Shown here: piece by piece, positions 1 to 64,000 of the stretch | Layout of the letters: each line of letters starts with the position of its first letter | How positions within the stretch are numbered: position 1 is the first letter of the stretch | Origin: an uncultured Flavobacteriales bacterium | Lineage (GTDB): Bacteria > Bacteroidota > Bacteroidia > Flavobacteriales > Schleiferiaceae | Reading direction: 5' to 3' | Assembly (NCBI GenBank): GCA_913055685.1 | Contig: CAJXKC010000001.1 | Location: 744,001-808,000, forward strand | Length of the DNA stretch: 64,000 nucleotides | Notes under the pieces: generated by a model | Database searches by the model: none | What the model saw: only the letters and a program-made list of their open reading frames with translations | Told to the model about the DNA's origin: nothing | Position numbers and translations under genes: made by a program

Positions 1-63
1 AGTAGCCTTTTTTAAAAACCTATACTGTAAAAGGTTGATTAACAAAACCTAATTGCGCTTGTC

Positions 64-942
64 ATGTCTACTTTTCGCTTCCCCCAGGTATCATTTTTAC
101 GCTTGGTGGCCAAGGCTTTGCCCGAAGGCTATTCCCTGCACCATTATTTGATGGATCAGTTTGAGATCTCCGAATCGGCTGCTTTCAAGCGCATTCGCGG
201 GGCAGCGGAATTAAAAAGTCATGAGATCGCCCATTTGGTGGCCGCCTATCCCACCTGTTTGGAGAAACTCTTGGCCCAGAGCGAGGATTTGGATCATTAT
301 GCGATGAGTCAGACCAGTTACTTTAGCGATGAAGACGAACTGTGGACCTACCTCAAGCGGATCCACGCTCTTTTCAGTCGCGCTAAAGAGGAAGGCGCTC
401 ATTTATACTATACCGCTTTAGATTTTCCCTTGTTTCACTTCTTGGCCGAGGCCGATATTTTGAATTATAAATATGCCTTTTGGACCAATCGGATCTTAGT
501 GGAAGGTATTTCTCCTTTACGCGCCAATACGCTACGCTTAGCGCGTGAGATTTACGAATTGTACCGAGGCTGTGCTTCTACCGAAATTTGGTCGCCCCGC
601 ATCGTTCAGCGCCAGTCGGAGCAGCTGCGGGCCATGGTTAAGGCCGGTCATTTAGGTGAGGCGCAAGTTTTGGCTTTGGAGCAAGCCTATGCCCGGCAGC
701 AAGCCCAGAGTTTAAAAGACCTAAGGCGAGAAGAAAAGGAAGCCGGCATTGCCTATCGGGTATACCGCGCGCCTTACAATAACTTGAGTAATGGCGGGGT
801 CTTACTCTTTCCCGAGGGCGAGTCGATTTACATGGGATCTTTTAGCAATGCGCAATTCTTAAGGTCGAGTAGCAAGGCGGTGGTAGATAAGTTTAGGGCC
901 GATTTTGATGCCTTAAGGGCCCTGTCGGAGCCGATGTATTAG
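64..942 (+). CDS. Hypothetical protein with possible N-terminal HTH
   Basis: A 292-residue soluble protein with no signal peptide or membrane segment. Residues about 25-60 (around ISESAAFKRIRGAAEL) look like a helix-turn-helix, so a regulatory role is possible. The rest is helical and rich in Arg and Leu. The base composition is like the core genes of the window and it lies on the opposite strand to the cassette array, so it probably marks the chromosomal flank beyond the old end of the array. The ATG is preceded by an AT-rich leader. I do not recognise a named family; the coding call is firm and the function is not. Confidence 0.8.
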   Translation: MSTFRFPQVSFLRLVAKALPEGYSLHHYLMDQFEISESAAFKRIRGAAELKSHEIAHLVAAYPTCLEKLLAQSEDLDHYAMSQTSYFSDEDELWTYLKRIHALFSRAKEEGAHLYYTALDFPLFHFLAEADILNYKYAFWTNRILVEGISPLRANTLRLAREIYELYRGCASTEIWSPRIVQRQSEQLRAMVKAGHLGEAQVLALEQAYARQQAQSLKDLRREEKEAGIAYRVYRAPYNNLSNGGVLLFPEGESIYMGSFSNAQFLRSSSKAVVDKFRADFDALRALSEPMY

Positions 943-1055
943 ATGTCTGTGCTCTATAGCGCTATTGGGAATGTACGGTCCCTTAAAACCAGTTTGATTA
1001 TAGGGGAGCTTACAGATTAGTGTAAATTGCTTACAACTACTTTTTGTACGCTTTA

Positions 1056-1472
1056 TTAATTTTTTCTCCTAAGGTTTAAGGTCTCTGAATCGATAAATTT
1101 AATCAAGTATGCACCATTCCATTGATTGGTCCCCGAAATTGTAACTATCCTTTCATTTGATCCATCACTAATTTCCCATTCACCTTTTGCTGAGCTTGGC
1201 GGATTTCCAGTTCCGCATCTATTCCACCAATGTTCGATAAGAACTCCTTCCTCTTGAAAAGTGATTCCGCCGTATTTCAAGTGCATAGGAAGGTTCTGTG
1301 CTTCCTGAGATTCGTAGGATATTAAATTAATTTCATCGAGTTCTGAGAATGAGCCTGGATTGCTGGGGTCATTCACAAGCCACCTGCCAAGAAGCTTAAC
1401 ATTCTCAATGGGCTTATCAGTAGAGGAGTTTAAGAGAGTAATTAGAGCAAATATTGATACTATGGCCTTCAT
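1056..1472 (-). CDS. Exported hypothetical protein (cassette 17)
   Basis: A 138-residue protein starting with a hydrophobic leader (about residues 1-16), so probably exported. The mature part begins with LLGRWLVNDP and has beta-strand rich sequence with two cysteines or fewer, reminiscent of small lipocalin-like proteins, but no family can be named. It is the most distal cassette. A clear attC is not found after its stop codon, so its downstream site has decayed or been deleted. The ATG at 1470-1472 lies just inside the degraded attC of the previous cassette. Function unknown. Confidence 0.72.
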   Translation of the reverse strand: MKAIVSIFALITLLNSSTDKPIENVKLLGRWLVNDPSNPGSFSELDEINLISYESQEAQNLPMHLKYGGITFQEEGVLIEHWWNRCGTGNPPSSAKGEWEISDGSNERIVTISGTNQWNGAYLIKFIDSETLNLRRKN

Positions 1473-1486
1473 TTTCTTTTAATTGA

Positions 1487-1618
1487 GCGCAAGGGTCTCG
1501 GCATGGCATTAAGGGAAATGCGAAGCGAGCTTGCATTGAATTTTGATTAATTAGGGATTTCAATATCGGGAACAAATGGGGAGGAGGCAAACCTTATTTG
1601 CTACAGGCATTGTTGCCA
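1487..1618 (-). other. attC site of cassette 16, decayed R' box
   Basis: An imperfect palindrome with outer boxes gcgcaag (1487..1493) and gttgcca (1612..1618) and inner arms GGCATGGCATTAAGG / CCTTATTTGCTACAGGC. The R'' box gttgcca matches the cassette's own start box at 2201..2207 apart from the crossover base. The conserved AAC of the outer box reads AAG, which should block recombination. Confidence 0.75.
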
Positions 1619-1624
1619 AGCGTT

Positions 1625-1915
1625 TTATTTGAAGATTGAATCTATTTCTTGTCTTCCGACAATCGCCATGATTTCTACAGAACCTTCATTGACTCGGTAA
1701 AAAATACTGTCGGCACCGCAAGGGCACCGCCTGTAGCCCGGCTTTATGTAATCCACGGATTCAAAGGCATCGGGATTGCTAGCTATTAGTCCAAAATGAA
1801 TAAAAAGGTTCTCAAAGTACTTGTCAGCTTGTGATTCACCGAACCTAAAGGCCCCATAATTGTGTATACGAATCAAGTCTTCTTTAGCCTGTTCGGAGAT
1901 TTTATAATCACCCAT
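1625..1915 (-). CDS. parE: ParE-type toxin (cassette 16)
   Basis: A 96-residue protein of the RelE/ParE toxin fold. Typical features are the N-terminal YKISEQAKEDLIRIHNYGA helix, the FGLIASNPDAF segment, the charged GYRRCPCGADSIFYR strand and the C-terminal VEIMAIVGRQE strand. ParE toxins poison DNA gyrase in studied members; here the target is inferred from the family only. The start overlaps the end of the upstream antitoxin gene by 8 bp, the usual arrangement for parDE. It ends directly before the attC, leaving almost no spare sequence, as is normal for cassettes. Confidence 0.88.
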   Translation of the reverse strand: MGDYKISEQAKEDLIRIHNYGAFRFGESQADKYFENLFIHFGLIASNPDAFESVDYIKPGYRRCPCGADSIFYRVNEGSVEIMAIVGRQEIDSIFK

Positions 1916-2147
1916 TTAGACCTTGTTTGGCCTGAGCAAGAATTTGCTCCTTTGAATCGGTAGTAAATCCACTTTCCTCGCTTGAATTGAGTTTCGCTCT
2001 GAGAAAGTCAACCTGTGACTGCTGTTTTCTTGCTTGTCGAATGAGATCATTAACCAATTCACTTTTGCTGGAATACTCATTCGATTCTACTTGTTTTTTC
2101 AACCATTGGTCGTTGGGTTCTGTCAGAGAAATACTTTGTCTTGCCAT
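1908..2147 (-). CDS. parD: ParD-type antitoxin (cassette 16)
   Basis: A 79-residue antitoxin. The N-terminus MARQSISLTEPNDQWLKKQV fits the ribbon-helix-helix DNA-binding domain of ParD (roughly residues 1-45), followed by a charged, flexible tail that would wrap the toxin. It precedes parE with an 8 bp overlap. The family autoregulates its own promoter, so the cassette probably has its own promoter between 2148 and the previous cassette boundary at about 2206; a TA pair needs this because it must be expressed wherever it lands. Confidence 0.88.
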   Translation of the reverse strand: MARQSISLTEPNDQWLKKQVESNEYSSKSELVNDLIRQARKQQSQVDFLRAKLNSSEESGFTTDSKEQILAQAKQGLNG

Positions 2148-2200
2148 TTCGTAGGTTTGATGTAAATGTACATCAAAATTGCATCATTTTCAATAATGCT

Positions 2201-2336
2201 TGGCAAGGGACCTGGCATGGAATTAAAGGATTTGCGAAGCTAGGTTGCGATGAATTTTGATTAATTAAGGTTTTCCAATATCGAGAACAATGGGCGGAGC
2301 AGCAAGCATTTATTTGCTGTAGCCATTGTGGGCATT
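2201..2336 (-). other. attC site of cassette 15, decayed boxes
   Basis: Palindromic site with inner arms GGCATGGAATTAAAGG and the segment ATTTGCTGTAGCC. The R' box is tggcaag (2201..2207), where all intact sites have AAC. The right-hand box near 2327..2336 reads ttgtgggcat and does not complement the start box of cassette 15 (ctctaac, 2972..2978). The middle is nearly the same as in the other sites of this type (4878, 12893). Confidence 0.72.
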
Positions 2337-2344
2337 AGTATTTT

Positions 2345-2668
2345 TTAATCCACAAAGGTTTCTTTAAATACTTCTTTGCATTTGGAGATTTCCCCACTTG
2401 TAAGGCTTTCGAAAACGCGGATAATTCTTCTTTTATCCACAGTGCGGATTTGATCAATCGCTATCATTCCTTTTTTTCCGTTGTGCTTAACGGCAACCCT
2501 TGTTGGATACCTTTTTAGATTGGTGGTCATAGGGGCAAGTACAATGGTGTTTAAGTACTTGTTCATTTCGTCTGGCGAAACAATTACGCAAGGTCTGGTT
2601 TTCTTTATTTCGCTACCTACTGTGGGGTCCAGGTTTACGAGTACAATGGAGTATTGTTTTAAATCCAT
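2345..2668 (-). CDS. mazF: MazF/PemK-type endoribonuclease toxin (cassette 15)
   Basis: A 107-residue PemK/MazF family toxin, the usual length. Recognisable segments are VLVNLDPTVGSEIKKTRPCVIVSP near the N-terminus (the GSEIKKTRPC loop carries the catalytic Arg region), NTIVLAPMTT in the middle, and the conserved Thr/Asp region GMIAIDQIRTVDK. Family members cleave mRNA at short sequences. The gene follows its antitoxin with a 10 bp overlap. A standard two-gene TA cassette. Confidence 0.92.
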   Translation of the reverse strand: MDLKQYSIVLVNLDPTVGSEIKKTRPCVIVSPDEMNKYLNTIVLAPMTTNLKRYPTRVAVKHNGKKGMIAIDQIRTVDKRRIIRVFESLTSGEISKCKEVFKETFVD

Positions 2669-2904
2669 TCTTCAAGGCTTTCCTCGTCAAAGACATCATT
2701 CATGAGTAACTTATCGTCTCCATTTTCACTCATTTTTTTAAATTCCTTCTCCCAATTTTTTCGAGGTGAATTGATGGGCCTAATAATAATTTGACCTTTT
2801 TCAAGAATAAGCTCAACCTTGTCCTTTATGTTATATTTCTCCAAAATGGTTTTGCTTAACCGCAGCCCCTTTGAATTTCCAATTTTAATAATTGACGTTT
2901 CCAT
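2659..2904 (-). CDS. mazE: MazE/AbrB-type antitoxin (cassette 15)
   Basis: An 81-residue antitoxin. The N-terminal half, METSIIKIGNSKGLRLSKTI, is a textbook SpoVT/AbrB swapped-hairpin DNA-binding domain, followed by ELILEKGQIIIRP; the acidic tail should bind and block MazF. An in-frame longer reading starts at 2937, but the ATG at 2902-2904 places the start exactly where the family begins, so it is preferred. It overlaps mazF by 10 bp and would control its own promoter. Confidence 0.9.
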   Translation of the reverse strand: METSIIKIGNSKGLRLSKTILEKYNIKDKVELILEKGQIIIRPINSPRKNWEKEFKKMSENGDDKLLMNDVFDEESLEEWI

Positions 2905-3032
2905 TGCACAGTGAATGTTATTACAAAGTAAATACAATTTTTGAGAAAAATCTAAGATTTCACTCTATTAACTCTAACGGACCCAGCATGGCATTAAAGG
3001 AGATGCGAAGCGAGGTTTTAAGCTCAGTTCAA

Positions 3033-3244
3033 CCTAAGCTTGCATTAGATTAAATTTCTAACAAAATAGAAAGAACAGAAGAGCGGAATAAGGTCACTAT
3101 AGCCGAAGGAGTAATAGACTCCGTCAACATTGAAGATCCCCGCCCTTCTTCTACTGCATCATGTTCAGTTCATTAGGCCTTTTAGAGCCTGTTTCAAGGT
3201 TGTTATGAGACAAGTAGAAAGTGTTCTTCCCAATTCAAATTGTT
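3033..3244 (+). ncRNA. Probable bridge RNA region of the IS110 element
   Basis: Characterised IS110-group elements transcribe a bridge RNA from the non-coding left end that pairs with both target and donor DNA. This 212 bp segment has no open frame and contains nested complementarity: AGAAGAGCGG at 3077..3086 pairs with CCGCCCTTCT at 3140..3149 with one mismatch, enclosing a perfect GGAGT-aatag-ACTCC hairpin at 3108..3122. The function is inferred from the family; exact RNA ends are unknown. Confidence 0.55.
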
Positions 3245-4222
3245 ATGGATAAAATTAAGGAAAAGCTAGGGATTGATGTAAGTAAAGCGACCGTTGATTG
3301 TTACACAGAGACATTGGGTCACAGTCAATACATCAATAACGAGAAGGGCTGGAAGGAGTTAGTTTCGTCATTTTTGGCAGATAGCTATCATGTAGTGATG
3401 GAGGCTACTGGCACATATCATTATGGCTTAGCTGTTTATCTCTACGAGCAGGGTATTGCTGTATCCGTTGTTAACCCCTTAGTGATTAAGCGCTTCATTC
3501 AGATGAAGCTTCAACGCAACAAGACAGATAAGAGTGATGCGCGAATGATCTACGAGTATGCCTGCCATTCAAATCCGGATCAGTGGCAGCCTGATAGTGA
3601 ATACGTAGAGACAAGCAAGAATTACCTGTCTAGCTTGGAGTTGTATGCACGCCAATCAACCATGCTCAAGAATAGATTACACAGTCTCACTGCTAAAGGC
3701 ATTAAAAGAGGGCGTGTGATTACCTCCCTGAAGCGACAAATCAGACAGGTCCAACATGAGATAGATTATCTAGAAGAGGATTTGGAAGTATTAGTAAAAG
3801 CAAACGAACCAGAGTTGTATACGGCTTTAAGGAGTATACAAGGAATAGGAAAAAAGACGGCTATGCTACTGATTGCTAATACCAATGGCTTTAAGGATTT
3901 TGATAGCTCTAAACAAGTAAGTGCGTTCTTTGGATTAGCCCCCACCCACAGAGAGTCTGGAAGTAGTATCAGAGGAAGAAGTAGAATTAGTAAGAAAGGA
4001 AACCCCAGGGTGAGGAGTCACTTATTTCTTTGCAGTTTCACAGCCAGCCAGTGCAACCCACAATGCAGAGCCCTGTATCAAAGAATCATTGCTAAAGGAA
4101 AATCCAAGAAGCTTGCACTAATCGCAGTAGCTAACAAACTAATTAAACAGGCCTATGGAATCAGTAAATCAGGGCTAATCTATGATCCATACTACAGAAG
4201 CACTATGCCCAAGTCGAATTAA
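3245..4222 (+). CDS. IS110-family DEDD transposase
   Basis: A 325-residue transposase. The N-terminal RuvC-like domain shows the four acidic residues: D11 in GIDVSK, E53 in MEATGTYH, and D95 and D98 in KTDKSDAR. A coiled region spans about residues 130-190. The C-terminal Transposase_20 domain has IQGIGKKTAMLLI (an HhH-like motif, about 198-210) and FFGLAPTHRESGSSIRG, in which Ser238-Ser241 include the candidate catalytic serine. An earlier in-frame GTG at 3221 exists, but the ATG at 3245 gives the usual family start MDK..GIDVSK. No frameshift is seen, so the element may be active. Confidence 0.93.
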   Translation: MDKIKEKLGIDVSKATVDCYTETLGHSQYINNEKGWKELVSSFLADSYHVVMEATGTYHYGLAVYLYEQGIAVSVVNPLVIKRFIQMKLQRNKTDKSDARMIYEYACHSNPDQWQPDSEYVETSKNYLSSLELYARQSTMLKNRLHSLTAKGIKRGRVITSLKRQIRQVQHEIDYLEEDLEVLVKANEPELYTALRSIQGIGKKTAMLLIANTNGFKDFDSSKQVSAFFGLAPTHRESGSSIRGRSRISKKGNPRVRSHLFLCSFTASQCNPQCRALYQRIIAKGKSKKLALIAVANKLIKQAYGISKSGLIYDPYYRSTMPKSN

Positions 4223-4276
4223 AAAACATCACTTTTTTCTTGGTTTTAAGCTCAGTTCAATGTTGGGCACTGGCTT

Positions 4277-4594
4277 TTATTTTTTTCTTTTCAGCTTTTT
4301 TGGGTTTTGTCTCGTGTCAAATACGTCTGCTATCCTAATTTGACTTAGTTCATGATCCAGACTGTAAATGATCTTGTAGCTTTTATAAAGCACATATCGA
4401 TATTCAATCTTTAAGTCTATTAGCGAGAGCTCCAATTGACCTAGCTCCGGGTTTTTAATTAGACTATCCGGCGCTTTAATTATCCCGCGAGCGATTTTCT
4501 TAGCAACTTTTACAGAAGCCTCTTCCACATAGTAAGCGTAAATATTGGCAATTTGCTGTTCAGCAAAGCTAGACCATAGAATAGTCCAAGTCAT
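4277..4594 (-). CDS. RelE/ParE-type toxin (cassette 14)
   Basis: A 105-residue toxin of the RelE/ParE superfamily. The N-terminus TILWSSFAEQQIANIYAYYVEEAS, the EYRYVLYKSYKIIYSLD strand pair and the closing RIADVFDTRQNPKKL are diagnostic. Its start codon overlaps the antitoxin stop by one base (ATGA type). It differs clearly from the ParE of cassette 16, so the array holds two unrelated members of the superfamily. The stop lies 8 bp from the attC R'' box. Confidence 0.9.
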   Translation of the reverse strand: MTWTILWSSFAEQQIANIYAYYVEEASVKVAKKIARGIIKAPDSLIKNPELGQLELSLIDLKIEYRYVLYKSYKIIYSLDHELSQIRIADVFDTRQNPKKLKRKK

Positions 4595-4851
4595 TATTGA
4601 AAACGCTCAAGCAATTGTTCGGTAGTTTTATAATTGCCGTTTTTGAAATCGGCCTCCGATTGCTTAACACGCTTGATCATTTCTTCTTTTGAGAAAGGAT
4701 TCTCCGGCTCTCCTTTTTGTCTTTTGAGCAGAGCTTCAAATTTAGCTACAGCTTCCTCACTGGAAATCTTAAGGAATTCCTGAATGAACTCGAGTTTTCT
4801 AGTTTGTAGATCCATCTGGGAGAGTTTTTTCAAAGATAACGATTGTTTCAC
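4594..4851 (-). CDS. Antitoxin partner of the RelE/ParE toxin (cassette 14)
   Basis: An 85-residue charged protein directly upstream of, and overlapping by one base, the toxin gene. The middle (LEFIQEFLKISSEEAVAKFEALLKRQ) and the tail (FKNGNYKTTEQLLERFQ) resemble small Bacteroidota antitoxins that pair with ParE-like toxins; no canonical RHH, HTH or AbrB motif is evident. Assigned as antitoxin mainly from position, size and the EALLKRQK..NPFSKEEM pattern. Confidence 0.8.
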   Translation of the reverse strand: MKQSLSLKKLSQMDLQTRKLEFIQEFLKISSEEAVAKFEALLKRQKGEPENPFSKEEMIKRVKQSEADFKNGNYKTTEQLLERFQ

Positions 4852-4877
4852 TTTACCCGCAATCTTGTTTGGCTTGT

Positions 4878-5013
4878 GCCCAACGGACCCGGCTATGGCA
4901 AGTAAAGGAAATGCGAAGCTAGGTTGCGTTGAATTTTGATTAATTAAGGTTTTCCAATATCGGGAACAATAGGCGAGGAGGCAAGCCTTTATTTGCTATA
5001 GCCATTGTTGTGC
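4878..5013 (-). other. attC site of cassette 13
   Basis: Outer boxes gcccaac (4878..4884) and gttgtgc (5007..5013), inner arms GGCTATGGCAAGTAAAGG / CCTTTATTTGCTATAGCC, central spacer of about 80 bp shared with other sites of this type. The R'' box gttgtgc is the exact complement of the start box of the same cassette (gcacaac, 5696..5702). Confidence 0.92.
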
Positions 5014-5021
5014 CCTGTTAT

Positions 5022-5678
5022 TTATTCTTTTATGAGCTTGACTCTGTAGTGTTTCTTGTCTTCTCTTACCGTTAAAAAGTATATACCTTTTCTCAATTCT
5101 GAAACATCAACTCTATTTCTCCCAATTATTTTGAATGCAACTGGATTTCCAATTGAATTTGTGATGGTAATATTTTCCCTTCGCAAATCAGTAGGAAACT
5201 CAATTTCCATATCCTTTTTCACGGGGTTTGGAAATACACTCAATTTGTAAGGGTGATATTCATTTTGGTCTAATGGGATGTAAACATTCGCGTAAACTGT
5301 GTCACGATACCCAGGCCAGAGATTCCAAGTACAATTACTTGAATTAGTATCCCCATCCTTGTAAGACAAAATTTTGACTTGTTTAATGCCCGGTGATAGG
5401 TTATTCTGTAATGTAAATGTGGTGTCAAAATGCAGCCAGGCAAAGCTAATAGCGCAAGGGAGAAAGTGTATTGTTAGTTCGAGGGTGTCTCGATATATGC
5501 TATCACTTGATGATACGATTGCATTGGCGTCCAGGACTTCAATTCTACCAAATACTCTTATTGATAACTCTTGGTTAAGACCATCAAACGAGACCCTTGC
5601 TGAATCTAGATATTGACCTTTTACTGTGACTGAAGCTAACAGAATTAAAAGCACAATTAACGGTTGGAAGTTTTTCAT
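5022..5678 (-). CDS. Secreted protein with T9SS C-terminal sorting domain (cassette 13)
   Basis: A 218-residue exported protein. Residues 1-21 form a signal peptide ending VKG-Q. The C-terminal about 75 residues (LSVFPNPVKKDMEIEFP ... NRVDVSELRKGIYFLTV) are a type A T9SS sorting domain: FPNP start, ITITNSIGNPV core and GIYFLTV close. The passenger (about residues 22-140) is short and unrecognised. The protein should cross the inner membrane by Sec, then the outer membrane by T9SS. A mobile cassette carrying a cargo that depends on the host phylum's own secretion machine is notable. The stop lies 8 bp from the attC. Confidence 0.85.
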   Translation of the reverse strand: MKNFQPLIVLLILLASVTVKGQYLDSARVSFDGLNQELSIRVFGRIEVLDANAIVSSSDSIYRDTLELTIHFLPCAISFAWLHFDTTFTLQNNLSPGIKQVKILSYKDGDTNSSNCTWNLWPGYRDTVYANVYIPLDQNEYHPYKLSVFPNPVKKDMEIEFPTDLRRENITITNSIGNPVAFKIIGRNRVDVSELRKGIYFLTVREDKKHYRVKLIKE

Positions 5679-5695
5679 GTGGCTTGTCTAATAGG

Positions 5696-5832
5696 GCACA
5701 ACGGACCAGGCTATGGCAAGTAAAAGGAGCTGCGAAGCTAGGTTGCGTTGAGTTTTGATTAATTAGGGTTGTCAATATCGGAAAGCCTGCGGTATTGGCC
5801 AAGACCTTTATTTGCTATAGCCATTGTTGCCC
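5696..5832 (-). other. attC site of cassette 12
   Basis: Outer boxes gcacaac (5696..5702) and gttgccc (5826..5832), inner arms GGCTATGGCAAGTAAAAGG / CCTTTATTTGCTATAGCC. The R'' box complements the start box of cassette 12 (gggcaac, 7161..7167). The spacer differs from sister sites only near the apex. Confidence 0.92.
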
Positions 5833-5902
5833 GTAGTTTTATTTTTTCTCTTTAACGCCCAATGATAATCCCTTTTCCACTTATAGATTAAAAGCCTTAC
5901 AA

Positions 5903-5910
5903 TAACTTTG
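5903..5910 (+). promoter_or_regulatory. Candidate promoter -7 element for the reversed cassette gene
   Basis: TAACTTTG matches the Bacteroidota -7 consensus TAnnTTTG and lies about 31 bp before the ATG at 5942 on the plus strand. No good -33 TTTG is present at 19-21 bp; a TTTT run at 5873..5876 is slightly too far. Tentative. Confidence 0.35.
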
Positions 5911-5941
5911 TTGTCAACTTGATAACAATTGCCCCCTGATT

Positions 5942-7117
5942 ATGGGCGCTAGTAAATTTATCTGCATGCTTAAATACATTGTTGCCAAAAGGGTGGCTAC
6001 CACTCTACTACTGCTTATAATTTTTAGTTCTGTAAAGGGGCAGATTATACGCCCAAAACTATCATTGGGCCTTACAAATTATAGTTATTTACATGAAAAT
6101 GTTCTCGGTTCGATCCACGAGAATACGTTTACCAAAAGTATTATTACGGCACCTACTATAGGACTAAAATTAGATTTTCCAAAATATCACTTTGGAATTG
6201 AGTCAAATTATTATCAAGCCGCTGCAACAACAGTCCTAACGGATAGGTATCTGCTTTATGGTAAGCATTATTTTGATGTTGGTATTTATGGTTCTTATAA
6301 TGGATTTAGCGTTGCTGCATTTTACAATCACATTAACTTTAGAAACTATAAGTATTTTGGATTCGGAGACATAATGGATCTGGCTTATGAGCAAGGGGTT
6401 GGCCTAGGAATAGGGTATACTAAGGGATCGTATGATTTTTCATTAAGGCTTGAAAGAGCATGGGAGTGGAATCCAAGTAACACCAGGTTTCCACTTTCAA
6501 CTCGGGTTGAGATATTTTGCCTAAGATTGTTGCGAAACTTTGATTTGATTGAATTATCTAAAGAAGAGTCAACCCAGTTGGAAGGATTGGACAATGAGTT
6601 TTTCAACCTTCAATTTGGATTAATAGGCTCAGGTAATGGTCTTCATGGGTTGGTTGGATCGATGACCTACGCCAAGTTAGCACCGTCCATTGGGGTAGAG
6701 ATAAAGTATAAGGAATTTGGTGTTTACCTAAGAAGAAGTATGTGGGTGAATCTTGACCTCGAATTATCTGAAGCGGGTAAATTTAGTTCTGTAAATAATC
6801 AAATAGGACTGTCATATGACTTGGATTTGGTAGGCCTTTATGGTTTTAATATAGGTGTCCACCATGTTTGGAATTACACCCGTGGTCAGCAGCATTTAAA
6901 TTTACTTGAAGATCCATTGGGAGAAGAATTGGAGTTAGAAGAATTTGTATCCTACTTCCCTCAAAATCAAGGATTAGGTCTAGCTGTTAGCTATGAGCTA
7001 AATCGTCATCTAGAGTTTCTCCTGATATCTGATTTTTATTACAAAGCAGCTGCACGGCTGGGTAAAGGCTTCAACTCTGAAAGCTTAAGGTTGGGTTTAT
7101 TATACAATCTGCGTTAA
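5942..7117 (+). CDS. Exported beta-barrel-like protein, reversed in cassette 12
   Basis: A 391-residue protein, the largest cargo in the array and the only one on the plus strand, that is, back to front within its cassette. A signal peptide lies near the start (LKYIVAKRVATTLLLLIIFSSVKGQ); the start may be the ATG at 5942 or the one at 5966, which gives a cleaner leader. The rest shows many alternating aromatic strands (VGIYGSYNGFSVAAFYNHINF, FGVYLRRSMWVNLDLEL) and ends SLRLGLLYNLR, typical of an outer membrane barrel. It cannot be expressed from a common array promoter and so needs its own. Function unknown. Confidence 0.8.
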   Translation: MGASKFICMLKYIVAKRVATTLLLLIIFSSVKGQIIRPKLSLGLTNYSYLHENVLGSIHENTFTKSIITAPTIGLKLDFPKYHFGIESNYYQAAATTVLTDRYLLYGKHYFDVGIYGSYNGFSVAAFYNHINFRNYKYFGFGDIMDLAYEQGVGLGIGYTKGSYDFSLRLERAWEWNPSNTRFPLSTRVEIFCLRLLRNFDLIELSKEESTQLEGLDNEFFNLQFGLIGSGNGLHGLVGSMTYAKLAPSIGVEIKYKEFGVYLRRSMWVNLDLELSEAGKFSSVNNQIGLSYDLDLVGLYGFNIGVHHVWNYTRGQQHLNLLEDPLGEELELEEFVSYFPQNQGLGLAVSYELNRHLEFLLISDFYYKAAARLGKGFNSESLRLGLLYNLR

Positions 7118-7160
7118 CCTGGCAATTAAGGAAGCTTTGAACCTCGAAGGGTTTAATTAC

Positions 7161-7290
7161 GGGCAACGGTTTGCATATGGCTTGTGGCGGTTTCGAAGCA
7201 CTTTCCTGTCCACCGAAACTAAACCTGGCTACGGAGCGAAAACCTTGCTGATAGTTGTTCACCCGCCATAAGTTATATGCTTTGTTAGCT
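7161..7290 (-). other. attC site of cassette 11
   Basis: Outer boxes gggcaac (7161..7167) and gttagct (7284..7290), inner arms TTTGCATATGGCTTGTGGCGG / CCGCCATAAGTTATATGC. The R'' box complements the start box of cassette 11 (agctaac, 7690..7696). Nearly identical to the site at 9216..9345. Confidence 0.93.
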
Positions 7291-7309
7291 GCTGGCTTTT
7301 TTTCTTTTT

Positions 7310-7678
7310 CTACCATTTGATCATATCGATGAAGTTGTCAAATTTTTCAATTCCTTTTTCTTCATCATAAGTCCTGACAAATTCCGGCTCCTGAAAAGGC
7401 ATTGCGATGTATTCGAAGTGCCACTTTCTGCTCCAAAGGTCAAATGTGATATGTAATGCTTCTTTCCTATAGTCAATCGGGTCATAAATGCTTACAACAA
7501 GTTTGTCCATTGAAGTTGACCCGAAAATTCTATCTTGATAGTCAGAATTTTTAATGTGTCGAACTAATTCAAGCAGCCTTCCGTGTTTACCTTGCCAGTC
7601 TTTGATGTATCGATTTTCGATATAGTCCCACGTTTGAGCTTTGGCATTCCATGGATGATATGTTCTCTTCGTGTTCAT
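7310..7678 (-). CDS. Hypothetical protein (cassette 11)
   Basis: A 122-residue soluble, aromatic-rich protein (HPWNAKAQTWDYIENRYIKDW, LWSRKWHFEYIAMPF). No signal peptide or membrane segment and no recognised family. The ATG lies only 12 bp inside the cassette boundary, after a leader shared with cassettes 1 and 8 (GCTGCAAGCTAAAAATGAA), so it depends on an upstream promoter or on very short leader signals. Bounded by matching R''/R' boxes, so it is a genuine complete cassette. Confidence 0.75.
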   Translation of the reverse strand: MNTKRTYHPWNAKAQTWDYIENRYIKDWQGKHGRLLELVRHIKNSDYQDRIFGSTSMDKLVVSIYDPIDYRKEALHITFDLWSRKWHFEYIAMPFQEPEFVRTYDEEKGIEKFDNFIDMIKW

Positions 7679-7689
7679 TTTTAGCTTGC

Positions 7690-7819
7690 AGCTAACGGTT
7701 GCGCATAAACCAAGTGCGGCACCGCTGAAATAATATTAGGAGGTTAAAAACCTCCAAGTTACTGATTTTGCTTTGCTGGTGTGGCTGAAACACCGCATTT
7801 GGTTTATGCATTGTTGGCA
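7690..7819 (-). other. attC site of cassette 10
   Basis: Outer boxes agctaac (7690..7696) and gttggca (7813..7819), inner arms GCATAAACCAAGTGCGG / CCGCATTTGGTTTATGC, plus an apical GGAGGTTAAAAACCTCC hairpin. The R'' box complements the cassette's start box (tgccaac, 8493..8499). Sister of the site at 8493. Confidence 0.92.
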
Positions 7820-7826
7820 TTAGTTT

Positions 7827-8477
7827 TTATTCAATCCTCAAGTAATAGATGTAATAATGTAAAATTCCATGTTTAGTGTAAAACTGCTCTGGAGTTTCAC
7901 CATCAATAAGGCAATAGGAATTAGCGGAGGAGGAAACTTTCATTGGCGGAGTAAAAGCAAGAATTGGAACCCAATGGTTAGTCGGTATGTAAAAGGCCTG
8001 TTCCTTGTCTGTTTTTTGTAAAGCCCTGAATAAATACGATTCCGATCCTGCAATTATTTCATCCGTTGATAAGCTAGGATAGTCCAGGATCAGCCTTATT
8101 GAATCTTTGATAAACTTTGTTGCGAAATGGATTTCATACTCTTGCCATTGAGACTTAAACTTAAGGCGGTCACAAATGTCAACTGTATAATTAAGGGTGT
8201 CGTTACCTCTTGTAATTTTGTATACCTTTTTCTCACATCGTAGTACAGTGTCAGTACTTGTTAACTGTCCTTCAGAAAAAGTTTGCCGATATAACATCAG
8301 CTTTTTTCCTTTAGCCAGGGTATCGGTTGTTGAGATAGTTGCGAATTGAATTTTTTGTAAAGATTGTATAATCCGAGATTTTCTGTCAGTTCCAAATTTA
8401 TACTCAACTCTAATTGAGTCTTGTGCGAATGAGCATAATGCCCAGAAGGTTAATAAGGTTAATGCGGTTTTCTTCAT
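7827..8477 (-). CDS. Exported hypothetical protein (cassette 10)
   Basis: A 216-residue protein with a signal peptide at residues 1-19 (KKTALTLLTFWALCSFAQ, cleavage after Ala). The remainder is a mixed strand/helix protein with YVDICDRLKFKSQW and a Pro-rich segment TNHWVPILAFTPPMK; it ends HYYIYYLRIE. No named family. Its stop lies 8 bp before the attC. Probably periplasmic or surface located. Confidence 0.75.
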   Translation of the reverse strand: MKKTALTLLTFWALCSFAQDSIRVEYKFGTDRKSRIIQSLQKIQFATISTTDTLAKGKKLMLYRQTFSEGQLTSTDTVLRCEKKVYKITRGNDTLNYTVDICDRLKFKSQWQEYEIHFATKFIKDSIRLILDYPSLSTDEIIAGSESYLFRALQKTDKEQAFYIPTNHWVPILAFTPPMKVSSSANSYCLIDGETPEQFYTKHGILHYYIYYLRIE

Positions 8478-8492
8478 TGTCTTCTAAATTAA

Positions 8493-8621
8493 TGCCAACG
8501 GTTGGCATAAAGCTAGTGCGGCCCCGCTGAAACATTGTTAAGGTAAATGATTCATCCAACTTAGTGATTTTACGTTGCTGGGGACACTGAAACACCGCAT
8601 TAGCTTTATGTATTGTTAGCG
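8493..8621 (-). other. attC site of cassette 9
   Basis: Outer boxes tgccaac (8493..8499) and gttagcg (8615..8621), inner arms GCATAAAGCTAGTGCGG / CCGCATTAGCTTTATG. The R'' box complements the cassette's start box (cgctaac, 9216..9222). The stop codon of the cassette gene lies inside this R'' box. Confidence 0.93.
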
Positions 8622-9206
8622 GCAGTTTTTTTGTCCAAACTCCATAAATATCCCAATTTCCGGGTATCCTTCGCGGATTTGCTCAATTACAGTATCCAAT
8701 TGCTTTTGTTCGAAGCAGAATTTATTCGCTGAGCTTTCTAGAGATTGAAAAATACATTGTTCGCTTTGGCACGTGATTAACACTTTTGAGTAAATACCAA
8801 TGATAAACGCTTCAACATTACTGCTGTCCGAGTCATACTTTATTCTTCCAAAAAAATCACTTTTGATGATAGTAGAGTCAGGAAAGAAAGAAACCGTTTT
8901 CTCAATATCAATCCAATAAAAACTTTGGTGGACCTTAGTGTATTCCCAGGTTCCAAAGGGTTTGTTAAACCTGTATTCTCCTGATATGTCCACTATATAT
9001 TTAAAAGTGCCATCGGGATATCTAAATAATCTTAATTGCTCAAATTTACCCTCTATAGGCAGGTGCCTAAGGTATTTACCTTCAAGTGTGTCCCCTTGAA
9101 TTACCGTAAGATGCTGATTGTTTTTCGTGGTTTCAGTCATCTTTTGCCCATAAGTGACAGAGCTTTGAAGAAATAGGCAGATTATTATTAAGAGTATGTT
9201 CTTCAT
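8616..9206 (-). CDS. Exported hypothetical protein (cassette 9)
   Basis: A 196-residue protein with a signal peptide (KNILLIIICLFLQSSVTYGQ). The body has repeated YL-type strand segments (GKYLRHLPIEGKFEQLRLFRYPDG, KPFGTWEYTKVHQSFYWIDIEK) somewhat like MORN-type or antitoxin-like surface proteins of Bacteroidota, but no family is firm. The stop codon TAA is made by the GCTAAC of the attC R'' box, so the last residues NCR are encoded by the recombination site itself. Confidence 0.75.
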   Translation of the reverse strand: MKNILLIIICLFLQSSVTYGQKMTETTKNNQHLTVIQGDTLEGKYLRHLPIEGKFEQLRLFRYPDGTFKYIVDISGEYRFNKPFGTWEYTKVHQSFYWIDIEKTVSFFPDSTIIKSDFFGRIKYDSDSSNVEAFIIGIYSKVLITCQSEQCIFQSLESSANKFCFEQKQLDTVIEQIREGYPEIGIFMEFGQKNCR

Positions 9207-9215
9207 TTAAATTGC

Positions 9216-9345
9216 CGCTAACGGTTTGCATATGGCTTGTGGCGGTTTCGAAGCACTTTCCTGTCCACCGAAACCTAAGCTGGCTGCGAAGGGAAAACCT
9301 TGCTGGTAAACGTTCACCCGCCATAAGCTATATGCTTTGTTAGCT
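9216..9345 (-). other. attC site of cassette 8
   Basis: Outer boxes cgctaac (9216..9222) and gttagct (9339..9345), inner arms GCATATGGCTTGTGGCGG / CCGCCATAAGCTATATGC. The R'' box complements the start box of cassette 8 (agctaac, 9914..9920). The best-preserved palindrome of the array. Confidence 0.95.
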
Positions 9346-9355
9346 GCTGGCTTTT

Positions 9356-9901
9356 TTATTTTTTTCTAAATGCTTTCTCCAACTCTTCCGACTCGATAAT
9401 GTACTTCGTTATCTCTTTGTCAATCTTGTCAAGAAGTTTTAAGTCTCTTGGGTTGTTTATAAATCCAATCATGTCTTCATGGTTTATGTAATATCCTTTC
9501 AATTCATTTCCCTTAAAAAAGTACAGAATGTCAAACTCGTAATAATAGTGGTCGCTGTCAAATTCCCAATAATTTTGAGGTGGGGTCATTCCCTTCTCAT
9601 GAACGGAAAAGTCGAATTTGAGTAATTTCTCTTTGCAGTCATTATTTAAGTCGAACCGACAAACGATTTCATTTTCAAATTCTACAAGTCCAAGTTCTTT
9701 TAATTCCCAATTATCAAAAAAGTCAAGGCCGTTTGGAGAAAGGTTTTTTGTCTCTAGAATTTCCGCAAATCCAAAGCTGTCTGAAATTTGAAAGAAATAG
9801 TCGGTTAGGAGAGTTCTCCAAATTTCATCTGGAATTCCGTCCCATGAGGGAAAGAATTCTCCATTTAATTTAATTGCATTTAAAAATAGCTTGTCGTTCA
9901 T
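9356..9901 (-). CDS. Hypothetical protein, copy 2 of a duplicated cassette gene (cassette 8)
   Basis: A 181-residue acidic soluble protein starting MNDKLFLNAIKLNGEFFPSW and ending SEELEKAFRKK. No signal peptide, membrane segment or known domain was recognised. It is nearly identical to the product of cassette 1 (14371..14916); the few differences include A9/T9, T33/N33, K52/D53-type changes and G145/R145. The leader from the R' box to the ATG is also shared. The attC following this copy is of another type than that of cassette 1. Function unknown. Confidence 0.78.
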   Translation of the reverse strand: MNDKLFLNAIKLNGEFFPSWDGIPDEIWRTLLTDYFFQISDSFGFAEILETKNLSPNGLDFFDNWELKELGLVEFENEIVCRFDLNNDCKEKLLKFDFSVHEKGMTPPQNYWEFDSDHYYYEFDILYFFKGNELKGYYINHEDMIGFINNPRDLKLLDKIDKEITKYIIESEELEKAFRKK

Positions 9902-9913
9902 TTTTTAGCTTGC

Positions 9914-10055
9914 AGCTAACGGTCTTGCTAATGCAAGTTGGGAAGTTTTAGCAGGAACCAATTTGGGTTAGGTTACTCATCAAATTTAGCAAAAAACACC
10001 CCGCCACAGCGGGTACGGAGACGTAAAGCCCAATTTGCTTTAGCTTTTGTTGCCA
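9914..10055 (-). other. attC site of cassette 7
   Basis: Outer boxes agctaac (9914..9920) and gttgcca (10049..10055), inner arms TTGCTAATGCAAGTTGGG / CCCAATTTGCTTTAGC, plus an internal CCCGCCACAGCGGG hairpin. The R'' box complements the start box of cassette 7 (tggcaac, 10383..10389). Confidence 0.92.
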
Positions 10056-10382
10056 TGCGTTTTTTATTAATTCCTATCACTTTTTGAATTAGTTACTGAT
10101 TACCAGAAAGGAGGACTGACCTGAAATTTTTATTAATCGAGTATCGAAAATTATTTTGAGCAGGCTTAAATTTTTGGCTAGCCCTTAATCACCGATTTAA
10201 ACTACCTGGTAAGTTCCCTTTGGCTTTGAAGAGGGCTTTTCTTTGCCAGACTAACAACGCTCTGATGAATTTAAAAACGCCTCTGGTTCTAAATCCCTCT
10301 ATGCAGAGCTTTAATAACGATCGAAGACTAGCAGGTTAGATTATGCCAATTTGGGGGAAGCTTATTTATTTTTTAAAATGCT
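10056..10382 (-). other. Body of cassette 7, no conventional gene
   Basis: This 327 bp stretch between two intact attC sites contains no ORF with a normal start on either strand. The longest reading on the minus strand is 48 codons without an ATG (10189..10335; its end reads ALFKAKGNLPGSLNR). It could be a remnant of a gene, a very small protein with an unusual start, or a non-coding RNA cassette. The boundaries are clean, so it is a real cassette. Confidence 0.6.
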
Positions 10383-10523
10383 TGGCAACGGACCTGAATA
10401 AACACAGGTGGGAGGATTCAGCAGACCGCATCAGTTGTTAGGTTGATTCTCAAATTTAGCAAAAACATCCCGCCACAGCGGGTTGGAAGGTGGATGCCCA
10501 CTTGAGTTTATTTTTTGTTGGCG
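10383..10523 (-). other. attC site of cassette 6
   Basis: Outer boxes tggcaac (10383..10389) and gttggcg (10517..10523), inner arms GAATAAACACAGGTGGG / CCCACTTGAGTTTATT, internal CCCGCCACAGCGGG hairpin. The R'' box complements the start box of cassette 6 (cgccaac, 10882..10888). Confidence 0.92.
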
Positions 10524-10536
10524 GTAGTTTTTTTCT

Positions 10537-10863
10537 TTATATGAATCGGAGGTTTACCGTAATTGTCGAACCTTGTTTCTCTAATTCATATGATCTTAGT
10601 TTGTCAAGGTCATAATGGAATTGATTATCAAGGATTAAAAAGCCATTATCAAATGACCAGGAAGAACTGACTTTGTCAAGTAGATTGTCACCATAGTAAA
10701 TCAACATTCTATTCACTCCATTTTCTCTAATGAACTCTCTGAGCTCAGACTCTATTACCTCTCTGTTTGAAAGTTGCTCCTCTTCTTTTTCACAGCTAAG
10801 AAATGTTAGGCTGATTATGATGGAGATGATAGTTAAAATTCGACTTGGAATGATTTGTGCCAT
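10537..10863 (-). CDS. Small lipoprotein (cassette 6)
   Basis: A 108-residue protein whose leader MAQIIPSRILTIISIIISLTFLSC ends in a lipobox (LSC followed by acidic residues EKEEEQ), so it is a predicted lipoprotein; the acidic residues after the Cys fit the surface-export signal described for Bacteroidota lipoproteins. The body (REFIRENGVNRMLIYYGDNLL, GFLILDNQFHYDLDKL) is unrecognised. An in-frame TTG inside the R' box would add 8 residues, but the ATG at 10861-10863 is preferred because it gives a normal leader. Confidence 0.78.
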   Translation of the reverse strand: MAQIIPSRILTIISIIISLTFLSCEKEEEQLSNREVIESELREFIRENGVNRMLIYYGDNLLDKVSSSWSFDNGFLILDNQFHYDLDKLRSYELEKQGSTITVNLRFI

Positions 10864-10881
10864 TTGTTTTTTTTTAATTAC

Positions 10882-11012
10882 CGCCAACGGTTTTAATAAA
10901 CGCAGGGCGGCTTCGTCCGTGGTGTTGTAAAGAAACGGAATGTTTCTCTGTCAACCGTAAAGCCCGAACCGGAGCGGGGTTAAAGCCGACTTGCGTTTAT
11001 TTGTTGTTGTGG
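10882..11012 (-). other. attC site of cassette 5
   Basis: Outer boxes cgccaac (10882..10888) and gttgtgg (11006..11012), inner arms AATAAACGCAGGGCGGC / GCCGACTTGCGTTTATT. The R'' box complements the start box of cassette 5 (ccacaac, 11306..11312). Sister of the site at 11306. Confidence 0.93.
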
Positions 11013-11048
11013 CTAGTTTTTATTTCTTTTTTCAATTTTTTTTTCAGG

Positions 11049-11237
11049 TTAAATATTTGTCAACACAACAGTAAATATTGCTATTAGACCAAAAAATAAT
11101 GAAAGTGCAAATAAATTACCTTCCCAATTGTCGTTTACGTACTCTTTCAGCGGTTTTTTCCTGTAAACAATCCACCTCAAAAATCCGCCTATAGGAGAAA
11201 TTATAATTTCTATCAGTACCTGTAAAACTAAGTCCAC
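11049..11237 (-). CDS. Small membrane protein (cassette 5)
   Basis: A 62-residue protein with two probable membrane segments (about 3-22 and 43-61: LFALSLFFGLIAIFTVVLTNI) separated by a basic loop IVYRKKPLKEY. The reading starts with GTG at 11235-11237. It is the only reasonable gene in a 424 bp cassette. The size and two-helix form would suit a small exclusion, toxin or accessory membrane protein, but nothing identifies which. Confidence 0.6.
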   Translation of the reverse strand: MDLVLQVLIEIIISPIGGFLRWIVYRKKPLKEYVNDNWEGNLFALSLFFGLIAIFTVVLTNI

Positions 11238-11305
11238 GTTTCTGCTTTTATTCTGTCAATCACAATGGTCAAGAATGAGTTGTCAATTTTGTCTTTTCAA
11301 ATTAG

Positions 11306-11436
11306 CCACAACGGTTTGAATAAACGCAGGGCGGCTTCGTCCGTGGTTTTGTAAAGAAACGATAGGTTTCTCTGTCAAGCGAAAAACCGCTACTGGAGAG
11401 GGATTAAAGCCGCCTTGAGTTTATTTTTTGTTAGCC
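11306..11436 (-). other. attC site of cassette 4
   Basis: Outer boxes ccacaac (11306..11312) and gttagcc (11430..11436), inner arms GAATAAACGCAGGGCGGC / GCCGCCTTGAGTTTATT. The R'' box complements the start box of cassette 4 (ggctaac, 12053..12059). It contains the stop codon of the cassette gene. Confidence 0.94.
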
Positions 11437-12042
11437 ACCGTTTTTATTTTTTAAATTTTCTTCGATGATTCTCATAGTGAAAGAGGTTGTGTCGTAGTCT
11501 CCATTTTTATCCAGGTGGAACAGGACTTTGTCAGAGGTCAAGATTAATTTTCTGGTCATAAAATCGTTTCCGATGGGTCTTTCCTTGTCGAGATAAATAG
11601 TGTCTTGGTCAAGGTCGTAGTTCCCTTCGGTGAAGTCTCCTCCTAAGATGCTGTTGTTTTCAAGCTTGTAAGTTCCGTCCTCTCTTAATTTCAACGCGAT
11701 TCCGTTGATGTCACCATCGTAATAAGCTTGTAGAATAACAGGGCTGTCATTTTCGGTGTCTCCTAAAGTAAGAATTCCCAAATTCACGACTGTTGCCAAT
11801 CCAATAATAATGACTGGAATGTAAAAGGTTTTTGAATTGGTTCTTCGTGCGTATTTGACGGAATAGAAAATTGTCGGAGTTGCGATAAGAAATCCCAGTC
11901 CATACCAGAGCAGGGTTTCGAAGCTGTCAAAAATGAACCATTCATTACTGTTAAACTTGGATATTTCATGTCGGAGGACTACAAAAGCCGAAAGAATTGA
12001 TAGGGTCGTCAGGATGATTTTTCTTGTTGTCTCCGATTTCAT
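11431..12042 (-). CDS. Membrane-anchored hypothetical protein (cassette 4)
   Basis: A 203-residue protein with three predicted membrane helices (about 8-24, 38-60 and 70-92) and a C-terminal soluble domain of about 100 residues with the pattern LREDGTYKLENNSILGGDFTEGNYDLDQDTIYLDKE, which resembles small lipocalin-like or YD-strand domains. The stop TAA is formed by the attC R'' box (GGTGGCTAAC gives Gly-Gly-stop), so gene and recombination site overlap. No family recognised. Confidence 0.75.
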   Translation of the reverse strand: MKSETTRKIILTTLSILSAFVVLRHEISKFNSNEWFIFDSFETLLWYGLGFLIATPTIFYSVKYARRTNSKTFYIPVIIIGLATVVNLGILTLGDTENDSPVILQAYYDGDINGIALKLREDGTYKLENNSILGGDFTEGNYDLDQDTIYLDKERPIGNDFMTRKLILTSDKVLFHLDKNGDYDTTSFTMRIIEENLKNKNGG

Positions 12043-12052
12043 TTCAAATGGT

Positions 12053-12194
12053 GGCTAACGGTTCTGAATAAACACAGGTGGGAGAGTTTAGCAGAAACCA
12101 TTGGTATTTAGATTAATCATCAAATTTGAGATTTCACTTCCCGCCTCAGCGGGTTGGTAGCGAAATGCCCACTTGAGTTTATTTGTTGTTGGCG
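12053..12194 (-). other. attC site of cassette 3
   Basis: Outer boxes ggctaac (12053..12059) and gttggcg (12188..12194), inner arms GAATAAACACAGGTGGG / CCCACTTGAGTTTATT, internal CCCGCCTCAGCGGG hairpin. The R'' box complements the start box of cassette 3 (cgccaac, 12893..12899). Sister of 10383. Confidence 0.93.
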
Positions 12195-12209
12195 TGTCGT
12201 GTTTTTCTT

Positions 12210-12494
12210 TTATTCCGCTTTAAGCTGAATAGATAGGCCTAGTGCATGAGCCAGCAAAGCAAAGTTTGATAACCTGATGTCCTCGCCATTTTCAATTCTT
12301 GAAATGTAAGGTCTTTTCTTTCCGACCATCTCAGCTAGTTTCTCCTGGCTAATATGAAGTTCCTTTCTGCGGTTTTTTATGATTTCGCCGAAATAGTAAG
12401 AAAAGGCCTCTTCTTTAAACTCTTCTCGTTCTTTACTTCCTTTTTTCCCGAAGCGCTGACTCAGTAGGTCTTCTGCTTTAACTGCTTTACTCAT
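12210..12494 (-). CDS. higA: HigA-type HTH antitoxin (cassette 3)
   Basis: A 94-residue protein with an XRE-type helix-turn-helix in the C-terminal half: IIKNRRKELHISQEKLAEMVGKKRPYISRIENGEDIRLSNF (HTH core about residues 38-75). It follows its toxin gene and overlaps it by 8 bp, the reversed toxin-first order that is typical of HigBA. The antitoxin is expected to bind the toxin and repress the operon promoter. Confidence 0.9.
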   Translation of the reverse strand: MSKAVKAEDLLSQRFGKKGSKEREEFKEEAFSYYFGEIIKNRRKELHISQEKLAEMVGKKRPYISRIENGEDIRLSNFALLAHALGLSIQLKAE

Positions 12495-12834
12495 CTTCCT
12501 TGCTTTTTAAATACTCTTCCAGAGCTTGTTCTGCCTTTTTTAGGGCCTTTTTATAGTCTTTGGTGGACTTTTTTTGAAAACCATAAAGGCAAACAGCTTT
12601 TTTACATTCACTAAAATTGAGATGATCGATCGCGAAGATTACCACGCGGTACTCATTGCCTGCTTTGATTCTCAATTCATAAAACTGAGAGTTTTGCAAC
12701 TTCTTGATGAAGCTTGAATGAACAACTTTGACTTGTGTAAGGATTTCCAATAGTTGGAAAAACTTTAAGGAAACCCTGTTATTTTGACTGTCAATGAAGT
12801 CCAAGCAGTTCTGAGTGATTTCGATTTCTCTCAT
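12487..12834 (-). CDS. higB: HigB/Gp49-type RelE-family toxin (cassette 3)
   Basis: A 115-residue toxin. The segment SSFIKKLQNSQFYELRIKAGNEYRVVIFAID and the later CLYGFQKKSTKDYKKALKKAEQALEEY are characteristic of the phage-derived Gp49/HigB branch of the RelE superfamily, which cleaves mRNA on the ribosome. It is first in its operon, followed by an XRE antitoxin. The ATG at 12832-12834 is about 58 bp from the cassette boundary, leaving room for its own promoter. Confidence 0.9.
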   Translation of the reverse strand: MREIEITQNCLDFIDSQNNRVSLKFFQLLEILTQVKVVHSSFIKKLQNSQFYELRIKAGNEYRVVIFAIDHLNFSECKKAVCLYGFQKKSTKDYKKALKKAEQALEEYLKSKEDE

Positions 12835-12892
12835 GGAGCAAATGTAACTAAAAAGTTACATAATTAATAACGGCAAAGTTGGTTTGCATGCA

Positions 12893-13029
12893 CGCCAACG
12901 GACCCGGCTATGGCAAGTAAAGGATTTGCGAAGCGAGGTTATACCGCGGTTTAGATTAATTAAGGTTTTCCAATATCGGGAACAATGGGCGGAGCAGCAA
13001 ACCTTTATTTGCTATAGCCATTGTTGTGC
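12893..13029 (-). other. attC site of cassette 2
   Basis: Outer boxes cgccaac (12893..12899) and gttgtgc (13023..13029), inner arms GGCTATGGCAAGTAAAGG / CCTTTATTTGCTATAGCC. The R'' box complements the start box of cassette 2 (gcacaac, 14230..14236). Same type as 4878 and 5696. Confidence 0.93.
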
Positions 13030-13039
13030 CTTCGTGTTT

Positions 13040-14122
13040 TTATTTTTCCAGAACATCCATTAAGGACGGATTCAAGTATAATTTTTCTTTTCCAACTCTT
13101 ACGGATTTCAAGAATCCCTTTTCTTCTAATGCAATAAGATAGTTCCCAACTGTTTTCGGAGTACCTAAATTTATATCAATCAAGTTTTGCCTCTTTGTGT
13201 AAGGAAGTTTAAAGAGGACTTCAACTAAATCTTTGGAATACACCTTCGGAAGCTTCTCTCTTATTTCCTGTCCTGTAGTTTCCATGAGCTGAATTATAGA
13301 CTCCAGTCTTTCTAATCCTTTAACGGCTGTTGTTTCTACCATATCAAGCATGTAGAGTATGAACTGAGACCAGTCATTTTTCTCCGTGATTGATTTTAAT
13401 CCTTCGTAGTACTTTTCCTTGTGTTTAATGATATATTCACTTAGGAAAAGGGCAGGAACATCTAATAGCTGCTCTAGTTTTAATTGAAGTAAAAGTAGGA
13501 TACGACCTGTTCTTCCATTACCATCTGAAAATGGATGTATTGCTTCAAATTGGTAATGTGACACGGCCATTTTTATAAGAGGATCAATGGCATCATTTTC
13601 ATTGATAAAGGTTTCGAGATTGGCCATCTTTTCGCGTATCACATGTTCTCCCGAGGGAGGGGTGTAGATTACTTCACCTTTTGTATTTGATAGCGTAGTC
13701 CCTGGTGTAGTTCTGATGCCGGCCGTATTTTGTTTAATGCACTGTACAATCTCAACACAAAGGTTTGTTGTTATGAAAGGTTGTTTCTCGAGTCGCTGAA
13801 ATCCTAACCAAATAGCTTCTTTATAGCTGATGACTTCTTTGGTTGCAGTATTATCAAATTTCTTATCCGCTACTGCAGCTTGATACAAATCATCATTGGT
13901 TGTAATGATATTCTCGATTTCAGAACTAGCCTTGGCCTCTTGTAAGTGGAGTGTGTCCAGAAATAAACTTGGGTTGGGAAGATTTCTGATAGCCCCATTT
14001 AATTGAGCGAGAGCTCGGCTGGCTTTAATCGTTTTTGTTAAAATCTCCTTAGTTTCCAAATCAGCTTTAGGAGGAAGAAGGGGAAGATCATTGTATGGTT
14101 GGGATTTGTCAAAGCCTGTCAT
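13040..14122 (-). CDS. Fic-domain AMPylase-like protein (cassette 2)
   Basis: A 360-residue Fic protein. The active-site motif HPFSDGNGRTGR is complete at residues 196-207 (catalytic H196). An N-terminal inhibitory motif S66-x-x-x-E70-N71 (SSEIEN) fits the class II auto-inhibited layout, in which the Glu competes with ATP. The N-terminal part (NDLPLLPPKADL..) and the C-terminal winged-helix-like tail (YTKRQNLIDINLGTPKTVGNYLIALEEKGFLK) match the common Bacteroidota Fic/DUF4172-type architecture. Members transfer AMP or related groups onto proteins. No separate antitoxin is needed because inhibition is intramolecular. Confidence 0.92.
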   Translation of the reverse strand: MTGFDKSQPYNDLPLLPPKADLETKEILTKTIKASRALAQLNGAIRNLPNPSLFLDTLHLQEAKASSEIENIITTNDDLYQAAVADKKFDNTATKEVISYKEAIWLGFQRLEKQPFITTNLCVEIVQCIKQNTAGIRTTPGTTLSNTKGEVIYTPPSGEHVIREKMANLETFINENDAIDPLIKMAVSHYQFEAIHPFSDGNGRTGRILLLLQLKLEQLLDVPALFLSEYIIKHKEKYYEGLKSITEKNDWSQFILYMLDMVETTAVKGLERLESIIQLMETTGQEIREKLPKVYSKDLVEVLFKLPYTKRQNLIDINLGTPKTVGNYLIALEEKGFLKSVRVGKEKLYLNPSLMDVLEK

Positions 14123-14229
14123 AACGAGAGTAGTCTTTACGCTTAAGTTAATAACGAGGGTAAATATATTAAAAATCTACTCCTGTTTTAATTTGAAAGG
14201 TAATCTTTACTCTTGTTTGACGACATGAG

Positions 14230-14360
14230 GCACAACGGCCCTGGCTATGGCAAGTGCGGGGTTTGGAACCGCTTTCTTATCCGCCTACCGTAATTATATT
14301 TAGTTTTAAAATCTTCATTTTTAAGCAGTCAGCCCGCATTTGCTATAGCCGATGTTAGCT
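14230..14360 (-). other. attC site of cassette 1
   Basis: Outer boxes gcacaac (14230..14236) and gttagct (14354..14360), inner arms GGCTATGGCAAGTGCGGG / CCCGCATTTGCTATAGCC. The R'' box complements the start box of cassette 1 (agctaac, 14930..14936). Confidence 0.92.
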
Positions 14361-14370
14361 GCTGGCTTTT

Positions 14371-14916
14371 TTATTTTTTTCTAAATGCTTTCTCCAACTC
14401 TTCTGACTCGATAATGTACTTGGTTATCTCTTTGTCAATCTTGTCAAGAAGTTTTAAGTCCGCTGGGTTGTTGATAAATCTAATCATGTCTTCATGGTTT
14501 ATGTAATATCCTTTCAATTCATTTCCCTTAAAAAAGTACAGAATGTCAAACTCATAATAAAAGTGGTCGCTGTCAAATTCCCAATAATTTCGAGGTGGGG
14601 TCATTCCTTTCTCATGGACGGAAAAGTCGTATTTGAGTAATTTCTCTTTACAGTCATTATTTAAGTCGAACCGACAGACGATTTCATTTTCAAATTCTAC
14701 AAGTCCAAGTTCTTTTAATTCCCAATTCTCAAAAAAATCAAGGCCGTTTGGAGAAAGGTCTTTAGTCTCTAGAACTTCCGCAAATCCAAAGCTGTCTGAA
14801 ATTTGAAAGAAATAGTCGTTGAGGAGAGTTCTCCAAATTTCATCTGGAATTCCGTCCCATGATGGAAAGAATTCTCCATTTAATTTAATTGTATTTAGAA
14901 ATAACTTGTCGTTCAT
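14371..14916 (-). CDS. Hypothetical protein, copy 1 of a duplicated cassette gene (cassette 1)
   Basis: The first cassette next to the recombinase encodes a 181-residue unknown, nearly identical to the cassette 8 product (9356..9901) along its whole length. It is acidic, rich in Phe and Tyr (DSDHFYYEFDILYFFKGNELKGYYINHEDMI) and likely cytosolic. The ATG lies 14 bp inside the cassette boundary. Being first in the array, it should be the most strongly expressed from a cassette promoter. The function is unknown. Confidence 0.78.
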   Translation of the reverse strand: MNDKLFLNTIKLNGEFFPSWDGIPDEIWRTLLNDYFFQISDSFGFAEVLETKDLSPNGLDFFENWELKELGLVEFENEIVCRFDLNNDCKEKLLKYDFSVHEKGMTPPRNYWEFDSDHFYYEFDILYFFKGNELKGYYINHEDMIRFINNPADLKLLDKIDKEITKYIIESEELEKAFRKK

Positions 14917-14929
14917 TTTTTCAGCTTGC

Positions 14930-15055
14930 AGCTAACTAGTTTTTATTCAAAGCTAAGTTGCTTTATATCTGCCAAAAAATTGGGATAAACCCAGAAAGGG
15001 ATTGGGGATAAGAAGCAGCTCAGATTTCAAAAATAGGCAATCGCGATGAATTACC
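14930..15055 (-). other. Candidate attI region
   Basis: This is the non-coding stretch between the recombinase stop and the first cassette. Cassette 1 begins at box agctaac (14930..14936). On the recombinase side of the crossover the sequence no longer resembles an attC, which is the definition of an attI/cassette junction. A second similar box, GCTAAGTTGC, occurs at 14952..14961 and might be a recombinase binding arm. The attI call is an inference from position. Confidence 0.6.
14948..14976 (-). promoter_or_regulatory. Candidate cassette promoter (Pc) in the attI region
   Basis: On the minus strand TTTG (14973..14976) and TAGCTTTG (14948..14955) are separated by 17 bp, which fits the Bacteroidota sigma-A promoter (TTTG/TTG, 17-23 bp, TAnnTTTG). 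Transcription would start near 14941 and read straight into cassette 1 and the array. Prediction only. Confidence 0.45.
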
Positions 15056-16204
15056 TTAGTCGAGTTGCAAGTCGTCAAAGGGACTTTTCACCTTTTGCAG
15101 CGTTTTGGTGCTTACATGGGTGTAAATTTCCGTGGTTTTACTGCTGCTATGCCCTAAAAGTTCTTGCACCAAGCGTAAGTCTGTTCCGGACTCCAGCAAG
15201 TGGGTAGCGAAACTATGCCGCAGCATATGTGAGAATACCGGTCTTTCGATGCCACAGCGCTCGGCAGCGGCTTTTAATATGGCATTGATGCTACTTGCAG
15301 AATATTGTTTTCCACCCGGACCAGGAATTAGATAGTGTTTCGGTCGAAAATGGATCAAATAGGAATTGATTAAAGCCAAAATTCCATCCGAAAGGGGTAA
15401 GCGACGATCCTTGCTGCCTTTGCTTTGGATGATATGTAAAACCTTGCGTTCAAAATGAATGTCGCTAACTTTCAAACGAAGTAGTTCGCCTACCCGCAGG
15501 CCGCAGGCGTATTGTAAAGAAATGGCCAAACGGTGCTTTTCGTTGCTAATACCTCGTAACATCTGCTCAATTTCCGATTGACTAAAAACCTTGGGGAGCT
15601 TCTTTTCTTTACGCGGACTTTCGATTCGGTCTAGGTCCAGTTGTCTTTGTAAACGCTTGCTGTAGAAAAGCTTAAGCGCACTAATAAACTGCCTTTGGGT
15701 GCTTACCGTGTACTGATGGGCTACAAAGAAATTGTGGATGAATTTGTTGAGGTCATCGTTGTTTAATAGGTCCAAGTCTTCTTGCTCAAAATGGGCTAGA
15801 AAAATAGTGAGCATCGACTCATAGGTTTTAATCGTGCTCTCGGCATAATGACGCACTCGCAATAGTCGTTGGTATTCCTCAAATTCTTTGCTGTGTTTCG
15901 GGGGGACTTTTCGAACTATTGTTGGCTTTTGCTGACTGCGACGATTTAGCTCAATCTGTAAAGAAAGGTCTTCTTCGCGCTCCTGGCGGAAGGCTTCGTA
16001 ATTTACATAGCCATGCGGTTTTAAGTAATTGAAAAGTTCCTGGATGACCCCAGGTCGATATTGAGTGTACCAGATCTTACGCTCTAGGTAATAGCGGCAA
16101 GGGAAGGCTTTTACGAGGTCTTTCGTGGCCATGTCGAAGGGAAAAAGTACGGCCACCTTCAATTGATCTTGAAGGTAGAGCTTCTGAAGGGTAAAGGTGA
16201 TCAT
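15056..16204 (-). CDS. Tyrosine recombinase, likely cassette integrase
   Basis: A 382-residue tyrosine recombinase. A core-binding (SAM-like) domain spans about residues 105-190, and a catalytic domain about 205-375 holds R237 (CGLRVGE), K262/K265 (SKGSKDR), H326-x-x-R329 (HMLRHSF), H352 (LGHSS) and Y361 (IYTHV). The tail VKSPFDDL resembles the VRSPLDAL end of IntI1. The roughly 30-40 residue insert found in IntI before the HxxR motif is missing, and about 100 residues of unknown type are added at the N-terminus (FPFDMATKDLVKAFPCRYYLERKIWYTQ region). The gene lies next to the first cassette and points the same way as the cassettes. It could instead be an unrelated XerC/D-like recombinase. Confidence 0.85.
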   Translation of the reverse strand: MITFTLQKLYLQDQLKVAVLFPFDMATKDLVKAFPCRYYLERKIWYTQYRPGVIQELFNYLKPHGYVNYEAFRQEREEDLSLQIELNRRSQQKPTIVRKVPPKHSKEFEEYQRLLRVRHYAESTIKTYESMLTIFLAHFEQEDLDLLNNDDLNKFIHNFFVAHQYTVSTQRQFISALKLFYSKRLQRQLDLDRIESPRKEKKLPKVFSQSEIEQMLRGISNEKHRLAISLQYACGLRVGELLRLKVSDIHFERKVLHIIQSKGSKDRRLPLSDGILALINSYLIHFRPKHYLIPGPGGKQYSASSINAILKAAAERCGIERPVFSHMLRHSFATHLLESGTDLRLVQELLGHSSSKTTEIYTHVSTKTLQKVKSPFDDLQLD

Positions 16205-16321
16205 AGCCCAAAACTAGGGGCTAAAGGACATTGGTCGAGCGCTTCAAATATTTAAAAATTGATTAGAACTTAAAGGCGAAAACTCGCGCTAGCGCAAAGA
16301 TGTTAACTGGTTTTAGGACTT

Positions 16322-16370
16322 TAGTCGAACCGATGACCTCCCCGAATGCTTTCGGGGCGCTCTAGTCAGT
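16322..16370 (-). pseudogene. tRNA-like remnant
   Basis: The stretch agtcgaaccgatgacctc is identical to the T-arm and variable region of the neighbouring tRNA-Ala, followed by a CCCGAATGCTTTCGGGG hairpin in place of the anticodon arm, then gcgctctagtcag, like the D-arm side. The acceptor stem halves are absent. It cannot be a working tRNA; it looks like a decayed or rearranged tRNA copy. Confidence 0.65.
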
Positions 16371-16375
16371 TTTAA

Positions 16376-16412
16376 AAATAAAAATCCCGAACCTAAGGGA
16401 GGATCGGGATTA
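16376..16412 (-). terminator. Rho-independent terminator after tRNA-Ala
   Basis: On the minus strand an ATCCCGA / TCGGGAT stem is followed by TTTTTATTTTTA. It lies directly downstream of the tRNA. Confidence 0.75.
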
Positions 16413-16419
16413 AAGATGT

Positions 16420-16492
16420 GGAGCATATCGGAGTCGAACCGATGACCTCTACACTGCCAGTGTAGCGCTCTAGCCAGCTGAGCTAATGCCCC
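16420..16492 (-). tRNA. tRNA-Ala(GGC)
   Basis: A 73-nt cloverleaf on the minus strand. It has an acceptor GGGGCAT / ATGCTCC with one G-U pair, a D-arm AGCTCAGCTGGCTAGAGC, an anticodon arm CTACA-CTGGCAG-TGTAG with anticodon GGC, and a T-arm ATCGGTTCGACTCCGAT. The CCA end is not encoded. Confidence 0.95.
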
Positions 16493-16538
16493 AAAATTGG
16501 GAGGGCAAATATAGATTATTTTTCGATTTTCGAATAGC

Positions 16539-17639
16539 CTAGGAGATTTTATTAACGATATAGTCTAGGTCCACGTTTTCCTCAATAAGGTCAATCGCAC
16601 GTTTAATTTTCCAGGGGGTATCGCGGTTAATTTTCACCTCTATGCGGGATACTTTTAACACTACGCCATAGGTGTCTAATTCGGTTTGCACTAAGGGGGT
16701 TTCGTATTCGTCGATGATCTCATTGGTTTCATCCGAAATATCCCCTTCGCCACAAACTATGATGCCACTTAATGGCCAGCGTTCGATTTCGGCTTCTTCA
16801 TGAATTTCCATGATCCGCTCAATGGTAGCGTCCAAGCGGGCTTTGTCTACCACCAATAATAGATTTTTCCTTTTCTCGAGCTTACTGCGATCTAAAACGG
16901 TTCCGGCTAGGACATCGGCCACCTTGTTTTTGGTAGCCTGCGGATTGGCAATTAACTTTCCTTCTACCGCCTTTATTACCGTTGACATTACCGGATAGGC
17001 CAGGGTGCGGTCATAGGGGACCATGCCCAATAAGGGAATGCCCACACTATCGAGGTATTTCTTTAAATAAGGGCGAATCTTCTCAATTTTATCCTCCCGA
17101 ACTTTATTGATGATAATGCCGAGAATGGGCACTTTTTCCTCTCTAAAAAGAGAGATACACATATTAATCATGTCTATGGTAGAACCTACTCCTCCTTCGG
17201 CAATAAAAATCACCTGAGCATCGAGCATTTTTGCTACCCGGGCATTACTTAGGTTTACCACGCTTCCTACTCCGGGATGTCCAGTTCCCTCATGGATGGT
17301 AAGCTCCTTCCTGCTTTCTAGAGCCTGTTTGGCTTTTATTATTTTCTCTTCGTAGTTAAAGTCTTCTGGATGATCGATAAAATCGGTGGTCGCTCCCGAA
17401 CCTAGTATTACGGGTGAGTGAATTTCGGGATGCAGATCAAACTGGATTAAGTCGGAGAATAGTATGGTGTCCTTATCCACCTTAAGGTCGTTGAGGTCCA
17501 CAAATTGTTGCCCCACCGGTTTGCAATAGCCAATGTCGATACCTAGCCTTTGCAAGCAGTAGGCAAGACCAAGGGTTGAGGTAGTTTTGCCAACATGCTG
17601 TCTTGAGGCAGCTACATAGAGGGTTTGGTATTTTTTCAT
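16539..17639 (-). CDS. BioD/PTA-like P-loop ATPase with DRTGG domain
   Basis: A 366-residue cytosolic protein. The N-terminal domain (about 1-195) is a dethiobiotin-synthetase-like P-loop fold with SRQHVGKTTS (12-21) as Walker A and ITIHEGTGHPGVGS-type and IFIAEGGVGSTIDM segments. The middle (about 208-320) is a DRTGG domain (YDRTLAYPVMSTVIKAVEG). This pair of domains is found at the N-terminus of long phosphotransacetylases and in stand-alone proteins such as this one. It probably acts as a regulatory or sensor ATPase; the acetyltransferase domain itself is absent. Substrate unknown. Confidence 0.82.
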   Translation of the reverse strand: MKKYQTLYVAASRQHVGKTTSTLGLAYCLQRLGIDIGYCKPVGQQFVDLNDLKVDKDTILFSDLIQFDLHPEIHSPVILGSGATTDFIDHPEDFNYEEKIIKAKQALESRKELTIHEGTGHPGVGSVVNLSNARVAKMLDAQVIFIAEGGVGSTIDMINMCISLFREEKVPILGIIINKVREDKIEKIRPYLKKYLDSVGIPLLGMVPYDRTLAYPVMSTVIKAVEGKLIANPQATKNKVADVLAGTVLDRSKLEKRKNLLLVVDKARLDATIERIMEIHEEAEIERWPLSGIIVCGEGDISDETNEIIDEYETPLVQTELDTYGVVLKVSRIEVKINRDTPWKIKRAIDLIEENVDLDYIVNKIS

Positions 17640-17734
17640 CTGCTAGGGCTTTATTCAAAGCTATGAAGCTTTTTTTATCTCTATTCCTTTTTTGGGAATT
17701 TTTGCAAGCCGCTTTTTTGCGCGACCTTTAGCGC

Positions 17735-19111
17735 ATGGAAATGACATGGGAAAATTGTTTTAGTCCGGAGCGCTATGGCGATGACCGCTTGCCAAAAGAT
17801 GCCCGCTCGGTTTACGAACGCGACTACGACCGTATTATCTTTTCTTCTTCTTTTCGCCGTTTGCAAAACAAGACTCAGGTTTTCCCCCTTCCCGAAAGGG
17901 TGTTTGTGCACAATCGCCTTACGCACTCTCTGGAAGTTGCCAGTGTGGGTCGGTCCTTAGGAATGATCGTGGGCGAAGCTTTGGCAGAACTGCCTGCCCT
18001 TGCAAATAATCCTTTGGCTCAAGACTTTTACCGCAATCAGCTGAAGTCGGTCATTTCAGCGGCTTGCCTAGCTCATGATTTGGGCAACCCAGCCTTCGGA
18101 CATTCAGGGGAGGAAGCCATTTCCAAGTATTTCCTCGATCGTCAGAATGATCAAGGATTTAGAGCGGCATTCAGTGATGCTGAATGGGAGGATTTAATCT
18201 CTTTTGAAGGAAATGCAAATGCCTTGCGATTATTGAGCCGGCAGTTTAATGGTCGCCTAAAGGGAGGCCAGCAGGTGACCTATACCACTTTGGCCAGCAT
18301 TTTAAAATATCCTTGCGAAAGCTTAGCTAGAGATAAGACCAAAGGAAAACACCGTAGCAAATACGGTTACTTTCAAAGTGATAAAGCGGTTTTTGAAACC
18401 TTGGTGGAGAAGCTTCCATTTCGAAAAGACAGCGATCAGCCCTTGGCTTATTTTCGCCATCCTTTCGTATTCTTAGTAGAAGCAGCAGATGATATTTGTT
18501 ACAGCATAATCGATTACGAAGATGCCCACCGATTGGGAATCCTCACTTATGCCGAGGTTCGGGAAGATTTTATGGCTTTGCTAGAGGCCGATCCTAATAC
18601 AGATATTTCCAGGGTACATCGTAATTTGGAGAACCTGCGGGAAGATAAGAATGAGTCGGTTGCCTATTTACGGGCCAAGGTTATAAACCTCCTGGTTCAA
18701 GCTTGTGCCGATGCTTTTTTGGCTCATGCCGATGATTTATTGCAGGCCAATTTCAAAAGCTCCTTGCTCTCCAGCTTAGAGCCCTTCCAAAAAGCCTTAA
18801 GTCGGATTGAAAAGAAATCGATAGGCCGAATTTACAGTCACGAATCGGTGATGAAAATTGAGCTGGCGGGCTTTAAGATTATGAGCGGCTTAATTGAAGA
18901 CTTTGTAGAGGCAGCACTTATGCCCGCCAAATTGAGGCAAAAGCGACATCAGAAAATTTTGGCTTTAATCCCCTATCAGTACATCTTTAAGGAAGAAGAT
19001 AGTCCTTATGAAAAGGTGATGAGTATTTTGGATTTCGTATCCGGTATGACCGATAATTATGCTTTAGAACTCTACCGTAATCTTCGGGGAATTTCGGTGC
19101 CGGGCATTTAA
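17735..19111 (+). CDS. dgt: dGTP triphosphohydrolase family protein
   Basis: A 458-residue HD-domain dNTPase. The N-terminus carries SSFRRLQNKTQVF (38-50) and the metal site: H64 in RLTHSLEVA, and H114-D115 in CLAHDLGNPAFGHSGE. The second half has YDAHRLG-type and DFVSGMTDNYALELY sequence with a distal Asp of the HD site. The family converts dNTPs (classically dGTP) to nucleoside and triphosphate, which can limit dNTP pools and phage replication. It converges with batE, overlapping by 4 bp at the stop codons. Confidence 0.93.
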   Translation: MEMTWENCFSPERYGDDRLPKDARSVYERDYDRIIFSSSFRRLQNKTQVFPLPERVFVHNRLTHSLEVASVGRSLGMIVGEALAELPALANNPLAQDFYRNQLKSVISAACLAHDLGNPAFGHSGEEAISKYFLDRQNDQGFRAAFSDAEWEDLISFEGNANALRLLSRQFNGRLKGGQQVTYTTLASILKYPCESLARDKTKGKHRSKYGYFQSDKAVFETLVEKLPFRKDSDQPLAYFRHPFVFLVEAADDICYSIIDYEDAHRLGILTYAEVREDFMALLEADPNTDISRVHRNLENLREDKNESVAYLRAKVINLLVQACADAFLAHADDLLQANFKSSLLSSLEPFQKALSRIEKKSIGRIYSHESVMKIELAGFKIMSGLIEDFVEAALMPAKLRQKRHQKILALIPYQYIFKEEDSPYEKVMSILDFVSGMTDNYALELYRNLRGISVPGI

Positions 19112-19851
19112 TAAATCGCCTCTAGGCTTCCTTTGGGCAACCAGCCAATTTTCCCATCGATCAAGCGAATTTTTGTCCAGCTCTCATATTCATCAACCCG
19201 CACTACCTTGGTGCCAGCATGTAGAATAAAGAGATCTTCAGCCTCGGTACCCGGACCACTTTTTACGTAGGCCGACTCACTCATTACGATTAGGGCCGGG
19301 TGTTGCTCGAGGTGGGCCTGATGTTGGAAAGCCATCCACGCCGAAAATAAGCCCAAGACGGAAAGACTTAGGGCTAAAATGAAGCCAATCCGTTTACGAC
19401 TGCTTAAGAAATAAAGGCCAATTCCGAGGCTAGCCACGAATAATAAAATAATGGCGATTATCGCCCAGGTACTAGGACTAAAGGCCAGTAATATTCCAAA
19501 GCGAAAAGCTTTAAATAAATTTGGAGGTAAGGCCTCAAAACGATCAATCCGTTTTTGTTCGGCTAGTTTTAAATTATGTAGAATTTCTTCATCCTTCGGC
19601 GCAAGGTGCAGGGCTTTTTCATAGTTCAAAATAGCCGGAGCTAAGGCTCCTAATTTATAATGTGCATTGGCCAAATTATAGTAGAGGGCCGCACTTTCAT
19701 AACCGCTGTTAACAATGCTGTCGTAGCGCTGAATCGCTTCCTCGTAGGCTCCAGCCTGATAGGCACTATTGGCTTTTTGAAAAGCTTCGTTTTGGGCATT
19801 AGCCATTAGGCCTAAACCAAGGAAAAGCAGACTGTATAAAAGCTTCATCAT
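19108..19851 (-). CDS. batE: BatE: TPR protein with SH3-like tail
   Basis: A 247-residue protein with a signal peptide (KLLYSLLFLGLGLMANAQ), TPR repeats (about 22-95: AYEEAIQRYDSIVNSGYESAALYYNLANAHYKLG), two membrane helices (about 128-150 and 157-175), and a bacterial SH3 domain at the end (SAYVKSGPGTEAEDLFILHAGTKVVRVDEYESWTKIRL). This layout is the usual last gene of Bat operons. It overlaps batD by 4 bp and is thus translationally coupled. Confidence 0.85.
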   Translation of the reverse strand: MMKLLYSLLFLGLGLMANAQNEAFQKANSAYQAGAYEEAIQRYDSIVNSGYESAALYYNLANAHYKLGALAPAILNYEKALHLAPKDEEILHNLKLAEQKRIDRFEALPPNLFKAFRFGILLAFSPSTWAIIAIILLFVASLGIGLYFLSSRKRIGFILALSLSVLGLFSAWMAFQHQAHLEQHPALIVMSESAYVKSGPGTEAEDLFILHAGTKVVRVDEYESWTKIRLIDGKIGWLPKGSLEAIY

Positions 19852-21587
19852 AATTGCTTTTCAATTTCGGTTAGTACTTGGGCGGTCTCCTCGTAGTCAT
19901 TTCGCGCTGCCTCGGCTTTTAAACCGGTAAAGCGAGCTAACTCCGACTGTTGCAGCAGTTTCATTACTTTCCCAATAAGGCTTGCGTCTACATTCCTAGC
20001 CTGCAGCTGAGCTTCCAGCTCATCTTTAGTAAGATTGCTCTTGCTTAGTTTAAGCTTGTCTTCAAAATATCCGAGGATTGCGGTTTCCAATTCCGAATAA
20101 AAGACCTCTGGTTGATTTTCTTTTAAAGCTTTTTGTGCCTTCGAAAGTCGTTTTCGCGCCACTTTTGCCGCTCTTTGCACTTTTAATAAATCCCCCTGCT
20201 CGCTTTCCTTGCGTTTACGATACCAGAAGAATAGGCTACCCAAGGCAATTAAGAAGGGAAGGCTAAACAGGCTCCAGAAGAGAGCTGAACCTAAAAATTG
20301 CTCACCAATTTTATGCCAGTTGGCTTTGGTTTTAATGAAGAGGATTTCCTTATTGATGAAGTCGACTTGCTCACTTTCCTTCGGACTCATGATGCCACTT
20401 TGCTTTTCTTGGGGCGCCAAGGTTCCTCCATTTACTTTTATGCTAAAGGCATCGCTCTGAAGACGAATGTATTTTTCTTGCTTCGGGTCGAAATAGGAGA
20501 ACTCGATCGGGTCTATTTTATATTCCCCGCCATAACGAGGCACCAGCAGGTATTCTATCGTTTTAGAACCGCGCATGCCATAGGTCCCCACACTGCTGTT
20601 TTCTTTAATCTCCGGATCAAAAACCTCGAAAGCATTAGGGAACTCAATTTTAGGCAGTTCGGCCAGTTTTATATTTCCGGTACCTTCAATTTTAACCCGC
20701 AAACTTAAACTACCATCGGTGTCTATTTCATCTTCACTAATCTCAGCTTGCAAGCTAAACTGACCTACCGCGCCACTAAAGTTTGTGGGCCTTCCTTTAC
20801 TGGGTAAGGGCAGTACCTCTATAGTTGGAAAGGTGGCACTTAAATCACGGTTTTCCGTTCTATTGACCCGAAAACCAAAAATATCGCGCTGGCGGGAGGG
20901 TACTCGCACCGGGATGGTCATTTGAATGCTGCCAATTTCCATTTTTCCCGTTTGCTGTGGAATGAGCACCATTTTACGTAAATCTGCGCTGTAATAGCGG
21001 TTGCCATTTACGTACTCCTCTTGCGTTTCAATCCGGTTTTGCTCGATAAACTCTTTATAAAAACCGGTAAAGTCGGGTTCTTCCTGAAAGCTATGTTGGA
21101 ATACCTCATTGCGGAAGTAAAGCCGGTAATTGGCATAAAAAGGTTCGCCCTGATAGACTTTTCGATCGGAAACATAGGCCTTAAGGAATACGTCTTTTGG
21201 TCCTTCTTGCGCCTGACTCTTCTTTTCAACCACCTTAATGGTGATTGGCTCCGTGCGGTAGGTCCGGCCCTCGACTTTAATGAAGGCAGGGTCTATAGTG
21301 TATTCACCTAATTTGGATGCTCTGAGCATGTAAGAGTAGGTGAGGTTAAAGCGTGTGCCGGTATTATCCATAAAAGTACTTACGGAGGTATTGGGACCGC
21401 TTAAAACCTGCAGGCCATGAAATGGGGGCGCTTTAAAATCCTCGCCTTGCTGGTTTACTTTGAATTCGACCACAAAGCGCTCACCTAGGCCCACTTCCTT
21501 CTGATTAACCGAAGCCTTAAAGCTCACCTGCGCGAGGCTAGTAGAGCCTAGCAGTAAAAAGCTTACTATGGAAAGAAAGTATTTCAT
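19848..21587 (-). CDS. batD: BatD: aerotolerance membrane protein
   Basis: A 579-residue exported, membrane-anchored protein. It has a signal peptide (1-19), a long periplasmic beta-rich region in repeated Ig-like modules (about 20-430: VSFKASVNQKEVGLGERFVVEFKVN, DVFLKAYVSDRKVYQGEPFYANYRL, QFSLQAEISEDEIDTDGSLSLRVKIEGTGNI), a single membrane helix (about 437-456) and a cytosolic helical tail. These are the hallmarks of BatD (DUF11-like). It shares one base with batC. The Bat proteins are thought to form a MoxR-dependent VWA complex at the inner membrane. Confidence 0.9.
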   Translation of the reverse strand: MKYFLSIVSFLLLGSTSLAQVSFKASVNQKEVGLGERFVVEFKVNQQGEDFKAPPFHGLQVLSGPNTSVSTFMDNTGTRFNLTYSYMLRASKLGEYTIDPAFIKVEGRTYRTEPITIKVVEKKSQAQEGPKDVFLKAYVSDRKVYQGEPFYANYRLYFRNEVFQHSFQEEPDFTGFYKEFIEQNRIETQEEYVNGNRYYSADLRKMVLIPQQTGKMEIGSIQMTIPVRVPSRQRDIFGFRVNRTENRDLSATFPTIEVLPLPSKGRPTNFSGAVGQFSLQAEISEDEIDTDGSLSLRVKIEGTGNIKLAELPKIEFPNAFEVFDPEIKENSSVGTYGMRGSKTIEYLLVPRYGGEYKIDPIEFSYFDPKQEKYIRLQSDAFSIKVNGGTLAPQEKQSGIMSPKESEQVDFINKEILFIKTKANWHKIGEQFLGSALFWSLFSLPFLIALGSLFFWYRKRKESEQGDLLKVQRAAKVARKRLSKAQKALKENQPEVFYSELETAILGYFEDKLKLSKSNLTKDELEAQLQARNVDASLIGKVMKLLQQSELARFTGLKAEAARNDYEETAQVLTEIEKQL

Positions 21588-22378
21588 TACCAGTCTTTAG
21601 CGCTTTTTAAGGGTTTAGCTTTTATTTTTTTCTTCATCAATTCTTTCTGCAATTTCTCCTCATCCCGATCCAGGGCTTGCAGTAAGCGCTCCGCATTTTT
21701 GCGATTCATTTCTGCCTGCTGGTCTTTAGCCTGCTGCTCTTTCGGGTCATTTGGGTTTTGCTTAGAGTCTTGTTGATCCTGTTGATCTTGGTTTTTCTGA
21801 TCCTGGTTCTCGTCTTTATTCTGGTCTTTCTGGTCTTTCTGATCTTGTTGATCCTGATCCTGATCCTGATTCTGATCCTTTTCTTGATCTTGGTCCTGAT
21901 CTTTATTTTTCTGATCCTGCTTTTGCTCTTGTTGCTGTTGCTCCTCCTGCTTTTTTTGCTCCAAGGCTTTGGCTAAATTATAGCGGGTTTCTTCATCGGC
22001 AGGATTATTAATGAGGGCCTGCTTATAACTTTGAATGGCCTCTTTAAGTTTCTTTTGCTTTAAATAGCTGTTGCCGAGATTATGGTAGGCGGCGGCCTTG
22101 TCTGCTTTGCTTTCAGCGGCAGCTAAACTTTCCTCAAATGCTTTAAATGCCTCTTCAAAACGTTCTTGTTTGTAAAGGGCGTCACCTAAATTAAAGTTTA
22201 TAGTGCCTTGGTGATCTTTGCCCTTTTTTAGGGCTTCTCGGTAGTTGATTTCGGCCTGATCAAAAGCTCCTTCTTGGTAATTCTTATTACCATCTTTTAC
22301 TTTTTCACGAGGACTCTGGGCAAAAAGTACCTCGCCCCAAGCCAAAAGGACCAAAAGGAGGCTAGTTCTTTTCATCAT
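21587..22378 (-). CDS. batC: BatC: TPR protein with DQ-rich tail
   Basis: A 263-residue protein with a signal peptide (1-20), three TPR units (about 32-64, 59-92 and 95-130: KADKAAAYHNLGNSYLKQKKLKEAIQSYKQAL) and a strongly low-complexity tail of Asp, Gln, Lys and Asn (about 141-225) made of DQ repeats. The TPR plus charged-repeat form is normal for BatC, but the repeat is longer than average and will vary in length between strains. It overlaps batB by 17 bp. Confidence 0.88.
   Translation of the reverse strand: MMKRTSLLLVLLAWGEVLFAQSPREKVKDGNKNYQEGAFDQAEINYREALKKGKDHQGTINFNLGDALYKQERFEEAFKAFEESLAAAESKADKAAAYHNLGNSYLKQKKLKEAIQSYKQALINNPADEETRYNLAKALEQKKQEEQQQQEQKQDQKNKDQDQDQEKDQNQDQDQDQQDQKDQKDQNKDENQDQKNQDQQDQQDSKQNPNDPKEQQAKDQQAEMNRKNAERLLQALDRDEEKLQKELMKKKIKAKPLKSAKDW
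21704..21958 (-). repeat. Hexanucleotide-like (GATCAG) coding repeat in batC
   Basis: A tandem run of imperfect GATCAG/GATCAA units (seen on the plus strand as ctgatc/ttgatc) encodes the DQ-rich tail. Units such as cctgatcctgatcctgat are perfect over three copies around 21850-21880. Confidence 0.85.
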
Positions 22379-23405
22379 CTTCGAATAAGTTTAAGCTTTT
22401 AAACCACTGGGTTTTACGTTCCAAAATAAATACATCTAGAATCAATAAAAGCAGTGCTGGGGCTAAGAGCCATTGAAACTGATCTTCGTAGTCGGCGAAA
22501 AGTGAAGTTTCAAACTGGCTTTTCTCCATTTCCATTAATTGCTCAATTAAGGCTTCAACTGCCTTCCGGGTGGAATTGCCCTCTATAAAGTTCCCATCAC
22601 CCTGAGCGGCGATTTCTTCCAGTAAGCCTGAGTTTAATTTAGTGATGACCACCTCACCATTTTGGTCTTTTTTATAACCGGTGATTATCCCCCTATTTTT
22701 TATGGGGATGGGCCCACCACGTTTAGTGCCAATGCCTACTGTATATACTTTAATCTGCGCCTCTAAGGCTTTATTAATCATTTCACTGATACCTTCTTCG
22801 TGATCTTCACCATCGCTCAGGATAACTAACATACGATTATGCTGGTCCTCATCGTCGAAGTAGCGCGTGGCTAAGTCTATGGCTTCTCCAATGGCGGTGC
22901 CTTGGGAAGGAATGAGGTCGGTGTTCACGTTTTTTAGGAAAAGTCGAGCCGCCCCATAGTCAGTCGTAATCGGCAATTGCGGATAGGCTCTACCGGCATA
23001 AGTGATTATACCAATTCGGTCGCTCACCAACTCATCAATGCTTCGGGATATAATCAGTTTTGCTCGTTCTAGCCTATTGGGCTGAACATCTTCACAGAGC
23101 ATACTCTTGCTAACGTCTACCGCGAATACCAAATCGATACCCTCACGCTGTACGGTCTCCAGTCTACTGCCGATTTGCGGGTTAACTAAGGCCAGACTTA
23201 AGAAGCTAATAATACCAAGAGCGACGATAAACTTTATTAAGGGCTTGGTTTTGCTGCGATCCGGACTTAAACGTTCGATGAGCTCTTTATCACCAAAGTA
23301 CTTCTGCGCCTTTCTACGCCAATTAAGGTAAAGGAAGTATACCACCGCTAGGGCAGGTAGCAGCAAGAGTAAATAGAAATATGTGGGTTCTTCCAATTGG
23401 TACAT
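22362..23405 (-). CDS. batB: BatB: VWA-domain membrane protein
   Basis: A 347-residue protein with an N-terminal membrane pair (about 8-26 and 57-75), a von Willebrand A domain whose MIDAS motif D97-x-S99-x-S101 (FAVDVSKSML) is complete, with the distal ITYAGRAYPQLPITTD and LVILSDGEDHEEG segments, and a C-terminal membrane helix (about 311-328). It is paralogous to BatA next door. It shares one base with batA. Confidence 0.92.
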   Translation of the reverse strand: MYQLEEPTYFYLLLLLPALAVVYFLYLNWRRKAQKYFGDKELIERLSPDRSKTKPLIKFIVALGIISFLSLALVNPQIGSRLETVQREGIDLVFAVDVSKSMLCEDVQPNRLERAKLIISRSIDELVSDRIGIITYAGRAYPQLPITTDYGAARLFLKNVNTDLIPSQGTAIGEAIDLATRYFDDEDQHNRMLVILSDGEDHEEGISEMINKALEAQIKVYTVGIGTKRGGPIPIKNRGIITGYKKDQNGEVVITKLNSGLLEEIAAQGDGNFIEGNSTRKAVEALIEQLMEMEKSQFETSLFADYEDQFQWLLAPALLLLILDVFILERKTQWFKSLNLFEDDEKN

Positions 23406-24406
23406 TAGAGGAAGTTTTTCAATAGGGTGTAACGCAGTAAAACTTCAAAAGCAAACAAGCCTAAAGCCCAAATAGCAAATAAGTCGAAAGCTTCGTCGTA
23501 GGTGTAGAACTTAATTTCTTGCAGTTTAGTTTTTTCTAATTGGTCGATTTCTTGATAAATAGCCGAGAGCTTTTCATTGTCGGTAGCCCGGAAATACTGG
23601 CCGCCAGTTTCATTGGCAATCTTTTGCAATAGCTCTTCATCGATACTAACGGGTAAGCGCTTAAAGAAATAACCTCCGCGACCATCGTAGCCAACAGGAG
23701 TACGCGCCATGCCTTTGGTTCCAACTCCAATCGTGTAAACGCGAATTTTGAATTCTTGCGCCAACATAGCCGCGGTGAGGGGGTCAATTTCACCTGAATT
23801 GTTTTCGCCGTCGGTAAGAAGGATAACCACTTTACTCCTGGCCTTAGAATCTTTTAGGCGGTTTACAGCCGTGGCTAAGCCCATTCCAATGGCGGTTCCG
23901 TCTTCAATTAATCCATGCTCTAAATCCTTCAGGGCATTACGCAGGATTTTATGATCGCTAGTTAAGGGGGTCTGGGTGTAGCTTTCGCCGGCATATACCA
24001 CCAAACCAATGCGATCGCTGGGTCGACCTTCAATGAATTCTGAGGCCACATCCTTAGTTGCCTCTAGTCGGTTAGGTCGCAAGTCTTGAGCCAACATGGT
24101 ACCCGAAACATCAACCGCCATAACAATGTCTATACCTTCTGTATTGCGTGAACGGGTATTTTCTTCGGCACTACGTGGTCTTGCAATAGCCACTATAATT
24201 AGGGCGATGCTAAGAATGCGTAAAAAAGCGGGTAGACGATGCAAAAAGGCCCAGCGGTTAGCTTTTTGATGTGCGAGGAATTCGGCCTCAGGATAAATTA
24301 TTTCGGCCTGCGCCTTGCGCCCCTGCCACCAATACCAAAAAATTAGAAGCGGTAGAAGGCTTAGAAGCCAAAGAAATTCGGGATTTTGAAATTCGTAATC
24401 AAACAT
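23405..24406 (-). CDS. batA: BatA: VWA-domain membrane protein
   Basis: A 333-residue protein with two N-terminal membrane helices (about 10-26 and 58-76) and a VWA domain with a full MIDAS (AVDVSGTML, D99-x-S101-x-T103; later GLVVYAGESYTQTPLTSD and VVILLTDGENNSG), ending in a C-terminal helix (about 309-328). The N-terminal helices place the VWA domain on the periplasmic side. It is the first of the classic batA-E set and overlaps the upstream gene by 8 bp. Confidence 0.92.
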   Translation of the reverse strand: MFDYEFQNPEFLWLLSLLPLLIFWYWWQGRKAQAEIIYPEAEFLAHQKANRWAFLHRLPAFLRILSIALIIVAIARPRSAEENTRSRNTEGIDIVMAVDVSGTMLAQDLRPNRLEATKDVASEFIEGRPSDRIGLVVYAGESYTQTPLTSDHKILRNALKDLEHGLIEDGTAIGMGLATAVNRLKDSKARSKVVILLTDGENNSGEIDPLTAAMLAQEFKIRVYTIGVGTKGMARTPVGYDGRGGYFFKRLPVSIDEELLQKIANETGGQYFRATDNEKLSAIYQEIDQLEKTKLQEIKFYTYDEAFDLFAIWALGLFAFEVLLRYTLLKNFL

Positions 24407-25298
24407 CGTTCACTTCCTCTTTTTGGTGTTGATCTACAAATTTTCGAATCGCATTTAAGGCTTGCTCATTTTCATAAGGCAAAGCTTTCTGACGCGCATA
24501 TTTAACCATCGCACTTAGACGGAGGCTGGTGTTTAACTCTGATCTCAATTCACTTTCGCCCACTTTCGCGTCTAGTTTCTGGATAAGTTCCTCGGCGGTA
24601 CTTTCCATGGCTTTCATGCCGTATTCTCGTTCTAAGAAATGCCTGAGGATGTCGATGAGCTCAGAATAATAGGCCTTTTCCTTTCCTTTTTGCCAAAGCT
24701 CTTTTTCTTCCAAATCTTTCAAAGCATCCAAGGCCCATTCGCGGGGGCTACGTGGGTCGAACGGAGCTTGCTCTTCTACCAAAACAGTTTTTCGCGGCCA
24801 TTTTAGGTAGATGAAATAAATTAGTAATCCAAGAGCCAAGGCGCCTAAGGCATACCATAAGATGAGCCAATAGTTAAAGGGAATTTCGCGGGGAGCCTTA
24901 ATGTCGTAGTAATCTTGGTCGGCTTTAAGCTCCGGGAAGAAAACCCGGATTAAACTGGAGTCGCTTTGAAAGCTCTGCTCGCCTACTTTTAATGCTAATG
25001 CAGGCACATAAACGTCACCGCTATCAAAGGAAGTAAAGCGAATAATTTGTTTCAAAGCGATAAAGTCACCTTGTTCGGTACTATCAATTTTACCGCGCTC
25101 AATGATCTCTAATCCGCGGATACTGTCACTTAGGGTGGGCCATAAATAGGTGCTTCCCATGGGCACGGCCGCTTCTATTTGCAGTTGAATGGCCTCCCCA
25201 ATTTTAATTTGATTGGTATCTAAGGAAACTTGGAATTCACTTTGGCCCGCCATTTCAAAACCCAGGGCCAAGATCACTATGAGAAGAATCTTTTTCAT
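24399..25298 (-). CDS. BatD-like/DUF4381-type membrane protein of the Bat operon
   Basis: A 299-residue protein with a signal peptide (1-18), an Ig-like periplasmic domain (about 19-125), one membrane helix (about 147-168) and a cytosolic helical domain (PREWALDALKDLEEKELWQKGKEKAYYSELIDILRHFLEREYGMKAMESTAEEL). This is the protein usually found between DUF58 and BatA in Bacteroidota Bat operons. It overlaps both neighbours by 4-8 bp, so it should be made in fixed ratio with them. Confidence 0.85.
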   Translation of the reverse strand: MKKILLIVILALGFEMAGQSEFQVSLDTNQIKIGEAIQLQIEAAVPMGSTYLWPTLSDSIRGLEIIERGKIDSTEQGDFIALKQIIRFTSFDSGDVYVPALALKVGEQSFQSDSSLIRVFFPELKADQDYYDIKAPREIPFNYWLILWYALGALALGLLIYFIYLKWPRKTVLVEEQAPFDPRSPREWALDALKDLEEKELWQKGKEKAYYSELIDILRHFLEREYGMKAMESTAEELIQKLDAKVGESELRSELNTSLRLSAMVKYARQKALPYENEQALNAIRKFVDQHQKEEVNDV

Positions 25299-26164
25299 CG
25301 ACTGCGTTTTTTGAAATAGGACAATAGGGCGGCGGGGTAGCTTTGATCGATCCGAATTGTTAAATCGCCCGCTCCACTGCGTAAAAAGCTCTCGCGGTAG
25401 TATTTGTTGAATTCGGCAAAACGCTGACGCATTTTTGAACGAAGCTTGGAGGAACTCGTATTAACCCAAGATATTTTTCCGCTTTCGGGATCACGCATGG
25501 GCAATAAGCCTAAGTTCGGAAGATCTTCTTCACGCGGGTCGTAGATGCGAATGCCGGTAAGGTCGTGTTTACGGCTAGCAATTTTAAGGGCGTCGCGGTA
25601 GCGGTTATCCATAAAGTCGCTTAGCACAAAAACAATGGCTCGGCGTTTTTGGAAGGCACTAAAGAAACGCAAGGCTTCTCCGATATTGGTCTTGCTGCTT
25701 TGCGGTTTAAATTCGATTAATTCTCTGATTAGTCGTAGGGTATGTGATTTTCCTTTGGCCGGTGGAATAAACTTTTCGACCTTGTCACTAAAGAAGATCA
25801 AGCCTACCTTATCATTATTCTGAATTGCCGAAAAGGCCAGGGTGGCACATATTTCGGTAATCATTTCCCGCTTCAGCTGCATTTTAGACCCGAAGTTCTC
25901 AGAACCGCTCACGTCTACCATCAACATCAGCGTAAGCTCCCGCTCTTCTTCAAAAACCTTAATGTAAGGCTCGTTTAGTTTTGCAGTTACGTTCCAGTCG
26001 ATAGCCCTAATGTCGTCGCCATACTCATAGCGACGTACTTCACTAAAAGCCATACCGCGACCCTTGAAGCTACTGTGGTACTCACCCGAAAAGAGGTGAT
26101 TACTGAGCCTCCGCGTCTTAATTTCAATGCGGCGTACTTTTTTTAAGAGTGCTTGGGTATCCAT
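25295..26164 (-). CDS. DUF58 protein of the MoxR/Bat operon
   Basis: A 289-residue cytosolic DUF58 protein. The signature RRYEYGDDIRAIDWNVTAKLNEPYIKVFEEERE (about 44-75) is complete, followed by a VWA-like fold with a D84-x-S86-G-S88 metal motif (MLMVDVSGSENFG). DUF58 proteins nearly always accompany a MoxR ATPase. The N-terminus begins directly at the domain with no membrane segment. Confidence 0.93.
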   Translation of the reverse strand: MDTQALLKKVRRIEIKTRRLSNHLFSGEYHSSFKGRGMAFSEVRRYEYGDDIRAIDWNVTAKLNEPYIKVFEEERELTLMLMVDVSGSENFGSKMQLKREMITEICATLAFSAIQNNDKVGLIFFSDKVEKFIPPAKGKSHTLRLIRELIEFKPQSSKTNIGEALRFFSAFQKRRAIVFVLSDFMDNRYRDALKIASRKHDLTGIRIYDPREEDLPNLGLLPMRDPESGKISWVNTSSSKLRSKMRQRFAEFNKYYRESFLRSGAGDLTIRIDQSYPAALLSYFKKRSR

Positions 26165-26185
26165 AAAGGCGTCGTTTTCGAGCTA

Positions 26186-27190
26186 TTATGGTACTTCGAT
26201 TTGATCTACGATCTGACTAATAAGATCCTCGCTACTTACATTCTCTGCTTCCGCTTCATAGGTGATGCCAATGCGGTGGCGAAGAACGTCTTTAACCACC
26301 GCGCGCACGTCTTCGGGAATTACGTAGCCTCGGTGTTTAATAAAGGCATGAACCTTTGCCGCACTGGCCAAAGCAATACTTCCTCGAGGAGAGGCGCCGA
26401 ATTCGATCAGTGGTTTTAATGAAGGCAGGCGATATTCCTCGGGCTTGCGCGTAGCAAAAATGATGTCCAAGATGTACTGCTCAATTTTTTCGTCCATGTA
26501 TACTTCCTGAACTACCTCGCGGGCCTTTAAAATCTGTTCCAATTTAACCACCGGCTTGATCTCTTCGAAACCCCCTTTGAGGTTCTGACGCATAATCAGT
26601 CGCTCCTCTTCTTTTTTAGGATAAGTAATTACCGTTTTAAGCATAAAGCGATCGCTCTGCGCTTCAGGTAGTGGATAAGTTCCTTCTTGCTCTACCGGGT
26701 TTTGAGTGGCCAAAACCAAGAATGGTTTCGGTAGAATATGCGTCTCCTCGCCAATGGTAACTTGACGTTCTTGCATGGCTTCGAGTAAGGCACTCTGCAC
26801 CTTGGCGGGAGCACGGTTAATTTCGTCGGCCAAAACAAAATTGGCAAAAATGGGGCCCTTCTTTATGGCAAACTCATTCTTCTGAATATTGTAAATCTGG
26901 GTGCCTATTACATCGCTAGGAAGTAAGTCGGGGGTAAACTGAACCCGACTAAAGTCGGCTTCTACCGCTTGGGCTAAAGATTTTATAGCCAGGGTTTTAG
27001 CTAGTCCGGGAACACCTTCTAAAAGAATGTGACCATTCCCTAATAAGGCGATTAAGAGGCGCTCCATCATGGTTTTCTGACCGATAATGGATTTGTTTAC
27101 CTCCATCATTAAAAGGTCGATGAACGCACTTTCCTTTTCAATTTTCTCGTTTAGTGCACGGATGTCTACCGCTGTTTCACTGCTCTCCAT
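26186..27190 (-). CDS. MoxR-family AAA+ ATPase
   Basis: A 334-residue AAA+ ATPase with Walker A GVPGLAKT (59-66), Walker B VLADEINR (119-125), sensor 1 VLATQNPVEQEG, and the MoxR lid EIGASPRGS-type segment (FGASPRGSIALASAAKVHAFIKHRGYVIPEDV). MoxR ATPases act as chaperones that load metal or mature VWA-domain partners. It heads the eight-gene operon with only 21 bp to the DUF58 gene. Likely promoter in the preceding 400 bp. Confidence 0.95.
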   Translation of the reverse strand: MESSETAVDIRALNEKIEKESAFIDLLMMEVNKSIIGQKTMMERLLIALLGNGHILLEGVPGLAKTLAIKSLAQAVEADFSRVQFTPDLLPSDVIGTQIYNIQKNEFAIKKGPIFANFVLADEINRAPAKVQSALLEAMQERQVTIGEETHILPKPFLVLATQNPVEQEGTYPLPEAQSDRFMLKTVITYPKKEEERLIMRQNLKGGFEEIKPVVKLEQILKAREVVQEVYMDEKIEQYILDIIFATRKPEEYRLPSLKPLIEFGASPRGSIALASAAKVHAFIKHRGYVIPEDVRAVVKDVLRHRIGITYEAEAENVSSEDLISQIVDQIEVP

Positions 27191-27600
27191 TTCGTATTAA
27201 ATCGCGTTGTTAAAAAATGCCATCTTCTCTTCTTGCGAAATTGCTAGTTTGTAGGCTAGTCCTACGTTAAAGGCTTGTTAAATTCATTTTTAGATAAATC
27301 TGTTTCTCAAGCATTTCCCGCGCTATTCGCAAGAATCGACAAATATAGTTTTCACGTTCTTCCGGCAATGAGCTTAGACAGATTTAAGCCAAGGTTAAGA
27401 CCTAGGTCTAAGCTTCTATCAGAATAACAAGGATTTAGATGGGCGGGTTTAAAAATTAAAGGGTAGAAGGTTCTCTAAAACTTATGCCAGGGTTTCCCTA
27501 GTGTTAAAGACCTTGAATTTATTGATGTAGGCTTAAAGCTAGCTTAGGAGTTTGCTAAAGCTTGGCATCCACTTTTGCCCTGCAATCCAAAACAAGCATT
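27191..27600. other. Intergenic region between moxR and phoX-like gene
   Basis: About 410 bp separate two divergent genes. I see no ORF, no tRNA and no clear repeat. It should hold both promoters; the best match to the minus-strand side is unclear, and a weak TTG..TAGGCTTA near 27512-27535 faces the plus strand. Confidence 0.5.
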
Positions 27601-29433
27601 ATGAAAAAATTACTACTTAGTGCTGTAGCCCTTGCAGGAACATTCGCCGCAAGTGCACAGTCATTTTCTCCGGAGATTGATGTTACCAACTGGGAACCAA
27701 CCACCATAATGGTACCTCCATCTCCCCTTATTACCCAATATCTATTTATTGGCGGACACCATAAAGTGCAAACTACCGCTACTTATGGGAATGGTGCAGG
27801 CGAAGCTTTGGCCAAGCAATGGCACGACTTTATCGGCTTTACGCCTGATAATAATGGTAGCGACTTAGGGTGGATTAGTGTAAACCACGAGATGGTAGTG
27901 GCTAATGACTCAATTGGTGATGGCGGTGGAATGACCGTTTTTAAAGTGCGTCGTGATCCGGCCACTGACTCCCTAATCATTGTTGATCAAACTCTTAGTG
28001 ATGGTCGTCAAGGTAAATTCTTTGCGGTTGATTTTGCCAATACGGTAGGGGAAACAGGAATGAATTGTGGCGGAATTACTGGTCCTACCGGTCGTATTTG
28101 GACCGCCGAAGAATGGTGGCGAGGTGGTAATGGCGATTTAGCCGACCGCGACACGGGCGACTTCACTATTGGCACAGGTACTGCCAACCAATCGGCTCCT
28201 AATGGTTTCCCAGGATTTAATGGTCAGACCATCAAAAAGTACCAGAACTACAATTATATGGTGGAGATTGATCCTACCGAAGCAGTAGCAGTACGCAAGC
28301 AATACAATTGGGGACGTCAACCTTTTGAAGGGGGTGCTATTATGCCCGATAACAAAACCGTTTACCTAGGTTCGGATGCTACGCCTGGTTTCTTTAGCAA
28401 GTTTGTGGCTGATAATGCGGGTGACTTTACCTCAGGAAGTACTTATGTGTACAAGCACGATGCTCCCGGCAGCAAGTGGGTTGAAATCGATAATAGTGAT
28501 TTCAGCAAAATGTTAAACTTCGATGCCGAAGCAGTAAGCGTAGGTGCTACCATGTTTAACCGTATTGAGTGGGTAGTAGAAATTGGTGGTAAAGTTTACT
28601 TTACCGAAACTGGCCGTGATAACCCTGGTAGCCGTTGGGCAGGGGAGAAGGCGGCTGGGGCTGTTTTTGCTCCTCATCACATTGCTAGAGCGGCCGATCA
28701 GAGCCTTGAGTTCAATAAAACCATTAGTCCCGATAGCGCTCAGTACTGGGATTACTACGGCCGTGTAATGGAGTATGACCCAGCCACCGGTAATACCTCA
28801 GTATTCTTAGAGGGTGGTCCTTATTTTTCGGTAGACCCTGCTATTGCTCAATATCCAAATGTACACTTATCGAACCCTGATGGATTGAATAAGATTACTA
28901 TTAATGGCAAGGATTACATGCTCATTAATGAGGATTTAAACGGTTCGTCAAAAGGTCGTACTCCGGCAGGAATTAGCAACCGTACGTGTGAGCTTTATAT
29001 CCTAGATATGAGCATCTCAAACCCTACTTTAAACGATTTAGTGCGTATTGCTTACGTACCCGTAGGAGCAGAAATCACCGGAGCGATTGGCACACCAGAC
29101 GGAAAGACCATTCTTTTCAATAGTCAGCATCCTAGTACATCCAACCCATTCCCATTCAACAATTCACTTACCGTGGCAATTACCGGTTGGGATAATGTGA
29201 CCATTGGGGTGCCGGAAAATGCCTTTGAAGGAGACCTTTTCCAAATGTATCCTAATCCTGCTACCCGTACCTTGTACTTTAACAAGTCTACTGATGTAGC
29301 AATCTACGATGTAAACGGTAAGCGCATGAATGTCTACCGTAATGTTGAGAATATCGACATTAGCCACCTTCGTCCCGGGGTATACTTTGTTCAAAATACC
29401 GAGGGTGAAACTCAAAAGCTACTCGTAAAATAA
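27601..29433 (+). CDS. PhoX/DUF839-like secreted phosphatase with T9SS tail
   Basis: A 610-residue exported protein. The signal peptide is KKLLLSAVALAGTFAASAQ; the ATG at 27601 is preferred to an in-frame TTG at 27562. The body matches the PhoX/DUF839 propeller: GWISVNHEM (an NHE motif), GRIWTAEEW, RQPFEGGAIMPDNKTVYLGSDA, GSRWAGEK and LSNPDGLNK. PhoX enzymes are Ca- and Fe-dependent alkaline phosphatases for organic phosphate. The end (FQMYPNPATRTLYFNKS..NIDISHLRPGVYFVQN) is a type A T9SS sorting domain, so the enzyme should be surface bound or released. Confidence 0.85.
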   Translation: MKKLLLSAVALAGTFAASAQSFSPEIDVTNWEPTTIMVPPSPLITQYLFIGGHHKVQTTATYGNGAGEALAKQWHDFIGFTPDNNGSDLGWISVNHEMVVANDSIGDGGGMTVFKVRRDPATDSLIIVDQTLSDGRQGKFFAVDFANTVGETGMNCGGITGPTGRIWTAEEWWRGGNGDLADRDTGDFTIGTGTANQSAPNGFPGFNGQTIKKYQNYNYMVEIDPTEAVAVRKQYNWGRQPFEGGAIMPDNKTVYLGSDATPGFFSKFVADNAGDFTSGSTYVYKHDAPGSKWVEIDNSDFSKMLNFDAEAVSVGATMFNRIEWVVEIGGKVYFTETGRDNPGSRWAGEKAAGAVFAPHHIARAADQSLEFNKTISPDSAQYWDYYGRVMEYDPATGNTSVFLEGGPYFSVDPAIAQYPNVHLSNPDGLNKITINGKDYMLINEDLNGSSKGRTPAGISNRTCELYILDMSISNPTLNDLVRIAYVPVGAEITGAIGTPDGKTILFNSQHPSTSNPFPFNNSLTVAITGWDNVTIGVPENAFEGDLFQMYPNPATRTLYFNKSTDVAIYDVNGKRMNVYRNVENIDISHLRPGVYFVQNTEGETQKLLVK

Positions 29434-29450
29434 TACACATCAACTTCTAA

Positions 29451-29485
29451 AAAGGGACTCTCACTTAGTGGGAGTCCCTTTATTC
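29451..29485 (+). terminator. Terminator after the phoX-like gene
   Basis: AAGGGACTCTCAC-ttag-TGGGAGTCCCTTTATT forms a strong stem-loop followed by a T-rich stretch, 18 bp after the stop codon. Confidence 0.8.
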
Positions 29486-29503
29486 ATTTGTAATTCCTCC
29501 ATT

Positions 29504-31420
29504 ATGAAACGATTGGGCATCCTTAGTCTTTTTTTACTCTTGGTCTTTAGTTTGCATTACGCCGCCCATAAGCAAGAAGTGCCGATAGAAAAGGTAAAGG
29601 GGTATTATGTTTCCGGTTTAGAGGACCTTCACTCTAGCTTAAAGCAGTTTCAAAATTCTATTCGGGAATGTCGCATGGGGCGCCAGGGTCAATCGGAATT
29701 ACAGCAATCATTTGCTAATCTGCGCTTTAGCTACAAGAAGATTGAGTTTCTACTCGATTATTTACAGCCTCAAGACGTTAAGGATCACCTTAACGGCGCT
29801 CCTTTACCTAAAACCGAACGCAATGCGCCCCGCTTGGTAGTTCTGGAGCCAAAAGGTATGCAGAAGATAGAGGAGTTGCTTTACGATCCTCTTCTTCCCG
29901 AGCAATGGAAAGAGCTTCAAGACCTTACTAAGGCTATGGATTATCAATTGACACCGATAATAGCCTTTGCCAAACGAAGTCCCATTAGCGATCGCCAAGT
30001 TTTTGAAGCAGTTCGAATAGCTTTAGTGCGCATTATGTCTATGGGGATAACCGGTTTCGATACACCGGCTAGCTCCAATGCAATTAAAGAGTCGGCGGTG
30101 GCTTGGGAGTCATTATCCATCGGCCTTGAGCCCTATTGTCAAAAACTAGGAGAAGCTAATTTGGCGCAAGAAATAAAGTTGAAATGGCAGGGTGGTTTGG
30201 AGACCTTAAAAGCAGCCAAGGATTTCGATTCCTTCGATCGCTTGAATTTTATTCGCCAATACGTGGAGCCTCTTTATGGGCTGTGCCTAGACCTGCATTT
30301 AAAACTAGCTTATGAAACTGCTAGTGAGGTATATCGGGGTCAGTTGCCTTTTAATTACCGCGCTTCCTCCATTTTTAGCGAGGACTTTTTTAACCTTCAA
30401 TACTATACCGGCTTAAAGCCTGATGCGCATTTAAAGGCCAAGGTGAAATTAGGTCGGATGCTCTTTTTTGAGCCTGCCCTAAGCGCCAATTTTGAGCGAT
30501 CTTGCGCTTCTTGCCACGATCCTAAAAAAGCTTTCGCTGATGGTCGAGCGAAGAGTTTGGCCTTCGATCAGAAAGGCACGGTAGACCGCAATGCGCCGAG
30601 CTTGTATAATGCTCTGTACGCCGAAAAATTCTTTCACGATTTGCGGGCCGATCGAATGGAGGCACAAATGGAACACGTGATTTTCAATGAGAAAGAGTTT
30701 GCTACTAATTACCACACCATATTCGCTCGACTTGAGTCAAGTGAGGAATATCGACGCATGTTTAAGGAAGCCTTTCCAGATTTTAATGGGGCCATTAACC
30801 GACATAGTTTGTCCGAGGCAATGGTAGCTTATTTATCGGGTCTCAAAAGTTTTAATTCCCCCGTAGATCGCTATTTGAGAGGAGATGAAATTGTGCTTTC
30901 GGAAGAAGTAAAGCAGGGCTTTAATCTTTTCATGGGAAAGGCGGCCTGCGCTACCTGTCATTTTGCGCCTAGCTTTAGCGGTCTGGTGCCACCTTGGTTT
31001 GAGGAAAATGAGTCGGAGGTTCTTGGGGTCTTAAAGAAGCCCTTGGCCAATGAAATTGATGGCGATTGGGGTCGCTATAAAAACGGAGTAGTGCAAGATG
31101 AGGCGCCTTTCTACAAGCATTCATTTAAAACGCCAACCGTCCGCAATGTAGCTTACACTGCGCCCTATTTTCATAATGGTGCCTACCCGGATCTGGCTTC
31201 GGTTCTGGAATTTTACAATCACGGCGGCGCATTAGGTTTGGGCTTGGAGCTCCCTAATCAAACCCTTCCGGCAGATTCTCTAGGCTTGGATTCGGCCGAG
31301 CTAAAAGCCTTGGAAGTATTTATGGAGGCCCTTTCAGATACTACCAATCGAGGCGCTTACCCACTTAATTTACCTCAGCTCCCAGGGCGTCCCCAACACT
31401 TAATCGGGGGAAAGTACTAG
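29504..31420 (+). CDS. Di-haem cytochrome c peroxidase family protein with long N-terminal domain
   Basis: A 638-residue exported protein; the ATG at 29504 starts a signal peptide (KRLGILSLFLLLVFSLHYAA). Residues about 25-290 are helical and resemble imelysin-like domains. The rest is a MauG/CcpA-type di-haem peroxidase with haem motifs CASCH (334-338, first of two) and CATCH (near residue 486), plus the conserved NAPSLYNALYAEKFFHDLRAD and FKTPTVRNVAYTAPYFHNGAY segments. It reduces peroxide or oxidises a partner in the periplasm. Its proximity to the PhoX-like gene may reflect a shared iron or phosphate setting. Confidence 0.9.
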   Translation: MKRLGILSLFLLLVFSLHYAAHKQEVPIEKVKGYYVSGLEDLHSSLKQFQNSIRECRMGRQGQSELQQSFANLRFSYKKIEFLLDYLQPQDVKDHLNGAPLPKTERNAPRLVVLEPKGMQKIEELLYDPLLPEQWKELQDLTKAMDYQLTPIIAFAKRSPISDRQVFEAVRIALVRIMSMGITGFDTPASSNAIKESAVAWESLSIGLEPYCQKLGEANLAQEIKLKWQGGLETLKAAKDFDSFDRLNFIRQYVEPLYGLCLDLHLKLAYETASEVYRGQLPFNYRASSIFSEDFFNLQYYTGLKPDAHLKAKVKLGRMLFFEPALSANFERSCASCHDPKKAFADGRAKSLAFDQKGTVDRNAPSLYNALYAEKFFHDLRADRMEAQMEHVIFNEKEFATNYHTIFARLESSEEYRRMFKEAFPDFNGAINRHSLSEAMVAYLSGLKSFNSPVDRYLRGDEIVLSEEVKQGFNLFMGKAACATCHFAPSFSGLVPPWFEENESEVLGVLKKPLANEIDGDWGRYKNGVVQDEAPFYKHSFKTPTVRNVAYTAPYFHNGAYPDLASVLEFYNHGGALGLGLELPNQTLPADSLGLDSAELKALEVFMEALSDTTNRGAYPLNLPQLPGRPQHLIGGKY

Positions 31421-31609
31421 TTCATCGAAAGAAAGCTTTGCGTTTTAGATATTGTTTGCAGCTTTACTTGCTTATATTGTCTGCGCTTATTCCGGAAATG
31501 GGAATATTATTCCCTTACTGGTAAAGGAGCGGGCCTAACTTATTTTTAGTATATTAAACCTCAATAACTTAGGCTATTGGGTTATTTTTTGCAACGCGCG
31601 AAGCTTTAG

Positions 31610-34012
31610 ATGAAACTCTACCGTCATATCTTTTTTATTCTCAGCCTGGGACTGTGGTCTTTAGGGGGTGAAGCGGCCGTGACCAATGGTGAGTTAAACC
31701 TGAAGGAGAATTTCTACAATTCGGATGAGACCATTGACTTAGATGGCAAGTGGAAGTTTTTCTGGCAACATTTTATAGACCCTGTTGAAGCAACAGATTT
31801 AGACGGTCCCCCTCAGCTCTTGGACTTCATGACCTCTTGGTCGGATCTCCCCCAGCGCAGAGGCGGCTGGCATGCCAAAGGCTTTGCTTCTTACGAATTG
31901 GAAATCTTCTCGAGCCGCGATAGTGATCAGTTAGCGCTGCATATACCTGAGTTTTATTCGGCCTATGCCCTTTACCTGAACGGTGAGCTAATCGCCAAGA
32001 ACGGTAGGGTGGGTGCTAGTATTTCGGACTCAGAGCCCTATTGGTTGCCTCAGGTAGTTGATATTGGCCTTAAAAAAGGTTCCAATCGGATGGTTCTGCA
32101 TGTGTCCAACTTCCATCATCATAAGGGCGGACCAGTAGCGCCTATGGAAATAGGAAAATCCAAAACCATTGCTTTCTTCCGAAATTTATCGGTCAGTGTT
32201 TCCCTCTTTATCGCCGGAGCCTTACTGGCCACGGCAATTATTTCGCTAATTATCTTTTACTTCCAGCGTTCCGATTATACCTTTTTGTTTTTTGGCCTTT
32301 TCGCCCTAGCCTACATCTACCGTATTGTGGGAACCGACACTTACTTCCTGCATGAGGTGTTCCAAGGTTTGGGCTGGTTCTTAGCCATCCGACTGGAATA
32401 CCTAAGTCTATTTTTGAGCGTCATTTTCTTTACCTATTTCTACAAGCATTTAATTGCGCAGCGGGCACCTACTTGGTTATTTCACACTATAGGCGGAGTG
32501 TCATTGTTTATGGCCATTGCCACTTTTTTACCAGTCGAAAATTTTAGTGCGATAATTGATTATTACCTAATTTTTATCGCCCTGGCTCTCATTGTAACTA
32601 CCAGTTTCTATTTACGCACCATTCGCCTTAGCCATACCATGAGTTGGTTCACTTCCGCTGCGGTTATTTCCTTAATCGTGGTAATGGGCATTAAGATGTC
32701 CGCTTTCTTTGGAATAGGCTCGGCTCAGATCCTAATGTCTTCGGCACTGTATTTCATTTTCATCGTGGCTCAGACCATCGCTTTGAGTCAGCGTTTTGGT
32801 TACAATATTAGAGCCCACGTGGAAAAGGGTGAAGTGGCAGAGGTGAGTCAGAATAACTTCATGAATTCGGTGAGTCACGAATTGCGTACCCCCATGAATG
32901 CCATTTTGGGAATGACCGAGTTTTTAGCCAAAACCGAATTAAATACCGATCAGCAAGCCAAGCTCGAAACGATACGTAAGAACAGCGAGCAGCTTAATAA
33001 TATCCTCCTCGACCTCCTTAATTTCTCAGCCATAGACTCCGGCGAGCTTAAATTGGATACCAAGAAGTTTGGCATGAAGGAAGTGCTCGATAAGGCCTTA
33101 GAAATGGCCGGTGTTCACAATTTAAAGGCGGGACTCAATTTTAAGTTAGACTACGACGAGAATATTCCGGAAGAATTAGTGGGAGACCCCGAACGTTTGG
33201 GTCAGGTTGTGTTTCACCTAGTAGGTAATGCGGTGAAGTTTACGCCCAAGGGGAATATTAATCTAGACCTTCGCATCGAAAGTATTGAAGGCAATCGGGT
33301 GAAGTTTTTAATGAAGGTTACTGATACAGGCGTAGGTATCAAGCCCGAAGAGTTGCAGAAAGTGGTTAAAGCCTTTAACCAAGGCAATGAAGGCAATACG
33401 CGATCTCACGGCGGAACTGGTTTAGGACTAACTATCGCCTCCAAGGTGGTGGAGCTCATGGATGGAGATTTATGGATCGACTCAGAGCCGGATAAAGGCA
33501 CCGTGGTTACGGCGGAATTCATCCTGAAAACCCCGCGCATGGACCTTTCCAAATCAGCCCAGGAAATTAAAAACCAGCAGAACGCGAAGATTGAGAACCT
33601 GCGCATACTCTACGCGGAAGACAACCCAATTAATCAGAAATTATTGGTGATGATTATGAAAACCATGGGCTATGAGGTAGACCTAGCCAACGATGGTTTA
33701 GAGGCCTGGGAAATGGCCATTACTAAAGATTATCATATTATCTTCATGGATGTGCAAATGCCTAATATGGACGGCATAGAATCAACCAAGCGCATAATTA
33801 AAGATCAAAGCAAGCGCCCTATTATTATTGCGGTTACCGCTAATGCTGAGGTGGCCGATCAAAAGCGTTGTATTGAAGCAGGAATGAATGATTTTATTCC
33901 CAAGCCATTCAATGCCAAAATGCTTAAAGACGCCATTCAAAAGTGGAAGGGGCTAATCCATTATATGGAGGAAGGAGGTGACTCGAATGATCAACTCCGC
34001 ATCATTTCATAG
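31610..34012 (+). CDS. 7TMR-DISM hybrid histidine kinase
   Basis: An 800-residue hybrid kinase. It has a signal peptide (1-23), a 7TMR-DISMED2-like extracellular domain (about 30-180, DGKWKFFWQHF..YALYLNGELIAKNG), seven membrane helices (about 195-395), HisKA with the phospho-His in NSVSHELRTPMNAILGM (about 423), HATPase_c (N, G1 and G2 boxes HLVGNAVKFTPKG, DTGVGIKPEE, GTGLGLTIASKVV), and a receiver domain with the acceptor Asp in FMDVQMPNMDG (about 713) and Lys in FIPKPFN. There is no DNA-binding output domain, so it must signal to another protein. Stimulus unknown. Confidence 0.92.
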   Translation: MKLYRHIFFILSLGLWSLGGEAAVTNGELNLKENFYNSDETIDLDGKWKFFWQHFIDPVEATDLDGPPQLLDFMTSWSDLPQRRGGWHAKGFASYELEIFSSRDSDQLALHIPEFYSAYALYLNGELIAKNGRVGASISDSEPYWLPQVVDIGLKKGSNRMVLHVSNFHHHKGGPVAPMEIGKSKTIAFFRNLSVSVSLFIAGALLATAIISLIIFYFQRSDYTFLFFGLFALAYIYRIVGTDTYFLHEVFQGLGWFLAIRLEYLSLFLSVIFFTYFYKHLIAQRAPTWLFHTIGGVSLFMAIATFLPVENFSAIIDYYLIFIALALIVTTSFYLRTIRLSHTMSWFTSAAVISLIVVMGIKMSAFFGIGSAQILMSSALYFIFIVAQTIALSQRFGYNIRAHVEKGEVAEVSQNNFMNSVSHELRTPMNAILGMTEFLAKTELNTDQQAKLETIRKNSEQLNNILLDLLNFSAIDSGELKLDTKKFGMKEVLDKALEMAGVHNLKAGLNFKLDYDENIPEELVGDPERLGQVVFHLVGNAVKFTPKGNINLDLRIESIEGNRVKFLMKVTDTGVGIKPEELQKVVKAFNQGNEGNTRSHGGTGLGLTIASKVVELMDGDLWIDSEPDKGTVVTAEFILKTPRMDLSKSAQEIKNQQNAKIENLRILYAEDNPINQKLLVMIMKTMGYEVDLANDGLEAWEMAITKDYHIIFMDVQMPNMDGIESTKRIIKDQSKRPIIIAVTANAEVADQKRCIEAGMNDFIPKPFNAKMLKDAIQKWKGLIHYMEEGGDSNDQLRIIS

Positions 34013-34856
34013 TTTTCTTGAAAATCAATTAGGGCTGGGCGCCTATCAAAGTCAACAGAGGCTAAGTGGTGGCGACATCAATGAGGCTTATCGGATTAAT
34101 TTTAGTGAGGCTTCGGTCTTTTTAAAGACGAAGCAAAAAGTTGATTTGGATTTCTATCAGGCGGAAGCCAATGGCTTAAAGGGCTTAGCTAAAGCAGAAC
34201 ATTCCTTAGGCATACCTACCGTACTTGCTTGCGATAGCTTCAATGCGCAAGCGTTTTTAATTTTGGACTACCTTGAAGAGGGTATAAAAACACCTCTCTT
34301 CAACTCAAAATTTGGTCAGGGCTTGGCACAATTGCACAGCAATACCAGCGAGGCCTTTGGTTGGGAACAGAATAATTTCATTGGCTCCTTGGACCAATTA
34401 AATACGCCTGCGGCCGATTGGATCGAGTTCTATGCCATGAATAGGCTGGAGCCCCTTTTTGCAAAGGTTTACGATCTAGGAATTTTGACCAAAAGCGATC
34501 GTTCTGCGCTCTTTGGACTTATTAATGAATTAGAGTCCATAATCCCTAAGGAGGCGCCTGCTTTAATTCACGGCGATTTATGGTCGGGGAATTATTTATG
34601 TGACTCCGACTCTAATCCGGTATTAATTGACCCTGCAGTTTATTATGGGCACCGGGAGATGGACTTAGCAATGATGCATTTGTTTGGCGGTTTTTCTCCA
34701 GAGGTTTTTCGGTCCTATGAAGAGCTTAAGCCGCTTGAACCAGGCTTTGAGGATAGACTTTCCATTCACCAACTATATCCCTTATTGGTGCACTTAAATT
34801 TATTCGGCTCCAGTTATTTGGCCTCTTGTCGTGCAATTTGGTCGACTTATACTTAA
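33978..34856 (+). CDS. Fructosamine/ketosamine-3-kinase family protein
   Basis: A 292-residue kinase of the fructosamine kinase family. It has an N-terminal nucleotide loop LSGGDINEAYRI, the VFLKT lysine region, the catalytic loop ALIHGDLWSGNYL with its Asp, and NPVLIDPAVYYGHREMDLAM for metal binding. The family phosphorylates sugar adducts on proteins so that they fall off. A GTG at 33978 lies inside the end of the kinase gene; the ATG at 33987 is equally possible. It ends converging with pdeM, overlapping 4 bp. Confidence 0.9.
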   Translation: MTRMINSASFHSFLENQLGLGAYQSQQRLSGGDINEAYRINFSEASVFLKTKQKVDLDFYQAEANGLKGLAKAEHSLGIPTVLACDSFNAQAFLILDYLEEGIKTPLFNSKFGQGLAQLHSNTSEAFGWEQNNFIGSLDQLNTPAADWIEFYAMNRLEPLFAKVYDLGILTKSDRSALFGLINELESIIPKEAPALIHGDLWSGNYLCDSDSNPVLIDPAVYYGHREMDLAMMHLFGGFSPEVFRSYEELKPLEPGFEDRLSIHQLYPLLVHLNLFGSSYLASCRAIWSTYT

Positions 34857-35497
34857 GCTACCTGAATTACCCTTTCTTCTAAAATAACGAAGACCGAATC
34901 TTCCTTCTTCACCTTTAGGGTGTGACTACCCGTAAAGGTGCCAAAGGCGGGTAATATTCCTTGTTTCGCACCAAAATAAAAGCAGGTGAGACGCAGACTT
35001 TGTCGGCCATTGCCTTTTAAGCGAACCGCGGGGTGTATGTGTCCGCATAAATTATACCCATCAAAATCGTCTTCCAAGGGTTCGTGGCTTAATAAAAAAG
35101 GACCTAAACTTAAAGTCTCGGGATGTAAGATTAGGCGCGCCTTATAATAAGAGACTTCATCAAGGATATCGTGGTTACCTCCAATAAGGTGGAATTCGGT
35201 TTTTGGAAACAGGGCGATAACTTGTTTAAAACCAAGCCATTCATGGTTCATTTCCGAGTGAAATAAATCGCCTAAGAAATAGACCTTCTGCGCCTGAGTA
35301 GAATAGAGCAGTTGTTCTAAGCTTTTTAGGTTTTCTTGCGCTGCGGCGGAGGGAACTTTAATACCATGTTTACGAAAGTGGCTCACTTTTCCGAAATGGG
35401 TATCGGCAATAAAGAGGCTTCTTTCTTTGGGCCAATAGATGGCTCTTTGGGCCAGAAGCCATAGTTCTTCTCCTTCTAATTCGAAGATTTCCTTCAT
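34853..35497 (-). CDS. pdeM: PdeM: ligase-associated DNA damage response endonuclease
   Basis: A 214-residue calcineurin-like metallophosphoesterase. The metal motifs are ADTHFGKVSHFRKHG (about 31-45), YFLGDLFHSEMNHEW, LIGGNHD, LLSHEPL and LCGHIHP. The pattern and length fit PdeM, which in other bacteria sits with a ligase-associated helicase, exonuclease and ATP-dependent DNA ligase; those partners are not in this window. Biochemically such proteins cleave phosphodiesters in DNA. Confidence 0.9.
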   Translation of the reverse strand: MKEIFELEGEELWLLAQRAIYWPKERSLFIADTHFGKVSHFRKHGIKVPSAAAQENLKSLEQLLYSTQAQKVYFLGDLFHSEMNHEWLGFKQVIALFPKTEFHLIGGNHDILDEVSYYKARLILHPETLSLGPFLLSHEPLEDDFDGYNLCGHIHPAVRLKGNGRQSLRLTCFYFGAKQGILPAFGTFTGSHTLKVKKEDSVFVILEERVIQVA

Positions 35498-35513
35498 GCC
35501 GCAAAGTTAAGGC

Positions 35514-36992
35514 CTAAGCCGCGGGTGATTCCTGGATTTCTTCTTTTAATGGAATTAATCGACGGTAATGCTCATAGCGTAAGAATATATCGCGCACATA
35601 GCGATAGGGCTCATCTCCTCTTACTGGTCCGTAACGGATGAAGTTTTTACTGTAATGTTTATACTGCCCCAATTTTTTAAGCCAGGGTCCGACCGAACGG
35701 TCGTAGACCAAGGAGTCTTTTCCATCGCGAGAAGCTAGGCGCTGGGCATCCAAAAGGTGACCATAGCCGCAATTATAGGAAGCCAAGGTGAATTTTATCC
35801 GTTGGATGCTATCGGGGATATTGTCGAAACGATCCCATATTTCTTTTAGATAGCGCGTACCCGCTTTAATGTTACCGGCTGGGTCGAAGATATTATTGAG
35901 ACCCAGATCCGCAGCAGTATTAGGCATTAGTTGCATTAAGCCGCCGGCTCCGGCCCAGGAAGTTGACTGCGGGTCAAATCGGGACTCTTGGTAGATTAAG
36001 GAAGCCAATAAGCGCCAATCCCAACCTAAGTCTTGGGCAGCGGATTTAATCAACTCATCGTATACGCTAATCTGACCACTATTTTTACTGTAAAAGTCGC
36101 TCTCAACGCGGCGTTTATAGCTCTTTTTATGCACATAGTATTTGTCGTAGATAAAGTGGTAGGTATCGCGCTTACGCATCGAGCTAATCCACTCGTTTAT
36201 CGCCGCTTCTAATTGAGGGGAGTTTTTTCGCAGACCCCAAGCAATGCGCTGAGAAAAACTGAGGGGTGTTTCTACGTCGAGGATGGGATAAAAGGTTTGA
36301 TTAATGGAGGCAATGTTGTAGTCGGCCACTGCATAGTCGATATCGCCATCAACCACCATCTTAATTACGTCCTCAATATTGTAGTCGCCCACAATGGTGT
36401 CTATATGCAATTTGGCCCCCATTTCCTCCTGAAGGTTAAGCAGGCGCTCATAATAAGAGGACTTGCGATGTACGTGTACCGTATCACCGATTAAATCTAT
36501 AACATCTCTTACCAGGCGGTCTTCTATTTGATCACGTCTTAGGCGACGCCAGTTTTTAGGCTTGCGCTGCACCAAAGCTTGATGGGTGGTGTAGAGGTAG
36601 TCGGTAAATTGGATTAATCTTTTACGCTCTTCGGTGATGGTAAGTCCGTAGGCAATGATGTCGCCCTCACCGCGATTGAGCATATCAAAAACGGCATCGA
36701 TATTATCGGCCAGTACCACTTCTAATTGCAAGCCAAGGTCTTTAGCCAATCGCTCCAATAGTTCGTATTCGAATCCCATAGCCTGACCACGGTATAAAAA
36801 ATAGGTGGTACTGCTATAGACCATAATCGCCTTGAGCTTGCCGTCTTTTTTAATTTCGGCTAGATCTCGTTCTAGGGTAGGACCCTTTAGGTGACTACCT
36901 TCCGCAACATTTTTAGAAGAGTCTAATCCAGCGCGGTTGCATCCCCCTAGAAGCAACAGCAAAGTGAATATGAACGCTAGTGTTTTTCGCAT
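35514..36992 (-). CDS. mltF: MltF-like lytic transglycosylase with solute-binding domain
   Basis: A 492-residue lipoprotein (lipobox LLGGC around residue 18). Residues about 50-275 form an SBP_bac_3 solute-binding domain (LKAIMVYSSTTYFLYRGQAMGFEYELLERLAKDLG), and about 290-450 an SLT lytic transglycosylase domain with the catalytic Glu in ASLIYQESRFDP and GAGGLMQLMPNTAADLG. It cleaves the glycan backbone of peptidoglycan, making anhydro ends, and is tied to the outer membrane. The two-domain layout is typical of MltF. Confidence 0.92.
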   Translation of the reverse strand: MRKTLAFIFTLLLLLGGCNRAGLDSSKNVAEGSHLKGPTLERDLAEIKKDGKLKAIMVYSSTTYFLYRGQAMGFEYELLERLAKDLGLQLEVVLADNIDAVFDMLNRGEGDIIAYGLTITEERKRLIQFTDYLYTTHQALVQRKPKNWRRLRRDQIEDRLVRDVIDLIGDTVHVHRKSSYYERLLNLQEEMGAKLHIDTIVGDYNIEDVIKMVVDGDIDYAVADYNIASINQTFYPILDVETPLSFSQRIAWGLRKNSPQLEAAINEWISSMRKRDTYHFIYDKYYVHKKSYKRRVESDFYSKNSGQISVYDELIKSAAQDLGWDWRLLASLIYQESRFDPQSTSWAGAGGLMQLMPNTAADLGLNNIFDPAGNIKAGTRYLKEIWDRFDNIPDSIQRIKFTLASYNCGYGHLLDAQRLASRDGKDSLVYDRSVGPWLKKLGQYKHYSKNFIRYGPVRGDEPYRYVRDIFLRYEHYRRLIPLKEEIQESPAA

Positions 36993-37085
36993 TAGTTAAT
37001 ATCCAAAATAGCAAAATTAAACGAGCCCTCATAAGGATGAAGCCAGAGGTTGTTAACAGCTTTTTGAAAATCAAAGGCTTAGGCA

Positions 37086-37122
37086 ATAAAAAAGCCGCCT
37101 CTACAAAGAGGCGGCTTTAAAG
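37086..37122 (-). terminator. Terminator after the S46 peptidase gene
   Basis: On the minus strand AAAGCCGCCTC-tttgta-GAGGCGGCTTT is followed by TTTATTGCC. It sits about 20 bp after the stop. Confidence 0.85.
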
Positions 37123-37137
37123 CTTGTAGCTACGGAC

Positions 37138-39393
37138 TTAGTCCTGACCTTGAACTTCCATGGTCATGGCGTCTGAGTCTGCATTCTCATCAACTTTTGA
37201 GTCAACAGGCTCGGTTACCACTTTCATCTCTTTAATTAAGTTGGTAGCACCAGCATACTTTTCAACGATGAAAAGGGTGTAACGGATGTCTACCGAAATG
37301 GTACGCTGGATTTCGGGCTCGAAATAAATATCGCCGCTCATGGCTTCCCAGTTTCCGTCGAAGGCAGTTCCGATAAGTTCGCCACGGGCATTAATTACGG
37401 GTGAACCTGAGTTACCACCGGTAATGTCGGTATTGTGGATGAAACATACGGGTAATTCACCATCGGCATTGGCATAGCGACCATAATCCTTGTTTTTAAT
37501 TAGCTCCTCTAATTTGCTAGGAACAACAAACTCGGGGTTGCTATTATCCTTCTTCTCTAAAATACCTTGGGCAGTGGTGTAATGCTTGTAATGAACTGCA
37601 TCACGAGCATCGTAGCTTCCTACTGTACCGTAAGTTAAGCGCATGGTACTGTTTGCATCGGGAGAGTAATTGCGGTCGCTATTCATTTCGCGCAAACCGG
37701 CGGTGAATAGACGATAGGCTTTCTCCAATTTGTCACCATTACCGGCGTCTTCATTAGAAGCCAAATAAGCAGCGTAAAGACCTTCACCTAGAGCTATTGC
37801 TGGATCCTTTTTCAAGGTTTTTTCCTTGGGCTTTTCTAGGTATTCCATCAATTCTTCCTTACTAGCAAGCACGGTTTTCTTGAAAAGCTTCTTGGCGTAC
37901 TTTTCGAAATTACCATTGTAATCGTCGGCAATTTCTTTTAAGATTTCTGGCTGTTGATCGGCCGGAATATCATTGTAGTAAAGCTCTAAAACTTTAGCGG
38001 TCATTTCCTGATCCAGAGCCGCATTATAGTCTTTGTAGAAGCCATCCGCAGAAGCTTTAACCGCAGCAAGAAGAGTCTCTGCACGGGTGGTCATCTGGGT
38101 TTTGGTTTCGCTGTCTTCCGCTTCCTCTGCCGCTTCCATAGCTTTGAAATAAGCATCCATGGTGCGACCAAAACGCAAGCCTTGAAGCGCGATTTCTGGT
38201 CCGCTGATACCTGCTTCACGAGCATATACTTTGGCGGTTACCGTTTTGTCGGTTGCTTGATAAGCATCGGCAAACATTTGTAGTACTTCGCCGTACTTGG
38301 CCTGACGGGCAGGGTCTTCGTTTACCCAAGCAGCAAATTGATCTTCAATCGCCTTTTTCTTGTCGTAAACGTGGTTGCTTTGTAATTGCTCGGTCTGACC
38401 AATGTAGTACTTCCAGTAATTCGATACGCGTGCATATTTAGAAGCATACTGAATGCGAGTAGTGGCATCGGCATCCATATACTTTTTCATGATTTTCAAT
38501 TTCAAATCACGTACACGTACTACGGCAGGACCGTATTTATCGATGGCTTGTTTAACTCCGGCGCTGCTTAAATAGCGATCGGTAGAACCAGGGTAACCCA
38601 TAATCATGGTATAGTCCCCGTCTTTTACGCCACTAATATTTACCGGTAAGTAATGCTTAGGACTTAAAGGTACATTGTCTTCTGAGTACTCGGCTGGCAT
38701 ACCATCTTTATCGGCGTAAACGCGGAACATAGAGAAGTCACCAGTATGGCGAGGCCACATCCAGTTATCGGTATCACCACCGTATTTACCAATAGAAGAA
38801 GGAGGAGCTCCTACTAAACGTACGTCATTGAAAGTCTCGTACACAAAAAGGTAAAACTCATTACCGTGGTAAAAGCTGCGAACATTAGCATCGTAGTGCG
38901 TACCATCCGTAGCTTTAGCGGAAATTTCTTTACCAATTTTGCCAATGGCCGCGCGACGCTCGTCCTCGGTCATTTCGTCATTCAATACATTAAGTACCTC
39001 ATTGGTAACGTCTTCCATGCGCACTAGGAAACGTACAAACAAACCTTCGTTAGGTAATTCTTGGCTTTTCTCATAAGCCCAAAAACCGTCGCTTAGGTAA
39101 TCATTTTCGGGGGTAGAGTGCGATTGAATCTGTCCGTAACCACAGTGGTGATTGGTTAAGATTAAGCCTTCATTAGAAATGATTTCACCAGTACAGAAAC
39201 CGCCAAAAGAAACAATAGCATCTTTAAGGCTACCATTATTGATGTCATAAATCTGTTCGGGAGTTAATTGGAGGCCGTGTGCCTTCATGTCTTCGTAGTT
39301 GCGGCCCAAAAGGAGAGGGAGCCACATGCCTTCATTCGCTGCTGCAGGAATGGCCAAAGCCAAGACCAACAGGAAGCTCAGAAACTTTTTCAT
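37138..39393 (-). CDS. S46 family dipeptidyl peptidase (DPP7-type)
   Basis: A 751-residue exported serine peptidase with a signal peptide (1-19). The catalytic His is in GLILTNHHCGYGQIQ (about 82), the Asp in GGDTDNWMWPRHTGDFSMFRVY, and the Ser in DITGGNSGSPVINARGELIGTAFDGNWE. In this last motif the residue after FD is Gly, as in DPP7 (broad, hydrophobic P1), rather than the Arg of DPP11 (acidic P1). It removes dipeptides from peptides in the periplasm, feeding amino acids to the cell. Length and order are normal for the family. Confidence 0.93.
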   Translation of the reverse strand: MKKFLSFLLVLALAIPAAANEGMWLPLLLGRNYEDMKAHGLQLTPEQIYDINNGSLKDAIVSFGGFCTGEIISNEGLILTNHHCGYGQIQSHSTPENDYLSDGFWAYEKSQELPNEGLFVRFLVRMEDVTNEVLNVLNDEMTEDERRAAIGKIGKEISAKATDGTHYDANVRSFYHGNEFYLFVYETFNDVRLVGAPPSSIGKYGGDTDNWMWPRHTGDFSMFRVYADKDGMPAEYSEDNVPLSPKHYLPVNISGVKDGDYTMIMGYPGSTDRYLSSAGVKQAIDKYGPAVVRVRDLKLKIMKKYMDADATTRIQYASKYARVSNYWKYYIGQTEQLQSNHVYDKKKAIEDQFAAWVNEDPARQAKYGEVLQMFADAYQATDKTVTAKVYAREAGISGPEIALQGLRFGRTMDAYFKAMEAAEEAEDSETKTQMTTRAETLLAAVKASADGFYKDYNAALDQEMTAKVLELYYNDIPADQQPEILKEIADDYNGNFEKYAKKLFKKTVLASKEELMEYLEKPKEKTLKKDPAIALGEGLYAAYLASNEDAGNGDKLEKAYRLFTAGLREMNSDRNYSPDANSTMRLTYGTVGSYDARDAVHYKHYTTAQGILEKKDNSNPEFVVPSKLEELIKNKDYGRYANADGELPVCFIHNTDITGGNSGSPVINARGELIGTAFDGNWEAMSGDIYFEPEIQRTISVDIRYTLFIVEKYAGATNLIKEMKVVTEPVDSKVDENADSDAMTMEVQGQD

Positions 39394-39560
39394 TGTTATG
39401 CTATTTAAATTACTGCGTCGCGAATTTAAGGATTAGGATTGTTAATAATATCCTAAAATGGTAGGTCCTTTCTTATATAGAATCTTTTCACCTTTAATAG
39501 CAAAGTTAAAGCTCATATTTCCCGGATCGGCTTTCTTAGCTTTGTGCCAAAGAGCAAGGT

Positions 39561-40715
39561 ATGGCGACTAAAGATTTACGGTTTAACAGTTTGACTATTC
39601 ATGGCGGACAAGCGCCGGATCCTGCTACAGGTGCGGTGATGACGCCTATTTATCAAAGCTCCACCTATGCGCAAAGTGCTCCTGGCGAACACCTGGGTTA
39701 TGAATATTCCAGATCGGCTAATCCTACGCGTAAGGCCCTGGAGAATTCCATTGCTAGTTTGGAGGGAGTCGATTTTGGTTTGGCATTTGCTAGTGGCCTA
39801 GCGGCCATTGATGCGGTTTTGAAATTATTGCGTCCCGGTGATGAGGTCATCGCCACCAACGACCTTTACGGAGGGAGCTATCGCTTGTTTACCAAGCTCT
39901 TTAAGAAGTACGGAATTGTCTTTCACTTTGTTTCAATGAACGACACTGCAAACGCAGAGGATTTTATAAACGCTAAAACAAAGATGATTTGGCTTGAGAC
40001 GCCTACCAACCCGATGATGAACATCATAGACATCGCGGCTTGGTCCAAAGTTGCCCAGCAGGCTCAGGCCCTTTTAGTGGTCGACAACACCTTTGCCAGT
40101 CCTTATCTCCAGCAGCCTATTAAATTGGGAGCCGATATAGTGATGCATAGTGCCACTAAGTATCTTGCTGGTCATAGTGATGTGGTGCTGGGTCTTTTGG
40201 CAATAAAGGACGCGGCGCTTGCCCAAGAATTAAAGTTTATTCAGAACTCAAGCGGAGCAATTTGTGGCCCCATGGATGCCTTTTTAACCTTACGCGGCAT
40301 TAAAACCTTGCACTTAAGAATGCAAAGGCATTGTGAGAATGGCCGTTTGGTGGCCGAATATCTTCAGGCACATCCAAAAGTGGATAAGGTTTTCTGGCCC
40401 GGCTTCGAATCACATCCAAACCATTCCATCGCGCAAAAGCAAATGAAAGATTTTGGTGGCATGCTCAGCTTCCAACTGAAGGACGAACGGCAAGAAGCCG
40501 CTATTAAACTGATTCAAAAGTTAGCGGTGTTTACACTCGCGGAGAGTTTAGGGGGCGTAGAGTCCTTGGCGGGACATCCAGCCACCATGACGCACGCTGC
40601 AATTCCCAAAGAAGAGCGTTTAAAAATTGGCTTAAGCGATGGATTAATTCGCTTAAGTGTGGGGGTCGAGGATGCTCAAGATTTAATCGAAGACCTGGCT
40701 CAGGCTCTAGGGTAG
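39561..40715 (+). CDS. Cys/Met metabolism PLP-dependent enzyme (cystathionine synthase/lyase type)
   Basis: A 384-residue PLP enzyme of the trans-sulfuration family. The substrate loop YEYSRSANPTRKALE, the SGLAAIDAVLKLLRPGDEVIA segment, DLYGGSYRLF, the VVDNTFASPYLQQP stretch, and the PLP-binding K200 in MHSATKYLAGHSDV are all present. The ending SLGGVESLAGHPATMTHA is typical. It acts on cystathionine, homoserine esters or methionine-related thiols; gamma-synthase, gamma-lyase and beta-lyase cannot be separated from sequence alone, so no symbol is given. Confidence 0.92.
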   Translation: MATKDLRFNSLTIHGGQAPDPATGAVMTPIYQSSTYAQSAPGEHLGYEYSRSANPTRKALENSIASLEGVDFGLAFASGLAAIDAVLKLLRPGDEVIATNDLYGGSYRLFTKLFKKYGIVFHFVSMNDTANAEDFINAKTKMIWLETPTNPMMNIIDIAAWSKVAQQAQALLVVDNTFASPYLQQPIKLGADIVMHSATKYLAGHSDVVLGLLAIKDAALAQELKFIQNSSGAICGPMDAFLTLRGIKTLHLRMQRHCENGRLVAEYLQAHPKVDKVFWPGFESHPNHSIAQKQMKDFGGMLSFQLKDERQEAAIKLIQKLAVFTLAESLGGVESLAGHPATMTHAAIPKEERLKIGLSDGLIRLSVGVEDAQDLIEDLAQALG

Positions 40716-40774
40716 AATGGGGTTTTCCTGCGCTAATCGACTCACATTTTTTATACCTTTAATAAAAAGATATT

Positions 40775-41494
40775 TTGAAGAAATTTTTCATCACCGGAAC
40801 TAGCTCTGGTATTGGTAAAGCTCTAGCTGAAGCGGCTCTTGCCGCGGGTTATCGTGTAACCGGCTTTGCTCGACGCAACCGAATCGAACATCCAAACTAC
40901 CGACATTTAACCGTAGACTTAACCGATTTAGATCATTACGCCGGTATAGGCTTCGAAGGTATATCCGATAAAACCGAAGAGGTCATTCTCATTAATAATG
41001 CAGGAACCATTGCACCCGTTAAGCCAGTAGGATCTATGGATCCGATGCAAGTAACGAGGGCCTACCGTTTAAATCTCATCGCGCCCAGTATTCTGTGTCA
41101 GCTTTTTATTGAAAATACCAGTGAGTATCATGGTAAGCGGACCATTATAAATATTTCCAGTGGCGCCGGAGCTTACCCTGTAAAGAGTTGGTCGGTTTAT
41201 TGTGCCAGTAAATCTGCCCTTAATATGTTTAGCGAGGTTTTGCAATTGGACCATCCCGAAATTCGTTGCCATGCGGTTTCACCAGGCATAGTCGATACGG
41301 AGATGCAGGGAGAGATCCGCGCTACTTCGCAACGCGATTTTCCGGATCTCCAGCGCTTTATGGACTACAAGGAGAAAGGGGAGTTAGCTTCTGCTGATGA
41401 GGTTGCGGCGAAAGTTCTACATCTAATTGATAATCCTTCTGATTTTAATGAGGTAGCGGTTTCCTTGCGCAAGCTGGACTTACCAAAAAGCTAA
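40775..41494 (+). CDS. SDR-family oxidoreductase
   Basis: A 239-residue short-chain dehydrogenase. The NADP-binding motif TGTSSGIG is at 7-14, NNAG at 74-77, the catalytic Ser near 129, and Tyr142 and Lys146 in the YCASK motif. It begins with TTG at 40775, since no ATG lies in frame upstream and this start gives the normal length before the glycine motif. The substrate is unknown; the C-terminal part (AVSPGIVDTEMQGEIRA) resembles sepiapterin-reductase-like members. Confidence 0.88.
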   Translation: MKKFFITGTSSGIGKALAEAALAAGYRVTGFARRNRIEHPNYRHLTVDLTDLDHYAGIGFEGISDKTEEVILINNAGTIAPVKPVGSMDPMQVTRAYRLNLIAPSILCQLFIENTSEYHGKRTIINISSGAGAYPVKSWSVYCASKSALNMFSEVLQLDHPEIRCHAVSPGIVDTEMQGEIRATSQRDFPDLQRFMDYKEKGELASADEVAAKVLHLIDNPSDFNEVAVSLRKLDLPKS

Positions 41495-41571
41495 AATTAT
41501 CTTAAAGCCTCAAAGCTCATTAAACCTACGCTCATCTAAGGTCTCCAAGCATTGAATTAAAATTTAATGCT

Positions 41572-41967
41572 ATGAAAAAACTGATTTTAGTGGCCCTAAT
41601 AGGAATGGGGCTTAGTCTCAACGCTCAGTCTCAATGTGAAGGTAAAAAGCACAGAGGAGCGGAGTTTAGTCCGGAGGAACATGCCCGACGCGAATTAGTG
41701 AAAATGCGAGATCACCTTAATTTGAATGACCAACAAATTAAAGAAATAGAACCCCTCTTAATTGCGCATCATAAAGAGATGATGGCTCAAAAAGAAGCGG
41801 CAAAACTTAGGCGAACCGAGCTTAAAAGTAAGCTGCAAGATATTTTAAGCGATGAGCAAGAGCTAAAAATGAAAGAAATGCACCAAGCGCGCAAAGAGCG
41901 CAGAAAAAAGGAGCGTTTAGAGCATCGGGAGCACCGCCGAAAGATGGTCGAACCAAAACAAGATTAA
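41572..41967 (+). CDS. Spy/CpxP-like periplasmic protein
   Basis: A 131-residue protein with a signal peptide (KKLILVALIGMGLSLNAQ) and a highly charged helical body. LTxxQ-like segments occur (LNLNDQQIKEIEPLLIAHHKEMM; ILSDEQELKMKEMHQ), which suggest a Spy/CpxP-type chaperone or metal-sensing periplasmic protein. The His/Lys/Arg-rich tail could bind metal or anions. It is followed by a strong terminator. Confidence 0.75.
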   Translation: MKKLILVALIGMGLSLNAQSQCEGKKHRGAEFSPEEHARRELVKMRDHLNLNDQQIKEIEPLLIAHHKEMMAQKEAAKLRRTELKSKLQDILSDEQELKMKEMHQARKERRKKERLEHREHRRKMVEPKQD

Positions 41968-41973
41968 AACTAG

Positions 41974-42006
41974 AAACCCGCAGGTAAAAGAGCGGGTTTT
42001 TTATTG
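41974..42006 (+). terminator. Terminator
   Basis: AAACCCG-caggtaaaagag-CGGGTTT followed by TTTTATTG, 7 bp after the stop codon of the Spy-like gene. Confidence 0.75.
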
Positions 42007-42075
42007 TTTTTAGCGCTCTCGACTGCCCCTTCTTTAGTAATTTGCAGTGCTTTTAAAAACCAATAATCCACTCTT

Positions 42076-43626
42076 ATGTCTAAGATGCAAGATAAGATAC
42101 AGGCACTCGAAGCCAAGTTAGCTGAAGCCCAATTAGGAGGCGGTCAGAAACGAATTGATGCCCAGCACGCTAAAGGTAAATTAACTGCCCGAGAGCGCAT
42201 CCATTTTCTCTTAGACGAAGGGAGTTTTGAGGAAACTGGCGCCTTGGTAATGCACCGTAGTACCGACTTCGGTTTAGATAAGCAAAAAATCTTAGGCGAT
42301 GGAGTGGTAACCGGCTACGGTACTATCGAAGGAAGATTGGTTTATGTCTTTGCTCAAGATTTTACCGTTTTAGGAGGATCTTTAGCAGAAGCACATGCTG
42401 AGAAAATCTGCAAAGTGATGGACCTAGCGATGAAAAACGGGGCGCCGGTAATCGGTTTAAATGATTCTGGCGGAGCACGTATTCAAGAGGGGGTAGTATC
42501 TCTAGGGGGCTATGCCGATATCTTTTACCGAAATACCCGTGCTAGTGGAGTCATTCCTCAGCTTTCGGCAGTAATGGGTCCATGTGCTGGTGGAGCAGTA
42601 TACTCTCCGGCCCTAACCGATTTTATTGGTATGGTGGAAAATACATCGTACATGTTTGTAACCGGACCCAATGTGGTAAAAACGGTAACCCATGAAGAAG
42701 TTAGCTCAGAAGACTTAGGGGGCGCATCGGCGCATAGCACTAAATCTGGGGTAACCCATTTTACTTATGGTAATGAAATGGCGCTTATTAATGGCTTCCG
42801 CCAATTGCTTAGCTACATTCCCCAAAACTGCGAGGAGGATGCACCGGCTATGCCTTATGAGCCATCCGACGAAAGTCGCCCCAGCTTAAATGAAATTATA
42901 CCCGATAACCCCAATCAGCCTTATGATATTCGGGAGGTAATTGAAGGGACTGTAGATGCTGATAGCTTCTTGGAAGTGCATAAAGATTTTGCCCAAAATA
43001 TTGTGGTAGGCTTTGCGCGTTTAGCGGGTAAGTCGATTGGTATCGTAGCCAATCAGCCTGCGTATTTAGCGGGGGTTTTGGACATAAACTCTTCTACCAA
43101 AGGAGCGCGCTTTGTGCGTTTCTGCGATAGCTTTAATATTCCCCTTTTGGTCTTTGAAGATGTACCAGGATTTTTACCGGGAACCGATCAGGAGTGGAAT
43201 GCGATTATTACCAATGGTGCTAAGCTCTTGTATGCCTTTAGCGAAGCGACCGTTCCCCGCATTACCGTAATTACCCGTAAGGCTTATGGCGGTGCTTACG
43301 ATGTGATGAATTCAAAGCATATTGGAGCCGATATGAACTTTGCCTGGCCCAGTGCGGAAATCGCCGTGATGGGTGCTAAAGGGGCCGCGGAGATTATCTT
43401 CCGCAAGGAAATTAAGGAGGCCGCCGATCCAGAGGCGAAACTTAAGGAGAAGGAGGCAGAGTATGCAGAGATTTTTGCTAACCCTTATCGTGCTGCAGCG
43501 CGCGGGTACGTAGACCAAGTCATCCGTCCTGATCAAACTCGTGAAAAGCTGATTAAGGCTTTTGCTATGCTAGAAAATAAGGTCGATAATCTTCCTAAAA
43601 AGAAACACGGCAACATCCCTCTTTAA
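42076..43626 (+). CDS. Acyl-CoA carboxylase carboxyltransferase (beta) subunit
   Basis: A 516-residue carboxyltransferase of the propionyl/methylmalonyl-CoA type. The N-terminal half has [39 protein letters not shown] and [13 protein letters not shown] (oxyanion region); the C-terminal half has [15 protein letters not shown] and [15 protein letters not shown]. It moves the carboxyl group from carboxy-biotin to acyl-CoA. The biotin carboxylase and carrier partners are not encoded nearby. Propionyl-CoA is the likely substrate, but methylmalonyl-CoA decarboxylation by a sodium pump relative cannot be excluded. Confidence 0.93.
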
Positions 43627-43661
43627 TTCTCTACTTTTGAGCAGCAAATGCAAGATTTTAG

Positions 43662-45743
43662 ATGATGAAGAAATGGTCGCTATTTCTGCTGCTTCTTAGT
43701 TTTCAAGCGCTTCAGGCCCAGCGGGCTTCGGACCCAGGTGCCTTCAAACTCTTGGTGGATACGGCCTTGTATCAATGGCCAGAAGACCGCGTGATTTATA
43801 GAGGTGAGAAGAGTCTGGCTTTTGCTTACGATAAGCCCAACGCTATTGCTTTATTTAGGCTTGCGCCTGATACAAAGTGGCGTTTAGCGCTTAATGAGGC
43901 CTATCAAATAAAAGATAGTGTTTTAACCGAAGATTTTAAGGAGTATAAGATTCAGTTTCAAGATCTGCATGAAAATGCTTTTCCGCGCTTAGTGCTCTTT
44001 AATCCGGAGCTAAATCGCTCCAAGCTAATTCCCTTACTGGCTTATGCCGAAACTTATATCGATTTAAGTCCTAGGGAAGATGATTTGTTCTTAGGCGAGG
44101 AAAAGGTTTTTGAGCTACCGGCTAAGCATCCCGAAAAAATTGATTTAAACCTTAACTGGAATAAGCAGGGGCCAATCCACTATCGTTTTAGCTATCGTGG
44201 AAACCGAGTGTTATTGCACCTTTTACCCAAGGAAAGGGGCTTGCATAAGCTAGAGATTCCCTTAAAATTGCGCAGTCCACGGGTAGAAGGAAAACTACTA
44301 AGCTATGATATGCCTCCTCTGGAAGCAGACTTCAGAGTAAAGACTGGTCGATTGGCATTCTTAAGCTTAAACGAACAGGAGTTTACCTATGTAGAAGGGA
44401 GTACCAAAGCCATTGAAGTACAGCTCGATGATCATCCCTTTTTACAGATGAATAAAACCTACCGCATCGAGAACCAAGAAGAAGCAGGCGGACCATTAAT
44501 TGCCGAAATCTTTACTAAGTCGAAGCTAAATAATGATCGGGTTTTATGCTTGCTCCGCCCTTATTCCTATCATCGCAAAACAGACGGTTACTTATATCTA
44601 AAGGATGGCGATCGCGCCCGCTTCATCACCAATTTTAATTTAAGTCCGCAGACCAAAATTCAGTCCATTTACCTCCAACGGGAGGGTAAAAACTGGGAGG
44701 CAGGAAACACTGTTTATCCCGGCGAAAGCCTTAATGTTCGTCTAGAAGGAGTGGGCTTGCACAAAGGGGATTTCAGTTTCTATGGTGCGGCCATTTTAGA
44801 GGGCGATAGCTTGGTGCGCAATGAAAATGTGGCCTATTTCCGACTGGAAATTCCCATGAACATTAGCATTCGCAGTATTGAGATTTTTAATAATGGTAAT
44901 AACCTGGGTAAAAGCTTAAGGGTTAAGGAATACCAAAGACCGCGTCCCTTCGATTTTATCGATTTGGCTTTGGGCCTAAAGCGCTATCAGCTAGATAAAA
45001 TTGACCGGCCCATTTATTATGAAAAGACTTTATCGGATGTGGTTATTGATTTTGACCAGAAGAAATTAGATCGACAACAGGAATTATATGGAAAGCAATA
45101 CCTCAGTATAAAGGTGAAGATCAGTAATAAGAAGGGTAGTTTGGTGGAGCTTTATCAGTTTGATAATGTGCTCATTTGCCCAGATGATGCTTCACCGCGA
45201 TACACTTATTACGATACCAAGACTTGTCGTTTGGAGGACATCAACCTCAATGACTTTATCAATAATAAGACCTCTAATTTACAAGAGTGGTCTACCATTG
45301 ACTTGGAATTTAGTCACCTGAGAGATAAGTATAATGACGACGGTTATACCAAAAAGGTGAAGATCTACCTATCGCGGAAAATAAACTACGATATCGATGT
45401 TTCCTTCCCGGCGGGATTGTTAATTCTGAAATCGGGCGAAAACGATTTTAGCAATTTTGGGGGTATCAGCTTTGCCATGATGGCGCAAATGAGTTTTTAC
45501 CATCCCAATAAAGTGGCGAAACTTCGGCCCTTTAAATTCGGTGCAGGTTTCATTGCTTTGGATGCTTTTAATTTTTCCGAAAACAGCAGTAACCGCGATC
45601 TAGGCTTGGTGGTCTTAGGTTCCTTATACCCCACTTCCAGTGAAAACCGACTCAGCTTCCCCCTCTTCGTAGGTTATGGCTATTTGCTGAAACAGAAGAA
45701 GACTTTCTTCTTGGTGGGACCAGGCATTCGCGTGCGACTCTAA
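43662..45743 (+). CDS. Exported protein with C-terminal barrel-like part, unknown function
   Basis: A 693-residue protein with a signal peptide (KKWSLFLLLLSFQALQAQ). The first 450 residues are beta-rich with repeated segments such as GNTVYPGESLNVRLEGVGLHKGDFSF that look Ig-like or filamin-like; the last 100 residues (VSFPAGLLILKSGENDFSNFGGISFAMMAQMSFY ... FFLVGPGIRVRL) look like four to six amphipathic strands ending in a C-terminal Leu, which suggests an outer membrane anchor. I do not recognise a named family. Confidence 0.8.
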   Translation: MMKKWSLFLLLLSFQALQAQRASDPGAFKLLVDTALYQWPEDRVIYRGEKSLAFAYDKPNAIALFRLAPDTKWRLALNEAYQIKDSVLTEDFKEYKIQFQDLHENAFPRLVLFNPELNRSKLIPLLAYAETYIDLSPREDDLFLGEEKVFELPAKHPEKIDLNLNWNKQGPIHYRFSYRGNRVLLHLLPKERGLHKLEIPLKLRSPRVEGKLLSYDMPPLEADFRVKTGRLAFLSLNEQEFTYVEGSTKAIEVQLDDHPFLQMNKTYRIENQEEAGGPLIAEIFTKSKLNNDRVLCLLRPYSYHRKTDGYLYLKDGDRARFITNFNLSPQTKIQSIYLQREGKNWEAGNTVYPGESLNVRLEGVGLHKGDFSFYGAAILEGDSLVRNENVAYFRLEIPMNISIRSIEIFNNGNNLGKSLRVKEYQRPRPFDFIDLALGLKRYQLDKIDRPIYYEKTLSDVVIDFDQKKLDRQQELYGKQYLSIKVKISNKKGSLVELYQFDNVLICPDDASPRYTYYDTKTCRLEDINLNDFINNKTSNLQEWSTIDLEFSHLRDKYNDDGYTKKVKIYLSRKINYDIDVSFPAGLLILKSGENDFSNFGGISFAMMAQMSFYHPNKVAKLRPFKFGAGFIALDAFNFSENSSNRDLGLVVLGSLYPTSSENRLSFPLFVGYGYLLKQKKTFFLVGPGIRVRL

Positions 45744-45789
45744 AACAATCTTAGATTTTTGTAGTTTTCATTTCTAAACACCAAAAGAA

Positions 45790-46401
45790 ATGAAGAATCT
45801 AAAAACTTTGGGCCTGGCCTTGGCCCTTTTACTATCGACCGGTGCCTTTAAGAAGGATAATCCTATGTTAGCCATCGGGGCGAAAGCACCTATGACCAAT
45901 TATGAAATGGAAGACATTAGTGGATCTTCCTACACCTTGGAAGGTTTAAAAAAGGACAATGGTTTATTGGTAATTTTTTCATGCAATACCTGCCCCTTTG
46001 TCTTGGGCTGGGAAGATCAATATCCAGGATTAAAGGAATTATCCGATAAGCTTAGTGTCGGAATGGTATTAGTGAACAGCAATGAAAAGAAGCGCGAGGG
46101 CGACGACTCTATGAGTGAAATGCAAAAGCATGCCAAGGCTGCTGGATATGAGATGCCTTATGTGATTGACGCCAATAATAAACTAGCAGATGCTTTTGGC
46201 GCACGGACCACCCCTCATGTTTATTTGTTTGATAGCGACATGAAGTTGGTTTACCGGGGGAGTATTAACGATAAGTACGAGAATAAGTCCAAAGAGGCGA
46301 AAAAGGAATATTTAAGGGAAGCCTTAAAGGCATTGGCCAAAGGTGGCGAAATTCCCCAAGCCGATACCCGAGAAATTGGCTGTTCCATTAAACGTGTGTA
46401 A
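45790..46401 (+). CDS. Thioredoxin-fold (peroxiredoxin-like) exported protein
   Basis: A 203-residue protein with a hydrophobic leader (1-20) and a thioredoxin fold. The CNTCPF motif (Cys65 and Cys68) takes the place of CxxC; RTTPHVYLFD carries the cis-Pro loop. The arrangement matches a family of Bacteroidota redoxins annotated as thioredoxin family proteins with AhpC/TSA similarity. It probably reduces or oxidises thiols in the periplasm. Confidence 0.88.
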   Translation: MKNLKTLGLALALLLSTGAFKKDNPMLAIGAKAPMTNYEMEDISGSSYTLEGLKKDNGLLVIFSCNTCPFVLGWEDQYPGLKELSDKLSVGMVLVNSNEKKREGDDSMSEMQKHAKAAGYEMPYVIDANNKLADAFGARTTPHVYLFDSDMKLVYRGSINDKYENKSKEAKKEYLREALKALAKGGEIPQADTREIGCSIKRV

Positions 46402-46477
46402 TAGTGGTCTAGCTCTCTAGGCTTAGCTTCTACGTAATATTATTTGTGATTATCGCGTTTCTCTCCAAACAAACAGG

Positions 46478-47959
46478 ATGAGGAACGCGATATTTTTTGC
46501 CTTTTGCTTACTATTTCATGGCTTGTTTTGGCAGCAAGAATTAGGTATAAACGCCGTGATCTTCGCTTTCCTTTTGCAGCTCTTTGCAAAGTGGGATACC
46601 GGTTTTACTTTTCATGGGCCAGTTGAGTTTCTATATCTTTTTGGTTTTCTAGCCTCTAGTTTTGGCTTAATTTATTACCACAGTATAATCGCGCATATAG
46701 CTTTGGTCTTGGTTAATTTGGTTTACCTCAGTTATCATTATGGTCCCAAGTATAGCCCTCTAGAACATGCCTTTAACGCAGCATTAAGAGCCTTTCAATT
46801 TAGACAAGCCCTTTTGGCCGAACCCGTGATGTATTCGAAGGTTACACGCCAGAAAGTTTGGTCTTATCTCAGCATTAGCTTGTTGCCGATTATTCTCTTT
46901 GGCGTTTTTACCGCACTTTTTCGGGCTGGAAATCCGGTTTTTAAAGAATGGAGTCAGGGTTTTATCGACGCCCTAGTGAACATGCTACCCGACTATGATT
47001 TAGCCTGGCTTTTCTTCATGATTTTAGGGGTACTAATCATTAAAATTCCCTTGCTTAAGAAGAAAGTCTTCTATTGGCTTTTGCCTGAAAGTAATTTTGT
47101 GATTCGGAAGCTTAAAAAGAGCTACTCTTATTTTAAGCCCCTGGCCTTGAAGCGGGAATATCGGATGGCTTGGATGATTTTCGCCTCCTTAAATATTCTC
47201 ATTTTAATCGTTAACATCATTGATGTCAACTCCTTTTGGTTTGGCTTTAATATGCCAGCCCATTTTAGTTTAAAGGAGTTTCTGCACGAAGGAGTATGGG
47301 CCTTATTTGTCTCCTTATTGCTGGCCATGGTCCTGAGCTTTTACTTCTTTCGGGCTAACCTTAATTTTTACCCCAGAAATAAAATATTTTTAGGTCTGGC
47401 TAAGCTTTGGGTACTGCAAAATGGAGTATTAACCATATCGGTAGCCTTGCGCTCCTATTATTACATCGACTTTCATGGTCTCGCCAATGGACGCATTATC
47501 GTCTTAGCTATGCTTAGCCTGGTTTTAGTAGCCTTGATATTGCTTTTCATTAAATTACAAAGCGCCCGAAACGCGGCTTTTACCATTCGGTGGATGGGCT
47601 TGTATCTTGGCCTATTATTAAGCGTTTGCAGCTTAATAAATTGGGATATGATTACCCTGCGCTATAATTTGGAACATGGTCGTATTAATGAGATAGATGT
47701 GGATAATTACCTTTATCTAAATCCGCGAACCTATCCTTATTTACTGGAGAACTTAGACCGGGTAGCCTTGCAAATAGAGGCGCATAATACCAATGCCGAG
47801 CGGTGGATTTCAACCCAGAGTATGGCTGAATTTGAGGCCAACCTTGAAAAAAGAATGACGCGCTTTTTGGAGAATGAGGCAAAGCAGACTTGGCAAAGCT
47901 GGAACTTTGCCGATCAAAAAACGCGGGCTCAACTTATGGAATACCAGAAGAGGGACTAA
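46478..47959 (+). CDS. DUF4173-like polytopic membrane protein
   Basis: A 493-residue protein with about 12 membrane helices, starting right at the N-terminus (NAIFFAFCLLFHGLFWQQ). The pattern IFAFLLQLF.., SLLPIILFGVFTALFRAGNPVFKEW, and the soluble C-terminal tail with YNLEHGRINEIDVDNYLYLNPRTYPYLLEN matches DUF4173 proteins. The tail seems to be TPR-like. No role is known for this family. Confidence 0.75.
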   Translation: MRNAIFFAFCLLFHGLFWQQELGINAVIFAFLLQLFAKWDTGFTFHGPVEFLYLFGFLASSFGLIYYHSIIAHIALVLVNLVYLSYHYGPKYSPLEHAFNAALRAFQFRQALLAEPVMYSKVTRQKVWSYLSISLLPIILFGVFTALFRAGNPVFKEWSQGFIDALVNMLPDYDLAWLFFMILGVLIIKIPLLKKKVFYWLLPESNFVIRKLKKSYSYFKPLALKREYRMAWMIFASLNILILIVNIIDVNSFWFGFNMPAHFSLKEFLHEGVWALFVSLLLAMVLSFYFFRANLNFYPRNKIFLGLAKLWVLQNGVLTISVALRSYYYIDFHGLANGRIIVLAMLSLVLVALILLFIKLQSARNAAFTIRWMGLYLGLLLSVCSLINWDMITLRYNLEHGRINEIDVDNYLYLNPRTYPYLLENLDRVALQIEAHNTNAERWISTQSMAEFEANLEKRMTRFLENEAKQTWQSWNFADQKTRAQLMEYQKRD

Positions 47960-48031
47960 AGCATTTTTAATGTCCTTTGAAGGGGATTCATGTCTATTAT
48001 CCTTCGTACTTTTGTGCCTCAAATTTCCATT

Positions 48032-48727
48032 ATGAAAATTGGCGTAGTAGTTTTTCCAGGTAGCAATTGTGATCAAGATATGATCTACACTTTGCGCTCA
48101 ATGAATCATGAAGTTATTGAACTGTGGCATAAAGACACCGATCTACAAGGAGTAGAAATGGTGGTATTGCCAGGAGGATTTTCTTATGGCGACTATTTAC
48201 GCTCTGGTGCCATTGCACGCTTCTCGCCCATTATGGAGCAGGTAATTGAATTTGCCAATAAGGGGGGCTACGTACTTGGTGTATGCAATGGTTTCCAAGT
48301 TTTATGTGAGAGTGGTCTTTTACCTGGAACGCTTCAGCATAATTTAAGTCATACCTTCATTTGTAAGAACGTTTACTTAAAGCCCAGCTCTAAGACCGCC
48401 GCTATAAGCGCCGATCTAGATGAAAATAAGGCCTACACCATTCCTGTCGCTCATGGTGAAGGGAATTACTATGCCGATGCGGAAACTTTAGCAGAGCTTA
48501 AAGCAAATGATCAAATTATTTTCCGCTACTGCGATGCAAATGCAGCAGTAACTGAGGCCGCTAATTTTAATGGCGCTTTAGATAATATCGCTGGAGTATG
48601 TAATGCCGGTAAAAACGTATTTGGCATGATGCCTCACCCCGAGCGTGCGGCTGACCCAAATTTAGGGAACACTGATGGCGCAGAGCTCTTTAAGAGCCTT
48701 TTTAATAACCTAGCCGTACAGGCTTAG
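48032..48727 (+). CDS. purQ: PurQ: phosphoribosylformylglycinamidine synthase, glutaminase subunit
   Basis: A 231-residue class I glutamine amidotransferase. The nucleophile C85 is in LGVCNGFQ, and the HxE pair in MMPHPERAADP. It supplies ammonia to PurL in step four of purine synthesis. The ATG at 48032 gives the family start KIGVVVFPGSNCDQD; an in-frame ATG at 47990 would add 14 residues not seen in the family. The stand-alone purQ form implies a small PurL and PurS elsewhere. Followed by a terminator. Confidence 0.95.
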   Translation: MKIGVVVFPGSNCDQDMIYTLRSMNHEVIELWHKDTDLQGVEMVVLPGGFSYGDYLRSGAIARFSPIMEQVIEFANKGGYVLGVCNGFQVLCESGLLPGTLQHNLSHTFICKNVYLKPSSKTAAISADLDENKAYTIPVAHGEGNYYADAETLAELKANDQIIFRYCDANAAVTEAANFNGALDNIAGVCNAGKNVFGMMPHPERAADPNLGNTDGAELFKSLFNNLAVQA

Positions 48728-48745
48728 GCGCAAAAATCCTTAAGA

Positions 48746-48775
48746 AATAGCCCCGAAAATTTCGGGGCTATTTTA
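48746..48775 (+). terminator. Terminator after purQ
   Basis: ATAGCCCCGAA-aat-TTCGGGGCTAT with a following TTT. It lies 19 bp after the stop codon. Confidence 0.85.
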
Positions 48776-48868
48776 TGTCTAAGATCTCCTAAAGTTTATT
48801 TAAAATTGCCAAGATGGGCAGTTTGCTCGCCTCAATCCTTTTATATTTAGGCCATAAACTGCTTCGCC

Positions 48869-49756
48869 ATGAAAAGATATTTTCTCCTTTTGGGGGTGAT
48901 TTTTGGCTTTACAAATCTGCAAGGACAAGATCAGCCTGAGCTTATTGAACGCTTTAGTGACCCTACTCAATTTGTTAATAGTTTTGGCTTAAACGGAAAC
49001 ATTCTTTTTTCTGATCCAGACGGGACTTATTTTGAGCCCGAGGGTTTTAAGCTTAGATATGATGCTAATCTAGCCCGAGGGCCTTTACGATTAAATATGA
49101 GCCTTGGCCTTTCTAATTTATATTTTAATCCTTCAGTTAGTCATTCATTTACAGACTTTCGCCTGGCTTTGGGCTATTCCTTCGACTTACCTTTTAATAA
49201 ATTTGACCGGCTGAACCTTGATCTACAGTATCAAATACCCTTGGTTTTAGGTGACTATATTGGTAATGATAATGGTTTAGCGATGCAGCTTAGAAGTCGG
49301 GTAAAATTGAGCAATCGCTTATCCTATTATCCCGGTCTAATGGTAAACATTGGGCACACGCGATACACCTATTTTGAACCTTATACCTATGTGGATCCTC
49401 AAACTGGTGACAGTAGTACCCATTATAGTCAGGATTATAGCGCGGTGCGAAACTATAGTTTAGGTATGAGCAATCGTTTGGTATACCGTTTCAAGCTGCC
49501 GTTTTACTTGCAGACGGATGTGAATTACCTTTGGACCAATGTTAGTGATTTGGGGGAAGCGCTCTCCCCCCAAGAGTCAGGGGCATATAGCGATTTGCGC
49601 CTATCCTTAAGTTTCCATTATGTATATCGCAAATTGGATTTTGGCCTAAGAACCGATTGGCAGACCTTACTCCTTGAGGATCAAATTTTAAACTATAGGA
49701 GGGAGCGATACACCGCGCCAAGTTTCGGCTTGAGTATTCGTTATGCCTTTGAATGA
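48869..49756 (+). CDS. Exported outer-membrane barrel-like protein, related to 52711..53580
   Basis: A 295-residue protein with a signal peptide (KRYFLLLGVIFGFTNLQG) and about 12-14 amphipathic strands separated by short turns, ending FGLSIRYAFE with a C-terminal aromatic-type signal. The sequence after the leader, IERFSDPTQFVNSFGLNGNILF, matches LLNPNRFVTSFESNAALAF of the gene at 52711, so the two are paralogues. They flank the Asp-box propeller gene. Function unknown. Confidence 0.78.
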   Translation: MKRYFLLLGVIFGFTNLQGQDQPELIERFSDPTQFVNSFGLNGNILFSDPDGTYFEPEGFKLRYDANLARGPLRLNMSLGLSNLYFNPSVSHSFTDFRLALGYSFDLPFNKFDRLNLDLQYQIPLVLGDYIGNDNGLAMQLRSRVKLSNRLSYYPGLMVNIGHTRYTYFEPYTYVDPQTGDSSTHYSQDYSAVRNYSLGMSNRLVYRFKLPFYLQTDVNYLWTNVSDLGEALSPQESGAYSDLRLSLSFHYVYRKLDFGLRTDWQTLLLEDQILNYRRERYTAPSFGLSIRYAFE

Positions 49757-49857
49757 TTTAAGACCCTCCAGTGGATAGTAAAGTACTTTTATTTTTAAGC
49801 GAGGTATTTCATCTCCTTTTGCGCAGGCTGGCGATAAATACCCCATTTAGAAAGTAT

Positions 49858-49888
49858 AAAGGCCTGCACAATGCAGGCCTTTTTTTTA
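49858..49888 (+). terminator. Terminator after 48869..49756
   Basis: AAAGGCCTGC-acaat-GCAGGCCTTTTTTTT, a perfect stem with a T-tract. Confidence 0.9.
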
Positions 49889-49897
49889 TGGGTTCGT

Positions 49898-52600
49898 TTA
49901 TCGTATTTGCATTTTTAGCCTGCGTTCTTCGCTTCCTTGACGAAGGTTTAAAAGGTATACGCCCGACTCTAATTTTGGTAAGTGGTATTTGCGGTCGGCA
50001 TTCTTTTCGGACCAGCGGTCGCGGTATACTAATGCCCCTTGAAGATTAAATACCTGCATTTCCCAAATTCCTTCCCCGTCAAATTCGATGCTAAACTCAT
50101 CTTTTACCGGGTTAGGGTAAAGGCTTGGCTGAGATTTTACATCAGCGGTAGCTTGTTCCTCTAGACCAATACCACCTTTAAATTGAGCGGTAAAGACCCC
50201 GCGACCGTGAGTAGCGGCCATAATGGTGTAATCGCTTTCGCGTAATTGCAACATATCTACCCTTACATTGGGCATACCGTTATTAGCCGGACTCCAATTA
50301 GGTAGGGAGTCCATGAAATTGCGGGTTTCCCAGATTCCCAGGTCCGTAGCCAAAATCACATTATTGTAATCTCTTGGGTTAAACAAGGCCCAACGCACCG
50401 GCATATCCGGAAGATCCCCTTCCTTATCTTCCCAAGTCTGACCACCATCCGAAGTATAGAAAACGGAGGTAACGCCGTAGTTGGATAAAGTGGTAATAAG
50501 TTCATCCTCATCTCTACCTACTTCCACACAACTAATATTACCAAGGAAGTTAGGGCCAGTTATATCAGTTATCACTTCGCTACCATCGGTGTCGGCCGAG
50601 TCAATTTGCAGCAATACTCCGGCACCACTGCCCACCCATAAGGTCGCTTCTTGGTCGATGTGTGGCGATACCCGTAAATGACTTGGCATAGCGCGCAGTC
50701 CGGTTAAGCGCACAACTTCCTCTACCACGGTGGTATTTACATTTTTATAGCGGTAGATCTGATAGGAGCTCTTGGCGGTATATAGGATGCTGAGGTTAGC
50801 GTCGTAATCCCCGGGATTAATAAACTTACCGTCATTGTTATTGATAAAGAAGTTGCCAAAACTACCCCCACTATTAAAGGAACGCCAGTAGCGGTTGTAA
50901 ACGTAAGAGGTGATCCAGATATTAGGACTAAAATCATCGATCCAGCAGAAGGCTCCGTCTCCACCAGTAGCTCGGTTGGTTGGACTTAAGCCTGCCGCAA
51001 AGAAGGCTTGAGTACCATTATCCTGAGAGCCAGCGAGCATATCATTGGAGCCTGCGATCGGACTAATCGCACCGGCATAAAACTGAGTCGTATTATAGCC
51101 CGCATTGCGGTCTTCCCAAGAGGGAGTACTAGTATTAAAATCTGCCGAATAAGCTAAGCCCCCGTCGTTTCCACTTAAAACCTCACTTGAAGAACCAGGG
51201 AAGAACAAGAATTGATGTTGATCGGCATGCACATAAGGGTAGCCAAAGCCGCCGTACCAATGCGACACCTGCTGCCAGGTATTACCGGTATCATTACTCT
51301 TGAAGATGTTGATCGCTCCTACAACGACCGTATTTTCATCATTGGGGTCGACTTGGGCGATGAGGTCGTACCAAGCTTGACCACGAGAAAAATCAGTGCT
51401 AGGAATACCGGGGTCATCATCATCTGGCTCGTTAATACTCACCCAAGTATTACCACTATCGGTAGTTCTTACGATACGATCTACCAAGCCGTTTCTTTCG
51501 ATTAGAGCGTATACATAAGCGGCATTTGATGGTGCTACAGCCAATTCAACGCGCTCGCCATTAGTATTATTGACGCGCGTCCAGTTAAGGCCATCGTCAC
51601 TATAAAGGATGTCTCCCCCACCTTTGGAATTAGCTTGGGTAGAGCCAATAGCATTCATGGTGCCCGCCCAAATGCGATTATCGGGCCCAATTTCTAAATC
51701 GCTTACCGCCCAATGAAACTGAGTGTTAGGAACAGTGTCCATTACTTGCGTAAAAGTCTGACCCCCATCGGTTGAACGGTAAACCCCTTCGTGACTGCCG
51801 GCAGTAGGTTCAAAACCTTCGTAAGCTAGATCACGAACCGCGGCATAAACCACTCCGTTCCCATTTTCATTGCGCACTACAATGTCTTGAACATTGTCGA
51901 AAATGATGCTGCTCGATAATTGTGTCCAGGTAGTTCCGCCATCAGTGGTTTTCCAAATTCCCTGACCGCGCACATAAGAAGATGAGGCTACCGATTCGCC
52001 CGTACCCACGTAGAATACCTGGGGATTAGTGGGGTCGTCATCCATGCAATTTACCGCTAAGGTTTGCCAGGTATCGCCGACTGGAGTCCACACACTATTA
52101 GGGTCAGTTACATCCGAATTTACCCAAAGACCACCGCTAACTCCGCCGGCCCAAACTTTTTTATGGGTGGTATCATTAGGATCAAACATAATGGCGCGGG
52201 TACGACCACCCACATCAAAAGGTCCTCTCTCTTCCCAAACCAAAGTGGGTAAATTGGTGTCTAAGATTCCCGCGTTTTTCTGACGGAATAATTCTTGAGC
52301 AGCTTCAATTCTTGGTCGCGCTTCTAAAAGCTTCTCCGGTGTTGGATATCCCAATTCTGGATTCATGGTCATTAGGAAGTTTTGACGGAAAGCCAAATCG
52401 GGACGATCATTTTTGGGCATTTTTTCCCATTCGTCAAAATTTACCTTTTCATTGTATGGGTGACTAGCTAAAAACTCACCGTAGGCGGCGCGTTTATCCT
52501 TTACTTTTTCTCCTTCAGCATTTGTCCAGTTCCAGCCTATTAAACTGGCGATCGCTACCATTGTAAGGGCAACGAATCCTCTTAAAAAAGTCTTTGTCAT
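49898..52600 (-). CDS. Asp-box beta-propeller secreted protein with T9SS tail
   Basis: A 900-residue exported protein. Residues 1-27 are a signal peptide. About 110-800 form one or two beta-propellers with at least five Asp-boxes (TDGGTTWTQL, TDGGQTFTQV, TDSGNTWVSI, NDTGNTWQQV, SDGGQTWEDK), as in sortilin/VPS10 and glycosidase-like BNR proteins. The catalytic residues of sialidases are not evident, so binding is more likely than catalysis. The C-terminus (LYPNPVKDEFSIEFDGEG..LESGVYLLNLRQG) is a type A T9SS sorting domain. Its neighbours on both sides are related barrel-like proteins. Confidence 0.87.
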   Translation of the reverse strand: MTKTFLRGFVALTMVAIASLIGWNWTNAEGEKVKDKRAAYGEFLASHPYNEKVNFDEWEKMPKNDRPDLAFRQNFLMTMNPELGYPTPEKLLEARPRIEAAQELFRQKNAGILDTNLPTLVWEERGPFDVGGRTRAIMFDPNDTTHKKVWAGGVSGGLWVNSDVTDPNSVWTPVGDTWQTLAVNCMDDDPTNPQVFYVGTGESVASSSYVRGQGIWKTTDGGTTWTQLSSSIIFDNVQDIVVRNENGNGVVYAAVRDLAYEGFEPTAGSHEGVYRSTDGGQTFTQVMDTVPNTQFHWAVSDLEIGPDNRIWAGTMNAIGSTQANSKGGGDILYSDDGLNWTRVNNTNGERVELAVAPSNAAYVYALIERNGLVDRIVRTTDSGNTWVSINEPDDDDPGIPSTDFSRGQAWYDLIAQVDPNDENTVVVGAINIFKSNDTGNTWQQVSHWYGGFGYPYVHADQHQFLFFPGSSSEVLSGNDGGLAYSADFNTSTPSWEDRNAGYNTTQFYAGAISPIAGSNDMLAGSQDNGTQAFFAAGLSPTNRATGGDGAFCWIDDFSPNIWITSYVYNRYWRSFNSGGSFGNFFINNNDGKFINPGDYDANLSILYTAKSSYQIYRYKNVNTTVVEEVVRLTGLRAMPSHLRVSPHIDQEATLWVGSGAGVLLQIDSADTDGSEVITDITGPNFLGNISCVEVGRDEDELITTLSNYGVTSVFYTSDGGQTWEDKEGDLPDMPVRWALFNPRDYNNVILATDLGIWETRNFMDSLPNWSPANNGMPNVRVDMLQLRESDYTIMAATHGRGVFTAQFKGGIGLEEQATADVKSQPSLYPNPVKDEFSIEFDGEGIWEMQVFNLQGALVYRDRWSEKNADRKYHLPKLESGVYLLNLRQGSEERRLKMQIR

Positions 52601-52710
52601 CGGTTATCGAGTAAATTTGAAAGTGCTAATATAAGGGCGGCAATTTTAAATGCCGTGTAATATAGCTTACGCTGATAAAGCTGATATCGTTTGTTTTGTT
52701 CAGAATTTGC

Positions 52711-53580
52711 ATGACTTTCCGCTACCTATTGATCATTTTAGCCTGCCCCTTCGTGGCTTGGGGCCAAACTGGCGATAGCCACCCGCTACTAAACCCTAAT
52801 CGTTTTGTAACTAGTTTTGAAAGCAATGCGGCCCTAGCTTTTGATCCAAGTACCAATGATATTTATATCGACTACTGGGCGATTGATAATGCTTTTAGCT
52901 TGGCATGGAAGAGGGGGGCAATTAGAGTAAAAACCCATCATTCCAATCGCGATTACCACGGTTATCGCTTTTCTAGTATTCGCAATTTTGACCTGAGCTA
53001 TATGCAAGCTTTTGATACAGGAATCTTTGGCGGGAAGTCAACTAAACTAGCTTTGAGCTACCGTCAGACTATATCCGATGCAAATGCCCTTTATCATCAA
53101 TTCCTTGGCTTTAATGAACTGAAGTTTAATTATCAGCTCGAAATTGAAACAAAGAGAGGCTCTCTTTATCCATATGTCGATGTTCTTTATCGCTGGGCTC
53201 CTTATAAAACCGAACATCAATCTGCGTCCCCTGTCTTTTATGAAACTAAATTTAGAGGCGCCGAATTAGGCTTACAGTGGCTGTGGGCTTTTAATAGCAA
53301 ACTGTATTATTCTGCTACTATCCAGTATCAGTACTTGCAGATAATGGAGTATCATTATCATGATTACCGTTTTCCCAATCCCCTAGGCTCCGGGCGAGAA
53401 GAAGTAGATGGCTTAAATGCCTATTCTTTGAAGTCCAGTCTCCATTGGCTGGCTTCAGGCTATTTTGCTTTAGGCCTAGATTTGAGTGTTTATAATGAAG
53501 TGTTATTCAATCGCTTTTTTAGCGAAAATGACTGGCAGTTAAGAGCGGCCTTAAGGCTCACTTTATTTTTACCAGATTAA
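52711..53580 (+). CDS. Exported outer-membrane barrel-like protein, related to 48869..49756
   Basis: A 289-residue protein with a signal peptide (TFRYLLIILACPFVAWGQ). The ATG at 52711 is preferred to an in-frame one at 52696 because it gives the shorter normal leader. It shares the N-terminal NRFVTSFESNAAL motif, the size and the amphipathic strand pattern with the protein at 48869, but otherwise it has diverged strongly. It ends LRLTLFLPD and converges with the ClC gene, overlapping 4 bp. Function unknown. Confidence 0.78.
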   Translation: MTFRYLLIILACPFVAWGQTGDSHPLLNPNRFVTSFESNAALAFDPSTNDIYIDYWAIDNAFSLAWKRGAIRVKTHHSNRDYHGYRFSSIRNFDLSYMQAFDTGIFGGKSTKLALSYRQTISDANALYHQFLGFNELKFNYQLEIETKRGSLYPYVDVLYRWAPYKTEHQSASPVFYETKFRGAELGLQWLWAFNSKLYYSATIQYQYLQIMEYHYHDYRFPNPLGSGREEVDGLNAYSLKSSLHWLASGYFALGLDLSVYNEVLFNRFFSENDWQLRAALRLTLFLPD

Positions 53581-55349
53581 GAGAACTCCATAAGCTTACG
53601 ACGGTATACCGAGAAAAGCTTCGATTTACTTACGAATCCGCGGTATTCCCCTTTCTCTACTACCGGAAGGTTCCATGCACCAGTAGATTGAAATTTCTTC
53701 ATCACCGAAGCCATGCTTTCATTAACCTGGATGGTAGCCGGAGGTAAGCTCATGAGCTCGGAAACAAAGGTGTCTTCATAACGCTCCTGCTCGAACATGA
53801 TGCCGCGGAAATCATCAAGGGTTAGCACCCCAACTAGCTTTTTGTTTTCGTCTAGTACAGGAAACAGGTTGCGATGGGATTTGCTGACCACTTTCACCAA
53901 TTCGCCCAGGTTCATTTCTGGCGAAACCTTTTTAAAGTCTTTTTCAATCACCTTATCCAGTTTGAGCAGGGTTAGGATGGCCTGATCTTTATTGTGCGTA
54001 ATGAGGTCGCCTCGCTTAGCCAATTGCATATTGTAAATGGAATAGGGCATCAAGTTTTTGGTGACCAAATAGGAAATAGCAGACACAACCATGAGCGGCA
54101 AGAATAGATTGTAGCCCGCGGTAATTTCCGCAATCATAAATATCGCCGTAAGGGGGGCGTGGAGTACTCCAGCCATTAAACCAGCCATACCTACTAGGGC
54201 AAAATTGGTGGTATTAATTTCGGCTATGCCCCAAGTATTAAGAGCATAAGCAAAAACAAAACCCAATGATGAGCCTACAAAGAGGGAAGGGGCGAAAATG
54301 CCACCTACTCCCCCGGCACCCATGGTGAAAACCGCCGCCAGAATCTTAATGAAAACGAGTCCTAAAAGTAAACCGATCACAATATAAGGGCCTTCAAACC
54401 AATCCATTACCAGGCTTTGTTGAACCACAGAGAATGCTTGTCCATTAAGCAGAGCATTAATGGTTGCATAGCCTTCCCCGTATAATGGCGGTACCAACCA
54501 AATTAGGAGACCAAGGGAGACACCTCCTAAGAGAAGTTTTTTCCAGCGTGACTCTATCCCGGTGAAGAAGGCGTCGAAATAGAAATATACCTTATTGAAA
54601 TACACCGATACCAAAGCGGTGAGCACCCCAAGAAGGGCATACCAAGGTAAATGACTCACTGCAAAAGCATCAATTGAGGAGTAGTGAAACAAGTGATCAT
54701 TTCCTTGGATAAAGATGGACATCACCGCACCACTAACCGAGGCTATAAGTAGGGGAACTAATGAGGCTAGGGTGAGGTCTAGACTAAAGATTTCAATGGT
54801 AAAGATAATGGCCGCAATGGGGGCGTTAAAAATGGCTGCAATGGCTCCGGCTGTGGCGCAGCCAATCATTAAAATGCGTTGTCTAAAATTTAGGTGCATC
54901 ATCCGCCCTAAATTGGAGCCAATGGCCGAACCGGTGCTTACCGTCGGACCCTCTAAACCTACCGAGCCTCCAAAACCTACGGTAAAGGCCGAGGTAATTA
55001 CCGAGGCGTACATTTTATAGGATTTAATAAAACCGCTGCGGCGGGATATGGAAAAAAGCGCCGAGGGGATACCTTCACCAACCGGACCTTTGATCCAGCT
55101 TTTAACCAGTAGGGTAAGGCCAATACCAATAATAGGGAAGGCGAAATAATAAAGGTTAAAGTACTGGTTAAGAAAATCGGAGCGAATAAATTGCTGGATG
55201 AAGTGGGTGGTGTTCTTAAGGGTTACCGCTACCAAGCCAGATATTAAACCTACCACCAAGCTTAGGATAAGCACAAAACGATCTTGCGAGATATTACGGG
55301 CTCGCCAAAAGAGAAACTTACCTAGTAGGCTGTCCGGTTTTTTCGCCAT
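53577..55349 (-). CDS. ClC-family chloride channel/transporter with CBS pair
   Basis: A 590-residue protein. The transmembrane part (about 25-430) carries the ion-path motifs GEGIPSA (91-97, in place of GSGIP), GLEGPTVSTGS (131-141, with gating Glu133), and GAGGVGGIFAPSLFVGSSLG. Two CBS domains follow (about 455-585), which in family members bind nucleotides and control gating. The presence of the gating Glu suggests H+/Cl- exchange, but channels also have it. It shares a base with aspS and is probably co-transcribed. Confidence 0.93.
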   Translation of the reverse strand: MAKKPDSLLGKFLFWRARNISQDRFVLILSLVVGLISGLVAVTLKNTTHFIQQFIRSDFLNQYFNLYYFAFPIIGIGLTLLVKSWIKGPVGEGIPSALFSISRRSGFIKSYKMYASVITSAFTVGFGGSVGLEGPTVSTGSAIGSNLGRMMHLNFRQRILMIGCATAGAIAAIFNAPIAAIIFTIEIFSLDLTLASLVPLLIASVSGAVMSIFIQGNDHLFHYSSIDAFAVSHLPWYALLGVLTALVSVYFNKVYFYFDAFFTGIESRWKKLLLGGVSLGLLIWLVPPLYGEGYATINALLNGQAFSVVQQSLVMDWFEGPYIVIGLLLGLVFIKILAAVFTMGAGGVGGIFAPSLFVGSSLGFVFAYALNTWGIAEINTTNFALVGMAGLMAGVLHAPLTAIFMIAEITAGYNLFLPLMVVSAISYLVTKNLMPYSIYNMQLAKRGDLITHNKDQAILTLLKLDKVIEKDFKKVSPEMNLGELVKVVSKSHRNLFPVLDENKKLVGVLTLDDFRGIMFEQERYEDTFVSELMSLPPATIQVNESMASVMKKFQSTGAWNLPVVEKGEYRGFVSKSKLFSVYRRKLMEFS

Positions 55350-57121
55350 TAAGCTTCGGGGCGTAGGTCTATGCCTAGTTCGGTTAATTGCTCTTGGTCC
55401 ACCGGAGCGGGTGAGTTTATCATAAGGTCTCTGCCCGCATTGTTTTTAGGGAAAGCAATGAAATCTCGAATGGTTTCGGAACCCCCTAATAGGGCGCTGA
55501 GGCGATCGAAGCCGAAGGCAATTCCGCCGTGAGGAGGAGCGCCATATTCGAAGGCATCCATCAAGAAGCCAAACTGTGCTTTGGCTTCTTCAGGCGTAAA
55601 ACCTAATAGGTCAAACATTTTGCTTTGTAAGCTGCGGTCGTGGATACGAATAGACCCGCCTCCAATTTCGTTGCCATTAAGCACCATGTCGTAGGCATTG
55701 GCGCGAACTTTTCCAGGCTCAGTTTCCAATAAGGGAATGTCCTCTGGCTTGGGCGAGGTAAAAGGGTGGTGCATCGCGTGATAACGGCCGCTTTCTTCAT
55801 CCCATTCTAGTAGCGGGAAGTCTACTACCCAAAGTGGTGCATATTCATCCGGATTACGCAGTCCTAATTCTTCGGCCATATGCAGGCGCAATTCGCTCAT
55901 GGCCTTGCGCGTTTTGTTAGCGTCTCCGGCAAGAATCAGAATCAAGTCGCCGGCATTACTACCCGCTGCTTTATGCCACTCTGCTTGCGCATCGGCATCA
56001 AAAAATTTATCTACCGAAGATTTATAGCTACCGTCGGCATTGAACTTGGAGTAAATTAAACCGTTCATGCCAATCTGGGGACGTTTCACCCAATTGGTAA
56101 GGGCGTCTAGTTGCTTGCGACTGTAGTCTGCACAACCCGGAACAGAGATGGCCACTACTAGTTCGGCTTCATCGAATACCTTAAAGCCTTTATTTTGAAC
56201 CAGCGCGTTGAGCTCATTAAACTCCATTCCAAAACGAATGTCGGGTTTGTCATTACCAAAACGGCGCATGGCCTCGGCATAAGACATACGAGGTACGCTA
56301 TCTATATCCACCCCTTTAATTTCTTTGAGCAGGTGCTTTACCAAGCCCTCGAATTTGGTGAGGATGTCTTCCTGCTCTACAAAAGCCATTTCACAATCGA
56401 TTTGCGTAAATTCTGGCTGACGATCGGCGCGTAGATCTTCATCGCGGAAGCAACGTACAATTTGATAGTAACGATCGTATCCCGAAACCATCAACAATTG
56501 CTTAAAGGTTTGGGGCGATTGGGGTAGGGCGTAGAACTGACCTTGGTTCATACGTGAAGGCACAACAAAGTCTCGCGCTCCTTCGGGGGTTGATTTTATT
56601 AAGTAGGGAGTCTCTATTTCAAGAAAATCCTCCTGGTTTAAAAAGGCACGTACCGCCTGAGCTACCTTATGGCGCAGGATAATATTGTTCTTTACCGGAT
56701 CACGACGTAAGTCGAGATAACGGTATTTCATGCGTAATTCTTCGCCACCGTCGGTATCGTTTTCAATGGTAAAGGGAGGTGTTTTCGAGGCATTGAGCAC
56801 CTCTAAGGATTCCACCTTAATTTCAATATCACCGGTAGCCATTTGAGGGTTTTTACTCTCACGTTCGAGAACTTCACCTTCGATACTTATCACGAATTCT
56901 CGCCCTAGCTTGCGAGCTTGGTCGAGGAGATCTTCACTCCAGCCATCGTTGAAGGCAAGCTGACTAACGCCATAGCGATCGCGTAAATCAATAAAGGTCA
57001 TTCCGCCAAGGTTACGCACGCGCTGCACCCAACCGCTTAGTTTTACTTTCTCCCCAAGATTCTCAATTCTTAAAGCTCCGCAAGTATGTGAACGATACAT
57101 TCCTATGATTTTAGCCGGCAA
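55349..57121 (-). CDS. aspS: AspS: aspartyl-tRNA synthetase
   Basis: A 590-residue class IIb synthetase of bacterial length, containing an OB-fold anticodon domain (about 10-105: [26 protein letters not shown]), motif 2 ([18 protein letters not shown]), a bacterial GAD insertion (about 290-425) and motif 3 ([15 protein letters not shown]). It charges tRNA-Asp. The ATG follows directly on a divergent spacer with tadA. All catalytic motifs are intact. Confidence 0.97.
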
Positions 57122-57191
57122 AATTACAATATCGGCTATGGCTTGTCTATTTTTACCCCTAGTTTTTAGTCCTTAAACCGGAATTCTTAGC

Positions 57192-57632
57192 ATGATAAAA
57201 GCCTACGACGACGAATACTTTATGCGCCAAGCACTCGAGGAAGCTTATCAGGCTTTAGAGGAAGATGAGATTCCGGTTGGCGCAGTGGTGGTTAGTAAAG
57301 ACCGGATTATTGGTCGGGGGCATAACCAGACCGAACGCCTTAATGATGTTACGGCCCATGCCGAAATGTTGGCGATAACTGCCGCCGCCAATTATCTAGG
57401 CGGTAAATACCTGCGCGATTGTACCCTCTACGTTACGCTCGAACCCTGCAATATGTGCGCTGGAGCATTATTTTGGTCTCAGATTTCTAAGGTGGTATAT
57501 GCTGCAGCCGATGAAAAAAGAGGCTTTTTAAAGGGGGGCTCGAAATTACACCCTAAAAACCAACTAGTTGGAGGAATTTTACGTGATGAAAGTAGTAGTT
57601 TATTGAAAGAATTCTTTAAGTCGAAGCGTTAA
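57192..57632 (+). CDS. tadA: TadA-type tRNA adenosine deaminase
   Basis: A 146-residue zinc deaminase. The motif HAE is at 56-58 (catalytic Glu58) and PCNMC at 85-89 (Zn-binding Cys86 and Cys89). NALVS-type tail elements are absent but the length and the EDEIPVGAVVVSKDRIIGRGHN start are those of TadA. It converts A34 of tRNA-Arg to inosine. Confidence 0.93.
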   Translation: MIKAYDDEYFMRQALEEAYQALEEDEIPVGAVVVSKDRIIGRGHNQTERLNDVTAHAEMLAITAAANYLGGKYLRDCTLYVTLEPCNMCAGALFWSQISKVVYAAADEKRGFLKGGSKLHPKNQLVGGILRDESSSLLKEFFKSKR

Positions 57633-57697
57633 GCTAAACACTTGAGAACCATTTCTCTAAATTTTTGTATATTATGCGTACATAATTTCTCTGTTTA

Positions 57698-58180
57698 ATG
57701 ACAATTACTAATCTTCAAATTAGAAAAACTCTTCAGTTCGCACCAATCGCCTTACTTACTCTGGTTTTGGCAGATTTGATTTTACTTTTTATCCCCGAGT
57801 TTTTCGGCGGCATTAAAGTGAATGGCTATGTAACAGGTTTAATCCTTGGCTCTGTTGCCTTGTTTTATGGTTATGTGGGTTATCCCATGTTTTCTTTTGA
57901 TGCGAAGAGTGATTATATCAAAATTCGTTCGCATTTAGCTTTAAGTACCGTGTTTGGCAAAACCTTAAAAGTACCCAAGATGAATATCACCGATTTGAAA
58001 TTGGATTTATCCGGGGTTCGGGATAAACTGGAAATCCGCTATCTAAACCCGCAAGGGAAAGAGGTAGAGGATAAATTCTCCATTACTATTCTTAGTAAGC
58101 GTAAGAAAGAAATGCTCAAGCTTGCGGTGGAGGAATTTGCCCGTGAAAGATCACCGCAAAATTTGCATCTCTTTATTTAA
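57698..58180 (+). CDS. Small membrane protein, PH-like, unknown
   Basis: A 160-residue protein with two membrane helices (about 14-34 and 44-66) followed by a soluble domain with SDYIKIRSHLALSTVFGKTLKVPKMNITDLKLDL, which resembles bacterial PH-like (YdbS/DUF) membrane-anchored domains. No firm family. It is followed by a terminator. Confidence 0.72.
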   Translation: MTITNLQIRKTLQFAPIALLTLVLADLILLFIPEFFGGIKVNGYVTGLILGSVALFYGYVGYPMFSFDAKSDYIKIRSHLALSTVFGKTLKVPKMNITDLKLDLSGVRDKLEIRYLNPQGKEVEDKFSITILSKRKKEMLKLAVEEFARERSPQNLHLFI

Positions 58181-58200
58181 TTGATAAACGAAATTTATAG

Positions 58201-58236
58201 AGCCGGTTGTCCCTATGGTCACCGGCTTTTTTGTTT
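58201..58236 (+). terminator. Terminator
   Basis: AGCCGGT-tgtccctatggtc-ACCGGCT followed by TTTTTTG, 20 bp after the small membrane protein gene. Confidence 0.85.
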
Positions 58237-58269
58237 GTAATTTTGTTCTACAAAACAAATTATAGAATC

Positions 58270-58680
58270 ATGTATCCCGAAGATATTATAGCACCCATGC
58301 GAGCCGATTTAACCGATGCCGGTATCGTAGAAACTCGCACCAAAGACGAAGTGGAGCAAGCCATTAACGGCGAAGGAACCACTTTAGTAGTTATTAACTC
58401 TGTTTGTGGTTGTGCCGCTGCTAACGCACGACCAGCAGTAAAAATGGCCGTTCAGCATAGTAAGAAGCCCAGTCGGATGATTACTGCTTTTGCAGGTAAC
58501 GATATCGAGGCAGTAAATACTGCCCGTGCCATGATGGCTCCATTCCCTCCTTCTTCACCAAGCATTGCTTTGTTTAAGGATGGTCAATTGGTGCATATGA
58601 TTGAGCGCCATCATATCGAAGGTCGTCCAGCGCAAATGATTGCCGATAATCTAACCCAGGCTTTCGAAGAGTACTGCTAG
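58270..58680 (+). CDS. BrxA/BrxB-type bacilliredoxin
   Basis: A 136-residue YphP/YqiW-family protein with the CGC motif (Cys46-Gly-Cys48 in NSVCGCAAANARP). The start MYPEDIIAPMRADL is diagnostic; the ATG at 58270 is used rather than the in-frame GTG-type start upstream, which is not conserved. Bacilliredoxins remove bacillithiol from proteins, but the substrate thiol in Bacteroidota is an inference. A terminator follows. Confidence 0.92.
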   Translation: MYPEDIIAPMRADLTDAGIVETRTKDEVEQAINGEGTTLVVINSVCGCAAANARPAVKMAVQHSKKPSRMITAFAGNDIEAVNTARAMMAPFPPSSPSIALFKDGQLVHMIERHHIEGRPAQMIADNLTQAFEEYC

Positions 58681-58701
58681 TTTAGCATCATTGAAAAGAT
58701 T

Positions 58702-58740
58702 TAATCCCGATTACCATTAAGGTTTTCGGGATTTTTTTTG
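58702..58740 (+). terminator. Terminator after the bacilliredoxin gene
   Basis: AATCCCGA / TCGGGATT stem with eight T residues following. Confidence 0.85.
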
Positions 58741-58750
58741 ACCTAAGCTA

Positions 58751-58788
58751 AAACAAAAAACCCTGTCACTCTAGGAGCGACAGGGCTA
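58751..58788 (-). terminator. Terminator of the T9SS glycan-binding-like gene
   Basis: On the minus strand CCCTGTC / GACAGGG stem followed by TTTTTTGTTTT, about 20 bp after the gene at 58809. Confidence 0.85.
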
Positions 58789-58808
58789 TAATTCTTGAGA
58801 AGCTTAGC

Positions 58809-60476
58809 TTACTTCACAATAACTTTTTCAGTAGCATTAAAGCCTTCAGCATTTCGAATATTTACTAGGTAAACACCAGCTTTAAGGCTAGAAGCATTCC
58901 ATTCTACTGATTCTTCAACATCATTCATTTGCGCAACAATGCTTCCAGTAACATTGTATACGGTTAACTCAAATTTACCTTCAGGTAAATTGATGGTAGT
59001 CTGACCAGAGAATGGGTTAGGGTATACTTTGAAATCAGCTACCATTGCCTCGTCTACACCGATGGTAGAACAAAGCTCCCAAGGGGCAGAAATAGTAACT
59101 GCATTTCCAGAACTACGTTGCAAGAAACGGTTAAAGTCACCGGTACCACTAGGCTCTAAACAGCTTGTGTCTTGAGCATTAGTGAAGCTCTCTTCAACTT
59201 GGTTACCACTTCCGTCTTCAATCATGTATTTGAAGGCAATACGGCCAGGACAAAGTTGAGTTACGGTAGTTTCAAATACTCCAGGCTGAGTAGTAGATGC
59301 GGTCATCTGAATCGCACCACTTTGCCATTGAGGATCGGTGAAGTTACCGATAAGGAATACATTAGTAAAGCTAGACGGACCATTGGTCATATCCACTTGG
59401 AAGGTTACATCAGCAGGAGGAGGAAGGGGAGCACAAGCACCACTTGCATATCCGAAACAACGTACCGCAATGGTAGTGTCGCTGCTAAAGTTTACAACAT
59501 TGTTATTACCTGGTTCCCAATTAGCGCCACCATTTTTAATGATACGAGCCTTGTACTGGAATTCAGGAGCTACGGCACGAACCGTGATTTCGTAAACTAA
59601 GTCACCGTCTGAGTCATCCATGAAGTCACCTCCACCCCAGCCATTGAATGGGCCAGCGATGTCTACCGAATCAGTAGCAGGGTCGAAGTCACAAAGAGCT
59701 CCACTCATATCTACTTGAAGGGTTAAATCAAAGGTGTCAGGAATAAAACAAGGACCACATTGTGCATAACAGATTGGACCGAAAACGGTATCTGCATTTA
59801 CAATAAGCTGACGGTTGTTATTTACCGCACAAGCAGAAGGTACGCTCTCGTCGGTTCCCCAAGCAGCACCATTTAAGAACTTGAAGTTCATGGTGTCATT
59901 GGTAGGGATGTAAGCGATGTAACGGTACATGCTGTCGGCAAGGATATCGTGAAGCATGGTGGTTCCAGGAGACCATCCTTGGAAATCACCCGCTACGCTA
60001 ACGGTATCCATATTGGTTTCTAGTCCCATGTCTAAGACCATAGAAACCGCGGAATGTCCTGCCGGAGCAGCTCCAGCAAACACTATTGCTGGTAAGGTAT
60101 CGTTTCCGGTAATTTGAACCCAACGATTACTGTTTCCATTATCAAAGCCAAGACCAGCACTAACTTGGGAAGCGGCAGGCACACCTTCTTCATCACCCCA
60201 GGCATTACCATTAATAAATTTGTACTGGTACAATCCATTAGGAATGTTAACAGTTACAGCGTAAATGTTGCTCGTACCAACTTGGCTAAGAGCAGTTGCA
60301 GCGGGATCCCAGTTACCAGCTGCTCCAGCAGCTTGTTGGAAATCTCCCGCAATGTGAACGCCATTGGCGCTTACGGTTTGCCCGCTCATGTCTACCTGAA
60401 AGGTAACACTGCTTTGGGCCCACGCAACACCTCCAGACATCAACATTGCCAATGCAAGCGTGTAGATTTTTTTCAT
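58809..60476 (-). CDS. Secreted multi-module protein with T9SS tail, probable starch/glycan binder
   Basis: A 555-residue exported protein with a signal peptide (KKIYTLALAMLMSGGVAWAQ) and four related beta-sandwich modules of about 100 residues, each starting V-x-F/L-x-VDMS/T/G and with W in DFQ/GW-type sequence (SVTFQVDMSGQTVSANGVHIAGDFQQA; AVSMVLDMGLETNMDTVSVAGDFQGW; FDLTLQVDMSGALCDFDPATDSVDIAGPFNGWGG; DVTFQVDMTNGPSSFTNVFLIGNFTDPQW). They resemble CBM20/48-like starch-binding E-set domains. The C-terminus (FKVYPNPFSGQTTINLPEG..SLKAGVYLVNIRNAEG) is a T9SS sorting domain. Divergent from the amylase gene, which supports glycan binding. Confidence 0.85.
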   Translation of the reverse strand: MKKIYTLALAMLMSGGVAWAQSSVTFQVDMSGQTVSANGVHIAGDFQQAAGAAGNWDPAATALSQVGTSNIYAVTVNIPNGLYQYKFINGNAWGDEEGVPAASQVSAGLGFDNGNSNRWVQITGNDTLPAIVFAGAAPAGHSAVSMVLDMGLETNMDTVSVAGDFQGWSPGTTMLHDILADSMYRYIAYIPTNDTMNFKFLNGAAWGTDESVPSACAVNNNRQLIVNADTVFGPICYAQCGPCFIPDTFDLTLQVDMSGALCDFDPATDSVDIAGPFNGWGGGDFMDDSDGDLVYEITVRAVAPEFQYKARIIKNGGANWEPGNNNVVNFSSDTTIAVRCFGYASGACAPLPPPADVTFQVDMTNGPSSFTNVFLIGNFTDPQWQSGAIQMTASTTQPGVFETTVTQLCPGRIAFKYMIEDGSGNQVEESFTNAQDTSCLEPSGTGDFNRFLQRSSGNAVTISAPWELCSTIGVDEAMVADFKVYPNPFSGQTTINLPEGKFELTVYNVTGSIVAQMNDVEESVEWNASSLKAGVYLVNIRNAEGFNATEKVIVK

Positions 60477-60579
60477 AACTAAAAATTTAAAGTTCCGATT
60501 TAGTAAGTGTAATAATTACATTTATAACACAAATTAACGAAAAATTCCCTTTAAAACTTAATATTGCCTGTAAGTTAAA

Positions 60580-62409
60580 ATGATACTAAATATGTCTTTT
60601 CGAATCTTAGGTCCAGTAGGGGCTTTATTGCTCGCCTTTTGTTCTGGTTTTATAAATGCCCAAAGTCAAGTTTTCCCACCTCATTGGTTTAAAGGTCTAA
60701 AGGACACCAAACTGGAATTAATCATCTATCAGCCGCAAGGCATAAATGAAAGCCCAAGAATTATAAATGGCGAGGGGCTTAAAGTCCTAGAATCATCCAT
60801 AGCGGCCAATTCGGATTACGCCTACCTCTACTTAGATTTAGCTCATTTCCAAGCTAATAGTTTCGAAATTCAGCTTGGAACCGAAAGAATAAGCTATCGC
60901 TTAAAAGCGCCCAGTAGCTATGCGCCGCAACCCTTAATGCCAAGTGACGCCTTGTACTTAATTACTCCAGACCGCTTTGCTAATGGTGACCCTAAGAACG
61001 ATGAGCCGGATGGTATGAACGAGAAAAAATACGGGCGAAAATATCCTTTCGGTCGACATGGAGGTGATCTACAAGGGGTAATTAATCAACTCGATTACAT
61101 ACGAGACCTTGGCTTTACCGCCACTTGGCTTTCTCCCCTACTTACTAATAATGAGTTTAAAGAAAGCTACCATGGATATGCGATAACCGACCATTATCAG
61201 ATTGATCCGCGCTTTGGCAGTAATTCTCTTTATCAAGATTATGTGGATCAGTCGCATCAAAAGGGAATGAAGGTCATTATGGATGTGGTTTACAATCATT
61301 TTGGTTCGCAACATCTTTTCCACTTAAACCCTCCCGACAGCAATTTTTTCCACTTTAAGTGGAAAGGGAATCGCAGCAATTTCCGGGCAGTAACCCTTAT
61401 GGACCCCCATGCTTCGAAGTTAGATAAAGAGCAGTTTGCGCAAGGTTGGTTCGATGATCATATGCCTGATGTTAACCAAAAAGACCCGCATATGGCCCGC
61501 TTCCTTATTCAGAATTCGCTTTGGTGGATTTTGGAATATGGGATCGATGCCTTTCGGATTGATACCTACGCTTATCCCGATCAAGCTTTTATGGCTGAGC
61601 TGGCCCGACGCATAAAATTGGAACGACCTACTTTCTTCCTGTTTGGGGAAATTTGGGTGCACTTCCCAGAAATTCAGTCCTACTTCGCTGGAGGTAATCC
61701 CCTTAATCCCAATGAAAGCGGTTTAGATGCGGTTACTGATTTTCAGTTTAGATATGCTCTAAAGGAAAGTCTGGAGCACGGTACTTCCTGGACCGGTGGT
61801 GCGGCGAAACTCTATTATCGCTTGGCGGCGGATTATCTGTATAAAGATCCATCCCGACTCATTACATTTTTAGATAATCATGATGAGCCTCGTGTTTTTG
61901 GTGAGTTAGGCGAGGATCTCAACAAGTTAAAAGTGGCCCTGGGGGTTCTTTACACTATGCGGGGGATTCCTTGTACTTACTACGGAACGGAAATATTAAT
62001 GAAGGAAACCGAAAATCACGGACTAATACGGGAAGATTTCCCCGGTGGTTTTAAGGGGGATAAACTGAATAAGTTTGAAGACAAAGGCCTTAGTCCGGCT
62101 GAACGAGAAATAAAAGATTACCTAAAAACTCTCCTGCACTGGCGTGCTCAAAGTGATGCTATTGCCAATGGTAATTTTCTCCACTTTATTCCCGAAGACG
62201 ATGTCTATGTTTATTTCCGCCGCAGCGAGATGGAAACCGTGATGGTGGTGATTAATACCAATCCCCAAGAAAGTAAAACGGTCGATTTAAATCGCTTTAG
62301 AGAAGTTTGGTCAATAATGGATACGGGATATGATATTTTCACTGGAGCGGCCGCGCCAATGGATGATTTAAACCTGGCTCCTATGTCCATCCGAATCTTT
62401 GCGCGTTAA
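60580..62409 (+). CDS. GH13 alpha-amylase family glycosidase
   Basis: A 609-residue exported enzyme with a signal peptide (about residues 10-28). It has an N-terminal E-set domain typical of neopullulanase or cyclomaltodextrinase (about 30-112) and a (beta/alpha)8 catalytic barrel. GH13 motifs: DVVYNH (235-240), GIDAFRIDTY (nucleophile D328), FGEIWVH (acid E357) and FLDNHDEPR (D435). It hydrolyses alpha-1,4 glucans. The position next to a transporter and a starch-binding-like secreted protein indicates periplasmic starch or maltodextrin use; SusA-type. Two starts are possible (60580 or 60592). Confidence 0.93.
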   Translation: MILNMSFRILGPVGALLLAFCSGFINAQSQVFPPHWFKGLKDTKLELIIYQPQGINESPRIINGEGLKVLESSIAANSDYAYLYLDLAHFQANSFEIQLGTERISYRLKAPSSYAPQPLMPSDALYLITPDRFANGDPKNDEPDGMNEKKYGRKYPFGRHGGDLQGVINQLDYIRDLGFTATWLSPLLTNNEFKESYHGYAITDHYQIDPRFGSNSLYQDYVDQSHQKGMKVIMDVVYNHFGSQHLFHLNPPDSNFFHFKWKGNRSNFRAVTLMDPHASKLDKEQFAQGWFDDHMPDVNQKDPHMARFLIQNSLWWILEYGIDAFRIDTYAYPDQAFMAELARRIKLERPTFFLFGEIWVHFPEIQSYFAGGNPLNPNESGLDAVTDFQFRYALKESLEHGTSWTGGAAKLYYRLAADYLYKDPSRLITFLDNHDEPRVFGELGEDLNKLKVALGVLYTMRGIPCTYYGTEILMKETENHGLIREDFPGGFKGDKLNKFEDKGLSPAEREIKDYLKTLLHWRAQSDAIANGNFLHFIPEDDVYVYFRRSEMETVMVVINTNPQESKTVDLNRFREVWSIMDTGYDIFTGAAAPMDDLNLAPMSIRIFAR

Positions 62410-62429
62410 ACTAAGCCCATAGGAATATA

Positions 62430-62460
62430 AAAGGCCGCTACATCAAGCGGCCTTTTTTTA
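62430..62460. terminator. Bidirectional terminator between amylase and MFS genes
   Basis: AAAGGCCGC-tacatcaa-GCGGCCTTTTTTT lies between two convergent genes and has A and T tracts on either side. Confidence 0.85.
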
Positions 62461-62473
62461 AAGGTGAATTCTT

Positions 62474-64000
62474 CTAATCTAGAACCACTGCCTCATTAAA
62501 CAAGGGCTCTTTAATCCTTAAAGTTAGCACAGCGGCCAATAGGAAAAGGGCTCCTCCGAAAGCTAAATAGTAGATGGCGTAGTCGTTAAAAAAGGCATGT
62601 ACGATGGGGCCACCAATTAAAGCGTTAATAATCTGGGGAATTACAATAAAGAAGTTGAAAATTCCCATGTAAACGCCCATTTTGGATAAGGGTAGTTTAT
62701 CAATGAGCAAGGCATAGGGCATGGTAAGGATACTGGCCCAGGCCATTCCTACTCCAATCATGGAGTAAAGCATATGCTCCGGATTGTGGATGAATACCAA
62801 AGACAATAATCCGATTCCCCCGGCGCTCAAGGAAAGGATGTGTACAAATTTGCGACTGGTGCGCTTGGCGATATAGGCCAACAGAAAGGCAAAAACGGTA
62901 GCAATGGCATTGTAGGTACCAAATAAAACGCCGGTCCAATCGCCTCCTTTGGCATGCTGACTATCAATAAACTTAAATACAAATGCTGCTCGAACGGACT
63001 TTTCAAATTGCAAATTCCGATTGTTGAGTAGGTATTCCAAAATCCCTCCTTCAAGCCAAATAAAGTCCCCTGGTGCTTGGGCGATGTTGGCGTATTTACC
63101 GCCTTGGTCTATAATGGCATTGCGAGCAATGGCATCCAGAGAAGCATCGTCCATAAAGGTACCGTTCGCCAGTTTTGCCGCTTGGTTAGAATTTACAAAG
63201 TACTGTCCATCCTTTGCTTCCCTGGACTCGAAGTCGGCGATCATTTGTAAATGGGCTTCGGCTTCCTTTGCTTCGCTAGGAATGGGTTCCGATTTAAGGG
63301 TTTCGAGGGCAAATTGATAAGTAGCCTCATCCACTTCCACTTGGTAAGCATTTTGAGAAACCGCTACCGTAGTGAACACCCACATGGAAAAAAGGGCGAA
63401 CCAGGAAAAGAACTGCACTAAGCCAAGTCTTTTCATCCTTTTAGGCATGGCTAATGCATCGGCAAGTATTTCCTTAAAAGCGGATTTTTTTTCTTGTGGG
63501 GCTTCTTCTTCAGACGCCCCTTGATAAGCGGCAAATTCTTCCGGGGGATACTCCTTAACGGTAGCAATGGTATATAAAATGGTGGCCATTAAAATTATAG
63601 CGCCGATGTAAAAGGACCATACCACATTCGGGGTAACCGATCCCTGCGGGGCGACATTTGCCAGTCCAAACCAATTATGTAGAATCCAAGGTAAGAAGGA
63701 GCCTAAAATTGCGCCAAAGCCAATGAGGATGGTTTGAACACTGAAGCCGAGGGTACCCTGACTCTTAGGTAGCATATCGCCGACCAAGGCTCTAAAGGGC
63801 TCCATCGAAATATTGAAGGAGACATCCATTAAAGCTAAAAAACCGATGCCAATCCATAGAATGGCGGAGATGCCTAGGAAGTCTGCTGCGGCCATATTTT
63901 CTCCCGCTACGATATTGGCATTAGGAAGAAAAATGAGTCCGAGTGAGGCCAAAATCGCTCCAATTAAAAAATAGGGTTTACGACGACCCAGCTTCCCCCA
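62474..64000 (-). CDS. SLC45-type MFS sugar transporter, cut by the right edge
   Basis: The frame stays open past 63952 to the end of the window (reading WGKLGRRKPYFLIGAILASLGL), so the start is outside and the TTG at 63952 is not the true start. The GRRKPY motif is the MFS loop 2-3 signature. About ten membrane helices follow, and between them a large soluble insert (about 215-330 of the visible part) not usual for MFS proteins. Similar proteins are found beside maltodextrin genes in Bacteroidota and import maltose or glucose. It converges with the amylase gene. Confidence 0.87.
   Translation of the reverse strand, partial: WGKLGRRKPYFLIGAILASLGLIFLPNANIVAGENMAAADFLGISAILWIGIGFLALMDVSFNISMEPFRALVGDMLPKSQGTLGFSVQTILIGFGAILGSFLPWILHNWFGLANVAPQGSVTPNVVWSFYIGAIILMATILYTIATVKEYPPEEFAAYQGASEEEAPQEKKSAFKEILADALAMPKRMKRLGLVQFFSWFALFSMWVFTTVAVSQNAYQVEVDEATYQFALETLKSEPIPSEAKEAEAHLQMIADFESREAKDGQYFVNSNQAAKLANGTFMDDASLDAIARNAIIDQGGKYANIAQAPGDFIWLEGGILEYLLNNRNLQFEKSVRAAFVFKFIDSQHAKGGDWTGVLFGTYNAIATVFAFLLAYIAKRTSRKFVHILSLSAGGIGLLSLVFIHNPEHMLYSMIGVGMAWASILTMPYALLIDKLPLSKMGVYMGIFNFFIVIPQIINALIGGPIVHAFFNDYAIYYLAFGGALFLLAAVLTLRIKEPLFNEAVVLD

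Follow-up and report, generated by a model that had tools for sequence, protein, structure and literature searches.

The window, as we call the 64,000-nucleotide stretch of DNA from an uncultured Flavobacteriales bacterium analyzed here, carries what appears to be a chromosomal integron belonging to a type that occurs chiefly in Bacteroidota, in which the tyrosine recombinase encoded beside the cassette array would be the integrase. Judging from the sequence comparisons set out below, we consider it probable, at roughly 0.8, that this I2-less recombinase works as an integron integrase and recombines folded single-stranded attC sites by a recognition code other than that of IntI. Because the domain that defines IntI is missing, the recombinase is not an IntI by definition. 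Passages of PMC7790495 state that I2 is required for cassette capture and that its deletion abolishes IntI1 function; they also give the accepted account, in which the gain of I2 made a Xer-like enzyme an integron integrase, and describe intermediates as lacking. The additional domain is likewise treated as a hallmark of IntI in a passage of PMC9668308. The nearest remark to an I2-less integrase comes from an excerpt of PMC8138268, where the insertion in an 'integron-like' subgroup is called 'not fully conserved'. In the literature searched, outside of which lie most subscription journals and bioRxiv, we found no account of integron integrases lacking I2, nor of the Bacteroidota family with an N-terminal domain (N-domain) reported here. 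A family of I2-less enzymes beside folded attC sites that mostly lack the bases docked by I2 makes the I2-acquisition account directly testable.

Results

The recombinase lacks the I2 region

All of the catalytic residues that a preliminary description of this DNA had listed (R237, K262, K265, H326, R329, H352, and Y361) are present in the recombinase, and R237, K262, H326, R329, H352, and Y361 are invariant across a 33-member family alignment. The same description had placed about 55 residues between the segments SKGSKDRRLPL (261–271) and HMLRHSF (from 326), against about 90 in IntI1; we count 54 and 97, respectively. Measured from R267 to H326, the spacing is 58 residues in the recombinase, compared with 100 in IntI1, 99–105 in all but one of 24 IntI-type proteins (the exception, L141, has 81), and 65–66 in the XerC/XerD proteins of related genomes. 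The IntI model TIGR02249 scores 216.4 bits, under its 265-bit cut-off, and its alignment splits into two pieces (positions 5–176 and 239–315), as it does in other listed family members. These pieces flank the gap, and together with the spacing they confirm that the IntI-specific insert is missing, as had been proposed. The closest solved structure by sequence, the Vibrio integron integrase 2a3v, also aligns in two pieces with the insert absent between them, and it ranks first by predicted fold as well (mean pLDDT 84 for the whole recombinase). Scores for the XerC and XerD models fall far below their cut-offs (TIGR02224, 181 versus 335.15 bits; TIGR02225, 195.5 versus 329.6 bits). The NCBIfam model NF040815, 'site-specific tyrosine recombinase/integron integrase', is passed narrowly (221.7 bits, cut-off 220), and since its name covers both XerA and integron functions, it decides neither.

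In an 81-row quick tree, 15 IntI proteins fall on one side of a branch with an SH-aLRT support of 100, and the recombinase falls outside. A tree that groups the recombinase with the IntI proteins is not rejected (p-AU 0.567), and the same holds for a topology that keeps the N-domain family together as one clade, with IntI, XerC/D, and other recombinases outside it (p-AU 0.728, with L098, which has the domain, placed inside and the ambiguous L013, L024, L081, L092, L094, and L097 set aside). With both topologies unrejected, we do not file the recombinase as an IntI. I2 may never have been present in this lineage, or it may have been lost. The positions of the gene, its domains, and the neighboring array are collected in Table 1.

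Table 1. Features of the window, with positions counted from its first nucleotide
Feature	Position	Strand	Basis or remark
Candidate integron integrase (I2-less, N-domain-bearing tyrosine recombinase, 382 aa)	15056..16204	-	ORF, domain models, and alignment
N-terminal domain, residues 1–75, predicted beta-beta-alpha-beta-beta-alpha-beta; weak HARP/DUF5710/XPB likeness	15980..16204	-	
Core-binding (SAM-like) domain, residues 109–189	15638..15880	-	Pfam PF13495
Catalytic domain, residues 206–366, with R237, K262, H326, R329, H352, Y361	15107..15589	-	Pfam and alignment
Residues 268–325; IntI1 has 42 more residues here, I2 included	15230..15403	-	Spacing comparison
Candidate attI; first-cassette junction at G 14936, 119 nt after integrase stop	14932..14996	-	
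Cassette array: first-cassette junction and 14 GTT boundaries, then two degenerate sites	1486..14936	-	
attC 1	14228..14364	-	
attC 2	12891..13033	-	
attC 3	12051..12198	-	
attC 4	11304..11440	-	
attC 5	10880..11016	-	
attC 6	10381..10527	-	
attC 7	9912..10059	-	
attC 8	9214..9349	-	
attC 9	8491..8625	-	
attC 10	7688..7823	-	
attC 11	7159..7294	-	
attC 12	5694..5836	-	
attC 13	4876..5017	-	
attC 14, split by IS110-type element	2970..4270	-	R' 2978; R'' ~4262 (by eye), matches own cassette start

Between the integrase gene and a tRNA-Ala gene (16418–16492), a tRNA-Ala-like piece seen by eye lies around a GC hairpin at about 16320–16371 of the window and is perhaps a remnant.

A cassette array with own-start complementarity

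The cassette array is real. Read on the minus strand, each attC site has the order R'' AAC, L'' arm, variable middle, L' arm, GTT. At every one of the 13 intact sites, the flank upstream of the R'' AAC shows complementarity with the beginning of the site's own cassette over 4–7 bases beyond GTT/AAC, as against just 0–3 bases with the beginning of the next cassette, and none of 10,000 permutations of the cassette starts reaches the observed sum. This own-start rule is the expected residue of site-specific exchange between the G and the TT of the R' site, and own-start complementarity fits known integron cassettes. Chance repeats were considered as the source of the array and are ruled out by the permutation test and by the shuffled controls given below.

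The fourteenth attC encloses an IS110-type transposase gene (3018–4242; Pfam Transposase_20 and DEDD_Tnp_IS110); insertion of IS110-type elements into attC sites is known from other integrons. At degenerate sites near 2209 and 1494, R' reads CTT instead of GTT and no R'' AAC was found, and these sites apparently represent the decayed end of the array. The cargo comprises ParE and PemK toxins, a Gp49/HTH pair, a Fic protein, and proteins with no Pfam match. Further attC-like copies lie away from the integrase in the same genome, on contig C1 at about 1.297–1.299 Mb (L337) and about 1.531–1.533 Mb (L338), and the copy at 1297380 (L337) passes the own-start test. Separately, segments of two cassettes, at 9307–9606 and 14322–14621 of the window, are 92% alike over 300 nt and reach into two 181-aa ORFs, a likeness that we attribute to cassette duplication or repeated capture.

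Most N-domain recombinases adjoin attC arrays

Across 59 genomes related at levels from genus to order, the window's own included, matches to the recombinase at E 1.3e-48 or better occur in 19, again counting its own genome; XerC/XerD-like matches follow from about 1e-39 down. We applied an N-domain profile to a set consisting of the window, the loci from the 59 genomes, a Rufibacter tibetensis plasmid, and the best 80 of at least 593 matches, and 46 loci in this set carry the domain. The named hosts are nearly all Bacteroidota (Flavobacteriaceae, Cyclobacteriaceae, Hymenobacteraceae, Saprospiraceae, and Bacteroidales); outside the phylum, there are one MAG labelled Spirochaetota and one labelled Undinarchaeales, each of which may be contamination.

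Our site finder requires an own-start match together with paired L arms. It detected co-directional downstream attC cassettes in 22 of the 25 N-domain loci of the first sample, window included, that have at least 1.5 kb of downstream sequence, and in 3 of 25 after the downstream DNA had been shuffled. Left out of this count were the 21 of the 46 N-domain loci with less than 1.5 kb downstream, four of which still show a site; assembly-breaking repeats would explain why contigs end behind the integrase. The finder had been designed on the window and on loci that are partly in the first sample, and the second sample was fetched after it had been fixed. This sample consisted of 40 regions picked from a longer list of N-domain matches, mostly frames of 345–441 aa with E < 1e-10. 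Once regions with less than 1.5 kb downstream (L305, L312, L317, L319, L324, and L331) or with a broken or short frame (L303 and L310) were excluded, 30 of 32 loci had downstream attC cassettes (1 of 32 when shuffled). The preliminary description had reasoned that an extension common among homologs and never near attC arrays would mark an unrelated recombinase; the two samples give the opposite result.

Despite at least 1.5 kb of downstream sequence, no downstream site was detected at L052, L096, and L100 in the first sample or at L329 and L335 in the second; L052 (9394–14180, genome G007) departs from most other loci in that the attC sites found there are on the divergent side of its N-domain integrase gene. 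A looser version of the finder, which is not limited to the downstream side of the integrase, returned 27 sites in shuffles of 100 loci, and a single weak site is therefore no proof of an array.

None of the 15 loci of recombinases with XerC/D spacing has downstream cassettes, and they occur in 3 of 18 loci whose recombinase shares the core spacing and has no in-frame N-domain. Two of these three (L040 and L121) have an N-domain upstream in another frame; the third is L104. The alternative that a core spacing of 58 alone predicts arrays is ruled out by this 3 of 18.

Among mobile elements, two phage records cover at least 80% of the query, and 15 phage matches listed begin at residue 106 or later. 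No match starts before query residue 56 among the 80 viral-contig loci listed. Six plasmid records cover at least 80% of the query, of which the Rufibacter tibetensis plasmid (L066) was examined. On that plasmid, an annotated IS110 family gene stands behind the recombinase.

The attC sites bear a bottom-strand folding signature and mostly lack 3'-arm bulges

Among 105 attC sites at 27 loci, the bottom strand is predicted to fold more stably than the top strand in 100. The mismatches in the arms form a G.T wobble on the bottom strand in 163 cases, on the top strand in 16, and on neither in 80; by locus, the lean is to the bottom strand in 24 of 27, with equality in the other three. The second sample repeats this pattern, with a more stable bottom strand in 83 of 92 sites and wobbles divided 147 bottom, 31 top, and 70 neither. 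The simplest cause of the bias is selection on the folded bottom strand. Beside canonical IntI, the wobbles are split 11 bottom, 1 top, and 20 neither, and this 11:1 lean means that the bias is not special to the N-domain family.

According to passages of PMC7790495, single unpaired bases in the 3' arm are of the kind that IntI docks via I2. Of the sites beside canonical IntI, 34 of 46 have a single-base bulge in this arm, versus 20 of 191 N-domain-family sites; the two sets were found with different offset limits (9 and 5, respectively), and 8 of the 23 canonical loci yielded none. Sites of the same array are not independent observations; taken locus by locus, bulged sites are the majority in 11 of 15 canonical loci versus 6 of 59 of the N-domain family. 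The 11 sites of the window that were scored have no extrahelical base in the 3' arm. Bulges in the 5' arm run the other way, with 31 of 191 in the N-domain family versus 1 of 46 in the canonical set. The I2-less enzyme and its bulge-poor attC sites thus appear, from sequence comparison, to lack both halves of one recognition device together. The missing I2 region and the scarcity of 3'-arm extrahelical bases both support the earlier proposal that the recombinase, if it moves the cassettes, must recognize attC in a way unlike that of IntI.

Two further regularities were noted in the attC sites. A C precedes GTT in 104 of 105 sites and faces an A after AAC in 102 of 105, and the unpaired spacer is longer on one side in N-domain-family sites, an asymmetry that is also common in the canonical set. 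The wobble pattern, this C/A pair at GTT/AAC, the asymmetric spacer, and the N-domain are candidates for a substitute for I2.

A candidate attI beside the integrase gene

At 39 loci, the first cassette starts 15–200 nt past the integrase stop, with a median of 100 nt; at some 20 more loci that have sites, the start detected first is not within this range and mostly lies further away. The bases before the junction GTT are alike across hosts, with A at -8 in 34 of 39 and A at -4 in 32 of 39, and a loose TATA-type pattern precedes 15 of the 39 junctions versus 5 of 358 GTTR words within integrase genes. Repeats around the junction are in modest excess: direct repeats reach a score of at least 18 at 11 of 39 junctions (9.6% of shuffles), and inverted repeats are present at 8 of 39 (11.4% of shuffles). 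On these comparisons, we regard the conserved first-cassette junction beside the recombinase gene as a candidate attI.

The N-terminal domain

The preliminary description had called the first 100 residues additional to the core-binding domain. Pfam is indeed empty over residues 1–100, and the first 80 are predicted to be compact; the N-domain folded alone, with the topology given in Table 1, has a mean pLDDT of 89. The domain is common to 16, and in an enlarged alignment to 33, members of the family. The recombinase's own N-domain has no Pfam match; across 30 members of the family, DUF5710 matches 8 (best 4e-5) and HARP matches 2 (best 0.0013). A PDB profile search ranked a designed protein first (E 0.0029), followed by two retroviral-integrase domains (0.13 and 0.19) and, in fourth place, the SMARCAL1 HARP domain (0.28). 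Foldseek gave no significant match, with HARP seventh at E 1.1. In VIA-align, where a Z below 8 may reflect a common arrangement, the top match to the predicted domain is the N-terminal part of an archaeal XPB (Z 6.8, rmsd 4.8 over 64), and the N-terminal part of T4 UvsW (Z 6.3) is level with the unrelated CASTOR1, YciH, and aIF1 (Z 6.0–6.3). A classical arm-binding domain is absent among the VIA-align matches listed, which excludes nothing.

Helicase domains of the HARP, XPB, and UvsW types recognize DNA structure. SMARCAL1, as an excerpt of PMC9368896 reports, is stimulated by fork DNA and prefers it. The N-domain may read DNA structure, namely the attC hairpin, a role to which we give slightly less than an even chance, and it might do so as a reader of the junction between single- and double-stranded DNA.

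In a different class of the phylum, proteins with frames of about 200–570 aa (G103, G152, G338, G357, G365, and G171) are also hit by the N-domain profile, often at two places.

Discussion

Under the integrase reading, cassettes would be excised and inserted at G^TT of attC sites folded from the bottom strand, and insertion would take place at an attI shortly 3' of the integrase gene, with the array then running in the same direction. We infer that the recombinase carries out catalysis on single-stranded attC. With no I2, and with attC sites that mostly lack the bases docked by I2, strand choice and synapsis would have to depend on something else, for which the wobble-biased bottom-strand helix, the unpaired spacer, and the N-domain are possible candidates. 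The system shares with IntI integrons the attC cassette array, G^TT junctions, own-start complementarity, and the bottom-strand folding signature, as well as the catalytic residues, an SPLD-type C-terminal tail that IntI1 also has, and a conserved first-cassette junction beside the gene. Unlike IntI, the recombinase has no I2 insert, scores below the TIGR02249 cut-off, and carries an extra N-domain; its family's attC sites are mostly free of 3'-arm extrahelical bases, and its gene precedes the array and points the same way, a layout that differs from the mostly divergent one of IntI loci. With the finder of the first sample, IntI loci had sites downstream in 2 of 10 and on the divergent side in 5 of 8; in the set for the bulge comparison, 7 of 16 were divergent, 2 had sites downstream, and 7 had no sites. 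XerA, XerC, and XerD resemble the recombinase in their core-binding and catalytic architecture, the absence of I2, and the narrow pass of NF040815, but XerC and XerD differ from it in spacing, in the N-domain, and in the cassette arrays. The HARP, XPB, and T4 UvsW N-terminal domains rank nearest to the predicted N-domain, with weak scores, but they are carried by helicases and not by recombinases. Lambda Int and IntCTnDOT also have an additional N-terminal domain, yet the arm-binding fold described in a passage of PMC8138268 has three strands and one helix, and the predicted topology of the N-domain differs from it.

The array could instead be moved by another recombinase, either an IntI acting in trans or XerC/XerD, with the neighboring enzyme a bystander. 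The genome does encode five other tyrosine recombinase matches and holds attC-like copies elsewhere, and canonical IntI is frequent in the phylum's other classes: of 296 genomes sampled, 84 have an IntI over the TIGR02249 cut-off, and of the 86 genomes listed with an IntI match, one is in the same class as the window's genome and 85 are in others. Within the window's own genome and its 58 relatives from genus to order, however, no IntI over that cut-off was found (0 of 59); the attC sites are mostly without the extrahelical bases that IntI uses, and the association with N-domain recombinases, together with the conserved junction, holds in both samples. We consider a bystander role very improbable. 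An Xer-like action of the recombinase on double-stranded attC and attI, in which no hairpins form, is improbable too: the NF040815 pass and the absence of I2 would suit it, but the wobble bias (163:16 and 147:31) and the greater stability of the bottom strand in both samples are hard to explain unless the bottom strand folds. The earlier proposal that this recombinase moves the cassettes is thus strongly supported by the association, the conserved junction, the own-start rule, and the lack of an IntI over cut-off in the 59 genomes.

The main rival to a structure-reading role for the N-domain is attI binding. In an arm-binding-like capacity, the domain would bind accessory repeats at attI or hold the tetramer together, and attC would be read by the core-binding and catalytic domains alone. 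The pre-junction bases common to different hosts and the modest excess of direct and inverted repeats at some loci fit this alternative, whereas the predicted fold is nearest to helicase domains that read DNA structure, a likeness too weak to decide, and no classical arm-binding domain appears among the VIA-align matches listed. We regard arm binding as a serious possibility that falls somewhat short of even odds. The suggestion in the preliminary description that the N-terminal extension reads attC therefore stands as plausible: the weak HARP/DUF5710/XPB likeness in relatives and the power of the domain to predict a neighboring array speak for it, but the domain could bind attI instead. Our proposal of a second kind of integron integrase, one that recombines single-stranded attC with neither I2 nor extrahelical bases and in which a HARP/XPB-like N-domain reads the hairpin, is accordingly tentative, with a chance of being right that we put just under one half. 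If it is true, integrons have at least two solutions, of which I2 is one, or I2 was added later; in either case it was not their founding invention.

In Bacteroidota, integrons are probably more frequent than is visible to tools relying on an IntI-specific profile. The N-domain profile has matches in 70 of 395 genomes sampled from the phylum, not all of them integrases, whereas the part of PMC9024848 that lists results of IntegronFinder 2.0 names Salinibacter ruber as the one complete integron, newly found, in Bacteroidetes proper, besides those known earlier from Chlorobi and Ignavibacteriae. A short relative of the catalytic part, with 46.6% identity and a spacing of 58, is encoded on an Acinetobacter schindleri plasmid (L068, 2989–3615). 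The N-domain was not found in this relative, which adjoins tet(X3) and a copy of IS26.
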